Source: Bacteroidota bacterium
GTDB taxonomy: Bacteria; Bacteroidota; Bacteroidia; Bacteroidales; Tenuifilaceae
Assembly: GCA_029560875.1 (NCBI GenBank)
Contig: JAKQKB010000020.1
Location: 1 to 64,000, forward strand
Direction of reading: 5' to 3'
DNA length: 64,000 nucleotides
Shown in pieces: positions 1 through 64,000 of the stretch (position 1 is its first letter; each line of letters opens with the position of its first letter). Below the pieces are notes generated by a model that saw only the letters and a list, made by a program, of their open reading frames with translations, was not told where the DNA came from and searched no databases. The translations under genes and the position numbers were made by a program.

Positions 1-143
1 TCGATTATAGCAACAGCTTGTTCCCGTTGACAGGGTAAAAAAAAGAGGGCTTTGTTTTTGAAGTTAAAAAATGAATACAGATTATCAATAAGTTAAATAT
101 ACAATATGCCGATTTAAGATTTTAGTCGGTTAACAATGAAAAG

Positions 144-770
144 TTATTTAGAAATCCAAGTGTTTATTCTATGAGTAATATCCCAATTGTTGTTTGTTTT
201 TTCTAACATTACAATAAATCCCATTGCTCCAAGGTAATTTATGAAATGTCCGTATTCAACTATTGCTTTATTCCCTTGCATATTTATCCCCGGACAATAA
301 AAAGATAAAAACCCACCCGATTTAGGGTATTTCTCGTAGTATTTTTCCCAACCTGCATCCTCAAAGTTAAAAATGCAGGTTAATTCTTGTTGACTAATAA
401 GCGTTACGGATTTACTCAGTAGACTATCGGTAAGGATGTAACTATTAGTATTTTTCGTTTTGTAATCAGATAATAAGGATGAATCAAAATCAATATTTCT
501 ATATGATAGGGTCATTTCAATGTTTTCAATTCCTACGCCATAATTTGTTGATTGTTTAAAGTGGATAGAATCTTCATTTGTATAAAAGCATTCCAAAACA
601 GAGTTGATAATGGCATAATCTACACTGTCCTTTAGCGTTGAGTTTTCTAATGGGAAATTGTCACAGAAAGAAGTATCTATTGGTAAGTTATCAATAATTT
701 GGTCATCTAGTTTCTTTTCACAACCAGTTATTATTAGTAAAACGATGTATAGGAGTGCTAATTTTTTCAT
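144..770 (-). CDS. Hypothetical lipoprotein
   Basis: The 208-residue product begins with a short hydrophobic stretch ending in a lipobox (LIITGC, Cys17), so it is probably exported and lipid-anchored. The rest is polar with many Asn, Ser and Thr residues and several aromatic residues. I recognise no catalytic motif and no named domain. It lies downstream of the transporter gene on the same strand, but a strong terminator (810-834) separates the two, so it is probably transcribed separately. The function is unknown. The reading frame and the lipoprotein signal are seen; the outer-membrane location is inferred. Confidence 0.7.
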   Translation of the reverse strand: MKKLALLYIVLLIITGCEKKLDDQIIDNLPIDTSFCDNFPLENSTLKDSVDYAIINSVLECFYTNEDSIHFKQSTNYGVGIENIEMTLSYRNIDFDSSLLSDYKTKNTNSYILTDSLLSKSVTLISQQELTCIFNFEDAGWEKYYEKYPKSGGFLSFYCPGINMQGNKAIVEYGHFINYLGAMGFIVMLEKTNNNWDITHRINTWISK

Positions 771-809
771 TTTGGAAAATCATTTTTAGTCTTTTTTAAA
801 GATAAAAAA

Positions 810-834
810 ACTCCAAGCGATTTCTCGCCTAGAG
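810..834 (-). terminator. Rho-independent terminator behind the YfcC-type gene
   Basis: On the minus strand an 11-bp stem with two G-U pairs closes a GAAA loop and is followed by a run of T residues. It begins 24 bases after the stop codon of the transporter gene. Confidence 0.85.
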
Positions 835-857
835 TAGAATTTATTTTTGCAATCTAT

Positions 858-2468
858 TTAAAAGCCGCTAAGAGGCATGAATAATGTTGGCAGTAATAAC
901 AAAAATCCTACAATAATCAGAATAATCATTAACGGTAAAAACCAACGGAACCATTTATTGTAAGGGACCTTGGCAATGCTTAAAACACCAACCATTACAC
1001 CCGATGTAGGAGTAATAAGGTTTGTGAATCCACCGCCTAGTTGATAAATAGTAACAGTGGCTTGGCGGCTAATTCCAATTAAATCGGAGAATTGTGACAT
1101 TAAAGGTATTGTTAGTGCTGCTTTTGCGGAACCCGATGCAATAATAAAGTTTAGTAGCATGTAGAAAATATACATAATTGCAACTGATGTAACAGTTCCA
1201 TAGCCTTTCATAGCCTCGGCCGAATAGTTGAGAAGCGAATCAATAATTCTTCCTTCTTCTAGAATTACAACAATTCCACTGGCCAAACCTACCACAAGCG
1301 CAGCTGACATAATGTCTTTTGCCCCTTCAATGAATAGTCGTGCCAGTTGGTTGGCATTTTTGCCAAAAGCTATTCCTGCAAGCAATCCCATAACAAGGAA
1401 GAGCGTTGCAATCTCCTTGATATACCAGCCATATCCCATAACTCCAACAATGAGGAATAGAATTGTGAAAAGAAGTATGTTCACAATGAAAAGTTGAACC
1501 GAGTGACGCATTGCAAGAATTCCAACTAAAATCCAGATTCCAGTAGCAATTGGAATGATAGGTGCAGAAATAGTGCTTTGTCCAATAACCAAGTGGCTAA
1601 TAGGGTAGAAGTATGAGAAAATTGCAAAAACAATTGTCAATCCTACAAAAACTCCCCACGCGCTTTTGCCCGCTTTGGTTTTGGTTCCATTTTCCTCGTG
1701 GGCTGCTTTGTGGCGCCAGTATTCATCAATCTCGTAAACAGGCGATAGTTTTGGATTCTTTTTAATCCTATTGGCATACCATAGAACGTAACCAATACCA
1801 ACTGTATTAATAACAAGCCATATAACAAACCTATACTCAATACCCGAAAATAGTTTAACACCCGAAAGGCCCTGTGCGATACCAATTGTAAATGGATTTA
1901 GCAGTGCGCTTGCAAAGCCGAGCCCAGCACCAAGGAAGCAAAGGCTCACCCCAACAATTGAGTCGTAGCCCATACTAATTGCCAATGGTACAAAAATTAC
2001 CACAAAGGCTATTGTTTCTTCGCTCATACCAATTACAGCGCCGAAGAAACTGAAACATATCATAATAAGCGCTATTACTAAGTTGTTAACGCCTATGAGT
2101 TTTAATGGCTTAAACCTTTCTATCCGTTTTGTAAAGTTGAGGAACGAGAAAATTGCCACATCCAACGCTTTGCTCTCATTGAGCAGCCAGAATGCACCGC
2201 CAATCATCAGGATATAAAAGATGATATCGTAAGTGCGCTTCATTCCTTGGAAAATGGATGTGAATACCTGCCAGGTTTGTGGACTATTATCAACCTCATG
2301 GAATGAGCCAGGCACAATCACGCTACGGTCAATTCCGTTGATATTTTTAACCTCGCGAGCAAACTCTCCACCAGGAACAAACCAGGTGAGCAATGCTGCA
2401 ACTACTATAAGCGAAAAAATAATAACATAGGTATGCGGAAACTCTCGTTTCTTCTTTTGCTGCTCCAT
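858..2468 (-). CDS. YfcC-family (DcuC-like) membrane transporter
   Basis: The 536-residue protein has about a dozen hydrophobic segments and the family's N-terminal pattern (FPHTYVIIFSLI, then TWFVPGGEF around residues 24-32). It also has the conserved GMSEETIAFV and ITPTSGVMVGVL segments of the YfcC / C4-dicarboxylate anaerobic carrier group. Relatives are inner-membrane carriers proposed to move basic amino acids or dicarboxylates; the substrate cannot be read from the sequence. The length is normal for the family and nothing is broken. The gene appears monocistronic: a terminator follows at 810-834, and the next upstream gene is about 250 bases away. The family call is firm and the substrate is open. 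Confidence 0.88.
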   Translation of the reverse strand: MEQQKKKREFPHTYVIIFSLIVVAALLTWFVPGGEFAREVKNINGIDRSVIVPGSFHEVDNSPQTWQVFTSIFQGMKRTYDIIFYILMIGGAFWLLNESKALDVAIFSFLNFTKRIERFKPLKLIGVNNLVIALIMICFSFFGAVIGMSEETIAFVVIFVPLAISMGYDSIVGVSLCFLGAGLGFASALLNPFTIGIAQGLSGVKLFSGIEYRFVIWLVINTVGIGYVLWYANRIKKNPKLSPVYEIDEYWRHKAAHEENGTKTKAGKSAWGVFVGLTIVFAIFSYFYPISHLVIGQSTISAPIIPIATGIWILVGILAMRHSVQLFIVNILLFTILFLIVGVMGYGWYIKEIATLFLVMGLLAGIAFGKNANQLARLFIEGAKDIMSAALVVGLASGIVVILEEGRIIDSLLNYSAEAMKGYGTVTSVAIMYIFYMLLNFIIASGSAKAALTIPLMSQFSDLIGISRQATVTIYQLGGGFTNLITPTSGVMVGVLSIAKVPYNKWFRWFLPLMIILIIVGFLLLLPTLFMPLSGF

Positions 2469-2673
2469 AATTTTAAATTTTAAAGGCTAAAAATAATGAT
2501 TTCGGTTTAAATCCAAACTAATGGATATACAAATAAACGGAGTATTGCCCTTAATGTAGGTGATATTTGGGGTAGATTTGGAATGGATAGTTGGAGTAGT
2601 GGAGTAGTGGAGTGTTGGATTGATGGATTGTTTTTTCTTGTCTTATTCTCTCATTTACTTAATCTCTCAATTG

Positions 2674-2710
2674 CTCAATATCTGAATTACTCAATATCTG
2701 AATTACTCAA
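2674..2710. repeat. Short tandem repeat, 16-bp unit
   Basis: The unit CTCAATATCTGAATTA occurs twice in direct succession plus a 5-base partial third copy. It lies in the space between the CBS-protein stop codon and the transporter start. The preceding bases are also low in complexity. No function is apparent. Confidence 0.7.
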
Positions 2711-2716
2711 TCCCCG

Positions 2717-3436
2717 CTAACTAAGATTCATCCTTTCAATAATCAAAGGTAAATCGCTTGGTGTTATAATTCCAATCAAAGGACTATTGGGTTGACCATT
2801 CTTGGTGACCAACACAGCTTGGATGTATGTGCCTCGTTTTATGGAGTTTTTGAACATTCCTACAAGAGAGATTATGTCGATATTTTCGGCAATTATGCAG
2901 TAATCGGTTTTCTCTGTAAATGGAACCAATTCGGAGATTTTAGTACCATTGATATCAACCTTATTCTGTTTTTTGCTGGTTAGCCATCGGGATATTGTTT
3001 TGGCGGTTATCAAACAGGTGACAGTGCCTTTATCGATTACCGGACAACGCATAATGTTTTTCTCAGAAAAAACGGTGAGTAGTTCAAATATTGACCCTTC
3101 CGATGAGGTAAAGTATGGATTCTTAATCATTACCGACGAAACCCTTGGAGGGTTATGTAGAAGCGAATGGATATGACGGATTTCCTTGATTACATCGTTA
3201 TGTGGCTCTGCAATTACAAAGTTTTCGCGGCGGGTATGTACAATTGCATTACGGAGTTGCGAGAATTCTTTTAAGTCCGATGCATACTGATTCACCACGG
3301 CATTTATACCTCTAGCTTTACGCAATAGCTCTGCAAAATTGCTGTGGAATTCATCGTTGCAGATTGTTTTTAGTTTCTGCTCAATTTCGGAGAATAGCTC
3401 AATGAATATTTCGGAGTTGGGTTTTACTTCGGCCAT
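2717..3436 (-). CDS. HEPN-like/CBS-pair protein
   Basis: The 239-residue protein has two parts. Residues 1-85 are helical and contain RNAIVH (R62 to H67), which fits the Rx4-6H signature of HEPN-type domains. Residues from about 97 to the end form two CBS-like repeats (VSSVMIKNPYF and a second copy ending IIGIITPSDLPLIIERM). CBS pairs usually bind adenine nucleotides and regulate an attached or partner domain. The combination suggests a nucleotide-sensing regulator, but the HEPN assignment rests on one short motif, and RNase activity should not be assumed. No catalytic partner gene lies beside it. The CBS part is solid. Confidence 0.72.
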   Translation of the reverse strand: MAEVKPNSEIFIELFSEIEQKLKTICNDEFHSNFAELLRKARGINAVVNQYASDLKEFSQLRNAIVHTRRENFVIAEPHNDVIKEIRHIHSLLHNPPRVSSVMIKNPYFTSSEGSIFELLTVFSEKNIMRCPVIDKGTVTCLITAKTISRWLTSKKQNKVDINGTKISELVPFTEKTDYCIIAENIDIISLVGMFKNSIKRGTYIQAVLVTKNGQPNSPLIGIITPSDLPLIIERMNLS

Positions 3437-3507
3437 TTTATTGCGATTTAAACTTGGCTTAAAGGTATAAAATTGTTGGGAAAAAGAGGAATGTGATGAA
3501 TTTAAAA

Positions 3508-3580
3508 GAAGTTAGATGAAGTTAAATGAATAGGATGGCGTTAAAAGAATGAATAATGGGTTGTAACTTCCTCTAACTTC
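3508..3580. repeat. Inverted repeat, 17-bp arms with one mismatch
   Basis: GAAGTTAGATGAAGTTA (3508-3524) faces TAACTTCCTCTAACTTC (3564-3580), and the right arm continues into further CTAACTTCCT-like copies up to about 3610. It sits between the CBS gene and miaA, both on the minus strand. It could fold as a long hairpin and end the miaA transcript, although no clear T-run follows. Confidence 0.5.
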
Positions 3581-3615
3581 CTCTAACTTCCTTTATCTTC
3601 CTTTGTCTTCTTTTA

Positions 3616-4536
3616 CTATTCCATCCTCTCTTTCATAAATAAAACTATTTCCTCTTCCTGCTTTGGATGGAACCACCTAATCTCATTATCCCTTGCCCAC
3701 CATGTTAGTTGGCGCTTGGCGTATCGGCGCGAGTTGCGTTTTATGAGTTCAATGGCTGTTTCGAGGTTATGTTTTCCGTCAAAGTAGTCGAAAAGTTCCC
3801 TGTAGCCTACTGTGTTTAATGCGTTGAGGTGTTTAAGTGGATATAGTTGCTTTGCCTCATCGAGCAAGCCTAACTGAATCATCTCATCAACCCTTTGGTT
3901 GATTCGGTTGTAAAGTTCATCCCTGTCGCGGTTTAGTCCAATCTTAATTATTTGGAATGGCCTTTTTTTATTCGGATTTGTAAGGAACGAGGTGTAAGTT
4001 TTGCCTGTTTGCAAGCACACTTCGAGTCCTTTTAAAACCCGTTGAGGGTTTTTTAGGTCAACGGAGTTGTAGTATTCCGGGTCTAACAGTTTTAGCTGAG
4101 CGCGCAAACTTTCAAACCCATCGTTTTTTAGTTGCTCAAGTAGCGATTGGCGGAGCTCTGCATCGGGAGTGGGGAAATCGTCAATGCCATTACAAAGTGC
4201 ATCAATGTATAATCCCGAACCACCAACTAGCATTGCTGCGTTGTGAGTTTTGTATATATCGCTTAGGAGATTAAGCGCATCAATCTCAAACATTCCGCAG
4301 CTGTAACGCTCAGTAACAGATTTGTGTCCAATAAAGTGATGTGTTGCCGAATTTAGTTGTTCATCTGTGGGAACAGCAGTTCCGATTTTCATCTCCTTAA
4401 AAAACTGCCTCGAATCCGATGAAATGATAGGGGCATTGAATGTGTTGGAAAGCGAAATGCTGAGGTCGGTTTTTCCAACACCAGTGGGGCCAAGAAGTAC
4501 TATTAAGTAATTGTTAGATATTAGATTTTCAGACAC
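3616..4536 (-). CDS. miaA: tRNA dimethylallyltransferase MiaA
   Basis: MiaA transfers the dimethylallyl group to N6 of adenosine 37 in tRNAs that read codons beginning with U. The 306-residue protein has the P-loop GPTGVGKT at 16-23, the substrate-binding SSDSRQ motif ending at residue 44, and the conserved VGGSGLYIDAL segment. A C-terminal stretch rich in Arg and Lys (RRYAKRQLTWWARD) is typical of the family. The length is normal. It is a stand-alone cytoplasmic housekeeping enzyme on the minus strand. Confidence 0.96.
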   Translation of the reverse strand: MSENLISNNYLIVLLGPTGVGKTDLSISLSNTFNAPIISSDSRQFFKEMKIGTAVPTDEQLNSATHHFIGHKSVTERYSCGMFEIDALNLLSDIYKTHNAAMLVGGSGLYIDALCNGIDDFPTPDAELRQSLLEQLKNDGFESLRAQLKLLDPEYYNSVDLKNPQRVLKGLEVCLQTGKTYTSFLTNPNKKRPFQIIKIGLNRDRDELYNRINQRVDEMIQLGLLDEAKQLYPLKHLNALNTVGYRELFDYFDGKHNLETAIELIKRNSRRYAKRQLTWWARDNEIRWFHPKQEEEIVLFMKERME

Positions 4537-4621
4537 AAGATTTCAGATTTTAGATACAAGATTTCAAACTCGGACATTTTTATGTCTGGTGTCTATTGTC
4601 TGATTTCTATTATCTTATTGA

Positions 4622-5149
4622 TTATTCATCACCACCATCAAACCCCTCTGCACCGAACTCATCGGGGTCGAATTCACCAAAAATATCATCAATCTCATTC
4701 TCCTCCTCAAAATCATCGGCAGGTATAGCCACAGAATCGTCGGCAAGTTGAACTGGAGGCTCACCAACCGATGCGGAGCAAATTGGATACTTTACACCTT
4801 TTGCTGGTTCAAAAATATCGAGTAACTCAATAAATAGACTATTGTCTGTGAAAATATCGTAAACGTAAAGCAGACGCTCCTTTCTATCCTTAATTAACTC
4901 ACAAATTTTTACCGATTCCATTGGAATTGCAGCCATATCACCCTCATTCTGCATATCGAGCAGGGTGAGTTCCATTCCTTTATTCCAGTGCTCATCGGCA
5001 AGGAAGAACGATGCCAGTTGGGTTGGGTCAAAGCCCAAGTTATCCTGAATGGCATTGTGGAATGTAAGAAATGTTTGATTTGAATCAACCTCATAATCAC
5101 GGAGGAACGCTTTGTCATCCGCCGAAATCATTCTGAATTTGTAAATCAT
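4622..5149 (-). CDS. pRiA4b ORF-3-like protein with acidic tail
   Basis: The 175-residue protein resembles the plasmid pRiA4b ORF-3-like family in its first 90 residues (FRMISADDKAFLRDYEVD, then FHNAIQDNLGFD and SFFLADEHWNKG). The last 40 residues are extremely acidic and rich in Asp, Glu and Gly. The molecular role of the family is not known. It stands upstream of miaA on the same strand with an 85-base gap that contains repeated ACAAGATTTCA sequences. The family call is by eye. Confidence 0.72.
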   Translation of the reverse strand: MIYKFRMISADDKAFLRDYEVDSNQTFLTFHNAIQDNLGFDPTQLASFFLADEHWNKGMELTLLDMQNEGDMAAIPMESVKICELIKDRKERLLYVYDIFTDNSLFIELLDIFEPAKGVKYPICSASVGEPPVQLADDSVAIPADDFEEENEIDDIFGEFDPDEFGAEGFDGGDE

Positions 5150-5227
5150 ACTTGAATTTGTTTCTGCAAAAATAGTAAGAGTTTACGTTATAGCGCAACT
5201 TTTTGAAATTTATGAATTTAAAATTTT

Positions 5228-7630
5228 CTAGAACCTCGCTCTTACAGCAACAATAAAGTTAAACCCCGGTGCAACAATTCCAGATGAGTATGGACGATAG
5301 CGTTGATTGGTGATATTCTCGACATCACCCGAAATTGCTAATGTTTTGTTGATTTGATACTGCGACCTGAAATTTAGAGTGTACCAGCTTGGTGAGTAAG
5401 GTTTTCCGTTTGAATCAATGGCATAAATATATGGTTTGCCTCGCTCTTCCTCAGCCAGATTTGAATATGAAACTTCGCCGCTGAAGTGTGCAAATAGTTC
5501 CATCTTTAGTTTCGTTCCCGTATAGGTGAGTTTTGTAACTCCAAACCAGGGCGTTGCGTGGCGTAAGGGACTTGTGGTGCCATTATCAATTTCCTCAGTT
5601 CCTTTCTGATAGTTAAATCTGGACGATAGCATTAGTTGCTTGGTAAGCATCAACTCAAAATCGGCTTGAATTCCCCAGACTTTTGCGTAAGCAGCATTCT
5701 GAATGGATTGAACTTGGCTTAGTTCACCATCATACATTATGCTATCTTGTTCGTTGAATAGGTCGTTGCGTTTTACCATTGCATTATCTAGAAGGGTATA
5801 GAATGCATTAACATCTATTTCGAAATAATCACCAAGTGTTTTTGTGATACCAATCTCTGCATTGTAAGCATATTCAGCATCTAGGTCTGGGTTTGGAACA
5901 ATAACTGTTCCAGGCGAAGAGTCGAATACTTTGCCTAAGTCATCAACATTGGGCGAGCGGAATCCTGTGGATAGGTTTGCGTTGAGTTTCCAACTGTTTG
6001 TTGGTGTGTAAATTAATCCCGCAGAACCAGTAAGCGCACCTTTGTTTATGTTTGCTTTTGAGTATGGGAACGGGTAAAATGTGTTATCGAATCGTGCATT
6101 TAGAACATACTGGTTATACCGTGTTCCTAATTGAAAACCTAACTTTTTGCCTAGTTTTGTGTGGTATGTAACGTAAGCGGCATAGGAGTACCATTCTGAT
6201 TTTGGATAACGCGAAGGTCCGTCAACTTTCACTCCTGTAGTAATATTTTTATCGGCTCCAGTTGATTTAATATCGTTGAACAGAACTTCTAGGCCATAAA
6301 AGATTGTCTGTTTTTCTTGTATCGATTTTTTAAAATCGAGATTGAGGTTGAGCGCTTGTACATTTTCAACCCTGCTTTTTAATGTGTTCCCTTTAAAACT
6401 CCTGTCGTTTCGGCTTTCCTCGAATAGTTGATGTGCAGCATTTACAGTAAGCTTATCGTAAAAGGTATTGCTTGTTGTATTCTCAATATTGACATTGTTC
6501 ATAAGCCAAACCTGCGGGCCGTAGTACCATTCTGCGCTGCGGGGTAACCCATTTTTGTAGGCAATCAAACGGTCGTATCGGTCGTAGTTCGATGTGGTAG
6601 AGTAGTGCAGACCATAGTTTATGTTCCAGTTATTATTAGGAACGTAGGCTATTTTTTGCATTAGGTTGATTTGAGAGTAACCAGTTGGTTGTTGGATTCT
6701 TGAGTTCGAATTTTTTACAACAGTATCAACTCCATTTTCACGCTTAACATATTCTTTTCTCAAGTACTCATCGGGGCCATTTTTTCCCATTGTAACATCG
6801 CCGTAACTAGTGTATGTAAAACTTGTAAGTGAGGCCCATTTTGTCCAGCCCAAATTGATGTCGATATGACCAGTTTTTTCAGTGTTTGCTGTTGAATAGC
6901 GCGATGCAAAGTTTCCGCTAACGTCGAACTTATTATTGGTTGTTACCTTTGGCGAGAGTGAATAGAAACTCATAACTCCACCTATGGCATCGCTTCCGTA
7001 GATTACAGAACTTGGTCCGAAAACAACCTCAGTTTTTTCAAAAGCAAAAGCATCGAGCGAAATAACGTTTTGTAGATTTCCGCTACGGAAAATAGCATTG
7101 TTCATTCGTACACCATCAACAACAATAAGTAGCCTATTGGTGGCAAAGCCTCTAATCATAGGACTTCCGCCACCTTGCTGGCTTTTCTGAATAAATACAT
7201 CGCCAGTTGAGCCAAGTAAATCGGCAGTTGTTTGAGGGTTGTTGAATGCTATTTGTGCTTGTCTGGTTGTAGTAATTTTTACCGGAACATCCCTTTTTGC
7301 TTGTCCCCATCGGTTTGCCGAGACAACAACTTGGTCAATTGAGAATATTGAGGGGCTAAGAGAAATCACAAAATTATCTGCTAAAAGTTCTTGGTAGGTA
7401 GTTCTTTTTACGGTGTAACCAATTATTCGAATTTCCATCCATGCTGAATTTTTAAATTCAGATATATCTGCTTGGCCTGAAGAATTGGTAATGGCTTGTG
7501 TGTTAGGGTTATTGCTAACTATAGTTGCAAGTTCAATTGGATTTGTTGTTTCTTTATCCCTAATGGTAATTGTTTGAGCATTGATTTGACAGAAACAAAA
7601 AAGAAGTAGACTTAATAAAAACGTTCTCAT
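5228..7630 (-). CDS. TonB-dependent outer-membrane receptor
   Basis: The 800-residue protein begins with a signal peptide (about residues 1-18) and a carboxypeptidase-regulatory-like domain (about 20-90) typical of Bacteroidetes receptors. A plug domain follows (GGGSPMIRGFATNRLLIVV, VRMNNAIFRSG, VIYGSDAIGGVMSFYS), then a long beta-barrel ending in an aromatic residue (AVRARF). Such receptors import iron chelates, haem or other large ligands using TonB energy. The start codon of this gene overlaps the stop of the upstream PepSY gene, which suggests co-transcription and favours an iron-chelate or haem ligand, although the ligand itself is not shown by the sequence. Confidence 0.92.
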   Translation of the reverse strand: MRTFLLSLLLFCFCQINAQTITIRDKETTNPIELATIVSNNPNTQAITNSSGQADISEFKNSAWMEIRIIGYTVKRTTYQELLADNFVISLSPSIFSIDQVVVSANRWGQAKRDVPVKITTTRQAQIAFNNPQTTADLLGSTGDVFIQKSQQGGGSPMIRGFATNRLLIVVDGVRMNNAIFRSGNLQNVISLDAFAFEKTEVVFGPSSVIYGSDAIGGVMSFYSLSPKVTTNNKFDVSGNFASRYSTANTEKTGHIDINLGWTKWASLTSFTYTSYGDVTMGKNGPDEYLRKEYVKRENGVDTVVKNSNSRIQQPTGYSQINLMQKIAYVPNNNWNINYGLHYSTTSNYDRYDRLIAYKNGLPRSAEWYYGPQVWLMNNVNIENTTSNTFYDKLTVNAAHQLFEESRNDRSFKGNTLKSRVENVQALNLNLDFKKSIQEKQTIFYGLEVLFNDIKSTGADKNITTGVKVDGPSRYPKSEWYSYAAYVTYHTKLGKKLGFQLGTRYNQYVLNARFDNTFYPFPYSKANINKGALTGSAGLIYTPTNSWKLNANLSTGFRSPNVDDLGKVFDSSPGTVIVPNPDLDAEYAYNAEIGITKTLGDYFEIDVNAFYTLLDNAMVKRNDLFNEQDSIMYDGELSQVQSIQNAAYAKVWGIQADFELMLTKQLMLSSRFNYQKGTEEIDNGTTSPLRHATPWFGVTKLTYTGTKLKMELFAHFSGEVSYSNLAEEERGKPYIYAIDSNGKPYSPSWYTLNFRSQYQINKTLAISGDVENITNQRYRPYSSGIVAPGFNFIVAVRARF

Positions 7631-8235
7631 TGATTTGATACTTTGTGTTTACCTTTTTTTATTCTTTTTGGACCATACCATAGCCAGAAACCCGTAATGG
7701 TAAATAGCAGTAGTGAGAGTCCCATTATAGTTGTATAAATTAGTTTGATTTGATTATTGCTTGTACCAAGATAGTAGTCGAGAATTGAGCCATCGTGTAC
7801 CTTTTCAATAAAATCGGAACGCCTGCGCTCAATATGTAGTAGTTTGCCTGTAGCCCCATCTATTTGTATTCCCCAGAAATCTTCAGCAAATATAAACTTT
7901 ACCATGCCTTTGTCCTTCTGAACATCAATTCTATCGAGTTTTAAAGGAAGGGTTTTGGAAATTGAATCACGAAAAATTATACAAGCATTTTTATGTAAGC
8001 TGTCCAGAGGTAGCCAATTGCTGAATTCGGTTGAAGTTCCTTGGTGAGATTTGGCTTGAATTAGTTCCCCGCTATGTTTTTTTATTCCAAGCAGTAACCC
8101 CGTAGTTGCCATAACAAAAAAGAAAATGAAAAGCAGCGATGCTGTAATTCTATGAATCTTACGAAAAAGACGAATTAGTTTAGCTTGATTTTCAGTTCTT
8201 CTTGTTTCAGACATCTTTTGTGAAAATTTGACCAC
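7627..8235 (-). CDS. PepSY-associated membrane protein
   Basis: The 202-residue protein has a first membrane segment at about 33-52 (ITASLLFIFFFVMATTGLLL), a periplasmic PepSY-like region, and a second membrane segment near residue 170 followed by WLWYGPKRIKKGK. This is the layout of small PepSY_TM proteins that accompany ferric-siderophore or haem receptors as possible inner-membrane reductases. It overlaps the downstream TonB-receptor gene by four bases, so the pair is probably translationally coupled. The reductase role is inferred from relatives. The first Met could also be M8, since MVKFSQKM offers two starts. Confidence 0.82.
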   Translation of the reverse strand: MVKFSQKMSETRRTENQAKLIRLFRKIHRITASLLFIFFFVMATTGLLLGIKKHSGELIQAKSHQGTSTEFSNWLPLDSLHKNACIIFRDSISKTLPLKLDRIDVQKDKGMVKFIFAEDFWGIQIDGATGKLLHIERRRSDFIEKVHDGSILDYYLGTSNNQIKLIYTTIMGLSLLLFTITGFWLWYGPKRIKKGKHKVSNQ

Positions 8236-8345
8236 AAAGGTAATAATACCTTTATCAGACTAAACTATTTTTAGGAAGTTTAATAAAGATTCAAACATCA
8301 AATATTGAAATGATGCAAAATCAAGGCTAATTCTTTCTTTATGCT

Positions 8346-9335
8346 TTAGTCCAGTATTTTCTCAATTTTTTTTAACTCATCATTCGTAAAATGAGTGTTT
8401 TTAAGTGAAAGCAGACAATCATTCAGTTGCGATTCCTTGCTTACACCAATAAGTACCGATGTGAGTTGAGGTTTATTTAACAACCATGCAATGGCCATCT
8501 GAGCCAATGTTTGGTTTCTATTTAATGCAATTGAATTTAGTTGATTTATTTTGTTCAAGAGTTCATTGGTTATTTGCTCTGCTTTGAGAAACCCGTGTTC
8601 TTTTGCTGCTCTTGAATCTTTTGGTATTCCATTTAGATATCGGTTAGTCAAAAGACCTTGTGCCAATGGCGAAAAGGCGATACAGCCTACACCATTATTG
8701 TCCAAAACAGTTAGCAATCCATTTTCAACCCACCTGTCGAACATGGAGTATTTTGCCTGATGAATCAGGCAAGGTGTTTCGAGTTGTTTCAGCGTTTTAA
8801 TGGCAATTTCACTTTGCTCGGCCGAGTAGTTCGATATTCCAACATATAGTGCTTTTCCCTGACGAACCATTAAATCCAAAGCCCCCATTGTTTCTTCAAT
8901 TGGCGTATTTGGGTCGGGACGATGCGAGTAGAAGATATCCACGTAATCTATTCCCATTCTTTTGAGACTTTGGTCGAGGCTTGCAACTAGATATTTTTTA
9001 GAACCCCATTCACCGTATGGGCCAGACCACATATTGTAGCCTGCTTTGGTAGATATTATAATTTCGTCGCGATAGGGACGAAGGTCTTTTCTCAGAATCT
9101 CTCCGAAAGTTTCTTCGGCCGACCCAGGAGGTGGCCCATAGTTATTGGCCAAATCGAAATGAGTTATTCCTGCATCAAATGCCTTACGGACAATTGCTCT
9201 TCCATTCTCAAAATCATCAACTCCGCCAAAGTTGTGCCATAATCCTAGCGATAATGCTGGGAGTTGAAGTCCGCTTTTACCGCATCGGCGGTATAGCATA
9301 TTGTTATATCGGTTATTGTCAGCGATGTATTCCAT
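8346..9335 (-). CDS. Aldo/keto reductase (YghZ-like)
   Basis: The start at 9335 gives 329 residues (MEYIADNNRYNNMLYRR...). A longer frame to 9404 is open, but its 23 extra residues are Cys- and Phe-rich and overlap the htpG terminator stem, so I prefer the inner ATG. The aldo/keto reductase tetrad is visible: Asp and Tyr in FDLANNYGPPPGS, Lys in ISTKAGYNMW, and His in FYSHRPDPNTP. The segments LSLGLWHNFGG and YVGISNYSAEQ place it with L-glyceraldehyde-3-phosphate reductase-like members. It is a cytoplasmic NADPH-dependent reductase; the natural substrate is not determined. No operon partner is seen. Confidence 0.93.
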   Translation of the reverse strand: MEYIADNNRYNNMLYRRCGKSGLQLPALSLGLWHNFGGVDDFENGRAIVRKAFDAGITHFDLANNYGPPPGSAEETFGEILRKDLRPYRDEIIISTKAGYNMWSGPYGEWGSKKYLVASLDQSLKRMGIDYVDIFYSHRPDPNTPIEETMGALDLMVRQGKALYVGISNYSAEQSEIAIKTLKQLETPCLIHQAKYSMFDRWVENGLLTVLDNNGVGCIAFSPLAQGLLTNRYLNGIPKDSRAAKEHGFLKAEQITNELLNKINQLNSIALNRNQTLAQMAIAWLLNKPQLTSVLIGVSKESQLNDCLLSLKNTHFTNDELKKIEKILD

Positions 9336-9401
9336 AGCAGAGTATTTCAGAAAGCAACAAACTTCGTTAGAATTAAATACAAATCCAAACTCGTAGGCAA
9401 A

Positions 9402-9428
9402 CAAAAAACGACCCCAGTTCGGAGTCGT
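9402..9428 (-). terminator. Terminator of htpG
   Basis: On the minus strand ACGACTCC, loop GAACT and GGGGTCGT form an 8-bp stem with one U-G pair, followed by six T residues. It lies 31 bases behind the htpG stop. It also argues against the long start of the neighbouring reductase gene. Confidence 0.88.
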
Positions 9429-9458
9429 TTCTCAATAAATAACCTTTTGGTTATGGCA

Positions 9459-11513
9459 TTATTCTGGTTTAATTAGTTCCAGACTACGTTTAACAAATCT
9501 GCTTAGGTCTTCACCTTTAAGCATATTGTTTGCTAGTAAAGCCAAGTCAATAAGTTGTTTTACCAGTTTTTGGTCGCTACCAAAACCTTTAAGTAGTGAG
9601 CGGCGCTCATCCTCAAACTTATCGAGTTGTTTTTCGGTTTCAGCAAGAGCATCCTTATCGGCTTGTGGAATCTCCTCATCCTTCTTATCCTTTCTGGATT
9701 TATGAAGTTCGTCGGCCTTTTCTTTTAAAGGCTTGATGTTCTTGTCGAGTTCATCTAGTTTACTTCCTAACGATTCCGATTTGTTTGCAATAACCGATTT
9801 AACCAGCGGGTGCGATACGTTTACAACCATATTGTGGCTATCGGGCAAATTGCCATACATTCCAGCTGTTGGACTCATTGCGGCCATATCCTTCATACGG
9901 CGCATAAACTCAGAGTGTGTTATTACCACTGGGCTGGCGTTCTCACCTAAATCCTCGAACGAAATCCAGTAGTGGTCTTCGCTCTTTACAGCACCCTCAA
10001 ACACAGCGCGTAAATCGTTTTGCTCATTGGTGGAAAGGGCAACCTCTTTTCTATCCTCCTTTACAATGATTTTCTCAATCACATCGGAGTCAACACGGGC
10101 AAAACGTGAATCCTTAAGTTTTGATTCCAGCGCGTTAATTAAGTGTGGGTCCAGCTGTCCATCCATCATCAACACATCGTAGCCACGGCTTTTAGCCTCC
10201 TCAATATAGCTGTGTTGGTCAACCTTATTGGTTGTGTATAGGTAGATAAGAGTTTTGTTCTTATCGGTTTGATTCTCCTTGATAAGTTTCTCGTACTCCT
10301 CGAATGTGAAGTACTTACCATCAACATTTTTGAATAGTGCAAACTTCTCGGCACGCTCGTAGAACTTTTCATCGGTAATCATACCAAAGGTGATGAAAAG
10401 TTTTAGGTCGTCCCATTTTTTCTCGAACTGCTCACGGTCGTTCTTGAATATTTCCTGAAGCCTATCGGCTACTTTCTTGGTGATATGGCTCGATATTTTC
10501 TTAACGTTTGAGTCGCTCTGTAAGTAGCTGCGCGATACGTTTAGTGGAATATCTGGAGAATCGATAACTCCGTGTAGTAATGTTAAAAACTCAGGAACAA
10601 TACCTTCAACCGAATCGGTTACGTAAACCTGGTTGCAGTATAGTTGAATTTTATTTTTCTGAATATCGAAGTTGGTTTTAATCCTTGGGAAGTAAAGTAC
10701 ACCGGTTAGGTTGAAAGGATAATCAACATTTAGGTGAATGTTGAAAAGTGGTTCTTCTGCAACAGGATAAAGGTCGTGGTAGAACTTTTGGTAGTCCTCA
10801 TCCTTCAAATCAACTGGCTTACGTGTCCAAAGTGGATTTGTATCGTTGATAATTTTGTCCTTTCCAGTTTCAACCTCTTTGCCATCCTTCCATTCCTTCT
10901 CAGTTCCAAAGGCAATTGAAACAGGCAAGTAGCGGCAGTACTTTTTAAGTAAACCGTCAATTCTAGAATCTTCAAGGAATTCCTTTGATTCTTCATTTAT
11001 ATAAAGGATGATATCTGTTCCTCTGTTTTCCTTCTCAACTTCCTCAATATTGTAATCGGGCGAGCCGTTGCACGACCATTTTACAGGTTTTGTATCGTCC
11101 TTCCACGAGCGGGTAACAATTTCAACCTTATCGCTCACCATAAACGATGAGTAGAATCCTAAACCAAAGTGACCAATGATTCCGTTGGCCTGATTCTTAT
11201 ACTTTGCAAGGAACTCCTCTGCGCCAGAGAATGCAATTTGGTTGATGTATTTCTCAATCTCGTCGGCAGTCATACCAATTCCGCTATCGGAAATTGTTAG
11301 GGTTCCTGCTTTAGAGTCGAGTTTAACTCGAATGGTTGTATCACCAATTTCGCCCTTAAACTCACCAACCGATGCTAAGGTTTTAAGTTTTTGAGTGGCA
11401 TCAACGGCATTGGATATTAACTCACGGAGGAATATCTCGTGGTCGGAATAAAGAAATTTCTTGATAATGGGAAAAATGTTCTCGGTAGTAACATTAATTT
11501 TTCCTGTTTGCAT
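9459..11513 (-). CDS. htpG: Molecular chaperone HtpG (Hsp90)
   Basis: HtpG is the bacterial Hsp90, an ATP-dependent cytoplasmic chaperone. The 684-residue protein shows the GHKL ATPase motifs: FLRELISNAVDA (28-39), ISDSGIGM (74-81), and GHFGLGFYSSFMVS around 114-127. The middle and C-terminal domains follow. A Lys/Glu-rich stretch near residues 590-625 (LDKNIKPLKEKADELHKS) looks like a charged coiled segment inserted late in the protein, as in Bacteroidetes homologues. A terminator follows, and two TTGACAAAT copies lie upstream of the start. Confidence 0.97.
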   Translation of the reverse strand: MQTGKINVTTENIFPIIKKFLYSDHEIFLRELISNAVDATQKLKTLASVGEFKGEIGDTTIRVKLDSKAGTLTISDSGIGMTADEIEKYINQIAFSGAEEFLAKYKNQANGIIGHFGLGFYSSFMVSDKVEIVTRSWKDDTKPVKWSCNGSPDYNIEEVEKENRGTDIILYINEESKEFLEDSRIDGLLKKYCRYLPVSIAFGTEKEWKDGKEVETGKDKIINDTNPLWTRKPVDLKDEDYQKFYHDLYPVAEEPLFNIHLNVDYPFNLTGVLYFPRIKTNFDIQKNKIQLYCNQVYVTDSVEGIVPEFLTLLHGVIDSPDIPLNVSRSYLQSDSNVKKISSHITKKVADRLQEIFKNDREQFEKKWDDLKLFITFGMITDEKFYERAEKFALFKNVDGKYFTFEEYEKLIKENQTDKNKTLIYLYTTNKVDQHSYIEEAKSRGYDVLMMDGQLDPHLINALESKLKDSRFARVDSDVIEKIIVKEDRKEVALSTNEQNDLRAVFEGAVKSEDHYWISFEDLGENASPVVITHSEFMRRMKDMAAMSPTAGMYGNLPDSHNMVVNVSHPLVKSVIANKSESLGSKLDELDKNIKPLKEKADELHKSRKDKKDEEIPQADKDALAETEKQLDKFEDERRSLLKGFGSDQKLVKQLIDLALLANNMLKGEDLSRFVKRSLELIKPE

Positions 11514-11554
11514 AGTATATAATTTTATGGTTAAACATAGTTATGGCATTGGCT

Positions 11555-11582
11555 ATTTGTCAAACAAAGTGCCATTTGTCAA
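11555..11582 (-). promoter_or_regulatory. htpG: Paired TTGACAAAT repeats upstream of htpG
   Basis: Read on the minus strand, TTGACAAAT occurs twice (11574-11582 and 11555-11563) with a 19-base period, about 40-70 bases upstream of the htpG start. Two copies at a regular distance suggest an operator or promoter part. No regulator is identified and the role is inferred only from position. Confidence 0.35.
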
Positions 11583-11702
11583 TGACTGACATTGGAATGT
11601 AGAATTTGGGTTTAAATATTTGTAAATTAATGTCTTGAAGAAATGAGGATGTGTGACAAAAAACTGCCAGAAGGTCATTTTTGAGGATAAATTGGCAGAG
11701 GT

Positions 11703-12227
11703 TTACTTAAAATTAACTATTAACGAAATAATTAGGGCTATCAAAGTGATAATCCAAATAATAAATGTGATTTTTAGTAGACGTTTCTTAGAGTTGATAT
11801 TTCTATTTCCGCAAAGACGCATTATTATATTATTGGCACGAGTTGCAATATTGTCGTCCTTGGGAATAAATGCGTGAGCACCAAGTTTCATAACGTAAGC
11901 TCCGTATTCCTTCTCGCCCTCGCCAGCCATCATTACTACTTCAATTTTTGGGTTGATATGCTTGATTGACTCAAGAATTTCTATTCCATTCATCAGTGAA
12001 TGGTTGTAATCATCCAAAAAATTGTATCCCATGAATACAATAACCAAATCGTTTCTTCTGAATTTCAGGGTTGATAAATGCTGAATAAACTTTTCGCCCG
12101 AAGGGAAACTCCTCACCGTTGTTCGTTTTGGGATATCAATACCCTCAATAATGCTATGCGCAAACTCGGTATTGAACTCAACAATAAATATAAAGGTGCG
12201 AAATTCTATGTTTATTGATTCGAGCAT
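11703..12227 (-). CDS. Degenerate receiver domain with C-terminal membrane anchor
   Basis: The 174-residue protein has the alternating pattern of a response-regulator receiver domain (DLVIVFMGYNFLDD, MNGIEILESIKHINPKIEVVMM, KLGAHAFIPKDD). At the position of the phosphate-accepting Asp, after LVIV, the sequence reads FMGYN, so the usual acceptor is absent. The conserved Lys of KDD near residue 124 remains. Residues 149-171 form one hydrophobic segment (ITFIIWIITLIALIISLIV), so the domain is probably tethered to the inner membrane from its C-terminus. There is no DNA-binding output domain. The neighbours (htpG and dipeptidyl peptidase III) give no hint about a partner. Confidence 0.75.
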   Translation of the reverse strand: MLESINIEFRTFIFIVEFNTEFAHSIIEGIDIPKRTTVRSFPSGEKFIQHLSTLKFRRNDLVIVFMGYNFLDDYNHSLMNGIEILESIKHINPKIEVVMMAGEGEKEYGAYVMKLGAHAFIPKDDNIATRANNIIMRLCGNRNINSKKRLLKITFIIWIITLIALIISLIVNFK

Positions 12228-12282
12228 TTAGTTATAGTTGGAGAATTAAAGGTAGTAAAAATAAGAATACAATTATAAGTAA

Positions 12283-12312
12283 AAAGGTCGATACAATTAA
12301 GTATCGACCTTT
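12283..12312 (-). terminator. Terminator of the dipeptidyl peptidase III gene
   Basis: A perfect 12-bp stem AAAGGTCGATAC / GTATCGACCTTT with a 6-base loop begins 24 bases behind the stop codon. On the minus strand it is followed by further T residues. Confidence 0.9.
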
Positions 12313-12335
12313 ATTAGCGTAGAATATTCAAAAAA

Positions 12336-14372
12336 TTAGTTAATCAAAGGTAAGAAACCGTAGTTGTTTGAGTAATCAAGCATCTGCTGAACATAGTTTT
12401 CAGGATACTCAACCTTAATATCAACAATTTTATCGCCTTCCATCACCGGAACAAGTTGTGGGTTCATAAATCCACCGTAAGGGGCTAGTTTTAGTTTGTT
12501 GAAACGGTCAAGAACCTCTCTGTGAAGCTCAGGGTTAATTTGAACTGCATAGGTTTCAACCATTTTTTTACCAGCCTCGTAATCGCCTGTCGATTTGATT
12601 CTTTGGATTTCTTTTAGCAGTGTTCCAAACAGATTGCGAAGTTTGGCGTAGTCGTTAATTACAAAGTAGGTTTTGCCATCGCGGGTTTTCTTTTCAATAA
12701 CATTCTCTGCTTTGCCATTCTCGTAGCACCAGCTAGCAATTAACTGGCGGTTACGCATATGTGCTTGCTCAATGGTTTTACCGAACTCAATTCTGGTAAG
12801 CTGGGTCATTAAACCGTTGCGGATATAGTTGTTATACTCTGCTTTTGCAACATCTAACGTTGGCATAATGCCAATTTCAACCATTTTTTCATCCATCATA
12901 TAGTAAAGAGCAAATAAATCGGCACGTGCCTCTTCTAGTGGCGAACCGTAATTTTTAAGTTCGTCGCCCTTAACACCTTCGGCCAATTGACCCGAACCGT
13001 GACCTAGACATTCGTGTAAATCGGTGTGAAGGTTACCTGCAAGTGAGCCGTGCTGCTTGCTTAGTTCAATCTCCTCTGGCGACCAAGCAAATTCTTCCAT
13101 AAAACCATTGCCTTGAGCGGCTTGGTCGTATGCGTAGGTAATGTTATCCATAGTAACCGATTTTGAACCGTGATATTTACGAATCCAATCGGCATTTGGA
13201 AGGTTAATTCCAATAGGAGTTGTTGGGTAGCAATCGCCTCCAAGTTGAGCAACAGTAATAACCTTTGCGCTAACACCTTTTACCTCTTTTTTCTTGAATT
13301 GCTCATCGATAGGAGAATTGTCCTCGAACCACTGAGCATTATCGCCAATTATAGTAGTACGACGTGTAGCCTCCAGATTCTTAAAGTTAACCACAGCCTC
13401 CCAGCTCGATTTGTATCCCATTGGGTCGCCGTAGTTCTCAATAAAGCCATTCACAAAATCAATGTGTGAGTTAACATCGCTAACCCAAAGTACGTTGTAC
13501 TCGTCGAATTTCTTCAAATCGCCACTCTTGTAGTACTCAATAAGCGTGTTTATAATGTTACGTTGATGCTCGTTCTCTGCAACTGTAGCAGCCTTTTCGA
13601 GCCAGTAAACTATTTTTGCGATAGCAGCTCCGTACATTCCATCAATCTTCCAAACTTTTTCAATAACCTTGCCGTTCTCCTTAACTAGTTTGGAGTTTAA
13701 ACCATAGGAGATAGGAGTTGTATCCTTTGGGTTCATCATTTTTGCGTAGAAATCCTCAACCTCTTTTTGAGTTACACCCTCGTAGTAGTTGCAAGCCGAT
13801 GCTGCAACCATATCAACTCCAGCATCCTGATTTACGCGTTTTGTTGCAACATTCGGGTCGAATAGGATAGGAGTGAGGTTTGTAATAATCTCATCGGTAG
13901 AACCCAATGTGGTGTTGAACTTATCGGCAGGGGTGTTTTTTACCAGTTCAGCAAAGTACTCCTGGGTAAATTCTGGAATAAATTTATCGTTTGAGTAGTG
14001 ATGATGAATACCGTTGGAGAACCATACACGTTTTAGGTAAACCATAAATTGTTCCCAGTTGGCGTTATTTCTATCGCCAGTGTAGCCGTTATAAATGCTT
14101 TCAAGCACTGATCGTACAGTTAAATTGTACTTGTAGTTTTGGTCCCAAATAATATCGCGTCCGCATTTAGCCGCTTCGCTAAGGTAGTAAACAAGAACCT
14201 TTTGGTTTGGGGTAAGCGAATCAAACTCTGGGATTTGATAGCGCATAATACGAACATCGGCAAATTGGTCCACTTGCCATTTGAAAGGAGTTGCTTCTTT
14301 TTCGGTTTTACAGCTGGTTAAGGTTAATCCAGCAGCAGTTGCTGTAAGCAAAATCATTGTTTTTATATTCAT
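12336..14372 (-). CDS. Dipeptidyl peptidase III (M49), lipoprotein form
   Basis: M49 peptidases remove dipeptides from the N-terminus of short peptides using one zinc ion. The 678-residue protein carries the family-specific motif HECLGH at 453-458 (two His zinc ligands and the catalytic Glu) and the second motif EEARAD at 480-485, which supplies the third ligand. The N-terminus has a lipobox (LTLTSC, Cys21), so the enzyme is probably anchored in the envelope, as in Bacteroides homologues. It is a single gene with its own terminator. Family and active site are firm; the location is inferred from the signal. Confidence 0.94.
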   Translation of the reverse strand: MNIKTMILLTATAAGLTLTSCKTEKEATPFKWQVDQFADVRIMRYQIPEFDSLTPNQKVLVYYLSEAAKCGRDIIWDQNYKYNLTVRSVLESIYNGYTGDRNNANWEQFMVYLKRVWFSNGIHHHYSNDKFIPEFTQEYFAELVKNTPADKFNTTLGSTDEIITNLTPILFDPNVATKRVNQDAGVDMVAASACNYYEGVTQKEVEDFYAKMMNPKDTTPISYGLNSKLVKENGKVIEKVWKIDGMYGAAIAKIVYWLEKAATVAENEHQRNIINTLIEYYKSGDLKKFDEYNVLWVSDVNSHIDFVNGFIENYGDPMGYKSSWEAVVNFKNLEATRRTTIIGDNAQWFEDNSPIDEQFKKKEVKGVSAKVITVAQLGGDCYPTTPIGINLPNADWIRKYHGSKSVTMDNITYAYDQAAQGNGFMEEFAWSPEEIELSKQHGSLAGNLHTDLHECLGHGSGQLAEGVKGDELKNYGSPLEEARADLFALYYMMDEKMVEIGIMPTLDVAKAEYNNYIRNGLMTQLTRIEFGKTIEQAHMRNRQLIASWCYENGKAENVIEKKTRDGKTYFVINDYAKLRNLFGTLLKEIQRIKSTGDYEAGKKMVETYAVQINPELHREVLDRFNKLKLAPYGGFMNPQLVPVMEGDKIVDIKVEYPENYVQQMLDYSNNYGFLPLIN

Positions 14373-14471
14373 CGTTATATTATTAAAGTTATGTGATACA
14401 AACTATTACTGCAAGCATTAAATGTATGCTGAGAACTACAAATTTGGCAATAATTTACCTAAAACTAAAGG

Positions 14472-15407
14472 TTAGAGTGTTTTTCTTGCAGAAGGTTTAT
14501 AGATGAAGCTGGGTTCTTTTATCTCCACAGGTGCATCAACAGGTTTAGGCCTTTCACGGCGTGGATTTCGTAAATCTAAATCGCGAACATATACCCATTT
14601 CCCATTCTCCAACTTAAATCCATCGAAGGATGAGTCGGGTCCATAGAACTGAAAATCGCCCAGATACTCAGGTTTGGCAGGGGAGAGGTGGTCGAAAATA
14701 ATCATTTGCTGCTCGGCATTATACCTTAGGGTGAAAACGGCTCTTGCTGAGAACTCAAAAACTATTCGCGATAGCATCATCTTATTATCAACATTGAAAA
14801 CAGGCAACCCGAAAACAGGGTTTTCGTTGCCATCGAGCGATAGAACCTCAATTATTTTTTTTGATGTGAAAAGATTATTGAAATCGAAGCCCAGTAAAAT
14901 GTAGTGAGTTTGTGAGTTGAAGTTTATGTCGGCAATTTGATAGTAGAGCCCGGCCAACCACTTTTCTGGATTTAACCTATCGTTGTTGAGGTCTTTTACA
15001 TTTTTTCTACTGTCAATTAAACTATGCAGTGCAATGCTTCCGTCGCTTTTCTTAACTTGAATAAATCCAAAGTATTGATGTAGTCCTGCAGATTGTGGCA
15101 AATTCCAAGTGAAAACTCTTACTTTTTTATCGTTAGATGTTAGTTTACCAATGCTTTTCAACGAGTCGAAAGGGTATAGCATTGAGCCGTTAATCAGCAA
15201 TGTTTGCTCAAAAGTTTTTTTGAATTGAGTATTCAACGAATCCTTTACGGTAAAACTTGTTTCCTTGGCGATTGATTTAAGCAACGATGACAAAATTTCC
15301 TCCTGCTTAGCCAATGAATTTTCTGGAGTATTTTGAGCAAATAATCCAGAAAAGAATAATGAATAGCCAAAAACTAAAACTAATCTCTTTAAATTCATAA
15401 CATTCAA
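14472..15407 (-). CDS. Conserved hypothetical secreted protein
   Basis: The 311-residue protein begins with a signal peptide (LVLVFGYSLFFSGLFAQ, ending near residue 25). The middle contains the segments VRVFTWNLPQSAGLHQYFGF and HYILLGFDFNN, and near the C-terminus it has FYGPDSSFDGFKLENGKWV. It is a recognisable Bacteroidetes type of uncharacterised exported protein, but I cannot name a function. It is the last gene of a likely operon with the aminotransferase (36-base gap) and the LytTR regulator. Confidence 0.75.
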   Translation of the reverse strand: MNVMNLKRLVLVFGYSLFFSGLFAQNTPENSLAKQEEILSSLLKSIAKETSFTVKDSLNTQFKKTFEQTLLINGSMLYPFDSLKSIGKLTSNDKKVRVFTWNLPQSAGLHQYFGFIQVKKSDGSIALHSLIDSRKNVKDLNNDRLNPEKWLAGLYYQIADINFNSQTHYILLGFDFNNLFTSKKIIEVLSLDGNENPVFGLPVFNVDNKMMLSRIVFEFSARAVFTLRYNAEQQMIIFDHLSPAKPEYLGDFQFYGPDSSFDGFKLENGKWVYVRDLDLRNPRRERPKPVDAPVEIKEPSFIYKPSARKTL

Positions 15408-15443
15408 TCTCTTAATTCTAAATTATCAATTACTCACTATAAA

Positions 15444-16637
15444 CTACACATTAATCTCATTCAGCCCTTTAACAATCAATTCTGCAGCCAATCGGCACTC
15501 CTCATCGGTAATGGTTAGCGGTGGCGATATCCTGAACGAAGTATCACAGAACAAAAACCAGTCCGTAATAAATCCATTTTTAACTCCATACTTTACAAGG
15601 TCTAACATTTTATCGAAACTGCTCAATTCCACAGCCATTAACAATCCTTTGGAGCGCACCTCTTTTACTAAAGGATGCTTTTCCAAAATCTCCCTGAAGA
15701 TTTTCTCCTTTTTATTAACGGAATCTACTAAGTTTTCGTCTATAATCACATTAATAGAAGCCAATGCTGCTGTGCATGACACAGGGTGACCGCCAAATGT
15801 GGTAATGTGTCCAAGAACAGGATTGTTTGTAAGGCTCCACATAATCTCCTTTGATGCTATAAATGCTCCCAAGGGCATTCCGCCTCCAAGCGCTTTTGCC
15901 AGAACAAGAATATCGGGAGTGACATTGTAATTTTCAAAAGCAAACATTTTTCCAGTGCGACCAAGTCCAGTTTGAATTTCATCGAAAACAAGCAATGCGC
16001 CAACTTTTGAGCAACGTTCCCTTAGTTGACTAAGGAAATTATCTTTTGGAAGAACAACGCCGGCTTCGCCCTGAATTGGTTCAACAATAACGCAGGCGGT
16101 TTTGCTAGTAATTTGGTTTAATTGTTCCGCATTATTGTAGTCCAGATGACGAATATCGGGTAGTAATGGTCTGAATGCCTGTTTAAACTTATCGCCACCC
16201 ATAATGCTTAGCGAGCCCTGTGTGCTTCCGTGGTATGCATTTTTGAACGATACTATTTCGGTTCTTCCAGTATACCGTTTGGCCAATTTCATAGCCCCTT
16301 CAATGGCTTCGCTTCCTGAGTTTAGAAAGTAAACAGAATCTAACGATTTTGGTATAAGGCTTGCAAGTTTTGTGGCTAATTGCACCTGTGGATTTTGTAT
16401 GAACTCGCCATACACCATAAGGTGCATATACTTATCGACCTGTTGCTTAACTGCATCAACAACTTTAGGATGGCTATGTCCCACATTACTAACGGAAACC
16501 CCAGATATCAAATCGAAATGTTTTTCACCATTTGGCCCAAAAAGATAAACCCCCTCGGCTCTTTCCACTTCAAGCATAAGGGGGGAATCAGATGTTTGGG
16601 CAACGTGGTTTAGGAATAGTTGCCTCTTACTTAGCAT
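15444..16637 (-). CDS. Class III aminotransferase (acetylornithine/ornithine type)
   Basis: The 397-residue PLP enzyme has the class III landmarks: YLFGPNGEKHFDLISGVSV near the start, VYFLNSGSEAIEGAMKLAKR (substrate and phosphate site), VIVEPIQGEAG, LLVFDEIQTGLGRTGKMFAFE, and the PLP lysine in LVLAKALGGGMPLGAF. Members transfer the omega-amino group of acetylornithine, ornithine, or 4-aminobutyrate to 2-oxoglutarate. There are no arginine-pathway genes around it, so the exact substrate stays open. Only nine bases separate it from the LytTR regulator gene upstream, indicating co-transcription. Confidence 0.88.
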   Translation of the reverse strand: MLSKRQLFLNHVAQTSDSPLMLEVERAEGVYLFGPNGEKHFDLISGVSVSNVGHSHPKVVDAVKQQVDKYMHLMVYGEFIQNPQVQLATKLASLIPKSLDSVYFLNSGSEAIEGAMKLAKRYTGRTEIVSFKNAYHGSTQGSLSIMGGDKFKQAFRPLLPDIRHLDYNNAEQLNQITSKTACVIVEPIQGEAGVVLPKDNFLSQLRERCSKVGALLVFDEIQTGLGRTGKMFAFENYNVTPDILVLAKALGGGMPLGAFIASKEIMWSLTNNPVLGHITTFGGHPVSCTAALASINVIIDENLVDSVNKKEKIFREILEKHPLVKEVRSKGLLMAVELSSFDKMLDLVKYGVKNGFITDWFLFCDTSFRISPPLTITDEECRLAAELIVKGLNEINV

Positions 16638-16646
16638 ATTTAATAC

Positions 16647-17357
16647 CTATTTATTAATTAAGTTAATTTCGCTCAGCAATTTATCGCGGTACGATTTTCC
16701 AATAGGAATTACTTTTTTCCCATCGCTTGCTTTTATTGCTATTGCGTTATCCTCAATACTATCAATCCTACTCAAATTAACTATAAACGAACGATGAACC
16801 CGCTTGAATCGAATTACAGGGAGTTGATTCTCGATGGATTTCATAGTAAGGTGGATTGTGAATCTATCGTTGACTGTGTTAATAACTATGTAGTTCTCAA
16901 GGGCCTCAATCCAGAGTATGTCGGTGTACTTAACTCTAATTAAGGAGTTATTTTTCTTTATAAAGATTTCCTTCTCCTCGTCCATTGGTGAACGTTGGTG
17001 GTTTAGCCTTTCGTAAACCTTGCTAACCGCTTTAAAGAATCTAGGGAAAGTTATAGGTTTAAGCAGGTAATCGGTAACGCTATGCTCAATGGCTTTCAAG
17101 GCATATTTCTCCTTGGATGAAATTATAATGACCTGAGGATTACCTTGATTAACCTCCAAAAAATCCATACCAGTCATTTCTGGCATTTCCACGTCAAGAA
17201 AAATCAGCTGTATGCTGTCGGGAGTATTCTTTAGGTAGTTTAGCGCATCAACAGCGTTTGGGAATGAGTGGATTAGGTTAAGGAACTCAACCTTTGTGGC
17301 GTATTCCTCCACAACCCTTCTCGACATTTCGTCATCATCAATAAGTATGCAATTCAT
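16647..17357 (-). CDS. LytTR-family response regulator
   Basis: The 236-residue protein has an N-terminal receiver domain with the acidic pocket (IDDDEMSRR), the phosphate-accepting Asp in LIFLDVEMPEMTGMDFL (about residue 55), and the conserved Lys in YLLKPITFPRF. From about residue 130 it has a LytTR DNA-binding domain (FIKKNNSLIRVKYTDILWIE, FKRVHRSFIVNLSRID). It is a cytoplasmic transcription factor activated by phosphorylation. No sensor kinase gene is adjacent, so its kinase is elsewhere. It heads the operon with the aminotransferase. Confidence 0.95.
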   Translation of the reverse strand: MNCILIDDDEMSRRVVEEYATKVEFLNLIHSFPNAVDALNYLKNTPDSIQLIFLDVEMPEMTGMDFLEVNQGNPQVIIISSKEKYALKAIEHSVTDYLLKPITFPRFFKAVSKVYERLNHQRSPMDEEKEIFIKKNNSLIRVKYTDILWIEALENYIVINTVNDRFTIHLTMKSIENQLPVIRFKRVHRSFIVNLSRIDSIEDNAIAIKASDGKKVIPIGKSYRDKLLSEINLINK

Positions 17358-17415
17358 AGCCCTTGAATTTTCACCGAATTTAAGTAAAAACTTACTTAAT
17401 TACAAAAATAGATTT

Positions 17416-18129
17416 TTATTTGTAGTATTCGTCCAAAAATCTTTTTTCTACTAGATGACAATTCTTTACTGTTTTCTTTAACCAAGCAAGAAGAATTATT
17501 TCGGCTTCATCGGCAGGTATGGCGTAATCGATTTTTGAATTTTTGAGTCTATGAACCAACTCATAAAGCGATAGTGCTGCCGACACAGAGATGTTATAAC
17601 TTTCTATGAACCCATACATTGGAATTTTCACATATTCATCGGCCAGATTCATTGCGCCTTTAGTTAATCCTGTTAACTCTGTTCCAAAAACTAGGGCGAA
17701 CTTGCCTTTGTTGATATCAAAATCGTTGATGAATTTGTCGTTATCGTGCGGAGTGGTGGCTACAATTCTGTACCCTTTTTCCTTCAAGCTAAGAATTGCT
17801 TGCTCGGAGGTGTACTTTGGAGCATTATACCTATATATATTAAGCCATTTTGAAGCACTCATGTCCACCTCGCTATTGATATTAAAGGAGTACCTACTTT
17901 CAATAACGTGAACATCCTGTATTCCAAGGCAATCGCAGGTTCTTAAAACAGCGCTGGCATTTTGAGCCTGAAAAATATCTTCAAGGACAACTGTAATATA
18001 GCGGGTTCGGTTACTCAGCACTTTTTTAAAAAGTTCCAACCGACGTTCAAGTACAAGTTCAGAGAGATGATTTATGAACGATTGACGTATTTTGGTGTCC
18101 TGGATGTATCGTACATCTACATCATTCAT
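17416..18129 (-). CDS. trmH: SpoU/TrmH-family tRNA 2'-O-methyltransferase
   Basis: The 237-residue SPOUT enzyme shows the family motifs: VVLEDIFQAQNASAVLRTCD (motif 1), FALVFGTELTGLTKGAMNLAD (motif 2), and VKIPMYGFIESYNISVSAAL (motif 3). TrmH uses S-adenosylmethionine to methylate the ribose of G18 in tRNA. The length and the C-terminal helical tail agree with TrmH more than with rRNA-specific relatives, but the exact substrate is inferred. It stands alone on the minus strand between the LytTR gene and HU. Confidence 0.88.
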   Translation of the reverse strand: MNDVDVRYIQDTKIRQSFINHLSELVLERRLELFKKVLSNRTRYITVVLEDIFQAQNASAVLRTCDCLGIQDVHVIESRYSFNINSEVDMSASKWLNIYRYNAPKYTSEQAILSLKEKGYRIVATTPHDNDKFINDFDINKGKFALVFGTELTGLTKGAMNLADEYVKIPMYGFIESYNISVSAALSLYELVHRLKNSKIDYAIPADEAEIILLAWLKKTVKNCHLVEKRFLDEYYK

Positions 18130-18148
18130 TGGAGTAGGAGTTTATATT

Positions 18149-18179
18149 AAAAAAAAAGGAGAACCAACGGGGTTCTCCT
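18149..18179 (-). terminator. Terminator of the HU gene
   Basis: On the minus strand AGGAGAACC, a 5-base loop and GGTTCTCCT form a perfect 9-bp stem followed by a long T-run. It begins 19 bases behind the HU stop codon. Confidence 0.93.
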
Positions 18180-18198
18180 GAAGAGAAAATAAAATTCC

Positions 18199-18471
18199 TT
18201 ATTGAACTTTACCGTTCAATTCGCTACCAGCTTTGAATTTTACAACTTTCTTAGCCTTAATGTTGATTGGCTTACCAGTTTGTGGGTTACGGCCAGTTCT
18301 AGCGTTTCTTTTAGCAACTGCGAAAGAACCAAAACCTACAAGAGCAACTCTGTCACCTTTTTTAAGTGCAGTACCAGTTGCTTTTACGAAAGCGTCTAAT
18401 GCTTTCTTAGCGTCAGCTTTAGTTAATTTTGCTTCTGCAGCAATAGCGTCAATCAATTGAGCTTTGTTCAT
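18199..18471 (-). CDS. hup: DNA-binding protein HU
   Basis: The 90-residue protein is a standard HU subunit: [11 protein letters not shown] at the start, [16 protein letters not shown], and the DNA-intercalating arm [17 protein letters not shown] bends and compacts DNA as a dimer. The gene has its own promoter (18518-18548) and a strong terminator, so it is a single-gene unit with features of high expression. Confidence 0.97.
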
Positions 18472-18517
18472 AATTGATAATTTTTAGGGTTAGAAATAGT
18501 TAGTTGACTATCAAAGA

Positions 18518-18548
18518 CAAAATTAGCCTATTTATCAATAAATGCAAG
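18518..18548 (-). promoter_or_regulatory. hup: Bacteroidetes-type promoter of HU
   Basis: On the minus strand CTTG (18545-18548) is followed after 19 bases by TAATTTTG (18518-18525), matching the TTTG-N19-TAnnTTTG consensus with one change. It lies 47 bases upstream of the HU start. Confidence 0.7.
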
Positions 18549-18694
18549 TTTTTTAACAACTTTTTTTGCCAGTATAGCCTTTTTTATTGGTTTTTATAAC
18601 ATCCTCTGATGTTAATAGTGCTAAATTATTGAATTTTTACAATCATATGCAAATTTTTTGGCAAAAAAATTTTTACTTTTTTTTCGTTGAACCA

Positions 18695-18725
18695 TTTGGT
18701 AGATTCAAAAAAGACTGTACTTTTG
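18695..18725 (+). promoter_or_regulatory. Promoter of the first tRNA-Ser
   Basis: TTTG (18695-18698), 19 bases, then TACTTTTG (18718-18725) match the Bacteroidetes promoter exactly. The tRNA begins five bases downstream, so transcription starts at or very near the mature 5' end. Confidence 0.85.
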
Positions 18726-18730
18726 CCCCC

Positions 18731-18818
18731 GGAGAAATGGCAGAGCGGTCGAATGCGGCGGTCTTGAAAACCGTTGACTGTAACAGGTCCGGGGGTTCGA
18801 ATCCCTCTTTCTCCGCCA
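18731..18818 (+). tRNA. tRNA-Ser (anticodon TGA)
   Basis: The acceptor stem GGAGAAA pairs with TTTCTCC, followed by G and an encoded CCA. The anticodon loop is CTTGAAA (TGA), a long variable arm is present as expected for serine, and the T arm GGGGGTTCGAATCCC is intact. A promoter and terminator flank it directly. Confidence 0.96.
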
Positions 18819-18820
18819 AA

Positions 18821-18848
18821 AAAACGAGGGTAAATTTACCCTCGTTTT
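18821..18848 (+). terminator. Terminator of the first tRNA-Ser
   Basis: A perfect 28-bp palindrome centred on TAAATTTA (arms AAAACGAGGG / CCCTCGTTTT) begins three bases after the tRNA CCA end. Confidence 0.9.
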
Positions 18849-18905
18849 CTGTTTATAACATGTTAATAAAATGTCCGCTTTAACGTGTTGAAAATATGAC
18901 TAAAA

Positions 18906-18932
18906 CAAAAAATGCGATGATTTTTTCATCGC
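18906..18932 (-). terminator. Terminator of the DUF6132 gene
   Basis: On the minus strand GCGATGA, a 5-base A loop and TCATCGC form a 7-bp stem followed by ATTTTTTG. It begins 27 bases behind the stop codon of the small membrane protein. Confidence 0.82.
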
Positions 18933-18959
18933 GTTTCTGTTTAATAAAATTGTTGTTGG

Positions 18960-19172
18960 CTATTTTACCGTTAAAACAAGTCCAATTAATGAACCCATTG
19001 TTATACTTCCCCATGGAGAACTCGTAATAGGGCAGGACCCACTATTACATCCAATAAAATAGTAGTAGGCAAATCCTAAGCCTCCTCCAATTAGTACTCC
19101 TAACAAAGGATAAAGTATTTTCTTATTTTTAAGTTTATTGGCAATTTTTCCAACAATTACTGGACATCCCAT
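18960..19172 (-). CDS. Small DUF6132-type membrane protein
   Basis: The 70-residue protein has two hydrophobic segments (LLGVLIGGGLGFAYYYFIG and the C-terminal ITMGSLIGLVLTV) joined by a Cys-containing turn GCNSGSCPITSSPWGS. This pattern is characteristic of the DUF6132 family of Bacteroidetes. Relatives often sit near rhodanese or redox genes; here it stands alone between two tRNA-Ser genes. Its function is unknown. A further Cys occurs at the N-terminus (MGCPV). Confidence 0.8.
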   Translation of the reverse strand: MGCPVIVGKIANKLKNKKILYPLLGVLIGGGLGFAYYYFIGCNSGSCPITSSPWGSITMGSLIGLVLTVK

Positions 19173-19222
19173 AGTGTTCTCGTATTATCTTATTAAAATA
19201 TACATATGTAAATATAACGATG

Positions 19223-19230
19223 CAAATATA
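19223..19230 (-). promoter_or_regulatory. Promoter -7 element for the DUF6132 gene
   Basis: TATATTTG on the minus strand matches the Bacteroidetes -7 consensus exactly and lies 50 bases upstream of the start codon. No clear -33 TTTG at 19 bases is seen. Confidence 0.5.
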
Positions 19231-19258
19231 CGAATTGTTGCAAAAGAATTGAATTTGT

Positions 19259-19289
19259 TTTGTAAATAGATGTAAAGTATTTACTTTTG
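19259..19289 (+). promoter_or_regulatory. Promoter of the second tRNA-Ser
   Basis: TTTG (19259-19262), 19 bases, then TACTTTTG (19282-19289) match the consensus exactly. The tRNA starts 17 bases further on. Confidence 0.85.
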
Positions 19290-19306
19290 CAAGCCTAATG
19301 GTTAAA

Positions 19307-19396
19307 GGAGAGATGCCAGAGCGGTCGAATGGGGCGGTCTCGAAAACCGTTGTCCGCTTATGCGGACCCAGGGTTCGAATCCCTGTCTCTCCGCCA
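19307..19396 (+). tRNA. tRNA-Ser (anticodon CGA)
   Basis: The acceptor stem GGAGAGA pairs with TCTCTCC, followed by G and an encoded CCA. The anticodon loop is CTCGAAA (CGA). The long variable arm (GTCCGCTTATGCGGAC) is a perfect hairpin. The T arm AGGGTTCGAATCCCT is intact. Confidence 0.96.
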
Positions 19397-19400
19397 CTGA

Positions 19401-19427
19401 AACGAAGGAATTACCCTTCGTTTTTTT
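19401..19427 (+). terminator. Terminator of the second tRNA-Ser
   Basis: AACGAAGG / CCTTCGTT form an 8-bp stem with a 6-base loop, followed by a T-run. Confidence 0.9.
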
Positions 19428-19617
19428 ATTCGAGTTTTCTTGTGTTAGAGTTAAACCTTTTAAAAAAGATTCTGGAACAGAAACATTTATTTTTTCTTTT
19501 CCAAAATTATCTAAACTAGTATTCTTGCATTTCTGCGATTTAGAATTACAGCATATTTTAAATAAAAAAAGCCTGAGATTATGAACTGCACCCCAAAAGT
19601 TAGACATAACATTTGGG

Positions 19618-20136
19618 GTGTTTTTTATGAAAAAGAAAACAAGAAACAAATTTTCAATTAAAGAAAAAGAACGCATAGTTCTTTCGTTTTTAGAGGAAGG
19701 TTCTGATTCGTACCACTCAATTGCCAGAAAGTATAACACGAGCCACAGATTAATTTCCTTATGGGTTGACAGCTATAAGGTTCACGGTAAATCTGGTTTG
19801 TCATTCAAAAATGATTTAAGCTACACTGGAGAGTTTAAATTAAAATTACTTCAAGAGATGAACTCAGACGGGCTATCTTTACATCAATTATCAGTTAAGT
19901 ATCTAATTTCACCATCGCTTCTTTCTACATGGAAACGAGAGTATAAAGAGGGTGGTGCTACAGTTTTATTTATGGATAAACGTAAAGGTAGGCCCCTTAA
20001 GGCTAAGAGCAAGCAAAGAACTACACAAAAATCGTCTCTTGGCAATGAAGAAAGGTTGATTAAAGAGAATGAACTGCTCCGTGCTGAAAACGATTACCTA
20101 AAAAAGTTACAAGCCTTAATTCAGAATCAAAAATAG
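19618..20136 (+). CDS. IS3-family transposase OrfA
   Basis: The 172-residue protein holds two helix-turn-helix units: FSIKEKERIVLSFLEEGSD through HRLISLWVDSYK, and FKLKLLQEMNSDGLSLHQL through LLSTWKREYKEG. A C-terminal leucine-zipper-like helix follows (NEERLIKENELLRAENDYLKK cut by the frameshift site). OrfA binds the inverted repeats and helps control transposition. The last codons contain the slippery heptamer that allows fusion to OrfB. Confidence 0.93.
   Translation: MFFMKKKTRNKFSIKEKERIVLSFLEEGSDSYHSIARKYNTSHRLISLWVDSYKVHGKSGLSFKNDLSYTGEFKLKLLQEMNSDGLSLHQLSVKYLISPSLLSTWKREYKEGGATVLFMDKRKGRPLKAKSKQRTTQKSSLGNEERLIKENELLRAENDYLKKLQALIQNQK
20100..20106 (+). other. Programmed -1 frameshift site of the insertion sequence
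   Basis: The heptamer A-AAA-AAG lies in the correct phase of orfA (CTA AAA AAG). A -1 shift enters the orfB frame, which is open from here through the orfB start, giving a joined transposase that reads KVTSLNSESKIATQRLKAM across the junction. This is the usual IS3-family mechanism. Confidence 0.85.
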
Positions 20137-20147
20137 CAACACAAAGA

Positions 20148-20999
20148 TTGAAAGCTATGGCCATCAATGATTTAAGGCTAAGACATCCACTCTCAGTATT
20201 ATTGATTGTGGCAGGAATGGCAAGAAGTTCGTTTTACTATCACGTGAAGCAATTGAAAGCAAAGGATAAATATTCAATTGAAAAAAAAATAATAGCGGAT
20301 GTTTTTCATGAAAACAAGGGGCGGTACGGATATCGACGCATAACTCTTGAGCTGAAAAACAAAGGCATTACATTAAACCATAAGACCGTCTGTAAATTAA
20401 TGAACTCTATCGGTTTAAAATGTAAAGTGAGGATGAAAAAATACAGGTCATACAAAGGCGAAGCAGGAACAATAGCACCAAATATTCTGGAACGGAATTT
20501 TAATGCAACCAAACCTAATCAAAAGTGGGCCACGGATGTTACCGAGTTCTCCCTGTTTGGAAAGAAAAGTTACCTTTCTCCAATTATTGATTTGTATAAT
20601 GGCGAGATTGTATCCTACAATATCACGTATAGACCAACTCTTGATTTAGTTATCGATATGGTTGACACAGCTTTTGACAAGATTAATGACAATACTAATC
20701 TGATACTACATTCTGATCAAGGTTGGCACTATCAGCACCCAAATTATCAGAAACGGCTAAAAAAGAAAGGGGTTCAGCAAAGCATGTCCCGTAAAGGAAA
20801 CTGCTTAGATAATGCTGTAATAGAAAACTTCTTTGGATTATTGAAATCGGAGCTGTTATATTTGCAGGAGTTTAATTCAATAGAACAGTTTCATCAGGAG
20901 GTAAAAGAGTATATTGATTATTATAACAACGATAGAATAAAGGCTAACTTAAAAGGAATGAGCCCTGTAAAATACAGAACCCATTCCATTATAAATTAA
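20148..20999 (+). CDS. IS3-family transposase OrfB (DDE catalytic part)
   Basis: The 283-residue frame contains the HTH_21 region (GRYGYRRITLELKNKGI) and the rve integrase core with the three acidic residues: Asp in WATDVTEF, Asp in LILHSDQGWHYQ, and Glu in NAVIENFFGLLKSEL. The HSDQGWHYQ wording matches the IS150 subgroup. A free start at TTG (20148) or ATG (20157) is possible, but the functional product is most likely the OrfAB fusion made by frameshifting. Confidence 0.94.
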   Translation: MKAMAINDLRLRHPLSVLLIVAGMARSSFYYHVKQLKAKDKYSIEKKIIADVFHENKGRYGYRRITLELKNKGITLNHKTVCKLMNSIGLKCKVRMKKYRSYKGEAGTIAPNILERNFNATKPNQKWATDVTEFSLFGKKSYLSPIIDLYNGEIVSYNITYRPTLDLVIDMVDTAFDKINDNTNLILHSDQGWHYQHPNYQKRLKKKGVQQSMSRKGNCLDNAVIENFFGLLKSELLYLQEFNSIEQFHQEVKEYIDYYNNDRIKANLKGMSPVKYRTHSIIN

Positions 21000-21032
21000 T
21001 ATTAATCCGTCCAACTTTTTGGGGTCACTTCA

Positions 21033-21064
21033 TAATCGCGCTTTGTATGATAATTTAACGAGGC
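21033..21064 (-). terminator. Terminator of the 21,065-21,877 gene, split by the insertion sequence
   Basis: On the minus strand this piece ends in AAAGCGCGATTA; beyond the insertion sequence (19561-19581) it continues TAATCTCAGGCTTTTTTT. Together they would form a stem AAAGC/GCTTT plus GATTA/TAATC with a T-run. The insertion sequence separates the two halves, so the gene probably no longer ends at this terminator. Confidence 0.5.
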
Positions 21065-21877
21065 TTAAATCATTGAATTTCTAATTTTAGCAACGTTCTC
21101 AACAACTGCTTGGAATTGCTCATTTGTAAGTGTGTCGCCCTGAATGGTGTTGTAAACATCAACAATGGGTTGTAGGGTAGCAATCATTTCTGCTATTTCG
21201 GCATCGGTTGAGCGAGCGTTCATTAACTCTACAATCTTTGCCAAAGGAGCTTTTTGGTTGGCCATAATTTTTACAAACTCAACATTGTTGCGGCTTGTTA
21301 GGGCAATTTGTGAGGTTAGGTATAAACCTTCAACCCAACTTCCAGTAATTACCATTAACGATAGGTTATCTTTGCCATTCTCAACAAGATACTTGTATGA
21401 ATCGTAGAAAGAATCGGTAATGATAAGGATTAATGAATCCTTGTTGTCGATATTCTTCTCAACACGCTCAGCAAGGTCGCGGTTAAATCCAGTGCTGATG
21501 TTAAGTTCATCTACCATTTTTTTAGAAACCTTTAGGTAGTTCATGGTTTCCTGCTTCATTTGGTAGGTGGTTGAGTAGGCTAAATCTGCACCAAAAACAC
21601 CTAAATTAAAGGCTTTTGCTTTCTCAGTAAAATACTTATTGGCATTATCAACAGGGTTGCAGATACTTAAAATATAGCTAGCACCAGCTTTATTAATCAT
21701 CTGAATAACCTCAAATGATGTAGGAATTGGGTAGTTGGTAACTCCCTCGAAAGCTTGCTCTTTTGAAACGGTTTCTAGCTCTTCTGCTTCTTTAGCTTGT
21801 TTTGTTCCACAGCTATTAAGCACTAGTGCAGCTAAGGCGGTTAACGCCACGATGCGAAATGTGTTTTGGATTTTCAT
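21065..21877 (-). CDS. Conserved hypothetical lipoprotein
   Basis: The 270-residue protein starts with a lipoprotein signal (TALAALVLNSCG, Cys23). The mature part is almost entirely helical and contains YILSICNPVDNANKYF, NLGVFGADLAYSTTYQMKQE and VITGSWVEGLYLTSQIAL. It looks like a family conserved among Bacteroidetes, but no function is known to me. Its terminator region was hit by the insertion sequence. Confidence 0.75.
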   Translation of the reverse strand: MKIQNTFRIVALTALAALVLNSCGTKQAKEAEELETVSKEQAFEGVTNYPIPTSFEVIQMINKAGASYILSICNPVDNANKYFTEKAKAFNLGVFGADLAYSTTYQMKQETMNYLKVSKKMVDELNISTGFNRDLAERVEKNIDNKDSLILIITDSFYDSYKYLVENGKDNLSLMVITGSWVEGLYLTSQIALTSRNNVEFVKIMANQKAPLAKIVELMNARSTDAEIAEMIATLQPIVDVYNTIQGDTLTNEQFQAVVENVAKIRNSMI

Positions 21878-21973
21878 ATGGGTTTAGTTGAAATAGTTAA
21901 CGATTTTTGAATTTTGGTAAAGTTAAGAATTCCGTATTTATTAACCAATATTTGAAGAATTTGTTTTTATGCC

Positions 21974-23899
21974 CTAAAGAATTACCCTATCTAAATCTTT
22001 TGACATTCTATTCATCAAATCGTTTAGTTGGTTTAATTTCGAGAGAATATCATTTATATCATCCTTTTGTTCACTTTTAAGGTTGGCCAAATCGTCCATT
22101 AAACGCTTAATGGCTGTTTTAAGGATTTTACTCTTGTAAACCTGAATTGCCTTGGGAACTGCCCGTTGCAGAAAATCCTCCTCGTTCTGGTCGCCCCATA
22201 TTCTGCTGAGTTTATACCTCGATGAAAGTATATCCACCGCCAGTTGACTTATTTGAGTGTCTTGGTGATTGATAAAATGTCTATTATCGGTTGTTTTGTT
22301 TTCGGTGAGTAGCTTTCCGAACTCATCAAAAATCTTCTTGTAAACAAGGTTTTGGAACTCCAGTTCGTCGTTAAGTATTTCATCAATAATATACTGAGCA
22401 ACAGTAATGGTTATCTCCTGCTCTTCAAAATCGTCGGTTTTGTGATGAAACAGCACTTGCTCGCCCGAATTTAACAGAAATGCGATAATTTCGCGTTCCT
22501 GTTCCTCGCAGAATATACCCGACACATAGGAGGGGAGGCGGGGTGTTTCCTTTTCCCTTATTTCGAACGATTCACGTTGAATTAGCTGCTCAAACTTCTT
22601 TTTGCGCTGATTGGTTACCTCGGTATAAAGCACGTCCTCCTGTATATCCATTATTCGGGAGCACTCCTTGATGTAAATGGAGCGAGTAATGGTTTCGGGG
22701 ATTACGCTTATTGAGCGGACAATATCGTTAATAAGGTTTGCGCGCTGAATGGGGTCGTTCTTTGCTTCATCGAGCAGTAGTTTTGCCTTGAACTTTATAA
22801 AGTCGGTCTCATTCTTATCTACATAGTCCAAAAGTTCGGTTGAACTGTGCGAACGAGAGAAACTGTCGGGGTCTTCGCCCTCGGGTAAAAGTACAACCTT
22901 TACGTTGAGGCCTTCCTCCAGCACTAAGTCAATTCCTCGGAGCGATGCTTTAATACCAGCAGCATCGCCATCGTAAAGGATTGTTACGTTAGGTGTAAAG
23001 CGCTTAATAAGTTTAATTTGGTCGTGCGTGAGCGATGTTCCAGAGCTGGCCACCACGTTCTCAATCCCAGCCTGATGCATCGATATAACATCGGTATAAC
23101 CCTCAACCAGAAAACACTTATTCTCCTGGGTGATAGTTTTTTTTGCCTGATAAATTCCGTAGAGAATCTCACTTTTATGGTAAACCTCGCTCTCGGGACT
23201 GTTCAGGTACTTGGCTATTTTTTTGTCGGTTTTAAGGGTACGACCACCAAAGCCAATAACGCGCCCGCTTAGGCTATGGATTGGGAACATAACCCGCCCC
23301 ATAAACCTGTCGAAAGTGCTGCCATCCTCGCGTTGAATGGTTAAGCCTGTTTTTACAAGATTATCGAGTTTGTAGCCATCGTGTATTGCAGAATGCGTGA
23401 ATGCATCGCGCTGTTCAAGGCAGTAGCCCAGTTGAAATTTCTCTATGGTGTTATTGTGGAATCCCCGTTCCTTAAAGTAGGCAAGCCCTATATTTTTGCC
23501 ATCGGAATGTTTGTGGAGCATATCGCTGAAGTACCGCTGAGCATAGGCATTAACAACCATTAGGCTTTCGCGCTCGTTCTTTTGCTCTATTTCCTCGGGT
23601 GTAGCCTCTTTCTCTATAACTTCAATGTTATATTTCTTTGCAAGGAATTTTAAAGCATCAACATATCCAAGATGCTCATGCTCCATTATAAAGTTTACAG
23701 CATTTCCACCCTTACCACAGCCAAAGCACTTAAAAATTCCTTTTGAAGGGCTTACGGTAAACGAAGGTGTTTTCTCGTTGTGGAAAGGACAATTCCCCAA
23801 ATAGTTGACACCACGTTTACGCATGGTAACATAATCCTGAACCACCTCCAGAATATCCGATGCGGCAATTATCCTATCAACAACGTGTTGGTCAATCAT
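21974..23899 (-). CDS. dnaG: DNA primase DnaG
   Basis: DnaG makes RNA primers at the replication fork. The 641-residue protein has the CHC2 zinc-binding domain (NCPFHNEKTPSFTVSP, then FKCFGCGKGG), the RNA polymerase core starting near residue 120, and the Toprim domain with LVEGYTDVISMHQAG and ILYDGDAAGIKASLRG. The C-terminal part (from about 430) would contact the replicative helicase DnaB. The length is normal. The gene is not next to rpoD here and looks monocistronic. Confidence 0.96.
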   Translation of the reverse strand: MIDQHVVDRIIAASDILEVVQDYVTMRKRGVNYLGNCPFHNEKTPSFTVSPSKGIFKCFGCGKGGNAVNFIMEHEHLGYVDALKFLAKKYNIEVIEKEATPEEIEQKNERESLMVVNAYAQRYFSDMLHKHSDGKNIGLAYFKERGFHNNTIEKFQLGYCLEQRDAFTHSAIHDGYKLDNLVKTGLTIQREDGSTFDRFMGRVMFPIHSLSGRVIGFGGRTLKTDKKIAKYLNSPESEVYHKSEILYGIYQAKKTITQENKCFLVEGYTDVISMHQAGIENVVASSGTSLTHDQIKLIKRFTPNVTILYDGDAAGIKASLRGIDLVLEEGLNVKVVLLPEGEDPDSFSRSHSSTELLDYVDKNETDFIKFKAKLLLDEAKNDPIQRANLINDIVRSISVIPETITRSIYIKECSRIMDIQEDVLYTEVTNQRKKKFEQLIQRESFEIREKETPRLPSYVSGIFCEEQEREIIAFLLNSGEQVLFHHKTDDFEEQEITITVAQYIIDEILNDELEFQNLVYKKIFDEFGKLLTENKTTDNRHFINHQDTQISQLAVDILSSRYKLSRIWGDQNEEDFLQRAVPKAIQVYKSKILKTAIKRLMDDLANLKSEQKDDINDILSKLNQLNDLMNRMSKDLDRVIL

Positions 23900-24099
23900 T
23901 TAATGTGAATTGCATTGTAAAACATAAGGAGTGTAAAGATAGAAAAACCAAAGGTTATTTGGTGAGAAATTTATGAACAGAGGCTAATGTTTAAACTACT
24001 TAATTGTTTTTAAGTGTTGTTCAAAAAGATTTAGTTTAAGATCTATCACATCTTAAATCCGGAATATGGAAGATTATTTCTTGTAGTTTATTAAGAAAA

Positions 24100-24963
24100 T
24101 TAGTGCCCTCCCCCCTGAGTAATAAAACTTCCAGAGATAGAAATCTCCTTAGGAGTAACGCTAAGAACAGGTATTGGACTTTTGCTTAGCATTTGTTGTG
24201 CATAGCTGCCCAAAACAAAGTCGCTAAGTGCAATGTTTTGCTCGGTCATTATACTTACCATATCAGCATTAACGTCCAATGCGTACTCAATGGTTATATC
24301 GGTAATATTGTCGCCACGTAGGCTGGCTGTTTGGAATCGGATATCGCGCTCCTTTAGGTAGTTGCAAACCTGTTTGATGTATGCGTTTAGCTTTAGGTCA
24401 ATCTCGTCGGTTTGGAGAGTGGCAACGCCAATTACATGAACCTCGGCGTTGAAAGCCCTTGCAACCTCTGCTGTTACTGGAACTTTTTGTCGGGTATCGG
24501 TTGTAATATCAATAGGTAGAACTATCTTTTGAATATCGCGGGGCATTGAGCCATGGCGAATTGTTATTACAGGATTATCCGTTGCCGAGATAATGCGGAA
24601 CGCATTGCTACCAATAAAAAACTCCTCGAACCCCGATGCTCCATGTGTAGAGCAGATTATCACAGAATTCTCAAAGGCGTGAGCCTGATTAACCACCTCG
24701 CGGTAAATCTTTCCTTTTTTTACAATGTAGGTAAGGTTTGCGCTTTCGAGCATTTTGGGTGAGTACTCTGCTACCAGTTCTTCAAATTTCTTTTCGGCAC
24801 TTTTATGTTCCTCATCAAATCCACCGGGTGTTAAATCGGTAGGGTATTTCTGAACATAAACCATTTGAATATCACAGTTGAACTTGTTAGCAAAGGTTAT
24901 TGCTAAACGTAATCCGTTAACAGATTCTTTCGAGAAATCGATTGGAACAATTATGTGCTTCAT
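24100..24963 (-). CDS. Universal stress protein, two UspA domains
   Basis: The 287-residue protein contains two tandem UspA-like domains. The first starts KHIIVPIDFSKESVNGLRLA and includes ICSTHGASGFEEFFIGSNA; the second starts QKIVLPIDITTDTRQKVPV and includes SIMTEQNIALSDFVLGSYAQ. The first domain keeps a G-rich nucleotide-binding loop, while the second is less typical. Such cytoplasmic proteins respond to stress and often bind ATP. The role here is inferred from the family. It is a single gene on the minus strand. Confidence 0.9.
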   Translation of the reverse strand: MKHIIVPIDFSKESVNGLRLAITFANKFNCDIQMVYVQKYPTDLTPGGFDEEHKSAEKKFEELVAEYSPKMLESANLTYIVKKGKIYREVVNQAHAFENSVIICSTHGASGFEEFFIGSNAFRIISATDNPVITIRHGSMPRDIQKIVLPIDITTDTRQKVPVTAEVARAFNAEVHVIGVATLQTDEIDLKLNAYIKQVCNYLKERDIRFQTASLRGDNITDITIEYALDVNADMVSIMTEQNIALSDFVLGSYAQQMLSKSPIPVLSVTPKEISISGSFITQGGGH

Positions 24964-25045
24964 GGCTTAGGTTTTCTGATTAGATGAAAGCAAATCTACA
25001 TTAAATTAAGGAATTAACCCAAAAACTGCAGGAAATTTAAAGCAA

Positions 25046-25073
25046 AATAGCCAGAGATAAGTCTCTGGCTATT
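25046..25073 (-). terminator. Terminator of the 25,097-26,980 pair
   Basis: A perfect 12-bp stem AATAGCCAGAGA / TCTCTGGCTATT with a 4-base loop lies 24 bases behind the stop codon of the small lipoprotein gene, followed by T residues on the minus strand. Confidence 0.9.
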
Positions 25074-25096
25074 GTTTTGACAAAATCTTTAGGCTA

Positions 25097-25609
25097 TTAG
25101 AATCCAGCATCCAAGCTCCGGATAATTCCTGCCGCCTCCAATGCTTTTCGTAACGAAGCAACATTAACAGAAACCACTACGGCCACTTTATATTCCTTGC
25201 CAACGCGAACAATGTCCTCAGCAGCAATAGCGCCATTGCTGGCTATGTTGGCATACTTTAGGTAATCGCCGCCAGTTTCGAAAAACTTATCGAAATAAGC
25301 AGCATTTTCCTGCTGAGCATTAGGATTGTTAACAAGGGCTACTTGTCCAGGAATTCCTGGTTTGCCTGCAAAACCTTTAAAAGTTACTCCATGAACGGCA
25401 TTCTTTTTTGCTCTATCCATTGGGAGTTTTGGGTCGCTGGTGTATGTCCATACTTTAACAAGATATGTTCCCTGTGTTCCTGTAGGCATAGCCTCAAGCT
25501 CATACCTGAAACTTTTGGTGTCGGCATCGGCCGCTTTTTTTGATGTTGCACACGATGTGGCAATTAGGGCAACCAAAGTTAATGTGCCAAAAAATAGTTT
25601 AGTTTTCAT
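25097..25609 (-). CDS. Hypothetical lipoprotein, partner of the 447-aa protein
   Basis: The 170-residue protein has a lipobox (LVALIATSCA, Cys20). The mature region includes YELEAMPTGTQGTYLVKVWT, VHGVTFKGFAG and AVVVSVNVASLRKALEAAG. I do not recognise a named family. It follows the 447-residue exported protein by 27 bases and shares a terminator, so the two probably act together in the cell envelope. Confidence 0.72.
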   Translation of the reverse strand: MKTKLFFGTLTLVALIATSCATSKKAADADTKSFRYELEAMPTGTQGTYLVKVWTYTSDPKLPMDRAKKNAVHGVTFKGFAGKPGIPGQVALVNNPNAQQENAAYFDKFFETGGDYLKYANIASNGAIAAEDIVRVGKEYKVAVVVSVNVASLRKALEAAGIIRSLDAGF

Positions 25610-25636
25610 ATTACATTAGGTTGTTTTAAAGGATTA

Positions 25637-26980
25637 TTATTTTGTTTGTCGGATAAGCATTCCGGGGTAGAATTTTCCCATGCCCTTAAAGATAGTTTTA
25701 TCAACTAAAGGAGCAGCGGTAGCTGTACTATCGGCTGCTGCTTCCTCTCCAGCCATATAGCGGTTATCCCATATTGGCTGGTCAACCCTTACAACGCCTT
25801 TTCTTACATACTTAGTTCTACCCTCATCGTCAATGGTTTGTTCAAGCACCTCGTAACGGTCGCCCTTCTCCAGGCCTTCTTTCAAGCCAATCTTTGCAGA
25901 TATTGGGTCAACCTCGAAAAGTGGAGTTTTTGTTTTAAACACATCGTGGGCGCGTTGTAGTTTTGCAATAACAGCGTCAATTGCCTTAACTGTTGCTATG
26001 CGTACAAGTTCATCCTCCGATTTTGTTGTAAATATTGACGATTGAAGGTCGGCCCAGGCTTTATCGAATCCTACAAGTTCAAGTTTAAACAGGTCGGTGC
26101 TATCAAATGCCTTTGCACGTTCGGGTGAACTGTCGTAGGAGTCGTTCCACATCTCCTGGTAGAAAACGGCAGCAATAGAATCGTTCCAACGTAGTTTGTA
26201 AAGGTAAGAGTTGGCCTGAATAACATACCCTTTTGATGCTACGTCGGCAGCGGTAGAGCCAATGTCAGCTAATAATTTCGCGTTCTGCCCGCCAAATTCT
26301 TTTAGTAACGATAATCCACGTTTTGCTGCGGCCATAACTTCTTCCTTAGGAATATACTTAAAGCGAGTAACCACAACAAACGTATTGGAAATTAGCTCTT
26401 CGCCGGCATCGGCCAGCATGGCTTTGCCCCTAACGCTGGCTTTTGCAATACTTGCCTGCATTTCGGTAGCATCGTATTGACCTCTTTCGCCAATTAGGTT
26501 CATGTTGAAATTCCCATTTTCGTCTCTGCCATACCACTTGGCAACAATTTGTTGTGGAATTTTATTCTCCTTGAAAAATTTTTGAATTATTAATGGCAGA
26601 TCTTTAGTGTCGGTTGTGTCAACAAGTCCTCCAGTGGTCAAGGAAACCAATGACTTTCCAAAGGCATTACCAGCACCTTTCTTTTTGGAAATCTTTTCTT
26701 CCTCAGGAATTGGATAGTCTTTGGGGTTGAATGAACGAATTGAGAGGTTATGGTCGTTAAACTTTTCCGGAATAGGAGTGGAGTCGAAGCTTCGTTTTAT
26801 TGTATCGGCTTTAATAAGTCCGGCATCGTCAAGCATAATTGTGTAAAGAGAACTTCTTCTATAAGATGTACTTTGAAGTTGTTTGTCATCTTTTTTAATT
26901 TCCTGGGCAACCACAGGGGCCAAAGCCATTAATAATATTGTAAAGACTAATGCTTGTTTTACTTTCATAGTATTTTTCAT
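25637..26980 (-). CDS. Conserved hypothetical exported protein
   Basis: The 447-residue protein has a signal peptide (ALVFTILLMALAPVVAQ, ending near residue 25) and the segments SLYTIMLDDAGLIKADTIK, IPQQIVAKWYGRD, FVVVTRFKYIPKEEV and GLKEGLEKGDRYEVLEQ. No catalytic motif is visible to me. It is first in a two-gene unit with the lipoprotein gene. It resembles proteins found widely in Bacteroidales without a known role. Confidence 0.75.
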   Translation of the reverse strand: MKNTMKVKQALVFTILLMALAPVVAQEIKKDDKQLQSTSYRRSSLYTIMLDDAGLIKADTIKRSFDSTPIPEKFNDHNLSIRSFNPKDYPIPEEEKISKKKGAGNAFGKSLVSLTTGGLVDTTDTKDLPLIIQKFFKENKIPQQIVAKWYGRDENGNFNMNLIGERGQYDATEMQASIAKASVRGKAMLADAGEELISNTFVVVTRFKYIPKEEVMAAAKRGLSLLKEFGGQNAKLLADIGSTAADVASKGYVIQANSYLYKLRWNDSIAAVFYQEMWNDSYDSSPERAKAFDSTDLFKLELVGFDKAWADLQSSIFTTKSEDELVRIATVKAIDAVIAKLQRAHDVFKTKTPLFEVDPISAKIGLKEGLEKGDRYEVLEQTIDDEGRTKYVRKGVVRVDQPIWDNRYMAGEEAAADSTATAAPLVDKTIFKGMGKFYPGMLIRQTK

Positions 26981-27105
26981 TAAGTTAGGTTACAATTTTG
27001 AACACCAATTTATCAAAAAAAACAAATTGACTCCAAACCGAATGGCCGAATTTTGACAATACATAAATTATTTGGGGTGTAGTTGTTGATTACTAATGTG
27101 AAAAG

Positions 27106-27693
27106 TTAATCCCAGGTAAATTTAACCGAGAAATTTTGTGGGTCTGTACCTTGAGTTTTGTGGAATGTTACGTTTTTGCAATTTACAAGTTCAAGGGCCT
27201 TAATGCACCAACCAATAGTCCTATAATCTAGTATCTCGCTCGATTTATGTAGTTTGGTGGCTGTAAGTATTATAGATTTTTTATTCACTTCCGATATCTC
27301 AGCATCAACAGGCCTGTAGTACATTGAAATAATCCGCTTGGCCGCTTTCATGAGCGACTGGGGACTCGCAACAAGTAAAAAAACCTTGTAAACACCTTTT
27401 AATCCAAAGTCGGCACTAAATTTTCCAACTTCAATTGCTGTTTTTTGCTCATTTCCTCCAAAAAACATATTGGCAATAGCCTTAAGCGGAGTGTAGTAGT
27501 ATTTTTCCACATCGAACCAATCCGAGGAGCTAATTACTCCACTGTAAAGCAACTGACAATCGCTAGGGAGTGTGTTAAACCAATCATTGTAACGTTCTGG
27601 ATGTTTTTCTTTCACATACGTTCGGGTCGAAATCAATCCTGTACCCTTAACCTCTATACCGTTCATCGTTGTTGCTTTTAGTTCTCTATGCAA
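27106..27693 (-). CDS. Hypothetical protein, possibly DUF2378/4-vinyl-reductase-like
   Basis: The 195-residue cytoplasmic protein contains VEKYYYTPLKAIANMFFGG, VYKVFLLVASPQSLMKAAKR and IISMYYRPVDAEIS. The arrangement of a small alpha/beta domain with a late aromatic cluster recalls 4-vinyl-reductase or DUF2378-like proteins, but this is only a weak resemblance. A second start at M10 (27666) gives 186 residues and is equally likely. It stands alone, divergent from trpS. Confidence 0.6.
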   Translation of the reverse strand: MHRELKATTMNGIEVKGTGLISTRTYVKEKHPERYNDWFNTLPSDCQLLYSGVISSSDWFDVEKYYYTPLKAIANMFFGGNEQKTAIEVGKFSADFGLKGVYKVFLLVASPQSLMKAAKRIISMYYRPVDAEISEVNKKSIILTATKLHKSSEILDYRTIGWCIKALELVNCKNVTFHKTQGTDPQNFSVKFTWD

Positions 27694-27798
27694 TTTAGGT
27701 ATATTTTTGAATAGATATCTAGGGTTTAATAATATTTATTGAAATTGAAGAGTAGTCGTAATAAATTAATTGCATTTAGTATGTAACCCATAATTTAG

Positions 27799-27806
27799 TA
27801 TTTTTG
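27799..27806 (+). promoter_or_regulatory. trpS: Promoter -7 element of trpS
   Basis: TATTTTTG matches the Bacteroidetes TAnnTTTG element and ends 18 bases before the start codon. The -33 region (TTTA at a 20-base distance) is weaker. Confidence 0.6.
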
Positions 27807-27824
27807 TGACAAATTCTTATTGAT

Positions 27825-28814
27825 ATGGATATTGTACTTAGCGGAATACGCTCTACTGGAAAACTGCATTTGGGTAACTATTTTGGTGCTTTGCAGAACT
27901 TTGTTAAGATGCAGCACGAGAACAAGTGCTACTTCTTCATTGCCGATTACCATTCACTTACAACACATCCCACCCCTGAGGATTTGCACGGGAATGTTAA
28001 GCAGGTTTTGGCCGAGTATATTGCTTGTGGATTAGACCCGGAAGTATCAACCCTATATATCCAAAGCGATGTTCCTGAGATTCCTGAACTTTACCTTTTG
28101 TTGAATATGAACGCCTATAAAGGTGAGTTGGAGCGCTGTACCTCGTTTAAGGAAAAAATACGTAAACAACCCGACAACGTTAATGCTGGATTGCTTACGT
28201 ACCCAACCCTTATGGCTGCAGATATTCTTATTCACAAGGCGCATAAAGTTCCTGTGGGTAAAGACCAAGAGCAGCATTTGGAAATGACACGTACATTTGC
28301 CAACCGCTTTAACCGCATGTATAATGTGGAGTACTTTCCCGAGCCAGTTGCCTATAATTTTGGTAAAGAGCTAGTTAAGATACCGGGACTAGATGGGTCT
28401 GGCAAAATGGGAAAATCGGAAGGTAATGCAGTTTACCTATCCGATGACGCTGAAACTATCCGCAAAAAAGTTATGAAAGCCGTTACCGATTCGGGACCAA
28501 CTCAACCCAACCAAGAGAAACCAGAGGCCATTCAAAATTTATTTACCATAATGAAGGTTGTATCCACACCCGATACCTATCAGTTTTTTGAAGATAAGTA
28601 CAATGCATGCGAAATCCGTTATGGAGATTTGAAAAAACAGTTGGCTGAGGATATAATTAAGGTTACATCTCCAATGCGCGAGAGAATTGAGGCAATACTT
28701 TCCGATGATGCCTATTTGAGGAAAGTGGCAAAAATGGGTGCCGAAAAGGCACGAGCCAGTGCATCGCAAACGATTAAGGATGTTCGTCAGATTATAGGGT
28801 TCAGACAATTTTAA
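27825..28814 (+). CDS. trpS: Tryptophanyl-tRNA synthetase
   Basis: TrpS charges tRNA-Trp with tryptophan using ATP. The 329-residue protein has the class I signature motifs: GIRSTGKLHLGNYFGAL (HIGH-like HLGN) near the start and GKMGKSEGN (KMSKS-like) at about 191-199. The pockets for tryptophan are also typical. The gene has its own promoter element and a terminator at 28821-28843. Confidence 0.96.
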   Translation: MDIVLSGIRSTGKLHLGNYFGALQNFVKMQHENKCYFFIADYHSLTTHPTPEDLHGNVKQVLAEYIACGLDPEVSTLYIQSDVPEIPELYLLLNMNAYKGELERCTSFKEKIRKQPDNVNAGLLTYPTLMAADILIHKAHKVPVGKDQEQHLEMTRTFANRFNRMYNVEYFPEPVAYNFGKELVKIPGLDGSGKMGKSEGNAVYLSDDAETIRKKVMKAVTDSGPTQPNQEKPEAIQNLFTIMKVVSTPDTYQFFEDKYNACEIRYGDLKKQLAEDIIKVTSPMRERIEAILSDDAYLRKVAKMGAEKARASASQTIKDVRQIIGFRQF

Positions 28815-28820
28815 ATTGGA

Positions 28821-28843
28821 AGCCCCGACTAGGGGCTTTTTTT
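28821..28843 (+). terminator. trpS: Terminator of trpS
   Basis: AGCCCC, a 4-5 base loop and GGGGCT are followed by a run of T residues. It begins six bases after the stop codon. Confidence 0.93.
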
Positions 28844-28858
28844 ATGCGAGTTCCCCAC

Positions 28859-28906
28859 CTAAATTTTGTTGTGGGTTTTGGAGTATAGCGCGTAAGTGTA
28901 AAACAT
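28859..28906 (-). pseudogene. Truncated GIY-YIG gene start
   Basis: The minus strand reads MFYTYALYSKTHNKI and then a TAG stop, nearly the same as the first 15 residues of the intact GIY-YIG gene at 29021-29266 (MFYTYALFSKTHNKI). The rest of the gene is missing. It lies directly behind a copy of the same terminator. Confidence 0.88.
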
Positions 28907-28911
28907 AACAA

Positions 28912-28935
28912 AAAAGCCCTATTTCTAGGGCTTTT
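28912..28935 (-). terminator. Terminator behind the decayed tRNA-fMet copy
   Basis: On the minus strand AAAAGCCCTA, loop GAAA and TAGGGCTTTT form a 10-bp stem followed by T residues. An identical copy is at 29272-29295. Confidence 0.88.
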
Positions 28936-28960
28936 GATTTAGTAGCGGGGACAGGGCCTG

Positions 28961-28976
28961 TCCGCTAGCCAGCGGA
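28961..28976. repeat. 16-bp palindromic insert 1
   Basis: TCCGCTAGCCAGCGGA is a near-perfect palindrome placed inside the T-arm side of the decayed tRNA copy. It shares the form TCCGC-YRGCYRGCGGA with the insert at 28990-29005 and more loosely with the hairpin at 32521-32540. Confidence 0.8.
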
Positions 28977-28989
28977 ACTCGAACCTGTG

Positions 28990-29005
28990 TCCGCCGGCTG
29001 GCGGA
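28990..29005. repeat. 16-bp palindromic insert 2
   Basis: TCCGCCGGCTGGCGGA is a near-perfect palindrome replacing the 3' half of the anticodon arm in the decayed tRNA copy. Confidence 0.8.
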
Positions 29006-29020
29006 TATGAGCCCAACTAG

Positions 29021-29266
29021 CTAGGGTTTAATGATGGAGCGGATGAAGAGTCTTCCCTTGGCGGTTTTAAGCTGTTTCTCCCTAGTCAACGCCTCCTCCT
29101 TGGTGCTAAACTCTTCGTGGTAGATGAGTTCCCATGGCTGAAATTTTGCCGTCCAGCCCTTATTCTGGGAATGATTATGTGCGCTGAGCCTACTGTTTAG
29201 GTCAGATGTGTACCCCACGTAAATTTTGTTGTGGGTTTTGGAGAATAGCGCGTAAGTATAAAACAT
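29021..29266 (-). CDS. Small GIY-YIG endonuclease-like protein
   Basis: The 81-residue protein is a single GIY-YIG domain (UvrC N-terminal type): YTY at 3-5, YVG at 16-18, Arg26 in NSRLSAH, His30, and the catalytic-type Glu in EALTREKQLK near residue 63. Its stop codon lies within sequence derived from the tRNA copy behind it, and its start lies just after the terminator of the lost intact tRNA. Such short GIY-YIG genes are frequent next to tRNA and rRNA genes in Bacteroidetes; their role is unsettled. The tandem copy here suggests it spreads with the tRNA unit. Confidence 0.88.
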   Translation of the reverse strand: MFYTYALFSKTHNKIYVGYTSDLNSRLSAHNHSQNKGWTAKFQPWELIYHEEFSTKEEALTREKQLKTAKGRLFIRSIIKP

Positions 29267-29271
29267 AACAA

Positions 29272-29295
29272 AAAAGCCCTATTTCTAGGGCTTTT
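29272..29295 (-). terminator. Original terminator of tRNA-fMet, now separated from it
   Basis: This is the same 10-bp stem and T-run as at 28912-28935. Before integration it would have followed the 3' end of the intact tRNA-fMet, which now lies 31 kb away. Confidence 0.8.
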
Positions 29296-29306
29296 GATTT
29301 AGTAGC
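29296..29306. other. Left attachment site (attL core)
   Basis: GATTTAGTAGC is identical to 60606-60616. To its left is chromosomal sequence shared with the tandem copy at 28936-28946; to its right element sequence begins (CAAATCTGG). Confidence 0.85.
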
Positions 29307-29403
29307 CAAATCTGGACAATTATCTAACTTGATTATCATTCAAGATGCAGCCAAAGTAATTGATTTTCTTGACAATGCAAGCCTTGAAGATTTTATTTCT
29401 TAA
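29296..29403 (+). pseudogene. Stranded 3' end of the serine recombinase gene
   Basis: Starting at GATTTAGTAGC, the frame reads DLVAKSGQLSNL..., 35 codons in all, ending in TAA at 29401-29403. Joining the right end of the element to this left end keeps the recombinase frame (residue 536 is the D of DLVA at 60606), so a circular element would encode a 570-residue recombinase with this tail. In the integrated state the piece has no start codon. The frame match is seen; its use in the circle is inferred. Confidence 0.75.
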
Positions 29404-29404
29404 A

Positions 29405-29433
29405 TTTGCTTACTACCAAAAATTGTAAGCAAA
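29405..29433. promoter_or_regulatory. 9-bp inverted repeat directly before the 241-aa gene
   Basis: TTTGCTTAC (29405-29413) faces GTAAGCAAA (29425-29433) across 11 bases; the ATG of the next gene follows at once. It could be an operator or an RNA hairpin, and in the circular form it lies just behind the recombinase stop codon. Confidence 0.55.
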
Positions 29434-30159
29434 ATGGAAACTAAAATCTTAAAAGAAATAAAGCAAGTACGTGATTTGCTTTCTAAGTTGGTTGGTACGT
29501 ATGATTTACCAGCCAAAGAGCGTTTCTCAACTCAAGCACTAGATAAAGCAGCATTAGAATTTAAGCGTTTATCCATTGAACGAGGAGAATGGATTAGTGA
29601 TTATGAACTTTCAAAAGTAATTAAAAAGGCCCCACATTATTGTGGGAAGTTCATTATTGAAAAGTTTCAATTTAAGAACTACTATAAACATGGACATAGA
29701 CTATATTTCTATAAAAAAGATGTCGTTGCATTAAATGAAGAATTGAAAAAAAGAAATATAAATCTTAGGCAATATGATGAACTCCTGAAAGACCAGGAAA
29801 AGTTTTATAAAAAAATAGAAGAACTTAATAGTCAAACAGGTAAGTACGAGGGGAAAATTTTTCAAATTCCCGATGGATTAAAGGATATTGAAAAGACACA
29901 GATTAAGACACCATCTGAAGACGTTGTAATAAGTCATATTGCATCACTTAAAGAAGAATTTCAAAAGTTTAAACTTTATGAATATATTGATTTATACTAC
30001 GATGACACATATGCAATGTTAAAATATCAATATTATTTTGATAGATACATTAGTACCGAGATAAAAAAACATTGCAGAAAATGGTGCTTTGATTTTAACT
30101 ACGCAAATAATGCACTAAAAGAGATACATAACGTTCGAAGCGAACCACTATATAAGTAG
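29434..30159 (+). CDS. Hypothetical protein, helical, possible DNA-binding
   Basis: The 241-residue protein is rich in Lys, Glu and Tyr. Residues about 42-85 (RGEWISDYELSKVIKKAP, then GHRLYFYKKDVVALNEEL) look like a winged or excisionase-type helix-turn-helix, followed by a coiled segment. The C-terminal part (EYIDLYYDDTYAMLKYQYYF) is unfamiliar. As the first gene inside the left end, with an inverted repeat against its start codon, it may regulate excision or its own expression. That is a position-based guess. Confidence 0.6.
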   Translation: METKILKEIKQVRDLLSKLVGTYDLPAKERFSTQALDKAALEFKRLSIERGEWISDYELSKVIKKAPHYCGKFIIEKFQFKNYYKHGHRLYFYKKDVVALNEELKKRNINLRQYDELLKDQEKFYKKIEELNSQTGKYEGKIFQIPDGLKDIEKTQIKTPSEDVVISHIASLKEEFQKFKLYEYIDLYYDDTYAMLKYQYYFDRYISTEIKKHCRKWCFDFNYANNALKEIHNVRSEPLYK

Positions 30160-30346
30160 CTATTTGCTAACACTAATCATAATATATACAAATCAAATAG
30201 TCAGTAACCTTATTTCTAGTTAACTAAATTTTAATAGATTATTAACCTGTTGACTTTACTAAATAAACACAATATATTGATGAGGCTAGTCCCAAATACA
30301 AGATTGTTTTTTTTATAAATGAGCACTTGTTATTTTTGGGATAAAA

Positions 30347-30745
30347 ATGACACAAACTCAGCGTAATTTTCAGCATTCAGACGTATTTAGATTAATCAAT
30401 GAACAAGAGCCAGAACTCGCATTGAAATTAATCGACCAAAAATTAAAACTTGAAGATGATGTTGAAGAGCAGTGCTGGCTGTACATATACCAAAGTTGGA
30501 TATATTATTCTCTCTACCAATACTATCCATTGGCTCATAATGCTATCAATCTAGTCTTGAGGAATAGAGATAAACTGAGCAATAATATTATTGTTGAAGC
30601 ATATTTGATTAGAGCCCTCATACATATTAAACAAAATAAGTTGTTGTATTCCTTAGACTCTGTAGAGACTTGCCTAAGTATAGACCCAACTAATACTGCG
30701 GCAAAAAAATTACAAGAACTAATCATTCTTTTATTAAGGAAATAA
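30347..30745 (+). CDS. TPR-like hypothetical protein
   Basis: The 132-residue protein consists of helix pairs with the spacing of tetratricopeptide repeats (YIYQSWIYYSLYQYYPLAHNA, AYLIRALIHIKQNKLLYSLD, VETCLSIDPTNTAAKKLQEL). Such repeats mediate protein contacts. There is no enzymatic domain. It precedes the small 83-residue gene by 28 bases on the same strand. Confidence 0.6.
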   Translation: MTQTQRNFQHSDVFRLINEQEPELALKLIDQKLKLEDDVEEQCWLYIYQSWIYYSLYQYYPLAHNAINLVLRNRDKLSNNIIVEAYLIRALIHIKQNKLLYSLDSVETCLSIDPTNTAAKKLQELIILLLRK

Positions 30746-30773
30746 ATTTATATATAATGTAAAAAAAATTATA

Positions 30774-31025
30774 GTGCAACCTGTTTATATTATTATTCTT
30801 AATGGCCAAAGGTACATCGACTTTAACACTATCCTGTATCTTTTAAATAGTTCTGACAAGGACAATAGAGCAACCTTATGGAGATATCTGAGAAACAATA
30901 AAAGAATCAAGTCAACTGTAATTAAAAATCAAAAAATCTACCTGCTGGATGACTTATTAAGTGATAGTTTTTTGATAGGTAAAATGCAAAATATACAAGG
31001 TTTAGCCAGTGCTTTAGAGGACTAA
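30774..31025 (+). CDS. Small hypothetical protein, possible helix-turn-helix
   Basis: The 83-residue frame starts with GTG after an A-rich stretch. The middle (NRATLWRYLRNNKRIKSTV, then QKIYLLDDLLSD) resembles small DNA-binding or excisionase-like proteins. It ends five bases before the convergent stop of the polymerase-like gene. The call is tentative. Confidence 0.5.
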   Translation: MQPVYIIILNGQRYIDFNTILYLLNSSDKDNRATLWRYLRNNKRIKSTVIKNQKIYLLDDLLSDSFLIGKMQNIQGLASALED

Positions 31026-31029
31026 TATG

Positions 31030-32430
31030 CTATTTTAAAGTAAATCTTAGCCCCATCTCAGTCATGATTCTTTCCATCTCTAACTTGACCGCATCTCTGT
31101 CAGACTCCTTGCAAAGGATAGAATCATGCTTGGTATATATTACATACCCCTGCTTCCTGATTTGTGGATATATGTTTCTAATAAAAATCTCACTCTCCAA
31201 TCGCTGCAGCATAATGGCTAACTCCTTATGGCTGTTATTTTTTATTTTAAATTCATCCATCCAACTGATAACGTTTGGAAATAGTTCCTTTAACCGCTTT
31301 TTATAAACTGAGTTCCATCCTGCCTTGGAGAACATTATTTTGATGAATATATTCTTAGCAAATGGCCTATTCCATCCAGTTTTTTCACATATATAATCAT
31401 AAATCTTCCCATCCCCAGATAGTTTAATAAAATGCTGTACATCAATTTCATTCTTATTGAGATAGGGATAATAGTAAGCATTTATAAGTTTAGGAAATTT
31501 TATAAGCATATTATCTAGACTATCAAATAAATTTGCAAGTAGACACGGTTGTGAGTTTGATAGGTCAATGTCTTTTAAAGGCTCACCATTTAATGTAACA
31601 TAACCACCCTTAATAAAATCAGCTTTAAGATTGGTTAAATTAGTATCCAACCTCCAGTTGGTATCGTTAATCGAGGCATAGAAGTCCTCGCTTTGAAGAG
31701 TTGATATTGAATAGAATTGTGATGCTCTAAAATTATTCACCCTAGTTTTTTTAAATCTATCCACAGAATCAAAATAGCAGTGGTGCTTAAACATAATAAG
31801 GTCTAGGTGCCTCTCTTTTGCCTTAGCTAAAGCCTTATCAACACTTGTGGTATATGTGGCATAGTTGCCTTCAATAGTTTTACAATAGGTATCAACGATA
31901 TCTACAACATCCTCCTGAATCTCATCGTTGACTTGAATAAAATCATCTATGTTATAATTCATAACCGCCTGCATCATTCCTTCAATATCAAACTCTAACA
32001 GACTTAGGTCATTTATTACCTTTTTTATCTGATTTCTGCGGTGGTTAGGCTTCTTGCTTCCATACTCAACTATTACAGGTTCGCTGAAATCGAAGTATTC
32101 ATCCGAGAACCGATAGCCGTATGGTTTGCTATGCTCCAAGGGAACGCCCCTATAATGACTAGAGTAGGAACTATTAAAGTAAGGTTCTTTAAGAATAATT
32201 CGGTTATAGGTTAAGGATGACATAAAAATTTTATTGTAGTTATGCGTGAAATTCTGCTTTAAAAATGCAGAAGTAATGTTTATAAATGTATTCATACTGA
32301 TATCGTTGTCTATTAAATGATTTTGGTACAAAAGATATCTAATAAATTCATAAGAATGATTTAATCTAATGCTTGATAACTCTAGGGAGATTAAAACTTC
32401 ATTCATTTGTCTAGGAATAATAATATTCAA
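31030..32430 (-). CDS. Divergent polymerase, family A / T7 RNA polymerase-like
   Basis: The 466-residue protein shows, in order, the three palm/fingers motifs of the family A DNA polymerase and single-subunit RNA polymerase superfamily. Motif A is D289 in KDIDLSNSQPCLLANLF (the D-x-S-x-S pattern of T7 RNA polymerase). Motif B is R355-x3-K359 with F367-S368 in place of Tyr-Gly (RPFAKNIFIKIMFSK). Motif C is H435-D436-S437 in YTKHDSILC. An upstream RLDTNLTNL segment fits the T-motif region. It has no exonuclease domain and is shorter than Pol I or phage RNA polymerases. Two hairpins lie upstream of its start. Whether it makes DNA or RNA cannot be told. Confidence 0.68.
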   Translation of the reverse strand: MNIIIPRQMNEVLISLELSSIRLNHSYEFIRYLLYQNHLIDNDISMNTFINITSAFLKQNFTHNYNKIFMSSLTYNRIILKEPYFNSSYSSHYRGVPLEHSKPYGYRFSDEYFDFSEPVIVEYGSKKPNHRRNQIKKVINDLSLLEFDIEGMMQAVMNYNIDDFIQVNDEIQEDVVDIVDTYCKTIEGNYATYTTSVDKALAKAKERHLDLIMFKHHCYFDSVDRFKKTRVNNFRASQFYSISTLQSEDFYASINDTNWRLDTNLTNLKADFIKGGYVTLNGEPLKDIDLSNSQPCLLANLFDSLDNMLIKFPKLINAYYYPYLNKNEIDVQHFIKLSGDGKIYDYICEKTGWNRPFAKNIFIKIMFSKAGWNSVYKKRLKELFPNVISWMDEFKIKNNSHKELAIMLQRLESEIFIRNIYPQIRKQGYVIYTKHDSILCKESDRDAVKLEMERIMTEMGLRFTLK

Positions 32431-32520
32431 TTCAAAGGGATTATTTTTAAAATCCTATAGAAGGATTGAATACACTTTATAGATTGAAATATTTGAAAAG
32501 TTTAAATTAATTTCTAAAGG

Positions 32521-32581
32521 TCTACCAGCAAGCTGGCAGACGGAAGTAGATTTTATCATGCTACGCATGATAAAATCTACT
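32521..32581. repeat. Double hairpin upstream of the polymerase-like gene
   Basis: The first hairpin is TCTACCAGC / GCTGGCAGA (32521-32540, one G-T pair). The second is a perfect 17-bp inverted repeat, AGTAGATTTTATCATGC (32545-32561) and its complement (32565-32581), with a 3-base loop. They lie 91-151 bases upstream of the polymerase-like start in the 317-base gap 32431-32747, which holds nothing else I can name. Possible roles are an origin, a regulator site or a terminator. Confidence 0.75.
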
Positions 32582-32747
32582 CTAGAGAAAATAATTAATA
32601 AGGAATTTCAGTGGCTATATATTATAAAAGGTCTAGAAAGAAGTTTTGCCCTATACTATTTTATGTGGTGCGGTTTTTTCTAAAAAGCATAATATATCTA
32701 ACCTGTAGCGATTTTAAAAATTACTTGTAGGGCTTTTTCAAAACATG

Positions 32748-32981
32748 TTAATCTATAGATGATGGATATATGAAAGCAATGGAGTTCCCAATTAACACTT
32801 CTTTAATTGCCCGAATGGCTTCATATTTTCTTAGATACCATTTGGCTTGCACTATAGATTCGAAAGGGAAATAGATACCCCTACCAAAGCATAGGCTAAT
32901 CAAATAGTTTATTTTTTTAGTTGATGCGTAATTATCCACGATTGTCTTCTTTTTGCTTAAAGAAATATTTACAGTTTGCAC
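32748..32981 (-). CDS. Small hypothetical protein
   Basis: The 77-residue protein has a helical C-terminal half (IVQAKWYLRKYEAIRAIKEVL). No family is recognised. It could be a regulator of the polymerase-like gene downstream or a spurious frame; base composition does not decide. Confidence 0.4.
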   Translation of the reverse strand: MQTVNISLSKKKTIVDNYASTKKINYLISLCFGRGIYFPFESIVQAKWYLRKYEAIRAIKEVLIGNSIAFIYPSSID

Positions 32982-33618
32982 AGCTTTTTTTACTATATAT
33001 TAATAGTTCTATGCTGACAGATGAATTTATTATTTTTATTTTAAACAAATAAAAAAGAGAATATTAATATTAATTTAACTAGTGGAGAGTTTAGATGGAT
33101 TTAAACTTATTATGGGTTGAAATAACTTTTGAATAGAAATTTTGATATGCTTGAGCAATTAGAGTCAGAAAAAAACTACCGCTAAATGGCATTTTCAAGG
33201 AAGATTTCTAGGCAAATAAAGACGAAATATTTTTGAGGATGTAGATTAAAATGTAGGAAATTTAAGCGAGACTTGTAGTGAATTTATTATGATAGTCATA
33301 GTAGTATAAAAAAAATATTTTCTTATTACACTGTTATCTCACTTCGTTCCTTCCTGTTGTTTATTATATCCTTTACTTCGCAATTATGAAAGTGCCAGTA
33401 TATCTTCATTAATTGTTAGTTTAATCTATATTGTGATTGCCCATAACACCTTGTATTCCTGCTATATATTAGAAGTAAATATAAACGTAGCGGGATTACT
33501 CTTAGTAGATATTTCGATTACAAGTGGAAAAATAATAAACAAATTACTGTTTGTATATAAATAGAAAGTTTTGATATCGTTGTGTGAACAAACTATACAA
33601 TCATTATTAGGATGATTT
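32982..33618. other. Gap of about 640 bases without a recognisable gene
   Basis: The stretch is A/T rich and contains stop codons in all frames at short distance. I see no tRNA, clear hairpin terminator or repeat. It separates the polymerase block from the helicase/TerB block and may hold the promoter of the small gene. Confidence 0.5.
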
Positions 33619-35745
33619 CTATTTATTTTCAATCAGACTTATTGATTTTAACAGTTTCTCTGTATTATCAATATCAAAATACTTTTCCTTTATCAAAATC
33701 ACTTGATATTTAAGTGGTAGATATGTTCCCCATTTTGAAAAGTCCATCAAATTTGGAGCAATCTGTAATAAGTTTGAAATGTGAGATTCTATATCTTTTA
33801 GTGGGAGGGTTAATAAACTCCACTTTTCTAAAAAATCTTTTTTGGTTGCATCAATATAAAATTTACTACAACTTTCATCGAGTTGGTTTTCTAATTCAGC
33901 AATGTTAAGAAGTAATTGAATCGTTCTGTTAACTCTTGTTCCTGAGAATGAGTATAGTTCTAAATGATTTTCCGCAATTAGTAATGGCCTGCTGGTCTGT
34001 AAGTTGTAAATATCAAAAACACCAAAATATTTTCGCATTTCATCAATTTCATCACAACTTTGTTGATTCAATACTTCATAAATATTTTTATCGAAAAGGA
34101 TTTCAAACATCTTTTCTCTGATGCTTTGATGAATTGTACCTTCACTGCCAAAAAACATTGGTTTTTTTCCATCTTTCGCTGGTATTACTTCAATCTTCTT
34201 TGACTTTAAATCAATGAATATTATTTTCCAAATTCTAGCTGCAAGTAGTATGTTCTCGTCTTCCTTTATTTGTGGCGAGAAAGGAATTTCTCCTATCGTA
34301 TTTCCAGCATTTACAACTTTAAAGTTTTTTTCAGTTTTGAAGACGCTATAAAAATCTCGGTTATTTACTATTTTCTCGCCTTCAACTCCGATAATCACTT
34401 CTTGCTGTAATTTTTCCAAAAGGTCAATTTCAATCATGTGATTTACTATCTCAGCAATTTCTATTTCACTAATTTGATTGAAAGTAAAATTGTCCTTTAG
34501 TTGTTTAGTCAGGTTTGTAATCTTTATACCAGAATGACCTTTTGATATAGATAACGCTTGATGCAGTAAAATATCGTATGGTTTTTCAACTGATAAAGGC
34601 GGCTCTATATATTCCTGTTTATATAGTAGCCAACATGCTAGAGATTGGAGTAAACTCCATGGATTTGTTGCATATAAAAACAAGTTACTTGTTTCATCAT
34701 CTTTACGGCCACTTCGACCAACTCTTTGAATTAATGACGATATGCTGTGTGTTGCATCTATTTGAACAACCTCATCAACTGTTCCAATATCAATTCCTAA
34801 TTCTAGTGTTGACGTACAACAAATACAAAAATTTTGTCTTGTATTACTCTTAGCAAAATACTCAACATACTCTCTTACCTCCTTATCCACAGATGAATGG
34901 TGTGAGAAGTAATTTGCATGTCCTCTCACCTTATCCGAAATCTTTTTAAGTTTTACTGCTAATTCTTCTGCTCGTCCTCTGCTATTTGGGAAAATTAAAA
35001 CTTTGCTGTCTTTCGTTTCTATGTACAAATCTTTTAAAAGTTCGAGAGGAAGGTCTTTGCTTTCACTTTTAAAGTATCGGAATTGAGCATTTATACCTTT
35101 AGCGGTCTTATCTAATAAAACCTTAGTCTTCGATTCATTTCCTGTGAATTTTTTTGCTTCACTATAGTCTCCAATTGTGGCAGATAAACCAACAATACTA
35201 AAAGGTTTAGTATTTAAATCTTGAATTCTTGATAATATTGATTTTAATTGTATTCCTCTGTCAGTTCCTATGAATGAATGTATTTCGTCTATTACTACAT
35301 ATTTTAGATTTGAAAAGAGCTGTTTAACAATAAAGGGCTTGTTTACAAACATTGCTTCTAATGATTCTGGTGTAATTAGAATAATTCCATTAGGTTGTTT
35401 AATAACTCTATCCTTTGATGTTTTATTCGCCTCTCCATGCCATTTTGTAACTGCTACATTCAGATATTTGCAGAGTTCTTCAATACGATAAAACTGGTCA
35501 TTAATTAAGGCTATTAATGGTGATATATAAAGAACTTGAACCCCAACTTCATTAAAATCGACTTTAGATAAGATAGGTAGAAAAGCAGCTTCTGTTTTTC
35601 CAGATGCTGTTCTTGATGCTAAAATATAGTTATCATCCGATAAAAGGATTCTTGAAATAGCAGCAACCTGTATTGGTCTTAACTGCTCCCAACGCTTATC
35701 ACGAATATACTTTCTTATTGGTTCTGATAGTAAATCGAATGACAT
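33619..35745 (-). CDS. Lhr-like superfamily 2 DEAD/DEAH-box helicase
   Basis: The 708-residue helicase has motif I ASRTASGKTEA (Walker A, ending in K50-T51), motif Ia YISPLIALINDQ, motif II DEIH at 153-156, motif III GLSATIGD, and motifs V/VI STLELGIDIGTVDEV and IQRVGRSGRK. The long C-terminal part (after about 400) resembles the Lhr / BrxHI type rather than RecQ or UvrB. The start overlaps the stop of the BrxD-like gene by one base, so the two are coupled. The pair probably processes DNA as part of a stress or defence complex. Confidence 0.88.
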   Translation of the reverse strand: MSFDLLSEPIRKYIRDKRWEQLRPIQVAAISRILLSDDNYILASRTASGKTEAAFLPILSKVDFNEVGVQVLYISPLIALINDQFYRIEELCKYLNVAVTKWHGEANKTSKDRVIKQPNGIILITPESLEAMFVNKPFIVKQLFSNLKYVVIDEIHSFIGTDRGIQLKSILSRIQDLNTKPFSIVGLSATIGDYSEAKKFTGNESKTKVLLDKTAKGINAQFRYFKSESKDLPLELLKDLYIETKDSKVLIFPNSRGRAEELAVKLKKISDKVRGHANYFSHHSSVDKEVREYVEYFAKSNTRQNFCICCTSTLELGIDIGTVDEVVQIDATHSISSLIQRVGRSGRKDDETSNLFLYATNPWSLLQSLACWLLYKQEYIEPPLSVEKPYDILLHQALSISKGHSGIKITNLTKQLKDNFTFNQISEIEIAEIVNHMIEIDLLEKLQQEVIIGVEGEKIVNNRDFYSVFKTEKNFKVVNAGNTIGEIPFSPQIKEDENILLAARIWKIIFIDLKSKKIEVIPAKDGKKPMFFGSEGTIHQSIREKMFEILFDKNIYEVLNQQSCDEIDEMRKYFGVFDIYNLQTSRPLLIAENHLELYSFSGTRVNRTIQLLLNIAELENQLDESCSKFYIDATKKDFLEKWSLLTLPLKDIESHISNLLQIAPNLMDFSKWGTYLPLKYQVILIKEKYFDIDNTEKLLKSISLIENK

Positions 35746-37058
35746 TATAGTTCTTCAATATTATCAATTGATACTAAACTGGGTCGTTCGTCTGCAATTT
35801 CAAGTTCCCCAAATATTTTATTTTTGTCCACATTAGGATTTTGGCGAATGATATTCAGTATGTTTAGAAAATCTCTAATTACTTCTCTTGGTGTTAAAAA
35901 TTCAGATGCACCTGGTTTATTGAATATCTCTTCCATAAACAGCTGAATATCGGCATCTGAAAAATTGATTTCTGTTTTATAGTTGAAATCAAAAATTGTT
36001 TTTAACTTTTTTAGCAATACAAATATTTCGTTGTGGTCAAGAGGAAGTATTCGAATTACAGGTTGAGCAAAATCTCTATATTCTATTGTTTCGTATTTAT
36101 TGGTCTCAAGTCTTGACTTTAAAGCATTGTAACTAAAAAGTCCTCTGCGTTCATTCTCTAAGAATTCTTTTGTGCCAGCAAAATTGAAAAATAAGTTTGT
36201 GACTTTGCCTTGAAAGCAATCATTATAAATGGTCATTATTTTTTCATAGTTCTTTTCTCTTACAACTGAGGTTGATATCTTGTAAAGGTTTATGGCTTCA
36301 TCTAAGTTTATCATAAAACCACTGTAACCGATGCTAACAAAAAGTTTACAGAAATTTTTAAGCATATCATAGTAATTCAAATCATTGATGATTTCTCTTA
36401 CACCCAAATCTTGCTTTGCTTCTGTTTTTGTTCTATACTCCCCTTTTAACCATTTTAAAGCACTTCTTCTAAGATGTTCATCATCTTTTATAAAACCCTC
36501 ATAATACCTCATTACTACCATTCCAAAATCAAACCCACCAACTTCAGTAATTTCATTGATAGTCTTCATTATATTGGTTTGGACGAGGGTCAAATATTTC
36601 TCATTACGAATATCAGTTAATGAAACATTATTATCCTCTGCTGTTTTAATAATTATCTGTTCAATCCATTTCTCCATCAAGGTTGGCAGTGCTCCCCCTT
36701 CTGGTTTAGTTTGAATTGCTATGTTATCAATAAGTGCAGAATAAAGAGCAACACCTTTACCATCATTTGAATACAATCGGTTGTCAGGAGTGAAATCAGC
36801 ACTTGCGACAACAAATTTCTGTTTAAGTGCGACAGTATTAAGCAAATGAAGCATAAAGGATTTTCCAGAACCAAAGTCCCCAATCCAAAACTTCACAATA
36901 CTATTTCCGTTTTTTACGTCCTCTAATGCTGATATAAAAGCATTAATTTCTTCAGAACGACCCACTGTAATGTGTTGAATACCTGTCTTTGGAACAACAC
37001 CACCTATTAGTGAATTTATTATTGATGTTGCTTCTTTGGGTTTAATATTGTCTATCAT
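35745..37058 (-). CDS. BrxD-like ATP-binding protein (DUF2791)
   Basis: The 437-residue protein has a Walker A GDFGSGKS at 60-67, after ITVGRSEEINAF, and a Walker B-like GFMINLDEAINLYK. The segments FFNFAGTKEFLENERRGLFSY and PLDHNEIFVLLKKL follow. This is the DUF2791 / BrxC-BrxD ATPase pattern known from BREX type 2 and from TerB-associated operons. It overlaps the upstream TerB-C gene by four bases and the helicase by one. No PglZ, PglX or BrxA/B gene is present in the window, so it is not a complete BREX system. Confidence 0.85.
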   Translation of the reverse strand: MIDNIKPKEATSIINSLIGGVVPKTGIQHITVGRSEEINAFISALEDVKNGNSIVKFWIGDFGSGKSFMLHLLNTVALKQKFVVASADFTPDNRLYSNDGKGVALYSALIDNIAIQTKPEGGALPTLMEKWIEQIIIKTAEDNNVSLTDIRNEKYLTLVQTNIMKTINEITEVGGFDFGMVVMRYYEGFIKDDEHLRRSALKWLKGEYRTKTEAKQDLGVREIINDLNYYDMLKNFCKLFVSIGYSGFMINLDEAINLYKISTSVVREKNYEKIMTIYNDCFQGKVTNLFFNFAGTKEFLENERRGLFSYNALKSRLETNKYETIEYRDFAQPVIRILPLDHNEIFVLLKKLKTIFDFNYKTEINFSDADIQLFMEEIFNKPGASEFLTPREVIRDFLNILNIIRQNPNVDKNKIFGELEIADERPSLVSIDNIEEL

Positions 37059-39355
37059 TTTGCAAGAATATTTTGATAATAATTTGGACTTATGATATAA
37101 TAATCATCTTCTTCTTCAATCAAAACATCGTCTAATGTTTCATAGCAAACTTCATTTATGCTTTCAATGAGTTGGTTCGTAAAAACTCCATTTGATTTAG
37201 CAAATGATTCAAACTCACTTTGAGGAATTGAAAAGTTATTTTTTGCGAATTTCTCTAATACAGCTATATGCAGTTGATTAAACAGAATACTATTAAGATA
37301 GTTTGAGTTTTGAACCTCATCTGTTTTTTGAGTTATTTCAATTTTAACTTCCTCGGTGTTTATTTCTTGTGTTTTAATTGCACTATGTTCATCTTCGTAT
37401 TCATCATTTAAATATTCATTAAGAAGTTCTACCGTTTCTGAATGTTGTTCTTGTACCTCCTTTATTGATTCAGAATCTAACTTTATCTTTTTTCTTTTTA
37501 CTGCATATATTTTTGAAATACCAAGTAAGGCTTTCTCTAAATTTTTATCATTAATGAGTTCGCTCACAATAATTTCAAATTCATGGAGCTGCTCATTAGT
37601 TTTGAACAAACTTTTCTGAATTGTCTTTGTAAACTGTCGGTTGTCAAAAACTACCGATTTTAGGTCATGATACAAATAATGAATATAAAGTGTCAATGCC
37701 GCTTCCTGATTACTCTTAGAAATAAATTTGGATGCTTCAAAGAAAATAATCTCAACTGAGGGGTTTTTCTTATTTAAGTTTGCCAAGGACATTATATCAT
37801 CAATAAATTGCTTGGGGTCGTCCTTGTAATTTGTTGTAATTTCATCGAATTTGAGTTTCCAACGATTTGTATTTAGAGTATATAGTTCAATCTCTGTTAA
37901 TTCATCTGGTGGTTTTATTTTTGAAATTAAGATTGGAAGTATTTCTGATACTTTTGAAATGATTTTAGATTCAAGTGCTAAGTTAACTTCTGTGGTGCTG
38001 TAATAACTATTCGTATTAATTTTTCTTTTATGGCCGTATTGTTCACGAACACAATTCTCGCAATGCTTAAAGATATGTGAATAGATTTCTTTTGTTGTTG
38101 ATTCAATACAATACTTATAATTCAAACTACCAAATCTATAGTTGAAATGCTTTTTCGCAATCACGTCTGCTACTATGGAAAATTGTTCATCTAATGATGT
38201 CCCTTCTTGATTGTACTTATTAGTTAATTCAGCAATTGTAGCGATGAATAGTTTTAAGATTTCGAGATAACAATATTCAATGTTACAAAAAACATTGCTT
38301 GGATACCATAGTTTATTTAGAAGGGCTTCATCCTCATCATTTAAGTTAAGTTTAGTTTTATATTTGCTTCCAATTCTCCAATAGTCATAATCAGTATAAC
38401 TGTAGTTGAATTCTTTGGTATTTTGTGCTTTAAGTCTCGATAATCCATCAATATCTCCACATGCGTCCATTTTCTCCATTAGAAATGAAACACCATAAGA
38501 TTTTGTTTTAGGATAACAATAACCTAAAATATCTAGCTGCTTTTCTAATATAGGGATGTCTTTGTGATTTTCATATTCATTAAGTAAGTCAAAAAGTAAG
38601 ATAAAAGCATAGTTAGTATTTCCTTCCAAATCATAATGCTCTCCATTTAAGAAACACGTTTTGAAATGAAAGTAAAAATTTTTCTGCTCTTCTGTTGCAT
38701 ATTTGATTTCCGAGAAAGAATAAACATAATGATGCGCCCAATAGGGAATTCCTTTTCCATATTTCTTTAACTCGATTGCTGGAATTATTTTGTATGATTC
38801 TCCTGTAACATCAATTATTGAATCATCATTTTTTACTTTATAGGAAATTGGTGACAAAGACGATGCTTTTTTACTTTGAAGTGAACTATTGATTGTTTCC
38901 TCCCTATGAATTCGATTTGAATTACTTGAATAATTGCTAGATGGCGTTATAGGTGTTTTTTTACGATTAAATGCGTAAATAATTATGGCAACTATCACTA
39001 AGGCTATTATTACTAATAGTGAAGAATTAGATTCATTTGGTTCTGAATCGATTTTTGGTCTTTCTACTTCTACAGGAATTAGATACTCACTAAACAAATA
39101 ACCTGCTCTACTCTGATATTCAGCCCTATACCACAAGGGATTCGTTTTATCTGTTACCTTAACAGTCTCGCCTTTCTTGATAATTCCCATTGAGAGGAAC
39201 TCTGAACCAGCCCCGCTTCTAAAATTTAAATTTGTTGTGGTTTTATATTCATCCGAAGCACTCAGGCTACTAGTAATTACAGCAAAAAATATTGTAATTA
39301 TTGTTTTAAGAATCCTTTTCTTATTAGTTATTAAACCATGCATTTTTATTTCCAA
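37055..39355 (-). CDS. SH3b - membrane - TerB-C domain protein
   Basis: The 766-residue protein starts with a signal-like segment (about 15-33), then a bacterial SH3 domain (about 37-95: TTTNLNFRSGAGSEF, GYLFSEYLIPVE). A membrane helix at about 111-128 and a long cytoplasmic region follow, containing a TerB-N-like part (PYWAHHYVYSFSEIKYATEEQ). The C-terminal region (about 690-766) has the TerB-C pattern (NFSIPQSEFESFAKSNGVF, CYETLDDVLIEEEDDYYIIS). TerB-N/TerB-C proteins are known to associate with DUF2791 ATPases and Lhr-like helicases. The envelope-facing SH3 suggests that it senses the cell wall, which is an inference. Confidence 0.72.
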   Translation of the reverse strand: MEIKMHGLITNKKRILKTIITIFFAVITSSLSASDEYKTTTNLNFRSGAGSEFLSMGIIKKGETVKVTDKTNPLWYRAEYQSRAGYLFSEYLIPVEVERPKIDSEPNESNSSLLVIIALVIVAIIIYAFNRKKTPITPSSNYSSNSNRIHREETINSSLQSKKASSLSPISYKVKNDDSIIDVTGESYKIIPAIELKKYGKGIPYWAHHYVYSFSEIKYATEEQKNFYFHFKTCFLNGEHYDLEGNTNYAFILLFDLLNEYENHKDIPILEKQLDILGYCYPKTKSYGVSFLMEKMDACGDIDGLSRLKAQNTKEFNYSYTDYDYWRIGSKYKTKLNLNDEDEALLNKLWYPSNVFCNIEYCYLEILKLFIATIAELTNKYNQEGTSLDEQFSIVADVIAKKHFNYRFGSLNYKYCIESTTKEIYSHIFKHCENCVREQYGHKRKINTNSYYSTTEVNLALESKIISKVSEILPILISKIKPPDELTEIELYTLNTNRWKLKFDEITTNYKDDPKQFIDDIMSLANLNKKNPSVEIIFFEASKFISKSNQEAALTLYIHYLYHDLKSVVFDNRQFTKTIQKSLFKTNEQLHEFEIIVSELINDKNLEKALLGISKIYAVKRKKIKLDSESIKEVQEQHSETVELLNEYLNDEYEDEHSAIKTQEINTEEVKIEITQKTDEVQNSNYLNSILFNQLHIAVLEKFAKNNFSIPQSEFESFAKSNGVFTNQLIESINEVCYETLDDVLIEEEDDYYIISPNYYQNILAK

Positions 39356-39467
39356 GTTTTTTATATAAATACTAAGTATGCCTTAAATAAACGAAAAAGT
39401 AAAATAGCAAAAACTAATTTAGTTAAAATATCTGTTAAGCAATTATTTTTGTAGAATTAACTTATTA

Positions 39468-40385
39468 CTATAAGTTCTTTAAAAATTCATCCTCAGATAT
39501 TACTTCTAGTTCAGCACCTTGTTCGATTAACTTAATTGCCTTCTCTTGTTTGTTACTCATGCCATCCTCCCCAACCAATCTATAGTCCTGCTGTCCAACG
39601 ACCAAAAAATCTGTTTCTTTGGTTACCCCACCACCATTTATTCCACCAATGTCTGCTATTATTTGTTGTGCTTCATGTCTTGGCATAGATGATAATGTTC
39701 CAGTAAATACAACAGTTCTACCGAAAAATATGCTTTCTGGATTATGCTTTTGTGGGTCTCCTGTAATATTTCGTGGTTTTGTTTCTCTCTTTGTTTCTCT
39801 CATTGTTTCACAAGGCTTATAACCACTTCCAGAAATTCGACCTATTGTTGTCCTAAGTTTCTCTGGAAAGTCTTCAATACAGTTTACACCAACAATTTCA
39901 AATGCTTTAACTGCAAGTTTAGCTGTTGCTTCACTATCAGCAGCAGCTCTGTGGTGGTCAAGTGGTATGTTATTATGTCGACAAAGTGTTGCCAATCCAT
40001 AGTCAGATAATCCTTGCCATACTTTTTTTGCGAAGATGTAACTACATGCATAATTAAGTTCTGGATATTTAATTTTATAGGTATCCATAGTTCGTCTTAA
40101 TACGCTCATATCAAAACCTGCATTGTGAGCAATTAAGAATTTATGCTTGATTAACGGCTCTATCTCTTTCCACAATTCAACAAATTCTGGAGAATTCTTA
40201 ACGTCTTTTGGTGTTATTCCGTGTATTGAGACGCAAAAATCATCAAAATATGGGTAGCAAATGGGTTTAATCAACCATGATTTCACCTCCTTAATCTGAT
40301 TATTCTCAACAAAGGTTAATCCAATTTCACATGGACTGTTTCTTTCTGGTGTGGCTGTTTCAAAGTCAATTGTAATAAAGTCCAT
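39468..40385 (-). CDS. DnaQ-like 3'-5' exonuclease with C-terminal BRCT domain
   Basis: The 305-residue protein has the DEDDh exonuclease motifs: Asp7 and Glu9 in FITIDFETA, LIAHNAGFDMSVL, and LDHHRAAADSEATAKL. After a linker, residues about 218-305 form a BRCT domain (GRTVVFTGTLSSMPRHEAQQ, TDFLVVGQQDY). The combination is found in stand-alone proofreading or repair exonucleases. It lies between the TerB module and the 201-residue gene, 112 bases from the first, so it may belong to either. Function on DNA ends is inferred. Confidence 0.9.
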   Translation of the reverse strand: MDFITIDFETATPERNSPCEIGLTFVENNQIKEVKSWLIKPICYPYFDDFCVSIHGITPKDVKNSPEFVELWKEIEPLIKHKFLIAHNAGFDMSVLRRTMDTYKIKYPELNYACSYIFAKKVWQGLSDYGLATLCRHNNIPLDHHRAAADSEATAKLAVKAFEIVGVNCIEDFPEKLRTTIGRISGSGYKPCETMRETKRETKPRNITGDPQKHNPESIFFGRTVVFTGTLSSMPRHEAQQIIADIGGINGGGVTKETDFLVVGQQDYRLVGEDGMSNKQEKAIKLIEQGAELEVISEDEFLKNL

Positions 40386-40428
40386 AACACAATTATTGTT
40401 AAGGTTAACTCTTTAAAGAATATAATTG

Positions 40429-41034
40429 TTATTCATATCTCCCAATCGTCCAGAGTAGTTTATCAACGAATCGGTTGTATCTTATCATTTCAATGTTTTC
40501 GACTTCATCTTTGAAATCAACTTCGATTATTTTCAAATGATGGCTAACAGAATTCAAGCAACTATCAATCTCTCTCTTATTCTTTTGTTTGAATTCATCG
40601 ACTTTGGGTATGTAGTGTGAATAAATATTGGTTTTAAGTCCTACAGCTTGTTTAGCCAAATTGTCCAAGGGTAAAATTGTCCAAGGGTCATTCAAGAATA
40701 ATATTTTAGACGCTAACGATGTCATTACTTTCCCATGTGTAATTCCTTTTTCTTTAAGGAGTTTTGCAAAGACGTCAACGTTTTTTTGGCCTTTCGTATT
40801 GACCCATTGCATAGTTAACTGAAGTAAAAAGTCGGTTTTTGATTTTTCAACATTACGAGCGACCCTGTATTCATTTATAAAGGATTTGAATGTTCCATAT
40901 GATAGACTTAAATAATAACCAGTTTCCGTTTTGCCTAACTTATATCGCTTGAATTCTCTAATGTAAGTTAAGTCTGAACGATAATATTGGAGTAAGTTGC
41001 CTAATGCTTGGATTTGGACATTCGTCATATTCAC
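40429..41034 (-). CDS. 201-aa protein, copy 1 (possible HhH glycosylase-like fold)
   Basis: This all-helical protein is 168 of 201 residues identical, by my count, to the one at 55245-55850. The central segment TSLASKILFLNDPWTILPLD, followed by VGLKTNIYSHYIPKVDEF, resembles the OGG-like helix-hairpin-helix proteins that accompany modified-base systems. I see no clear catalytic Lys/Asp pair, so this is only a suggestion. Directly upstream lies the decayed end of an ADP-ribosylglycohydrolase gene, and the same order is present at the second copy. Confidence 0.75.
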   Translation of the reverse strand: MNMTNVQIQALGNLLQYYRSDLTYIREFKRYKLGKTETGYYLSLSYGTFKSFINEYRVARNVEKSKTDFLLQLTMQWVNTKGQKNVDVFAKLLKEKGITHGKVMTSLASKILFLNDPWTILPLDNLAKQAVGLKTNIYSHYIPKVDEFKQKNKREIDSCLNSVSHHLKIIEVDFKDEVENIEMIRYNRFVDKLLWTIGRYE

Positions 41035-41071
41035 TAATAATTTTGTTAATAAAAATATCTACTCTTTTTGA

Positions 41072-41215
41072 TTAATCATAGTTATTGTATGTTTTTTTAC
41101 TCAATCGTTCAGTTAAATCCTCAATATCCTTTCTTCTCGCCAATTTGTTAAACCATTCATTAGGAATACTTTTTAAACCAGAAAGTTGTTTAGCAAGCAC
41201 ACCAATTACTAAGGT
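41072..41215 (-). pseudogene. Remnant of an ADP-ribosylglycohydrolase C-terminus, copy 1
   Basis: The minus strand reads 45 codons, VIGVLAKQLSGLKSIPNEW through FNKLARRKDIEDLTERLSKK to YNNYD and a stop, preceded by an in-frame TAG. The pattern of a glycine-containing helix, IP-E-W and R-R-x-IE-L is that of the DraG-type ADP-ribosylglycohydrolase end. No upstream part of the gene is found. A related but more decayed copy is at 55885-55976. Confidence 0.7.
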
Positions 41216-41322
41216 CTAATCACATTTATTTTTCATACAGGTTCCTTCATTTTTACGGATTCTGTGTGTAATTTATATCTATGTAAAGAAGACCCTACCC
41301 AATTTTGAAATAACTGAATTTT

Positions 41323-41528
41323 TTATGGCACAAACTGACCTTGTATGGAAGATTATTACAGATGCTTTCACACTACAATTCAGTGTGAAAAAAGATGAAA
41401 GGAGTAAAGAATATCTTGAAGAGGTGAAATTTACGTCAAAGATAAATCTAAGATGGTTCTGAATATTCAATTGCAGAAGACCAATGTGAATTTGGGAAAA
41501 AGTTGGATGAACTTGTTATAATGATTTA
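41323..41528 (+). pseudogene. Small decayed frame of unknown origin
   Basis: The plus strand reads MAQTDLVWKIITDAFTLQF and continues to a TGA after 46 codons; in another frame it continues SIAEDQCEFGKKLDELVIMI to a stop. Two adjoining open pieces suggest a broken gene. I cannot name it, and it may be chance. The surrounding gap 41217-41711 shows nothing else. Confidence 0.3.
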
Positions 41529-41711
41529 GTATAATGGTTTACATCAAGGACGAAAAGTCGTCACAATTATTGCTAATACAAGTTTTTTTCATAATTGATG
41601 CAGAGATTTATTAAAAAGTATACTGATTACAATATTTCTAACAATAAAACACGAAGTATGGTTAACTAAGACTATACTTTGTGCTTATAAAGACTTAACT
41701 CAGAGTTTCTG

Positions 41712-42896
41712 CTAACCGAAAATCTTTGCTATGCTGTGTAAAACAAAATCTTGACTTATTTTTTCTTGCTCAAGTCGAATTGTATCTACGTTATCTGCTT
41801 TGACAAAATTGAATAGTTCAAGCTCTTCAGAATTGAGATTTGGTAAATTAGTAACATTGGTTGGTTCACCTTTATCCCAATCCTCTTTAAAAGCATTTAA
41901 GGTCTCAAAGTCCATCATGAAGGACTTTGTATGTGGAAAGTAACTTTTTATTTGTGAAAGGATTTGTAAACCATGGGTATCTATATCTCCCCAGTAATAA
42001 ATTTCTTTATCATTTAGCCATGTAGCCTTTTTTAAACTACCAACCTTAAACCCACTTCCGAATATTCCAATGGAATTTTTCATTTGAGGAAGTGTAAGAA
42101 AGTTCATTAAGTTACTGAAATTCGTCTTGTTTTCGAGTATAAAAACCTTCTCACAAGGGATTGTCAAATGTTTAAACTCTTCTTCTGTTACTTCAATATC
42201 TGTTAAATTGGATAAGTACTTTTCAGAAATAACTTTATCCAAAATCCTAATCCTGATTTGGCTTTGGTTGAATTTAAGCCCGAATCGTTTTTCAAAATCT
42301 TTTGTTGTTGAATAATCCTCATTAACGCTTTCTGGGGGTAAAATTATACTTAGCAATTCTAGTAGAACGCCCTTGTTGTTTTCAATGAATTTTGTATGAA
42401 CCTTGATTGGCAACTCTCTTATATATAGATTTGGTTTGGGGTTATTCTTAAAGTATTGGCAAACTTTAATTAAAGATTCCCAAGTTTGGCTATTATCAAT
42501 TACTTTCTTAGGGTACTTTTTTACCCAGTCAATTAGTTCTGGAAAACTAGTAAGGATTTTATTGGTATTGATTCTATATGATTCAACTTCTCGTTCTTTA
42601 TGCAGAAACTTCAGAAAGTCCAGTTCAGTTTGAAAACTAAAACTCTCGGGCAAACTTTGAATTCCATGCCTTTTGGTATTTACCTTTTTGTAAGTAATTG
42701 TGTAACCGAAATTTTTAATATCCTTTGATTGCTGAATTATTTCTGATAATTCACTTCTCATTTCATTAAAATCAACAGAAATTGATTTGTCGGAGCGAAT
42801 CGTTTTCGGGAAAAATGATTCCTCTGATAATATTGATTTTAGAAAGTCAATATAGAGATTCTCAGATTTCTTCTTTATTTCAGCTACTGTAATCAC
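41712..42896 (-). CDS. jetD: Wadjet protein JetD (Toprim nuclease subunit)
   Basis: The 394-residue protein has the DUF3322 part (LYIRELPIKVHTKFIENNKG at about 157-176) and the DUF2220 Toprim domain with the acidic residues Glu255 (VFILENKTNF) and Asp304/Asp306 (YYWGDIDTHG). JetD cleaves plasmid DNA that has been extruded by the JetABC motor. Its start overlaps the end of jetC by 17 bases. It is complete and of normal length. Confidence 0.93.
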   Translation of the reverse strand: MITVAEIKKKSENLYIDFLKSILSEESFFPKTIRSDKSISVDFNEMRSELSEIIQQSKDIKNFGYTITYKKVNTKRHGIQSLPESFSFQTELDFLKFLHKEREVESYRINTNKILTSFPELIDWVKKYPKKVIDNSQTWESLIKVCQYFKNNPKPNLYIRELPIKVHTKFIENNKGVLLELLSIILPPESVNEDYSTTKDFEKRFGLKFNQSQIRIRILDKVISEKYLSNLTDIEVTEEEFKHLTIPCEKVFILENKTNFSNLMNFLTLPQMKNSIGIFGSGFKVGSLKKATWLNDKEIYYWGDIDTHGLQILSQIKSYFPHTKSFMMDFETLNAFKEDWDKGEPTNVTNLPNLNSEELELFNFVKADNVDTIRLEQEKISQDFVLHSIAKIFG

Positions 42897-45800
42897 TTGT
42901 AGTTAAGGTTTTTTCGTCAATAAGTTTTTTTGCTTGTTCAATTGTAGTGTCAAAGATTCTCGAATTTCTGTTGTTTACACGATGTACTATATGAACTCCA
43001 GAAATATAAGGTTCAGCAATTTGAATCTTATCATCAGGTGTGACCAATAGCATTTGCAAATTCAATTTTTGAGTCAAATCCATAAGATAAACAGCTTTCT
43101 CTTCGTCTTGCTTTGCGAATGCTTCATCCACACATATGAAGCGAAATGAATTTGTATTCATTCCATCCTTTAAAATTCCATACTGATAAGCTATCGCAGC
43201 ACCCATAATTGTATATGTTATTTGGGCTTGCTCTCCTGATGAAAGTTTTGCAGTATTGTCATAAACCTTTGGTGGACGTTTCATATCCTCTCTGTAAAAT
43301 TCTTTTGCCAAAAATTTTAACCAATTTCTAACATCCGTTACACGTTTTCTCCAATCTTCCTTTTCAGTAAGTTTGGTAATGAGTTCTTTAATCTTTAGGA
43401 AACTACTTTCTAGAATTTGGTCATCCTTGGTTCTTTCGTATTCAGCAATATCAGGCTTCCACTCTTTTAAACTTAACCGAAAGTCTTGAATGTCTTTAGA
43501 GTTTTCCTTTTCAGCAAACAGTTGAATAAAGGTGGTTTGAGGATTCTTTTTAAAATCAATTTTTTTAAGAGATTCATTCAAAGCTTCAATACTTTCAAGA
43601 ATTTGCTCCTCCTGGTTATCAAGTAGTGTTTTAAAGTCTGACACCCCTTTAATCATATTATCATTTAGGTAATTCTTGAACTTAGTCCTATTCTCAATCA
43701 ACTCCTCTCTTTCAATCCTATTAAATATTTCAAGATAATCATCAACGAATGTTATTTCTTTTCCAAGCTTATGTGTATCAGAAGTCCAGTCTTTAAATAC
43801 TTGAATTATTGAGTCATCAGGCTGTTTGAAGTTTTGCATTGAAGATTGCAACTTTAACTCAAGTTTTCTTTGAATTTCTATCAGGTGTTCAATATCGTTC
43901 GTTAATTTATCAGATACTGCCTTATTTCTTGAATTTAGGTTACCAAAACATAAATTATCCAATTCTGTTTTAAACTTTCCCTCAAATTCTAAAAACTTTT
44001 CTGTGAAAACAATATCCTTGAAATCCTCAAGAAAAAAAGAGCACTGATTAAACTGATTTTCTAAATCAACTACAAGCGATTTTTTAATTGTTCTTCCCTC
44101 AATTAATTTATCTCTTTCATTATCTTTCAAGCTAATAATAGTCTGTAATTCTGAAAGTTGTGTTCTGAGAAGGTTAACTCTATCATTGCTTTTCTCCAAT
44201 TCGTCTCTACGCTTTATTAAGTTCTGAATCTCTAACGAAATTTCTTTCCAATCTATATCAGAATAATTTTCAAACAGTAGAAATTTTGTGATGTCTTCCT
44301 TTTCATCCTCTAGCCTTTTTTGTCGCTTTTCAAGTTTAGAAATGTCATCTCTTTTGCTCTTTATAATATTTTCAATTTGTTTTAAAGATTCACGAGTCAG
44401 TTTTATTTTTTCCTTATTGTCCCAACCCAATACAAAATTCTCTCTACTTAATGCCTTCTGCCTATCATCCTTCTCATGAAGTGTTCCGTTTTTTATTAGC
44501 CCATTACTTGTTACTGCTTTGTTGTAGGAAGGTAAATCATCTTTAGATGTACATATAAAATTGTATTTCGTTTTGATTTGGTTTTCTATCCAATCAGCAT
44601 ATCTCGAATCTCTTTTAATCTCAATTTTAGAAAAGATACTATCCTTGTCTTTTGATATGAGGCTATTCATGAAATTTTCTTTCTGAAATCTTTCATATCG
44701 TATTTTTTCTTTCAAGTCCTTTTCATTAACATATTCATTGACTTGTTTATAATACTCATCTGGAACAATTAGTCTTAAAGCGAAATTGTGTAACACTTTC
44801 TCAATTGCCATTTCCCAATTTTTCTCTTTTGGTAATATCTGAATCAACTCACCAATGAACGGAATTTCACTTTGTGTTGCTCCTGTAATTGCAAGTATTT
44901 CCTGTTGTATCTCTGAGATACGACCAGTAATATTATTTTTTTGTTTAGTTAATTCATCTAATTCTTTAGCTTTTTCCTCATGCTGTTTTTCAGCAGTTTC
45001 TTTTTCATTTTCTAAAATCCTCAATCTTTTTTGTATTCCGTTCTCCTTATTCTTTAACTCATCATCAACTTCTTCATGTCGCCTAGTTGCTTTGGTTATC
45101 TGCTCATAAAATAACTCTTCACTTGGGTTTTCATCAAAATTTATTCTAATTGCAGCTTTATTATACCTATTAAGTCTATCTTCTCGTCTCGTTTTATCTG
45201 CTGTTTTAACTTTTATTTCTTTGTCAAGTTCTTGAATTTGCTTGCCTGTTTCATCATTCCTAATATCTGAATCTAATATTTTTTCAGTTTCACGTTTAGT
45301 ATCTATCTCATTTTTCAATTCTAACTCTTTCTCTGTAATTCTTTTCAATTCAAGTGATTCATTTTCTATTTCGGTTTCAAGAAAATTCTTCTTCTTGTGA
45401 TAAAAATATATAGGACTTGTTTCCCTTAATTCAGAAAGTATTAGTAATTCATTTTTTGTTTTCTCCAATTCTTCTGCATTCTCTTTCACTGGTTTCAAGA
45501 GCTCTAATTGCTTTTCTGCCTTCTGCATCTCATGGTGTGCATCTAAAAGCTTTTGGTAGTTATTGCGTAAGTTTTGAAAATCATCTTCAATTTTGCTTTC
45601 TTCAAGCATATTTTCTCTTACAAACTGGTCTAAACTTCCTAATACCTTTAGTCGCATTGTCTGGTCAAAAAGAGTTAATGCTTTTGACGAACGCATACCA
45701 AATACTTTAAGTAAGGCTTCGGCATATTTAGATGGGCCATCAAATGGTTGAATCAACTCTTTAGTTCCAATTTTAGGGTATTTTTTATTAAGATTTCTAA

Positions 45801-46290
45801 GCCATTCTCCCTTTGAATCAAATGGGCTAATATCTCCTTCAATAGTTAATGGTTTAAAAGCGATAATATATTTGCGTTTCATTTCACTTCCAGCAAACCA
45901 CCTTGTCTGTATAAGCGTTACATATCTTTCCTCATTCTTAAAAGTCGCTAGTAGGATTGAATAGGCTTTTGATTTATCATCTCTAATTCTTTGAATTTGT
46001 CTACCTGATTCAGTTTCTATATCTCCATACTCCCCTAAAACATAACTATCTTCAGTCCTTTGATGCTCGTAGAAACGATATCGCTTTTCTGGTACAATTA
46101 ATGTAAGTAGTCCTTGGATGAAGGTTGTTTTTCCAGAACCGTTTGCTCCAGTGATTAAAGTCGTATTACATTGGGGTGAAATTCTAAAAACTTCTTTATC
46201 AAATGTTCCCCAATTGAATGCTTCGAAATATTGGAGTCGGTATCCAGCTTCTCCTGACTTTGTGCTAAATAAACTATACATCTTTCTCAA
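42880..46290 (-). CDS. jetC: Wadjet protein JetC (SMC/MukB-like ATPase)
   Basis: The 1136-residue protein has the N-terminal Walker A GANGSGKT at 48-55, a long coiled coil with a central hinge-like region (about 490-640), and the C-terminal ABC signature AKLSSGEQAQ and Walker B FRFICVDEAF. It is the motor subunit of the Wadjet complex, a MukB-like loop extruder. Overlaps with jetB (17 bases) and jetD (17 bases) show a single operon. Confidence 0.95.
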   Translation of the reverse strand: MRKMYSLFSTKSGEAGYRLQYFEAFNWGTFDKEVFRISPQCNTTLITGANGSGKTTFIQGLLTLIVPEKRYRFYEHQRTEDSYVLGEYGDIETESGRQIQRIRDDKSKAYSILLATFKNEERYVTLIQTRWFAGSEMKRKYIIAFKPLTIEGDISPFDSKGEWLRNLNKKYPKIGTKELIQPFDGPSKYAEALLKVFGMRSSKALTLFDQTMRLKVLGSLDQFVRENMLEESKIEDDFQNLRNNYQKLLDAHHEMQKAEKQLELLKPVKENAEELEKTKNELLILSELRETSPIYFYHKKKNFLETEIENESLELKRITEKELELKNEIDTKRETEKILDSDIRNDETGKQIQELDKEIKVKTADKTRREDRLNRYNKAAIRINFDENPSEELFYEQITKATRRHEEVDDELKNKENGIQKRLRILENEKETAEKQHEEKAKELDELTKQKNNITGRISEIQQEILAITGATQSEIPFIGELIQILPKEKNWEMAIEKVLHNFALRLIVPDEYYKQVNEYVNEKDLKEKIRYERFQKENFMNSLISKDKDSIFSKIEIKRDSRYADWIENQIKTKYNFICTSKDDLPSYNKAVTSNGLIKNGTLHEKDDRQKALSRENFVLGWDNKEKIKLTRESLKQIENIIKSKRDDISKLEKRQKRLEDEKEDITKFLLFENYSDIDWKEISLEIQNLIKRRDELEKSNDRVNLLRTQLSELQTIISLKDNERDKLIEGRTIKKSLVVDLENQFNQCSFFLEDFKDIVFTEKFLEFEGKFKTELDNLCFGNLNSRNKAVSDKLTNDIEHLIEIQRKLELKLQSSMQNFKQPDDSIIQVFKDWTSDTHKLGKEITFVDDYLEIFNRIEREELIENRTKFKNYLNDNMIKGVSDFKTLLDNQEEQILESIEALNESLKKIDFKKNPQTTFIQLFAEKENSKDIQDFRLSLKEWKPDIAEYERTKDDQILESSFLKIKELITKLTEKEDWRKRVTDVRNWLKFLAKEFYREDMKRPPKVYDNTAKLSSGEQAQITYTIMGAAIAYQYGILKDGMNTNSFRFICVDEAFAKQDEEKAVYLMDLTQKLNLQMLLVTPDDKIQIAEPYISGVHIVHRVNNRNSRIFDTTIEQAKKLIDEKTLTTSDYSS

Positions 46291-46855
46291 GTTTCTTTTT
46301 GAAATCCTCTAAAACATCGTTTGTAATTTTAGCTTTTATAATTCGCCTAACTTCATAACGAGTCTCATCTTTGGAATTCTCAGGTTTACTAATAACTTTC
46401 AAAAAACCAATTTCCACAATGGATTCAATGTACCTATCGAAATTAGCAAAAAGCTTCACTTTATTGGCTTTCTCTTTAAAGAATAGCTCTATGGATTCCT
46501 TTAGAAACTTATGAGTTACATACAGATTTCGTTGGTCAACATTGTTGATTTCAAATTCATCCAACATTTCTCTTAGGAACACGCAAATTAAGGAAGTTTC
46601 ATATTTTAGTGGTATTCTTCTAATCAAGCCAATTGTATTTTTATCCTCATCGAACTCTATTTGCTTTAGGTAAGCGTATCCATCCTTCTTTTCAATGATA
46701 AGTTCAATGGCAATTTTTTCAAAGTATTGACTAATTGGAATTTGGTAGAACAATAAATCATTCCAAACTTTCTCATTCTCGTCATAAATTGTTCCTTGCA
46801 ATAGTTTTACTATTAAAGGTGCATAGGGTTCGTAGATTGGCTTTCGATTATCCAT
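46274..46855 (-). CDS. jetB: Wadjet protein JetB (DUF4194)
   Basis: The 193-residue protein matches the DUF4194 family in length, in its winged-helix-rich content (EKIAIELIIEKKDGYAYLKQ, PLKYETSLICVFLREMLDEFE), and in its place between jetA and jetC. JetB is the MukE-like kite subunit. It overlaps jetA by one base. Confidence 0.92.
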   Translation of the reverse strand: MDNRKPIYEPYAPLIVKLLQGTIYDENEKVWNDLLFYQIPISQYFEKIAIELIIEKKDGYAYLKQIEFDEDKNTIGLIRRIPLKYETSLICVFLREMLDEFEINNVDQRNLYVTHKFLKESIELFFKEKANKVKLFANFDRYIESIVEIGFLKVISKPENSKDETRYEVRRIIKAKITNDVLEDFKKKLEKDV

Positions 46856-48321
46856 TATTTGCTAAATATTACTTGAGGAGCTTTTAAATACTTTTCATTT
46901 TCAAAATCAAACTTCAAGTATTCAATCTCATTCTGATTGATATAGAACTTATCAGTTGTTTGAACTAAAGATATATAACCCAAAACTTCGGCTAATCCTT
47001 TTGTAACAGGATACTTAGTTAACACTTCACTAAGAGATACTTGACTTGTATCATTCAGTATTGTTTCAATGTTATTTAAAAGTTCTTTTCTGTTAATATG
47101 TTTTGTACTAACTAGATTCATTAAGGATTCTAAATCAAGCTTATTTTCTGAAGACCTCGGTTGTTCTATGAATTCAGATAAAATTTGTTCTTCACCTAAC
47201 TTTCTTTCCATTGGCAAATCAATAATTGCATCTCCTTCTATTGTAATATAAGAATCATGAGAAGGAGTTTTATCTACCATTTGCAAAGCAAGGTTTCTAA
47301 TAATATTAATTGTTTCTTTGACTTTCTTTCTTTCCTCTAAGTTCTTTTCTGCAATAATTCGACTAAGTTTATCTGCTAACAGATTATTTGAATCCCACAC
47401 TTTCCTTCCAGATAAATGTAAAATAGTTTTAGCCCTCCGAAGAAATTTCTCATTATACTCAATTCCTCTGTCATCCAATATTTTATATACATCATTTACT
47501 AATTGTTTTAATTCGTCTTGACTGACATCATCTAGCAAAAAGTTCCAAAAAGCGTAAAAACTTTTCCCTTGGTCTGTCTGCTTTAATTCGTCTAGAGAAT
47601 CAAAAGTGTACTGAAGAATTTTTCCTTTGGATAGCGACTTATCGGATTGTTTCTCGTAAATATTCCTGACAATAATTTTAAAATTCTCTTCAACTTCTCT
47701 AAAGTCACCTATTAATTCATTAGTGATTTTAGTAACATCGTCAAATCTTGATTTAATTTGATAGTTCTCAAATGTCCTTACAGAACCTTCTCTTTTTATT
47801 GTTCTTATTTCATCTTCAATTTCTGCCTTACGCTTTTCAAGTTCTTCAATCTTTTTTTTAGGGTCTTCAATACTGTTGTCGATTAATTCCTTTAATTTAT
47901 TAAAAATGTCCTTAAACTTAGATTCCGTGCCAACTAGTTTTCTATCCTTTAAAAGTTCTACAATTTGAAAAACTCTTGAAGTATGCTTTGTGGGAGAATT
48001 CATTATTTCTTTTGTATTCTCATCTGTATAGAAACTTAGGTATCTATTTTTCTCGTCAGACCATTGCTCAATGTATCTTCTTGCTCTGTCAACAGAATCT
48101 AAATTCAAACTACTTAAATCATTATCATCCTCATCTTGATAATTCAAATCGTCTAAGTAGTCTGCAAGTTTTTGAACTAAAATGGAATTAGGAATGGGTT
48201 GCTCATTTGTCTCCTTGAATTGGTTGTGTAAAAATGTTATAATCAATGCTGCGTTATTGGAACGCAACATTTTTACCGTAGGTGAATTTTTGATTAATAT
48301 TTTTACTTGCTCGTAATTCAT
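46855..48321 (-). CDS. jetA: Wadjet protein JetA (DUF3375)
   Basis: The 488-residue protein fits the DUF3375 family: SPTVKMLRSNNAALIITFL at the start, RARRYIEQWSDEKNRYLSFY, and a coiled segment (about 160-195). JetA is the MukF-like kleisin. With the other three genes it makes a complete Wadjet type I operon, which defends against plasmids. It begins 72 bases behind the stop of the AAA ATPase gene on the same strand. Confidence 0.93.
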   Translation of the reverse strand: MNYEQVKILIKNSPTVKMLRSNNAALIITFLHNQFKETNEQPIPNSILVQKLADYLDDLNYQDEDDNDLSSLNLDSVDRARRYIEQWSDEKNRYLSFYTDENTKEIMNSPTKHTSRVFQIVELLKDRKLVGTESKFKDIFNKLKELIDNSIEDPKKKIEELEKRKAEIEDEIRTIKREGSVRTFENYQIKSRFDDVTKITNELIGDFREVEENFKIIVRNIYEKQSDKSLSKGKILQYTFDSLDELKQTDQGKSFYAFWNFLLDDVSQDELKQLVNDVYKILDDRGIEYNEKFLRRAKTILHLSGRKVWDSNNLLADKLSRIIAEKNLEERKKVKETINIIRNLALQMVDKTPSHDSYITIEGDAIIDLPMERKLGEEQILSEFIEQPRSSENKLDLESLMNLVSTKHINRKELLNNIETILNDTSQVSLSEVLTKYPVTKGLAEVLGYISLVQTTDKFYINQNEIEYLKFDFENEKYLKAPQVIFSK

Positions 48322-48393
48322 TCAATATTCAGATAAATGATGCTTTTTTCTTAATACGATTCTTCAAATCACTAAAGAAATCGAAAATAGTCA

Positions 48394-50811
48394 CTATTTC
48401 TTCCAATCATATTTTGTTTTTCCACAACTACACCTTATTTCCTTATTAACAGTATCAAAATTCTTCACCAATACAGGTTTCTTACAAGTTTGGCAATAGA
48501 ACAAATTCTCAAATTCTATTAAATCATTCCAAAAGGCTTTTAAGTCGCCAAGTTTTGGTGCAAATGGATTATCATGAGAAAGCAGATTGCCCAAAATATT
48601 TGAGTTGGTTATCCTTTCAATTATTACCATTTGGTCTTGTATACCTTTAGAACTTTTATTGATTTTAGATTTCAACTCACAGAGTAGTTCATCACTCATC
48701 CTTTTTTCGTTTGCATCATTGAATCTGAAATTAACTTTGACCTCAAGGTTTGCGCAAATATCTTTAAGCATATGCTCAAGATACTTTCTAATCGGATTAC
48801 CTAGAATTTCAATATTCCCCTTGGATAAATTTGTCTCTATTGTCTCTCTTAAATCAATTAACTTATCTGCTAAATAAGTACCTTCTATATCATCCCATCT
48901 GATTTCATTTATTAACCAATTCTTTCTTTTGGCAAGTTGACTCACATATTGAAACCATTCATTTTCGTGAGTTAAAAGAATAATTTGATAATCCGAGAAC
49001 TTTTCAAATATTAAATCAGCAAATTTTTTCCTATGATTACTATCAAAACTAGAAATCACATCGTCTAAAATTAAAAACTTGTTTTCTTTATTAAATGCTT
49101 TAACGGATGCCAAAAAGAATGAAAGTCCATAGCAATTTAAGTGGGACTCACTAAAGAACTTCTGTGGAGGATAGACCCACTCCCCATTATACTTATATTC
49201 AATTTTTATTCCATTAAGTTCGTCCTCCTCACCAACTGTACTAATCCTTAACTCTTGGAACTGCTCATTTGGATTCATATATTGGTAATAATCATTTATC
49301 GCTCCAGAGAATGTGGTAATGAAATTTTCTAAGCCGTCCTTTTGCACTATAACAAATTCGTTATAAATCTTCTCTAAAGAATTTCTTTGGTATTCAAGAG
49401 CCACTCTTTCTTTTTCAAATTTCTTTATCCGTAAGAATGACTCCTTTGCAGATGAGATGTTCGAATATGTAAGAGTGTGATTAATCTTATTTGATGAACT
49501 TTGGATTTCCAAAATAGATGAAGTTATGACTGAAATAATATCAAAATCCGACTCACTGAACTTTATTGATTTTAAGTCCGAAATAAAATTACCAGAAGTA
49601 ACCTTTACATTACCATTTCTTTCGAACTCTCGAAGTTTATCAATTATAGCATCAACCGAAGACTTAATAGTTACAAATGCACTATCATTGTATAGGGTAT
49701 CGTGAACCAAAATCTCTAATCGCTTTATTCGTTCACCAGACAAGGTAATTACGGTTTGTTTAGCGGAATCGAATGCAGCCTTTTTTATCGATGATTCTTC
49801 AATCTGCTTTAACCTCGACTTAATTTCACTGAGCAATTCATCTTTACCTTTAGGTTGCAAACAGAGAGGACAACTATCTTCCTTATGATATTTTTTCTCA
49901 ATTACAGTACTACCAGCTTTTAGCAATTCGGCAAAGTATACTTGCATTATACTTTGGATATCTTCAGCAATTAAACTAAACTCAGTGAAGTATTTTAGAT
50001 ATTCTGAGTTCAATAAGTCAATTTCTGCTTTTAGGTTAGTAAGTGTATTTTTACAATTTTCGAGAAACCTTATTTCATTAAGAGTTTTTGTGCTTGAAGG
50101 TGATTTGAGCAAATTAAGAACAACATCAATATCTGTAAAAGATTTTACTTCAACACCCAATTTCATTGGTGTTATTATCTCATTGATTTTTTCAAATAGA
50201 TTTGCTTCAACTCCAATTGCAGCACCAATTTTTTCGATTTGATTTTGTTTCTGGGTATTTATTTGTGCTTCAAAGTTTTGATTTTTAATTTCAATTTTAA
50301 TTGAGTTGTAAGATTTCTTTAGTACCTCTTTAATCTTGTTTACTTCTGAGAATCCAATTACATCAGACAAACTTTTAAGTTTATCACCTTTTGTTTTATC
50401 AATGAATTCAGTCAAGAATTGATGACGAAGTATAAGATTTTCGTTTTGAGTGTTATTAAGATAGGTGTTGAATTCGTCTGATTTGTTTGAATTATCAGTA
50501 ATGAGTTTGTCTTTTTTGAAGCCAAGTGACTTGGTAGATGCTAAATTTGGGTTTGTGAAATCAATTTTTACAGAAGAAATCTCAGACTGGGTAATATTTG
50601 AGTTTCTAAGTGCATCTTTAAGGTCAATTTCAGAACCAGATAAATGTTTTACATCATTGTTAAAGAACCATTCCAATGAGTCAGAAATACTGCTTTTTCC
50701 AGTTCCGTTATCACCATATATAAGAATTGATTTCTCTGATAGTGGGATTTCTATCGTTTTTTGAACTCCACGTATACCAGAAATCGATAGGTTTTTAATC
50801 TTTGTTGGCAT
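48394..50811 (-). CDS. SMC/RecF-like AAA ATPase of the reverse-transcriptase operon
   Basis: The 805-residue protein has Walker A GDNGTGKSS at 33-41, a coiled middle with a single CPLC knuckle (about residue 315), Walker B FLILDDVISSFDSNHRKKF, and an H-loop LLTHENEWF. The C-terminus has a zinc-ribbon-like set of cysteines (FYCQTCKKPV and IRCSCGKTKYDWKK). This is the AAA_13/RecF-like type used in several defence systems (such as Septu and retron type I) beside a nuclease. Its start overlaps the 65-residue gene by 17 bases, so it is the last gene of the four-gene operon. Confidence 0.85.
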   Translation of the reverse strand: MPTKIKNLSISGIRGVQKTIEIPLSEKSILIYGDNGTGKSSISDSLEWFFNNDVKHLSGSEIDLKDALRNSNITQSEISSVKIDFTNPNLASTKSLGFKKDKLITDNSNKSDEFNTYLNNTQNENLILRHQFLTEFIDKTKGDKLKSLSDVIGFSEVNKIKEVLKKSYNSIKIEIKNQNFEAQINTQKQNQIEKIGAAIGVEANLFEKINEIITPMKLGVEVKSFTDIDVVLNLLKSPSSTKTLNEIRFLENCKNTLTNLKAEIDLLNSEYLKYFTEFSLIAEDIQSIMQVYFAELLKAGSTVIEKKYHKEDSCPLCLQPKGKDELLSEIKSRLKQIEESSIKKAAFDSAKQTVITLSGERIKRLEILVHDTLYNDSAFVTIKSSVDAIIDKLREFERNGNVKVTSGNFISDLKSIKFSESDFDIISVITSSILEIQSSSNKINHTLTYSNISSAKESFLRIKKFEKERVALEYQRNSLEKIYNEFVIVQKDGLENFITTFSGAINDYYQYMNPNEQFQELRISTVGEEDELNGIKIEYKYNGEWVYPPQKFFSESHLNCYGLSFFLASVKAFNKENKFLILDDVISSFDSNHRKKFADLIFEKFSDYQIILLTHENEWFQYVSQLAKRKNWLINEIRWDDIEGTYLADKLIDLRETIETNLSKGNIEILGNPIRKYLEHMLKDICANLEVKVNFRFNDANEKRMSDELLCELKSKINKSSKGIQDQMVIIERITNSNILGNLLSHDNPFAPKLGDLKAFWNDLIEFENLFYCQTCKKPVLVKNFDTVNKEIRCSCGKTKYDWKK

Positions 50812-50992
50812 TTTTATCTCTTAGTTTTTGGAGTTCATTTTTAATATTGACATCTGTAAACTTGCCTTGATGATATAAATTGGCCAGAGAATTTGCTATT
50901 TCAACATCAATATTTTCAATTTCAGATATACCTTTGAAGAAATCATCCAGAATCTCTTTGCCTGACTTCACCTTGTTATCCATAGTATTCAT
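50795..50992 (-). CDS. Small 65-residue protein of the reverse-transcriptase operon
   Basis: The 65-residue protein is helical and charged (KSGKEILDDFFKGISEIENI). No family is recognised. It overlaps the GIY-YIG gene by 4 bases and the ATPase by 17, so it is surely translated within the operon. It may be an adaptor or an inhibitor of the nuclease, which is a guess. Confidence 0.72.
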   Translation of the reverse strand: MNTMDNKVKSGKEILDDFFKGISEIENIDVEIANSLANLYHQGKFTDVNIKNELQKLRDKNANKD

Positions 50993-51459
50993 TTTTTAAA
51001 GTAGTTCCAATCAATCTTAATATCTACTTTCAAATCACTACTATCAATTTCTGCACCAGTTTTGTTATTACAAATTGGATATACCCCAAAGTTTTCAACA
51101 AAACTTAAAATAAAGTAACTTTCAAGGTCTTCAATTCTAAAGTTCCAGTTTGCTTTAAGGATATCAAAATTTAAATAGGTGAAAAGTAATGGTGCAGTTT
51201 TTCTGTAGTTCACCAAACCGACATTCTTCGATTTACCTTCAAAATGCCCACTAAGCCTACTTCCTATGCTGTTGGTCTTTTTTTCGCTCATTCCAATGTA
51301 TAGTAATTTAGACTTATCAAAAGGGTATTGAATAAAGGTGTCTTGGGTAAAAATAAAATATAAGCCAACTATTCCTCCTAGTGATTTGATATTTGAGGGC
51401 TCAAACGATTTAGGTTCATCGAAGTAGATAGATATTGTTTGCTTATCCATTTTTTTCAT
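50989..51459 (-). CDS. GIY-YIG nuclease of the reverse-transcriptase operon
   Basis: The 156-residue protein has the GIY-YIG order: GLY at 32-34, YIG at 54-56 (LLYIGMSEKK), Arg68 in SRLSGHF, and a Glu at 110 or 113 in FRIEDLESYFI. These give the usual catalytic set. It overlaps the reverse transcriptase by 17 bases and the small gene by 4. It is the likely nuclease effector of the system, paired with the AAA ATPase. Confidence 0.82.
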   Translation of the reverse strand: MKKMDKQTISIYFDEPKSFEPSNIKSLGGIVGLYFIFTQDTFIQYPFDKSKLLYIGMSEKKTNSIGSRLSGHFEGKSKNVGLVNYRKTAPLLFTYLNFDILKANWNFRIEDLESYFILSFVENFGVYPICNNKTGAEIDSSDLKVDIKIDWNYFKK

Positions 51460-53161
51460 TTAAAAATTGGTTGTTATAACTGAAATTTGAACCATAGTAA
51501 TTCAAAGGTGCAACTTTCTTTTTTGATTTTCTGAATGGTGTCCTAATTTTTTTAAGGTGTAACTCAAGTCGTTTGATTTGCTTTTCTCTATTCCTATCTA
51601 GGTTTCGTATTTGATTAGTAGTGTTTTGATGGGTTCTTAACAGTTTGAAGCCAGCGCACCAACACATTGAAACCCTTGAACTACCATAACGACAACGACT
51701 TACAGCCATTGAGATTAAACGTTGTTGAAGTCTAAATTTTATAGCTTTTTCATTAATACTTGCCGATTTTTTTGCATTCTTGATAATCTTATCAGTTTCA
51801 TGTATTTGTTTCTCCAATTCTTTCTTTATAGACCTTTTTCTAACTCTAATCACTCCATCATGTCTAATTTGATAACCAACAAAGGACAGCCAAGGTACAT
51901 TTCTCTGATTTTCAATACTTGTTGAATCATAAACATCCCATTTGTATGGAGATTTGGATTTTAATTTCTCATTCCAAAAATCTTTCCCATATACATCGTA
52001 TGGTTCAGATTTATGGCTAATAAGTTTGACTTCTTTAAGAGCCTTTTGATAAACTTTGAATAATTCATCGCATTTATCTCGATTTGTATGCATCAAAACC
52101 ATGTCATCACAAAACCTACAATAGAACGTGCTTTCATCAGAGTTTGAGTTAACAATTCTATCTACATGATTAAGAATAATATTTGCTATTAAACACGAGA
52201 TTGCACCTCCTTGAGGAACACCTATTTTGTCTGAATCAATAAATGAACCTACCTCCTCAAGTTCTGATGTTTTAACCCAAGGAATTTTCCCATCTGAAAT
52301 ACCATGGTTGATAAGGAGTTGATTTTCTATTCTATATATATTCTCATTGAATGAAAAAGCACCCAGATATGAATGGAACAGAAGTATTGCTCTATTATCA
52401 ATTGTTATTTTTAATTTAGCATCTACTTCATTTACCAATTCTTTAAATTTCTCAATAATTACTTCATGATTTACACAATCATAAAATTTCTTTATATCAC
52501 ATTCAGACACATATAATGGAACCCCTATTTTATTCTTAAAATCAATAATATCTTGAACTGCCTGATGATGATTGAAAGTTTTTTTTGATGGATTAGTATA
52601 CCGAAAAGCATAAGATGAGTCTGAGAAAAGTGGGTCGAAACAATAGGTAAGATATTTTGATATTTGACCAATAATAATTAAGTCTTTTAGACTGAAAACT
52701 GAGATAGGTCGATACTCATTTTTAGTCTTATCTTTTAAAACAGGGATTATTTTTGGAGGTACGATATCATAACCCAAAGATTGATTGAATACTGAATCCT
52801 TAATATCTAACAAAAAGGATTCAAGCTTAATCATCCATTCTGGTTTAGATTCTCCATTTGAATTGTATTTTTTTATTTCCTTCCAAACTGTACGCTCAAG
52901 TTGAATAGTATTTATTTCAACAGCATTTGTGTCACGTTTTTCTCTTTCCTCTTTTAGTATCCTTATCCATGTATTTCTTGGTGGAAAAAACGTGAAAATT
53001 TCATTTTTGCATTTTTTATGCGGTGAGCAAGCCTTGGCTGAAATATTTCTCAAGAAATGGAGGTCATGTCCTTTCTTGGCGGCAATAGCTCTTTTATGAC
53101 AAAGAATTTTTATTATTTCTTTGTCTGAAAAATACTCTTTTAAATCTAATTTATCTTTCAT
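51443..53161 (-). CDS. Reverse transcriptase of a putative defence operon
   Basis: The 572-residue protein has the reverse transcriptase motifs: KNEYRPISVF (RT1, 148-156), ECDIKKFYDCVNH with Asp222 (motif A), GVPQGGAISCLIANIIL (RT4, 314-330), FCDD at 350-353 (YxDD with Phe in place of Tyr), and LSFVGYQIRHDG (RT7). The N-terminal 120 residues contain CSPHKKC and are unlike group II intron proteins. The C-terminal 130 residues are helical and basic, with no HNH or maturase domain recognised. It is larger than typical retron enzymes. It heads a four-gene overlapping operon, six bases behind a structured region (53168-53369). Its class needs a phylogeny. Confidence 0.9.
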   Translation of the reverse strand: MKDKLDLKEYFSDKEIIKILCHKRAIAAKKGHDLHFLRNISAKACSPHKKCKNEIFTFFPPRNTWIRILKEEREKRDTNAVEINTIQLERTVWKEIKKYNSNGESKPEWMIKLESFLLDIKDSVFNQSLGYDIVPPKIIPVLKDKTKNEYRPISVFSLKDLIIIGQISKYLTYCFDPLFSDSSYAFRYTNPSKKTFNHHQAVQDIIDFKNKIGVPLYVSECDIKKFYDCVNHEVIIEKFKELVNEVDAKLKITIDNRAILLFHSYLGAFSFNENIYRIENQLLINHGISDGKIPWVKTSELEEVGSFIDSDKIGVPQGGAISCLIANIILNHVDRIVNSNSDESTFYCRFCDDMVLMHTNRDKCDELFKVYQKALKEVKLISHKSEPYDVYGKDFWNEKLKSKSPYKWDVYDSTSIENQRNVPWLSFVGYQIRHDGVIRVRKRSIKKELEKQIHETDKIIKNAKKSASINEKAIKFRLQQRLISMAVSRCRYGSSRVSMCWCAGFKLLRTHQNTTNQIRNLDRNREKQIKRLELHLKKIRTPFRKSKKKVAPLNYYGSNFSYNNQFLNEKNG

Positions 53162-53167
53162 AAAAAT

Positions 53168-53369
53168 GGATACACCTTTTAATCATGGCTCGGGTTCAAA
53201 CCCGAAGTCGAATCGAATCGATTTCCAAATTGTTGTATCTTTATGGAAATCAAGACAGGCTATTGCCTACCAACTGGAGTCACATTCAACTTTTAAGTAT
53301 GAATATGTTGTCTACTTTTATCAGTTTCTGTCCAAGCAAAACTTGGTTCATGATTAAAAGAGTGTATCC
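53168..53369 (-). ncRNA. Candidate structured RNA upstream of the reverse transcriptase
   Basis: The stretch is closed by an inverted repeat: GGATACACCTTTTAATCATG (53168-53187, plus strand) against its complement at 53349-53369, differing by one extra base. Inside are CCAAG/CTTGG (53332-53346), AGGC/GCCT (53257-53268), GATTTCC/GGAAATC (53220-53251) and TCGGGTT/AACCCGA (53190-53205). The layout resembles retron msr-msd RNAs with paired ends next to the reverse transcriptase, but the gap to the start codon is only six bases. No protein frame explains the pairing. The class of RNA is inferred. Confidence 0.62.
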
Positions 53370-53427
53370 TTTTCCCATTTATTTAATATTTAGCAACATC
53401 TTAAAGAACTACTAATTTAATAAAACT

Positions 53428-54507
53428 TTAGATTCTGTATCTTTCTTCCATCTTATTCAACCAATATCTATCTTTCTCTTCAGAAACTATCTCATGAAGT
53501 ATTTCAAAAATAGATTCAAGATGAACCTTCCTAAAAAAATCATTTCCTTGTTTAGTTAAAATTGCTCTGAACTGACTCTCTGTTTCTCCGTTTTTCCATA
53601 AGTACTTATCATTTTCAGATGGAGAAAAAACCCAAAAACCAAATTCATCATAATTCCTAGTTGATGCAACCCTTTCAGCCAATATCATATTTCTCCATAA
53701 TTGATTCAATCCAAAACGAAAGGGGCAATGACTAGAAGAATTGATTGTTTTAATATCTAGAACCATAGATTCCTTAGTGAGTTGCCAGTTAAGGTATTTA
53801 TTGTACCCACATATATAGTTTTTAAATGAATCTCTCTTCTTTTGTACAACCAAATCCTCAAAATAAGTAGATGAGTCACATACATTTCTTATTTGACCTT
53901 TCTCCCTATAAGATGAACAGGTTGAGAATTCGGCTTCTATAAACTTAAATTCGATTAAGATTAGACCTTTCTTGTTATTCTCATATGTATAAAAAACAGC
54001 AATATCAGCATCAGTTCCTTTATTCCCAGCTTGGTCTCCAATGGATTCGTCCATTCCCATTTTAAAACCTTCAATGTCATTACAAGTATTGGGAGTGAAC
54101 TCAGGCTCAAGATGAATAACCTTAACTTGCTTATTGAGTAATACAGAAAACAGTTTGTTCGCTAGTTCAAGGTGTTGTTGAAGATATATGATTAGATTAA
54201 AGCAATATGGCTGTGATGCAGCAGTATTGGTTAAAATACGTTTAAGGTCACCCGCTTTATGGTCTTTAAATCTATTTAGGGTTGCTGTGTGGATTTCTTT
54301 AGTAATAAAATTATATTCGGATTGTTCTTCAGTAAGTAAATGTTTGAAAGTATTACCATTTACTGATTGCCCAAAAGATACTACTCCTTTCGTTTCAAGA
54401 TAAGCAGACATATGCAGGTAGACTTTATTCTGCCATGGATTGCCTTCTTGATATATCTTAGGTTCAGTATTCATTTCAATAGATATCTTTTCAATTCTTT
54501 TTAGCAA
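53428..54507 (-). CDS. PD-(D/E)XK nuclease, PGN_0703-like
   Basis: The 359-residue protein has the nuclease core GTDADIAVFY (Asp168) followed by LILIEFKFIE (Glu186, Lys188), the D...ExK signature. A segment CSSYREKGQIRNVC with a neighbouring aromatic set follows, and it matches my memory of the PGN_0703 family of putative restriction endonucleases. It overlaps the Nmad2 gene by seven bases, so the two form a coupled pair. The family name is moderately certain and the catalytic motif is clear. Confidence 0.78.
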   Translation of the reverse strand: MLKRIEKISIEMNTEPKIYQEGNPWQNKVYLHMSAYLETKGVVSFGQSVNGNTFKHLLTEEQSEYNFITKEIHTATLNRFKDHKAGDLKRILTNTAASQPYCFNLIIYLQQHLELANKLFSVLLNKQVKVIHLEPEFTPNTCNDIEGFKMGMDESIGDQAGNKGTDADIAVFYTYENNKKGLILIEFKFIEAEFSTCSSYREKGQIRNVCDSSTYFEDLVVQKKRDSFKNYICGYNKYLNWQLTKESMVLDIKTINSSSHCPFRFGLNQLWRNMILAERVASTRNYDEFGFWVFSPSENDKYLWKNGETESQFRAILTKQGNDFFRKVHLESIFEILHEIVSEEKDRYWLNKMEERYRI

Positions 54508-55187
54508 ATTGTTTCTTCTGTTTCATCTTCATCAAAATGTCGTTTAGCACACGTAGATATTACCTCTTTAGTTAATCTTTTGTCAAATACTGAGCGCATT
54601 TGAGGGGCAGCATAAATTCTATTCATTTCAAACTCCTTTATCCAATTTTCAAATTTTAACACTAGGTCAGGATTTTCAATTTTACGGTGTCCTTGATTAC
54701 GTTTTATAATTAGTTTTAAGTCAATCGGTAAAGGTCTTGCATCTTCTCCAAAATAATAAAACTCATTAGATATCAAAGAGTTCAATCCGCATAAATCTCG
54801 ATTACGGTTTTCTTCTTTGTGAACACTCTTTCTTAATTTTGGGTTCAATCCATTAGAATAATCATAAATACAGTCCCCCATGCGATGTCGCCAATCGGTG
54901 GTCTTCCAATTTGGAATTTTTTTCTTCAATGAAGTTTTACAAAATGAGTCGTACTCTTGCAGTGTCTTTTTATCACTAATTTTCATTGCGAAAACAACAC
55001 AGTCGGATAGGTCGTAATACTCCCCATCATTACATTTTGAGTTTTTAGAACCAGTTCCAACAACCCAATCACCAATATCAGCACTCCTTCTTATTGCTGG
55101 CTTGCATATTGTCAATGTGCATAATCCCCAAAATGGATTTGGTGCAGCCCCATCATCAAACCTTAAAACGTATGAGTATATATTCAT
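54501..55187 (-). CDS. Nmad2-family protein (modified-nucleotide associated)
   Basis: The 228-residue protein matches the Nmad2 pattern at its start (YSYVLRFDDGAAPNPFWGLC, TICKPAIRRSADIGDWVVGT). It continues with DWRHRMGDCIYDY and NEFYYFGEDARPLPIDL. Nmad domains were predicted to take part in nucleotide hypermodification or recognition of modified bases. It is coupled to the PD-(D/E)XK nuclease and follows the 201-residue gene (57-base gap), so the three may form a restriction-like set. The biochemical role is unproven. Confidence 0.82.
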   Translation of the reverse strand: MNIYSYVLRFDDGAAPNPFWGLCTLTICKPAIRRSADIGDWVVGTGSKNSKCNDGEYYDLSDCVVFAMKISDKKTLQEYDSFCKTSLKKKIPNWKTTDWRHRMGDCIYDYSNGLNPKLRKSVHKEENRNRDLCGLNSLISNEFYYFGEDARPLPIDLKLIIKRNQGHRKIENPDLVLKFENWIKEFEMNRIYAAPQMRSVFDKRLTKEVISTCAKRHFDEDETEETIC

Positions 55188-55244
55188 GGTTATTTTAATT
55201 GAGAATCATTTAGGCATTTCAAATATTTTAAGATTGAATATTCT

Positions 55245-55850
55245 CTAATAATTTCTTCCAATCGTCCAGAGTAGTTTATCAACGAATCGGTTGTATCTTA
55301 TCATTTCAATGTTTTCGATTTCATCTTTGAAATCAACTTCGATTGTTTTCAAATGTTGGCTAACTGAATCCAAACAACCATCAATCTCTGCCTTATTCTT
55401 CAGTTTGAATTCTTCTACTTTTGGTATGTAGTGTGAATAAATATTGGTTTTAAGTCCTACGGCTTGTTTCGCTAGATTATCTATGGGTAATATTGTCCAA
55501 GGGTCATTTAGAAACAGAATTTTAGATGCTAACGATGTCATTACTTTCCCATGCGTAATTCCTTTTTCTTTTAGAAGAGATGCATAGTCGTCAACGTTGT
55601 TTGAGTTTTTCGTACTGACCCATTTTATAGTTAATTGAAGCAATGAATCAGTTTTTGCCTTTTCAATATTTCGAGCCACACGATATTCATTAATAAAGGA
55701 TTTGAATGTCCCTGTTGATAAACTTAAATAATAATCAGCTTCCAGTTTTCCATTCTTATACCTATGAAAATCTCTAATGTAAACTAGGTCAGAATAGTAA
55801 TACTGGAGGAGGTTACCTAATGCTTGGATTTGGACATTCATCATATTCAC
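55245..55850 (-). CDS. 201-aa protein, copy 2
   Basis: This is the paralogue of the protein at 40429-41034. The last 70 bases of the two genes are almost identical, while the middle differs more, which fits a duplication followed by partial gene conversion. It is the first gene of the Nmad2-nuclease set on the minus strand. The fold suggestion (helix-hairpin-helix glycosylase-like) is the same and equally weak. Confidence 0.75.
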   Translation of the reverse strand: MNMMNVQIQALGNLLQYYYSDLVYIRDFHRYKNGKLEADYYLSLSTGTFKSFINEYRVARNIEKAKTDSLLQLTIKWVSTKNSNNVDDYASLLKEKGITHGKVMTSLASKILFLNDPWTILPIDNLAKQAVGLKTNIYSHYIPKVEEFKLKNKAEIDGCLDSVSQHLKTIEVDFKDEIENIEMIRYNRFVDKLLWTIGRNY

Positions 55851-55884
55851 TAATAATTTTATTAATAAAAATATCTACTCTTTT

Positions 55885-55976
55885 TTATAAATCATAGTTA
55901 TTATATAATTTTTTGGTCAATCGTTCACAATACCTCCATATCATTTCGTCTAGATAGTTTGCTAGTCCTCGGGGAT
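55885..55976 (-). pseudogene. Remnant of an ADP-ribosylglycohydrolase C-terminus, copy 2
   Basis: Across three frames the minus strand reads IPED, then KLSRRNDMEVL, then ERLTKKLYNNYDL and a stop, matching IPNEW, KLARRKDIEDL and ERLSKKTYNNYD of copy 1. Stops and frameshifts show decay. It lies upstream of the second 201-residue gene just as copy 1 does of the first. Confidence 0.65.
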
Positions 55977-56105
55977 GCTATTTTTTTCGTAAGTTGAAGT
56001 GAGAACCCAATCCATTAAGGGTTGTCTATAGGTTCTTTTTTCACAATCTCTTCCACTATATTTTACTATGGGGGCAAAAGAAGAAAACATATATAATTTA
56101 AATAG

Positions 56106-56729
56106 CTACGTGTAGTCAATATCAATATCTATCAAATCTTCGGTGGGAAAGTCGTACTTAGATATTAACTCCTCTAATGAGAAAGAAAGCCCATTAGGGT
56201 TGATTAATAATTCTAGTATTTTGTCAAGCTTGGTCGGTTTTTCTGAAATAGATTTCGAAATAGAACTTGTTAGAAGGTATGAAAAACGTGCAGAGATAGA
56301 ACTTGCTTCAACTACATCTGAATTGAAGTTTGTGATTTTTAGTAGCTGTTTCTTAAAGGATAATAGCCGAGAGTAGATAAACTCCAAGTCACATAAATCA
56401 ATTGTTATAGTATCATGAATATTATCTGTTTCTTCCCTTATATATTTTTTTATAAAATAAATCGCTTCCTTATAGTCAGAGATAGCTCTATCTAAAATAA
56501 AATCACCACCCAAGAATGATTCTAGAGGTACTTGCAAAATGCTCGAAGGAATATTTCCATTGGAGAAAAAGGCTTTCATAAGAGATTCAATTTGTCTAAA
56601 TCTGATAAGGAGGGGAGTGTTTGACTTTAATGCCTCCAAATTCCAACTACTAGGATTGGGTGACATAAAGGTAAATTCTATAACCTTATCCAGTAAATCG
56701 ATTGAAGTAAATTCGCTATTCTGGTTCAT
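56106..56729 (-). CDS. Hypothetical protein
   Basis: The 207-residue protein is helical with acidic ends (FPTEDLIDIDIDYT at the C-terminus). It contains LIRFRQIESLMKAFFSNG and FSYLLTSSISKSIS. I recognise no family. It stands alone upstream of the second cassette, in the middle of the element's right end. Confidence 0.6.
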   Translation of the reverse strand: MNQNSEFTSIDLLDKVIEFTFMSPNPSSWNLEALKSNTPLLIRFRQIESLMKAFFSNGNIPSSILQVPLESFLGGDFILDRAISDYKEAIYFIKKYIREETDNIHDTITIDLCDLEFIYSRLLSFKKQLLKITNFNSDVVEASSISARFSYLLTSSISKSISEKPTKLDKILELLINPNGLSFSLEELISKYDFPTEDLIDIDIDYT

Positions 56730-56799
56730 TTAACTTAGCATTTATTCATTAAGTTTTTTTCTACAAGAAATCACCAATACCTTTGCTAAAAATTTGTGT

Positions 56800-56979
56800 A
56801 TGGAGAAGAAAAAGCCTTTTAAGATAGTTCACCAAGATGTTGAAGATACAAATTATATTGTAGTAATCGAAATCTACAATGAAATGGATAAATATGACGC
56901 TATTTATAGGGTTAATCTACCTAGATACTTTCAAGAATCAAAGGATATTTTTGTGCTATATCATTTTGTCCACAACTAA
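56800..56979 (+). CDS. Small hypothetical protein
   Basis: ATG at 56800 gives 59 residues (MEKKKPFKIVHQDVEDTNY...), ending FVLYHFVHN; an upstream TTG start is less likely. No family is seen. It is 103 bases upstream of the resolvase gene on the same strand. Confidence 0.45.
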   Translation: MEKKKPFKIVHQDVEDTNYIVVIEIYNEMDKYDAIYRVNLPRYFQESKDIFVLYHFVHN

Positions 56980-57082
56980 AAGTAGTTCAAAAAAATCATT
57001 CCTATAAGTCGAGTTCTAGAATGATTGATTCCGCTCAAATTAAAAATGCCATTATGCAGTTCAATGAAAACATTAGAATAAT

Positions 57083-57724
57083 ATGAACCAGAAAGCGATA
57101 ATCTATTCAAGAACATCCAAGCAGTCACAAAAAGTTGAACGCCAGATAGCAGACCTATCTGAAGTCGCAAAAAAGGAAAACTATACTGTGGTTAAGGTCA
57201 TTGAAGAGAAGGTTTCTGGCTCAGTTAAAAACGAGAAAAGGAAAGGCATTAGTGAACTACTATCTTATATCGAGACGAATAAAGTTGATATTGTTTTAAC
57301 ATCAGAAGTTAGTCGCCTAGGTCGTTCACCATTCGAGACACACAAAATCGTTGAAACATTGACACAAAAACAGATACCAATATATTTTCATTCCTACCAT
57401 ATTATTACACTAATTAAAGACGAAAATGGAGTATTCAAGAGAAACCCTCTAGCGATGATTCTTTTTCATATTCTATCTGAATTTGCATTTGTCGAAAAAG
57501 AGGTACTTGTGGACAGGATTTGTAGTGGATTAGCACAAGCAAAGAGAAATGGAGTGGTTCTAGGAAGAAAAAAAGGAACTACTGAGACCAAAAAACAATT
57601 ACTCAAGAAATACTCTAAACTTGTTATAGACATTCAAAATGGAATCTCTTTGAATAAGTGTATGAAACTACACGATGTTAGCAAGAATACAGTTATTAAA
57701 ATGAAGAAAATAATGGCGGCATAG
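57083..57724 (+). CDS. Small serine recombinase (resolvase/invertase)
   Basis: The 213-residue protein has the resolvase N-terminal domain with the catalytic Ser12 in YSRTSKQSQ, the conserved LTSEVSRLGRSPFE, and EKEVLVDRICSGLAQAKRNG. A C-terminal helix-turn-helix follows (QNGISLNKCMKLHDVSKNTV). It probably acts on a site inside the element, for example to resolve dimers or invert a segment. No pair of inverted sites near it was found by eye. It is separate from the large recombinase at the right end. Confidence 0.9.
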   Translation: MNQKAIIYSRTSKQSQKVERQIADLSEVAKKENYTVVKVIEEKVSGSVKNEKRKGISELLSYIETNKVDIVLTSEVSRLGRSPFETHKIVETLTQKQIPIYFHSYHIITLIKDENGVFKRNPLAMILFHILSEFAFVEKEVLVDRICSGLAQAKRNGVVLGRKKGTTETKKQLLKKYSKLVIDIQNGISLNKCMKLHDVSKNTVIKMKKIMAA

Positions 57725-57771
57725 TCTATTTATGCTTCTTTCACATAGAATAAGGCCATACACTTATTTTA

Positions 57772-58302
57772 CTATTCGTCATTAAACAACTTCTGGATTT
57801 TTTTTTCTCTACACAATCCCTTTGGAGTTAGAGAGCATATATCTATCTTATAATCATCATACTTCGTCTTCAAACTATTTATGAAATTATTGAAATTAAT
57901 AGATGCCTCTGCGTAGTTGATAATTTCCTTTACGGGACAAAAGCGAACGTTTAATGTGTAAATCTTGTCCATTTGTGTTTCAAAAGTGTAGGCAACGTCT
58001 TTTCCCTCATAGAAATTCAGAATATAAATTCCAAGTTCCATGTTTAGTATATAAGTTGTATAGTTTATTTCTAAATTATTGTGGTTGATAATTTCAATAA
58101 AGTGTCTGAAGATGGGCTGCACAGATTGTGTTGTGTAGTTTATATTTGATGAAACACTGGAAATAATAAGAACCCTGAACCCCATACCACTCCATCCGTA
58201 GTTCATTTTATATTCTACGTCTTCATTTGAAGCAACAATAGTAACATAGTCTATGGGCTCAATATTTATCGTTATTAATTCTCTTAACTCTTTTACAGTC
58301 AT
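57772..58302 (-). CDS. Hypothetical protein
   Basis: The 176-residue protein contains VTIVASNEDVEYKMNYGW and GIYILNFYEGKDVAYTFET and ends in a basic stretch (GLCREKKIQKLFNDE). It is probably cytoplasmic. No family is recognised. It is convergent with the resolvase gene. Confidence 0.6.
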   Translation of the reverse strand: MTVKELRELITINIEPIDYVTIVASNEDVEYKMNYGWSGMGFRVLIISSVSSNINYTTQSVQPIFRHFIEIINHNNLEINYTTYILNMELGIYILNFYEGKDVAYTFETQMDKIYTLNVRFCPVKEIINYAEASINFNNFINSLKTKYDDYKIDICSLTPKGLCREKKIQKLFNDE

Positions 58303-58420
58303 ATTTTTCCTTTTATATATTAAAAAGTATTCATCAAAAAATGATGATTTTGAAGGGCTCGCAAGATATGGAGACTGTTTATACTGCTGAATATCTGAAC
58401 AATACGCATACTAGAGTTGA

Positions 58421-58705
58421 TTAAAAAATAAGTTTGAAGAGCAAGTAAAGAGCCTTTACTGAAACAAAACGTTTCAACTTCACCCCCAATTTCCCAACCC
58501 AAAGTTGATACCATATTATATAAGCAGATTTTCCAATCATAAAATTATTATTTTTATTTTTATCAAAAACCTGCATATCAATTATATAGCAAGTATTGAC
58601 TTGATGTAATGTCACTATAAATGACCAAGGTATCAATAAGCTGTCAACTCCACTACTTAAACTAACACACTGTCTATCATGTATATAATAAACAAATTTT
58701 ATCAT
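58421..58705 (-). CDS. Doubtful small frame
   Basis: A 94-residue frame (MIKFVYYIHDRQCVSLSSGV...) fills part of the 527-base gap 58303-58829. Its composition is hydrophobic and irregular and no family is seen. It may not be a gene; apart from it, the gap shows nothing I can name. Confidence 0.25.
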   Translation of the reverse strand: MIKFVYYIHDRQCVSLSSGVDSLLIPWSFIVTLHQVNTCYIIDMQVFDKNKNNNFMIGKSAYIIWYQLWVGKLGVKLKRFVSVKALYLLFKLIF

Positions 58706-58829
58706 CCATAAATTTTTTTTTCTGAAAATTAAACTTTTAATTAATGGTTAGATATATAAAGCATCTAGTTCGAGCTGGAAACCTTACCTGATTCTAGAAA
58801 GGGTAAGACCAAAAAATAATTTAATACCA

Positions 58830-58997
58830 ATGAGTTATGAAGGTGATGCTTATAAAGAAGTTTATTCACGAGCAAAGTTAAGTCCTGAAGAAATAAGGCA
58901 ATTCAATTTCTTCAAAGATTGTTCGGATGCTGAGGTTAATGAAATAGCCGAAAAAATGTTTGATTTAGCAGTATTAGTAAAAATAATAATGGATTAA
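58830..58997 (+). CDS. 55-residue protein directly before the large recombinase
   Basis: ATG at 58830 opens 55 codons (MSYEGDAYKEVYSRAKLSPE, later FKDCSDAEVNEIAEKMFDLA) and stops three bases before the recombinase start. The protein is small, acidic and helical. Its tight spacing suggests co-translation. Small proteins in this position can be directionality factors or regulators, but nothing in the sequence proves it. Confidence 0.65.
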   Translation: MSYEGDAYKEVYSRAKLSPEEIRQFNFFKDCSDAEVNEIAEKMFDLAVLVKIIMD

Positions 58998-59000
58998 AGT

Positions 59001-60653
59001 ATGGATGATTTAAGTAGATTTAGAAAATTTGTGAAAATTAAGCCAACGTCAAAAAATGTTGGAAATAAGAATGTTTGGCTCTATACACGAGTGTCCTCCT
59101 CGAACCAAACAGACAATTACTCCCTCGAATATCAAAAAGAAGAAGCCTATAAGTACGCACAAAGTAAGGGCTTAACAATTACTGATGTGTTCGGAAACAC
59201 AAACGAATCCGCTTCGGACGACTTTACCCGAAAAGAATTCACAGAACTTATACAAAGAGTTCGAAGGTCAAAGTCCAAACCCCATGCAATTCTTGTTTAT
59301 GTGATGAACAGGTTTAGCAGGACAGGAGGCAATGCAATTGCAATTGCAACAGAACTAGTAGATGAACTGGGTGTTAATTTAATTGAAGTGTCAAGCGGAG
59401 TCGACACATCAACAAAAGAGGGAAGAAATATTATCCATCAAAAATTATTAGAAGCTAATAAGCAGAATCTGGATAGATTAAGTCACACTTTGCCTGGAAT
59501 GAAAAAATTAATTCAATCGGGTAAAAATTTAGGTAAAGTTCCATTTGGTTATGACGTATTTGGCCCAAAGGTGGCTGATTTTGAGAAACGAAGTATCGTG
59601 CAAAAAATAGTGATTAATGAAGATGGGAAAAAACTTAGAATGGCATGGGAATGGAAAGCACAAGGGATGCCCGACTATAAGATTATTGAAAATTTAAAAA
59701 CCTTGGGCATAGTAATAAGAAAACAGAAGCTTAGTGCTATCTGGAAGAAGGCTTTCTATTGTGGGATTCAGACCAATGCATTGCTTGAAGGAATATGTAT
59801 TAAGGGGAACTGGGAGCCCCTTATAAGTGAAGAATTATTTTGGAAAGTTCAATCAATGCTAAATAAAAACCATCACGGCTATACAGTTGTAAAAGAATCC
59901 GAAGAGAGGCCGCTATCTGGTTTTATATATTGTTCAAAATGTGGGAAAAAGTTAACTGGATACCATAATAAAAAGAAGAATCTTCACTACTATAAGTGCC
60001 AGACCTGTAAATCTGTCTCAATGAATGCAAGTACTCCAAAGAGATACCCAAATCATATTGGCGCAAACAATTTGTTTGTAGAAGTTCTAGCTCTCCTTAA
60101 TTTAGAGCCTAAATATGAAAAATTGTTTGAGTTGCAGTTAAAAAAAATATTCAATTGCTTTGAGGACTCTGAAAAGCAGGAAATAGCCATTTTCAGAAAG
60201 CAACTTGCAGAACTAGAGAAAAAGAAGAACTCACTAGAAGAGCGGTATGCTTTTGGAAACATTGAAAAAGAAATTTACGACAAGTACAGGACTAAAATTG
60301 AAGAAGAAATACTTGATTTAAGAACTAAATACGAAATACCCCAAATCGACACATCTAACTTTAGAGTGAGTCTAAATAAAGCATTGTCGTTTATTCAGAA
60401 TATCAGTAAATATTGGCTTTCAACAAGTATATTAAACAAAGAAAGAATACAAAAATTACTGTTCCCACAGGGATTAACATTAGATGTAGAAAAAAGGCAA
60501 TATCTAACCTCAGAAGTAAATATTTTGTTTATGCTAAAGCTAGATTTAATGGGACTTACAGAGGAGGACAAAAAGAAACTCCCCATCGTTTTTGATGGGG
60601 AGTCCGATTTAGTAGCGGGGACAGGACTCGAACCTGTGGCCTTTGGGTTATGA
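59001..60653 (+). CDS. Large serine recombinase, likely integrase of the element
   Basis: The 550-residue protein has the catalytic domain with Ser32 in LYTRVSSSNQT, the conserved YVMNRFSRTGGNAIAIATEL, a recombinase domain (about 165-280), and a zinc ribbon (FIYCSKCGKKLTGYHNKKK, YKCQTCK). A coiled-coil motif lies at about 385-450. It should catalyse exchange between attP and attB at the initiator tRNA. The frame passes through the attachment core GATTTAGTAGC at residue 536, so the final 11 residues (GTGLEPVAFGL) come from antisense tRNA sequence. In the circular form the protein would end in the 35-codon segment at 29296-29400 instead. Confidence 0.93.
   Translation: MDDLSRFRKFVKIKPTSKNVGNKNVWLYTRVSSSNQTDNYSLEYQKEEAYKYAQSKGLTITDVFGNTNESASDDFTRKEFTELIQRVRRSKSKPHAILVYVMNRFSRTGGNAIAIATELVDELGVNLIEVSSGVDTSTKEGRNIIHQKLLEANKQNLDRLSHTLPGMKKLIQSGKNLGKVPFGYDVFGPKVADFEKRSIVQKIVINEDGKKLRMAWEWKAQGMPDYKIIENLKTLGIVIRKQKLSAIWKKAFYCGIQTNALLEGICIKGNWEPLISEELFWKVQSMLNKNHHGYTVVKESEERPLSGFIYCSKCGKKLTGYHNKKKNLHYYKCQTCKSVSMNASTPKRYPNHIGANNLFVEVLALLNLEPKYEKLFELQLKKIFNCFEDSEKQEIAIFRKQLAELEKKKNSLEERYAFGNIEKEIYDKYRTKIEEEILDLRTKYEIPQIDTSNFRVSLNKALSFIQNISKYWLSTSILNKERIQKLLFPQGLTLDVEKRQYLTSEVNILFMLKLDLMGLTEEDKKKLPIVFDGESDLVAGTGLEPVAFGL
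60565..60603 (-). terminator. Element-borne terminator for tRNA-fMet
   Basis: On the minus strand ACTCCCCATC, loop AAAAAC and GATGGGGAGT form a perfect 10-bp stem followed by TTCTTTTTGT. It lies within the last codons of the recombinase gene and takes over from the original terminator (29272-29295) that the element displaced. Confidence 0.85.
60606..60616. other. Right attachment site (attR core)
   Basis: GATTTAGTAGC lies over the 3' end of tRNA-fMet (positions 70-73 and seven bases beyond), identical to the left copy at 29296-29306. Confidence 0.85.
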
Positions 60654-60685
60654 GCCCAACGAGCTACCAACTGCTCCACCCCGCA
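60613..60685 (-). tRNA. Initiator tRNA-fMet (anticodon CAT)
   Basis: The minus strand gives a 73-nt tRNA with anticodon loop CTCATAA. Three consecutive G-C pairs in the anticodon stem (TTGGG/CCCAA) and a non-pairing first position (T1 against T72, then a GCGGGG/CCCCGC stem) are the hallmarks of the initiator. The T arm ACAGGTTCGAGTCCTGT is intact; CCA is not encoded. It is the target of the integrated element, which rebuilds its last bases. Confidence 0.95.
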
Positions 60686-60726
60686 ATACAATATTTTGTG
60701 TAACTAATTATCTCTTTTAGCGGGTG

Positions 60727-60757
60727 CAAATATAGCGCTCTTTTTCATATTGGCAAA
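60727..60757 (-). promoter_or_regulatory. Promoter of tRNA-fMet
   Basis: On the minus strand TTTG (60754-60757), 19 bases, then TATATTTG (60727-60734) match the Bacteroidetes consensus exactly, about 40 bases upstream of the tRNA. Confidence 0.85.
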
Positions 60758-60922
60758 ATGTAAAGGCTTTTTTGCAGAAAAAATTTTGGTATAAAACCAT
60801 TTTAGTAAGATAATCAGTTAATTAATATTTAAAAAGAGATAAAATAAAATCAAAACTCAATCTTTTAAAGAACGTTTTTAGAATTCAACTATATTTGTGG
60901 TGATTCAAAAAAATGTATCCCC

Positions 60923-61783
60923 GTGAGCGAGAAAAAGAAAAGGGTTAAAATATTCCGTAATTTATGGGATAAGTATAGGCTAACCATATATAACGACCAA
61001 ACCTTTGAGGAGGTATGGCAACTTCGCCTTTCCAGAATGAATGTGATTATTTTCTTTGGAGGCTTTGCTATTGCTTTAGTAATATCAGTCACGGTGTTAA
61101 TTGCATTTACTCCAATTAGAGAGTTTATACCAGGATATCCTGATGGTAAGACTCGAAAAGGATACGTTCAGAATGCCCTAAAAGTGGATTCGCTTGAGAG
61201 AGTTTTAGACCAATGGCGAGACTATTACTCCAATATTAACGTTATTCTTAACGGAGGTGAGCCGCATAGCGTTGAGAGTAAGCCCGATACTTCTAAGCGA
61301 TATAAATCCATTGAGTTTTCGAAATCAGAGGAAGACTCCTTGCTTCGCATGCAAATTGAGGCAGATGAGATGTATAACCTGTCGTTCAATTATTCCGAAA
61401 ATAGCAAGCAAAAAACAATATACTTTATACCACCAGTTAAGGGTGTTGTGACAAATGGCTATAACCCCATGGTTTATCATTATGGGATAGATTTGGTGGC
61501 TGCCCCCAATGAGGTTGTTCTATCAATTGCAAAAGGAACAATTATTTTATCGAACTGGACTCTTGAAACTGGCTATACTCTTAGCATACAGCACGATAAT
61601 AATTTTATATCAGTTTACAAGCACAATAGCAAACTACTTAAACGTCAGGGTGATAGAGTTGATGCAGGGGAAGCAATTGCTATTATTGGTAATTCAGGTG
61701 AGTTAACCACTGGTCCACATCTTCATTTTGAACTATGGCAGAATGGACACTCCGTTGACCCTGCAAAGTTTATTAATTTTTAG
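60923..61783 (+). CDS. M23 metallopeptidase family protein
   Basis: The 286-residue protein starts with GTG, has a membrane helix at about 40-62 (NVIIFFGGFAIALVISVTVL), a linker, and an M23 (LytM) domain from about 165: YHYGIDLVAAPN (His and Asp zinc ligands) and GPHLHFELWQNG (HxH). Such periplasmic peptidases cut peptidoglycan crosslinks or regulate other hydrolases. It is eight bases upstream of dxr, so the two are probably co-transcribed. Confidence 0.92.
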   Translation: MSEKKKRVKIFRNLWDKYRLTIYNDQTFEEVWQLRLSRMNVIIFFGGFAIALVISVTVLIAFTPIREFIPGYPDGKTRKGYVQNALKVDSLERVLDQWRDYYSNINVILNGGEPHSVESKPDTSKRYKSIEFSKSEEDSLLRMQIEADEMYNLSFNYSENSKQKTIYFIPPVKGVVTNGYNPMVYHYGIDLVAAPNEVVLSIAKGTIILSNWTLETGYTLSIQHDNNFISVYKHNSKLLKRQGDRVDAGEAIAIIGNSGELTTGPHLHFELWQNGHSVDPAKFINF

Positions 61784-61791
61784 CAAGCCGT

Positions 61792-62946
61792 ATGAGGAGC
61801 ATTGCAATTCTTGGCTCAACAGGCTCAATTGGTACTCAAACACTACAAGTAGTTGAGGCTAACCCTGCTCTTTTTCAGGTTGAGCTACTTACAGCTCAAA
61901 ACAACTGGGAATTACTGGTGCAACAGGCACTTAGGGTTCAGCCTAATGCCGTTGTTATTGGTAATAAAAAGAATTTCAATGCGGTAAAAGAGGCACTAGC
62001 ACATACCGATATAAAAGTTTTTACAGGCAAAGAATCCATTATCGACTCCGTTAAATCGACAAACATTGATGTTGTGCTAACAGCGCTGGTTGGCTTTGCA
62101 GGATTAGAACCCACCATTGCTGCAATTAAATCCGGCAAGGCAATTGCCTTGGCAAACAAGGAAACGCTCGTTGTTGCGGGCGAACTAATCACCAAATTAG
62201 CATTAGAGAATCGAGTACCGATACTCCCTGTGGATTCAGAGCATTCCGCAATTTTTCAATGCCTGACAGGAGAGCATAGCCCAATCGAAAAAATTATACT
62301 AACCGCATCAGGCGGACCTTTTAGACAATTCACAAAAGAGCAATTGCAAAGTGTAACCTCTGCCCAAGCGCTGAATCATCCGAATTGGTGCATGGGAAAT
62401 AAGATAACTATTGATTCTGCATCGCTCATGAATAAAGGTCTTGAGGTTATTGAGGCCAAGTGGTTGTTTGGGTTAAATCCTGAGCAAATTGAGGTGGTTA
62501 TTCATCCACAATCCATTATTCACTCAATGGTACAGTTCGAGGATGGTTCAATTAAAGCACAAATGGGTTTACCCGATATGCGTGTTCCCATTCAGTATGC
62601 ATTAACCTACCCTTATAGGGCAAAATCGGATTTCCCAAGGTTGAACTTTACCGACTACCCTCAGCTAACTTTCGAGAAGCCCGATACGGAGCGATTCCCA
62701 AATCTGGCATTAGCCCACGAGGCAATGGTAAAGGGCGGCAATATGCCATGTATTCTAAATGCTGCTAACGAAATTGTGGTTGAGTCGTTCCTGAGGAACG
62801 ATATAAGTTTTATTGAAATGTCGGATATTATTGCCCAAACAATGGGCAAAATCTCGTACGTGCAAAATCCTAGCATTGAGGATTATGCCCAATCCGACAG
62901 CGAGGCAAGAATAAAAACAGTTGAAATAATATCACATAAAAAGTAA
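61792..62946 (+). CDS. dxr: 1-deoxy-D-xylulose 5-phosphate reductoisomerase
   Basis: Dxr makes methylerythritol phosphate in the non-mevalonate isoprenoid pathway. The 384-residue protein shows the NADPH-binding GSTGSIGTQTL at 8-18, ALANKETLVVAGEL, PVDSEHSAIFQCL, and ASGGPFRQF. The metal ligands in VDSEHS and NKGLEVIEAKWLFG are present. The length is normal. The neighbouring rseP-type gene downstream is the common Bacteroidetes arrangement. Confidence 0.97.
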   Translation: MRSIAILGSTGSIGTQTLQVVEANPALFQVELLTAQNNWELLVQQALRVQPNAVVIGNKKNFNAVKEALAHTDIKVFTGKESIIDSVKSTNIDVVLTALVGFAGLEPTIAAIKSGKAIALANKETLVVAGELITKLALENRVPILPVDSEHSAIFQCLTGEHSPIEKIILTASGGPFRQFTKEQLQSVTSAQALNHPNWCMGNKITIDSASLMNKGLEVIEAKWLFGLNPEQIEVVIHPQSIIHSMVQFEDGSIKAQMGLPDMRVPIQYALTYPYRAKSDFPRLNFTDYPQLTFEKPDTERFPNLALAHEAMVKGGNMPCILNAANEIVVESFLRNDISFIEMSDIIAQTMGKISYVQNPSIEDYAQSDSEARIKTVEIISHKK

Positions 62947-62948
62947 AA

Positions 62949-64000
62949 ATGGAGATTATAGTAAAAGCCGGACAGTTCCTGTTGAGTTTATCAATCCTCG
63001 TGATACTTCACGAGATGGGACATTTTTTATTCGCTAAGCTTTTTGGTGCGAGAGTAGAGAAGTTTTACCTATTCTTTAACCCTTGGTTTTCGCTTTTCAA
63101 AGTAAAACGTGGCGAAACCGAGTATGGTGTGGGTTGGTTACCACTTGGAGGTTACGTTAAAATATCGGGGATGATTGATGAGTCCATGGATAAGGAACAG
63201 ATGCAACAACCACCTCAGCCTTACGAGTTCCGCTCAAAACCAGCATGGCAACGATTATTTATAATGATAGGCGGAGTTCTGGTTAACTTTGTTCTGGCAT
63301 TACTAATTTATAGCGCAATCCTCTTTACATGGGGCGATGAGTACTTGGCAACCCGAAACGTTAAATACGGTGTGGCCTGCGATTCGCTTGCTTTGGAGCT
63401 TGGCTTTAAGAATGGCGATAAAATTTTAACTGTAAGCGGTCGCGAGGTTGAAAATTTTCAGCAAATATCGCACGATATTCTGCTCAACGATAACCGCGAA
63501 GTTGTGGTGCTAAGAGGCTCCGATACTGTTAAGGTTAATATTGCTGAGGATAAAGTTGCTAAATTGGTTAAAAACCCAATGATTTTTGTTCCTCGTTTCC
63601 CTTTCATTGTTGATGAGTTGAGAAAGGACGATGTTGCAGAGAAAGCAGGACTAATGAAGGGCGATAAACTTGTAGCAATTAACAATGAGCCAAAGCTGTT
63701 CTTCGACGAGTTTAAAACCGCATTGCTGGAAAACAAGAACAAAACGGTATCGATTACAGTTTTACGCGATACACAAACGGTTAATATCGACCTTAACGTG
63801 CCTGAAACAGGAATCGTTGGAGTTGTTCCTATGATGGAGCTAAAGGAGTTTTTTGAGATTGACAAAAGGGAGTACTCTTTCTTTGAATCTATTCCTGCTG
63901 GTATAAAGCGTGGATTTACCACTATTAAAAGTTACTTAAAGCAACTTAAGCTGATATTTAGCCCGGAGACAAAGGCTTACGAGTCTTTAGGAGGCTTTAT
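62949..64000 (+). CDS. rseP: Site-2 protease RseP, incomplete at the window edge
   Basis: Starting two bases after the dxr stop codon, the frame reads MEIIVKAGQFLLSLSILVIL and the zinc-protease motif HEMGHFLFAKLFGA (HExxH). Then follow GWLPLGGYVKISGMIDE, a second membrane segment (IGGVLVNFVLALLIYSAI) and two PDZ-like parts. It stays open to the last base of the window, so the C-terminal LDG motif lies outside. RseP-type proteases cleave membrane-bound anti-sigma factors. The spacing suggests co-transcription with dxr. Confidence 0.93.
   Translation, partial: MEIIVKAGQFLLSLSILVILHEMGHFLFAKLFGARVEKFYLFFNPWFSLFKVKRGETEYGVGWLPLGGYVKISGMIDESMDKEQMQQPPQPYEFRSKPAWQRLFIMIGGVLVNFVLALLIYSAILFTWGDEYLATRNVKYGVACDSLALELGFKNGDKILTVSGREVENFQQISHDILLNDNREVVVLRGSDTVKVNIAEDKVAKLVKNPMIFVPRFPFIVDELRKDDVAEKAGLMKGDKLVAINNEPKLFFDEFKTALLENKNKTVSITVLRDTQTVNIDLNVPETGIVGVVPMMELKEFFEIDKREYSFFESIPAGIKRGFTTIKSYLKQLKLIFSPETKAYESLGGF

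Follow-up and report, generated by a model that had tools for sequence, protein, structure and literature searches.

Several mobile elements carry their attachment site inside an integrase gene. In the Myxococcus xanthus phages Mx8 and Mx9, attP lies inside int and integration replaces the C-terminus of the enzyme; in Mx8, 112 C-terminal residues are replaced by 13, and the prophage enzyme is reported to be changed in specificity and less active (PMC6070905, PMC4701971). The archaeal suicidal integrases of the SSV1 type also have attP inside the integrase gene, where it is translated; they target tRNA genes, and the gene is split into two inactive parts (PMC8371274). Among serine enzymes, the streptococcal ICEs inserted in rumA, which rely on a single serine integrase, have their att site inside the integrase gene. 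The enzyme has one length and C-terminus in the excised form and another in the integrated one, and a functional difference between the two was considered probable by the authors (PMC4701971). An IME with a recombination site inside its serine integrase gene is also mentioned (PMC5357655). In mycobacteriophage BPs, where immunity depends on integration, attP is inside an open reading frame and the change of C-terminus acts as a switch (PMC4557955). As for targets, in 2014 the Islander paper held tRNA genes to be known as targets for tyrosine integrases only (PMC4383910), and in a 2023 Mycobacterium study tRNA overlaps are named for tyrosine systems (PMC10654092).

We describe here a large serine recombinase (LSR) which, like these integrases, has its att core within its own reading frame and a new C-terminus after integration. 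It differs from the Mx8 enzyme, a tyrosine recombinase with a much larger exchange (PMC4701971), in its serine recombinase domains and in its tRNA-encoded tail, a feature not seen in the available Mx8 accounts (PMC6070905, PMC4701971). In contrast to the SSV1 type, which are tyrosine enzymes, all recognised domains stay in one piece. The rumA ICEs target a protein gene, both genes exchange their 3' ends and both frames are changed (PMC4701971), whereas here the target is a tRNA gene that remains intact, the reading phase does not change, and the tail of the circle form shows conservation between genera. Unlike in BPs, where the swapped protein is a repressor, here it is the recombinase. The principle is already known; what is new is the tRNA targets, the conserved circle-only tail and a putative tRNA terminator within the recombinase gene. 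Among the open-access papers listed by our searches, we recognised no description of this LSR family.

An element inserted at a tRNA-Met gene

In the window, i.e. the whole stretch of 64,000 nucleotides analysed, an element of 31.3 kb sits at the 3' end of a tRNA-Met gene, between two copies of a core repeat. Identity between the two element ends is exactly 11 bp, and the G+C content is 31% in the element body vs 39-40% in the flanks. The features are the following.

28850..28955, + strand: uninterrupted duplicate of the tRNA 3' flank, the core and the first tRNA bases, a natural copy of the predicted empty-site junction
29272..29295, - strand: terminator-like hairpin on the host side of attL
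29296..29306, + strand: attL core GATTTAGTAGC
29307..29403, + strand: circle-only C-terminal tail (31 codons, KSGQLSNLIIIQDAAKVIDFLDNASLEDFIS) and stop; also the attP right arm
29307..60605, no strand: element body, 31.3 kb, with much defence-related cargo
33619..39355, - strand: SngABC (PADLOC)
41712..48321, - strand: Wadjet type I JetABCD (PADLOC)
51443..53161, - strand: reverse transcriptase, group UG39 (PADLOC)
59001..60653, + strand: LSR, integrated form, 550 aa (ORF and Pfam)
60576..60605, - strand: terminator-like hairpin and T-run for tRNA-Met, inside the 3' coding end of the LSR gene, which is the attP left arm
60606..60616, + strand: attR core GATTTAGTAGC, read by the recombinase gene in phase 0 as D L V A
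60612..60685, - strand: tRNA-Met (cat), the target gene, whole at attR (tRNA call)

The uninterrupted duplicate served as an in-window control on the ends. It holds a third copy of the core (28936-28946), which runs straight on into tRNA sequence; across the core, a run of 57 bp is the same as in the predicted empty site, and the element ends are therefore well placed. The LSR would catalyse recombination between attP and attB; what is seen here is the product ends.

Some other properties of the region were observed. The stretch 28850-29306 contains a 97-bp repeat in two copies, 360 bp apart; between them lie a GIY-YIG ORF (29021-29266, -) and a degenerate copy of tRNA-Met, into which two short palindromes have been inserted. 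The defence cargo recognised by PADLOC models (33619-53161, -) comprises the three systems or genes listed above, of which SngABC corresponds to the Shango system. A second, small serine recombinase of 213 aa (57083-57724, +) is encoded near the large one.

The recombinase gene has two predicted C-termini

The LSR scores above the Pfam cut-offs for Resolvase (PF00239), Recombinase (PF07508) and Zn_ribbon_recom (PF13408), and its sequence matches the solved chains of the A118 and TP901-1 integrases. All recognised domains are within residues 27-337 and are kept in the 550-aa form. The initial annotation had placed the core in frame in the recombinase gene and the end of the integrated protein in tRNA antisense sequence, and both points were confirmed: the core is in phase 0 of the ORF, and the last 11 codons beyond it (60618-60650) lie in antisense tRNA-Met, giving the C-terminus ...DGESDLVAGTGLEPVAFGL* with a TGA stop at 60651-60653. 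When the ends were joined in silico (60616 to 29307), the predicted circle encoded the 570-residue protein with a different tail that had been proposed, ending in ...DLVAKSGQLSNLIIIQDAAKVIDFLDNASLEDFIS*. Its tail had been counted as 35 codons up to the TAA ending at 29403; the frame and the stop stand, and the length is corrected to 31 element-encoded codons since four of the 35 residues belong to the core. A swap of the C-terminus between the integrated and circular states is supported at the level of sequence.

In a structure model of the 550-aa form, residues 532-550 have a pLDDT below 50, so that the swapped part is outside the confidently folded region. The same model, taken alone, has helices at 370-417 and 423-443, candidates for the long coiled-coil that follows the zinc domain in large serine recombinases. 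A single-sequence model of a 69-aa natural junction (see below) also gave helices, but its mean pLDDT of 62 is too weak to rely on.

Taken alone, the open tail is not significant: the chance of 31 open codons after the core is about 0.075 by shuffling, and of the + strand positions of the element that were tested, 18% are followed by an open stretch of at least 30 codons. We nevertheless rejected a chance ORF on the evidence of relatives, since it is conservation there that makes the open tail more than chance.

The hairpin at 29272..29295 is read as the original tRNA terminator, displaced by the insertion. Three terminator-like sites are present in the region vs 1.2 expected, a count which alone is weak. 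By our own rule, and as a raw count, a hairpin is found at 17 of 25 LSR ends (the window, 19 full-length relatives and five fragments). The LSR coding region doubles as an attP arm and, via its hairpin, probably gives the target tRNA a replacement terminator.

Relatives of the recombinase read into tRNA genes

Matches to the LSR were obtained in 14 of 99, 40 of 393 and 14 of 43 genomes. These sets overlap, and the genome of the window itself is part of the first two. At 39 loci with a match, 27 ORFs were scored as full length by a script with a loose criterion, which admitted one ORF of 137 aa. In nineteen of the 27 the same frame continues past the core and into antisense tRNA, where the T-loop is translated as G-x-E-P (GFKP in L004). 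ARAGORN called a tRNA at 17 of these 19, the exceptions being L029, at a contig end, and L030. L024 also crosses the core, but into other sequence. The remaining seven have no same-frame tRNA read-through: L011 enters a tRNA-Pro in a different frame, L013, L014 and L041 have no such tRNA-reading end, and L021, L027 and L028 stop earlier. Three further ORFs from the 43-genome set read into a tRNA, called at each, which brings the total to 22 of 30; five LSR fragments do so too, in the same frame. The tRNAs concerned are Met, Arg, Ser, Leu, Val and Ala.

When 21 proteins were aligned, 20 had the same distance between N507 and the valine of the core, and in L026 it was three residues shorter. Beyond the core, the target-encoded tails vary widely in sequence and length. 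Outside these genomes, no relative was found in viral contigs and one was found in genome contigs, in a Bacteroidetes MAG; phages/plasmids gave 153 + 43 records, all below 60% identity and, among the matches listed, at most about 31%.

The circle-only tail in relatives

A genome of the same genus, G002, has an element with an LSR 63% identical to that of the window. Comparison with related elements had been suggested as a check by the initial annotation, and it did not refute the swap. At the left end of the G002 element, the shared attL core TTTAGTAG is followed by a tail which aligns with the window tail without gaps, with 22 of 31 residues identical and frame, length and stop kept; the local match was 77% over 31 residues, of which three are at the core. 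At the DNA level, identity is 84 in the 100 bp that follow the core and 62 in the next 200. As a separate observation, a 241-aa ORF without Pfam match (29434-30159, +), which in the circle would start 30 bp past the tail stop, has a 59% identical relative in G089; the G002 sequence differs at that place.

In four other genomes (G064:C41, G740:C290, G741:C75 and G757:C118) the LSR C-terminus is naturally joined through the core directly to a tail, and in all four junctions recognised the frame is kept at the core. The junctions of G740, G741 and G757 were fetched for their LSR match and not for the tail; against a profile excluding them, their tails scored E values of 8e-5, 7e-9 and 3e-18, respectively. 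The LSR genes at the junctions are truncated, and that of G757 also has a frame break upstream, in an A-run; we interpret the truncated genes as what tandem insertions left behind between them. The LSR remnants L036 and L294 have a frame break in an A-run, which is the T-run of the antisense terminator as well, possibly a slippage site or simple decay. With a natural junction as query, a class-wide search of 325 genomes returned the window itself and one other match, which was judged spurious.

Searches with the tail itself were less productive. In 19 genomes, five had a match at E up to 1. With E limited to 0.001, a profile built from seven tails had matches in 9 of the order's 393 genomes; with the limit relaxed to 0.5 this rose to 176, mostly noise. 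Searches of the whole genomes of G380, G407 and G269, which have Met-type LSRs, found no tail relative at E up to 1, and the tail profile gave no match in 19 of the 21 assemblies scanned; the left end may be missing from many of these. For most LSR relatives, then, the tail was not found in these searches. For the non-Met relatives, exact repeats, tail BLAST and the tail profile gave no convincing left end, nor did empty sites in congeners, also sought for G030 and G089; our claim for the tail is consequently limited to the genomes named.

From the tail searches 23 ends were read, of which 16 were kept for tests and seven dropped because of stops, a lost frame or a missing anchor. A V codon stands six codons ahead of an S/P-N pair in 18 of 21 test tails, with the seven degenerate or unanchored ends left out. 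The conserved residues of the tail are S-N, D, K and D-F. The length is about 20-40 codons in relatives.

Several tail-type ends are on contigs or stretches without a detected LSR of the same family. They retain tail-like sequence, in some cases with stops and in one, L267 (G360:C66), out of frame with the core. This end belongs to a short element of about 5.2 kb from tail-type left end to tRNA; L266 (G144:C39) is another, of about 2.4 kb, and no LSR of the same family was found in either. In G370:C4 (L259, L260) and G308 (L081, L082), several tail-type left ends lie a few kb apart, as though a series of small elements had inserted in tandem; a full LSR of the same family was not found in the stretches read.

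Probable constraint on the tail and alternative explanations

When each of nine genomes, six of which belong to one family, is represented by a single tail, the similarity in frame exceeds that of all 3000 column permutations; these tails have no stop in frame, against 15 and 29 in the two remaining forward frames. Among seven tails, dN is lower than dS in 18 of 21 pairs. The permutation tests favour a constrained peptide, with an ascertainment bias because it was protein similarity that led us to most of the tails or let us recognise them; the tails are also related to one another. The conserved right arm could instead be a protein-binding site for the recombinase or a directionality factor, the likeness of the peptides being a by-product. 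Such a site would fit a 14-bp string, CAATTATCTAACTT, identical in seven left ends or junctions, as well as the retention of the sequence at ends where no recombinase was detected. It would also fit the third codon positions, which are not clearly the most variable: window and G002 tails differ 5, 5 and 6 times at positions 1, 2 and 3, and variability over 16 tails is 0.376, 0.236 and 0.355. However, similarity in frame continues past the string. In the seven copies carrying it, only 1 of 5000 permutations of the sequence behind it reached the observed value, and in five of the seven none of 5000 did; the confinement of stops to the other frames also argues against a purely DNA-level cause, which we regard as decidedly unlikely. 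A DNA constraint may act as well, together with the one on the peptide. The string alone is no marker, because its pattern is, by our count, no commoner than a reversed control (22 matches each, in 18 of 393 genomes for the string) and only 7 of the 22 are followed by a tail; in viral contigs, the matches listed looked like chance.

The main rival to a functional tail swap is a passive overlap, in which a compact int-attP module just needs an open frame past the core and both C-termini are functionally equivalent. This would agree with the low pLDDT of the swapped part, with the diversity of target-encoded tails and with the failure to find a tail for most relatives. Yet the tail is conserved residue by residue across genera and in one frame, which would be needless if openness sufficed, and we hold this explanation to be rather unlikely. 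The circle-only tail might also make the LSR short-lived, integration then stabilising it, in the way that integration removes a C-terminal degradation tag from the BPs repressor (PMC4557955). Against this, the extreme C-termini of the tails differ (FIS, CDF, DLL, YNQ, DII) and the conserved stretch is internal. Tags of the ssrA kind end in small non-polar residues, which we also count against such a role; it appears very improbable.

A proposed tail swap and its meaning

The best explanation, to which we give a probability of about 0.6, is a swap of the tail by integration at the tRNA-Met gene, with a circle-only tail that tunes the enzyme. It builds on ends, a reading frame, natural fused junctions and a tail conservation which sequence comparison establishes. 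The element would be integrated at the 3' end of the tRNA-Met gene by its own LSR, with attP embedded in the 3' end of the LSR gene, where its reading phase is constant. While circular, the element would have an LSR gene that reads through the core into the conserved tail and encodes the 570-aa enzyme. On integration the tail would be cut off and the gene fused to the antisense tRNA, so that the resident enzyme would be the 550-aa form with a target-encoded tail, while the attP arm in the gene would supply the tRNA with a replacement terminator; excision would restore the circle form. We infer that the element is still mobile and that both forms of the protein are made.

The initial annotation had suggested that the swap could switch the activity or stability of the LSR, and this may be so, by the Mx8 precedent and the conservation of the tail. 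Most likely the tail would favour integration by the circle form, which would have been selected for this reaction, and the enzyme of the integrated state would be altered, less active or differently directed, on the model reported for Mx8. A bolder and tentative proposal is that of a tRNA-targeting serine recombinase lineage with a reversible, DNA-encoded switch. A conserved circle-only tail would license integration or block the reverse reaction and be replaced on integration by a tRNA-encoded one; insertion itself would set the direction of the enzyme, adding to or replacing a separate directionality factor.

The control of direction is a central question for serine integrases, which are widely used in engineering. 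The family described here includes serine recombinases found at tRNA genes, in which evolution has apparently coupled the C-terminus of the enzyme to the state of its own substrate. With tailed and tail-less forms of one enzyme at hand, the role of this C-terminus is directly testable.
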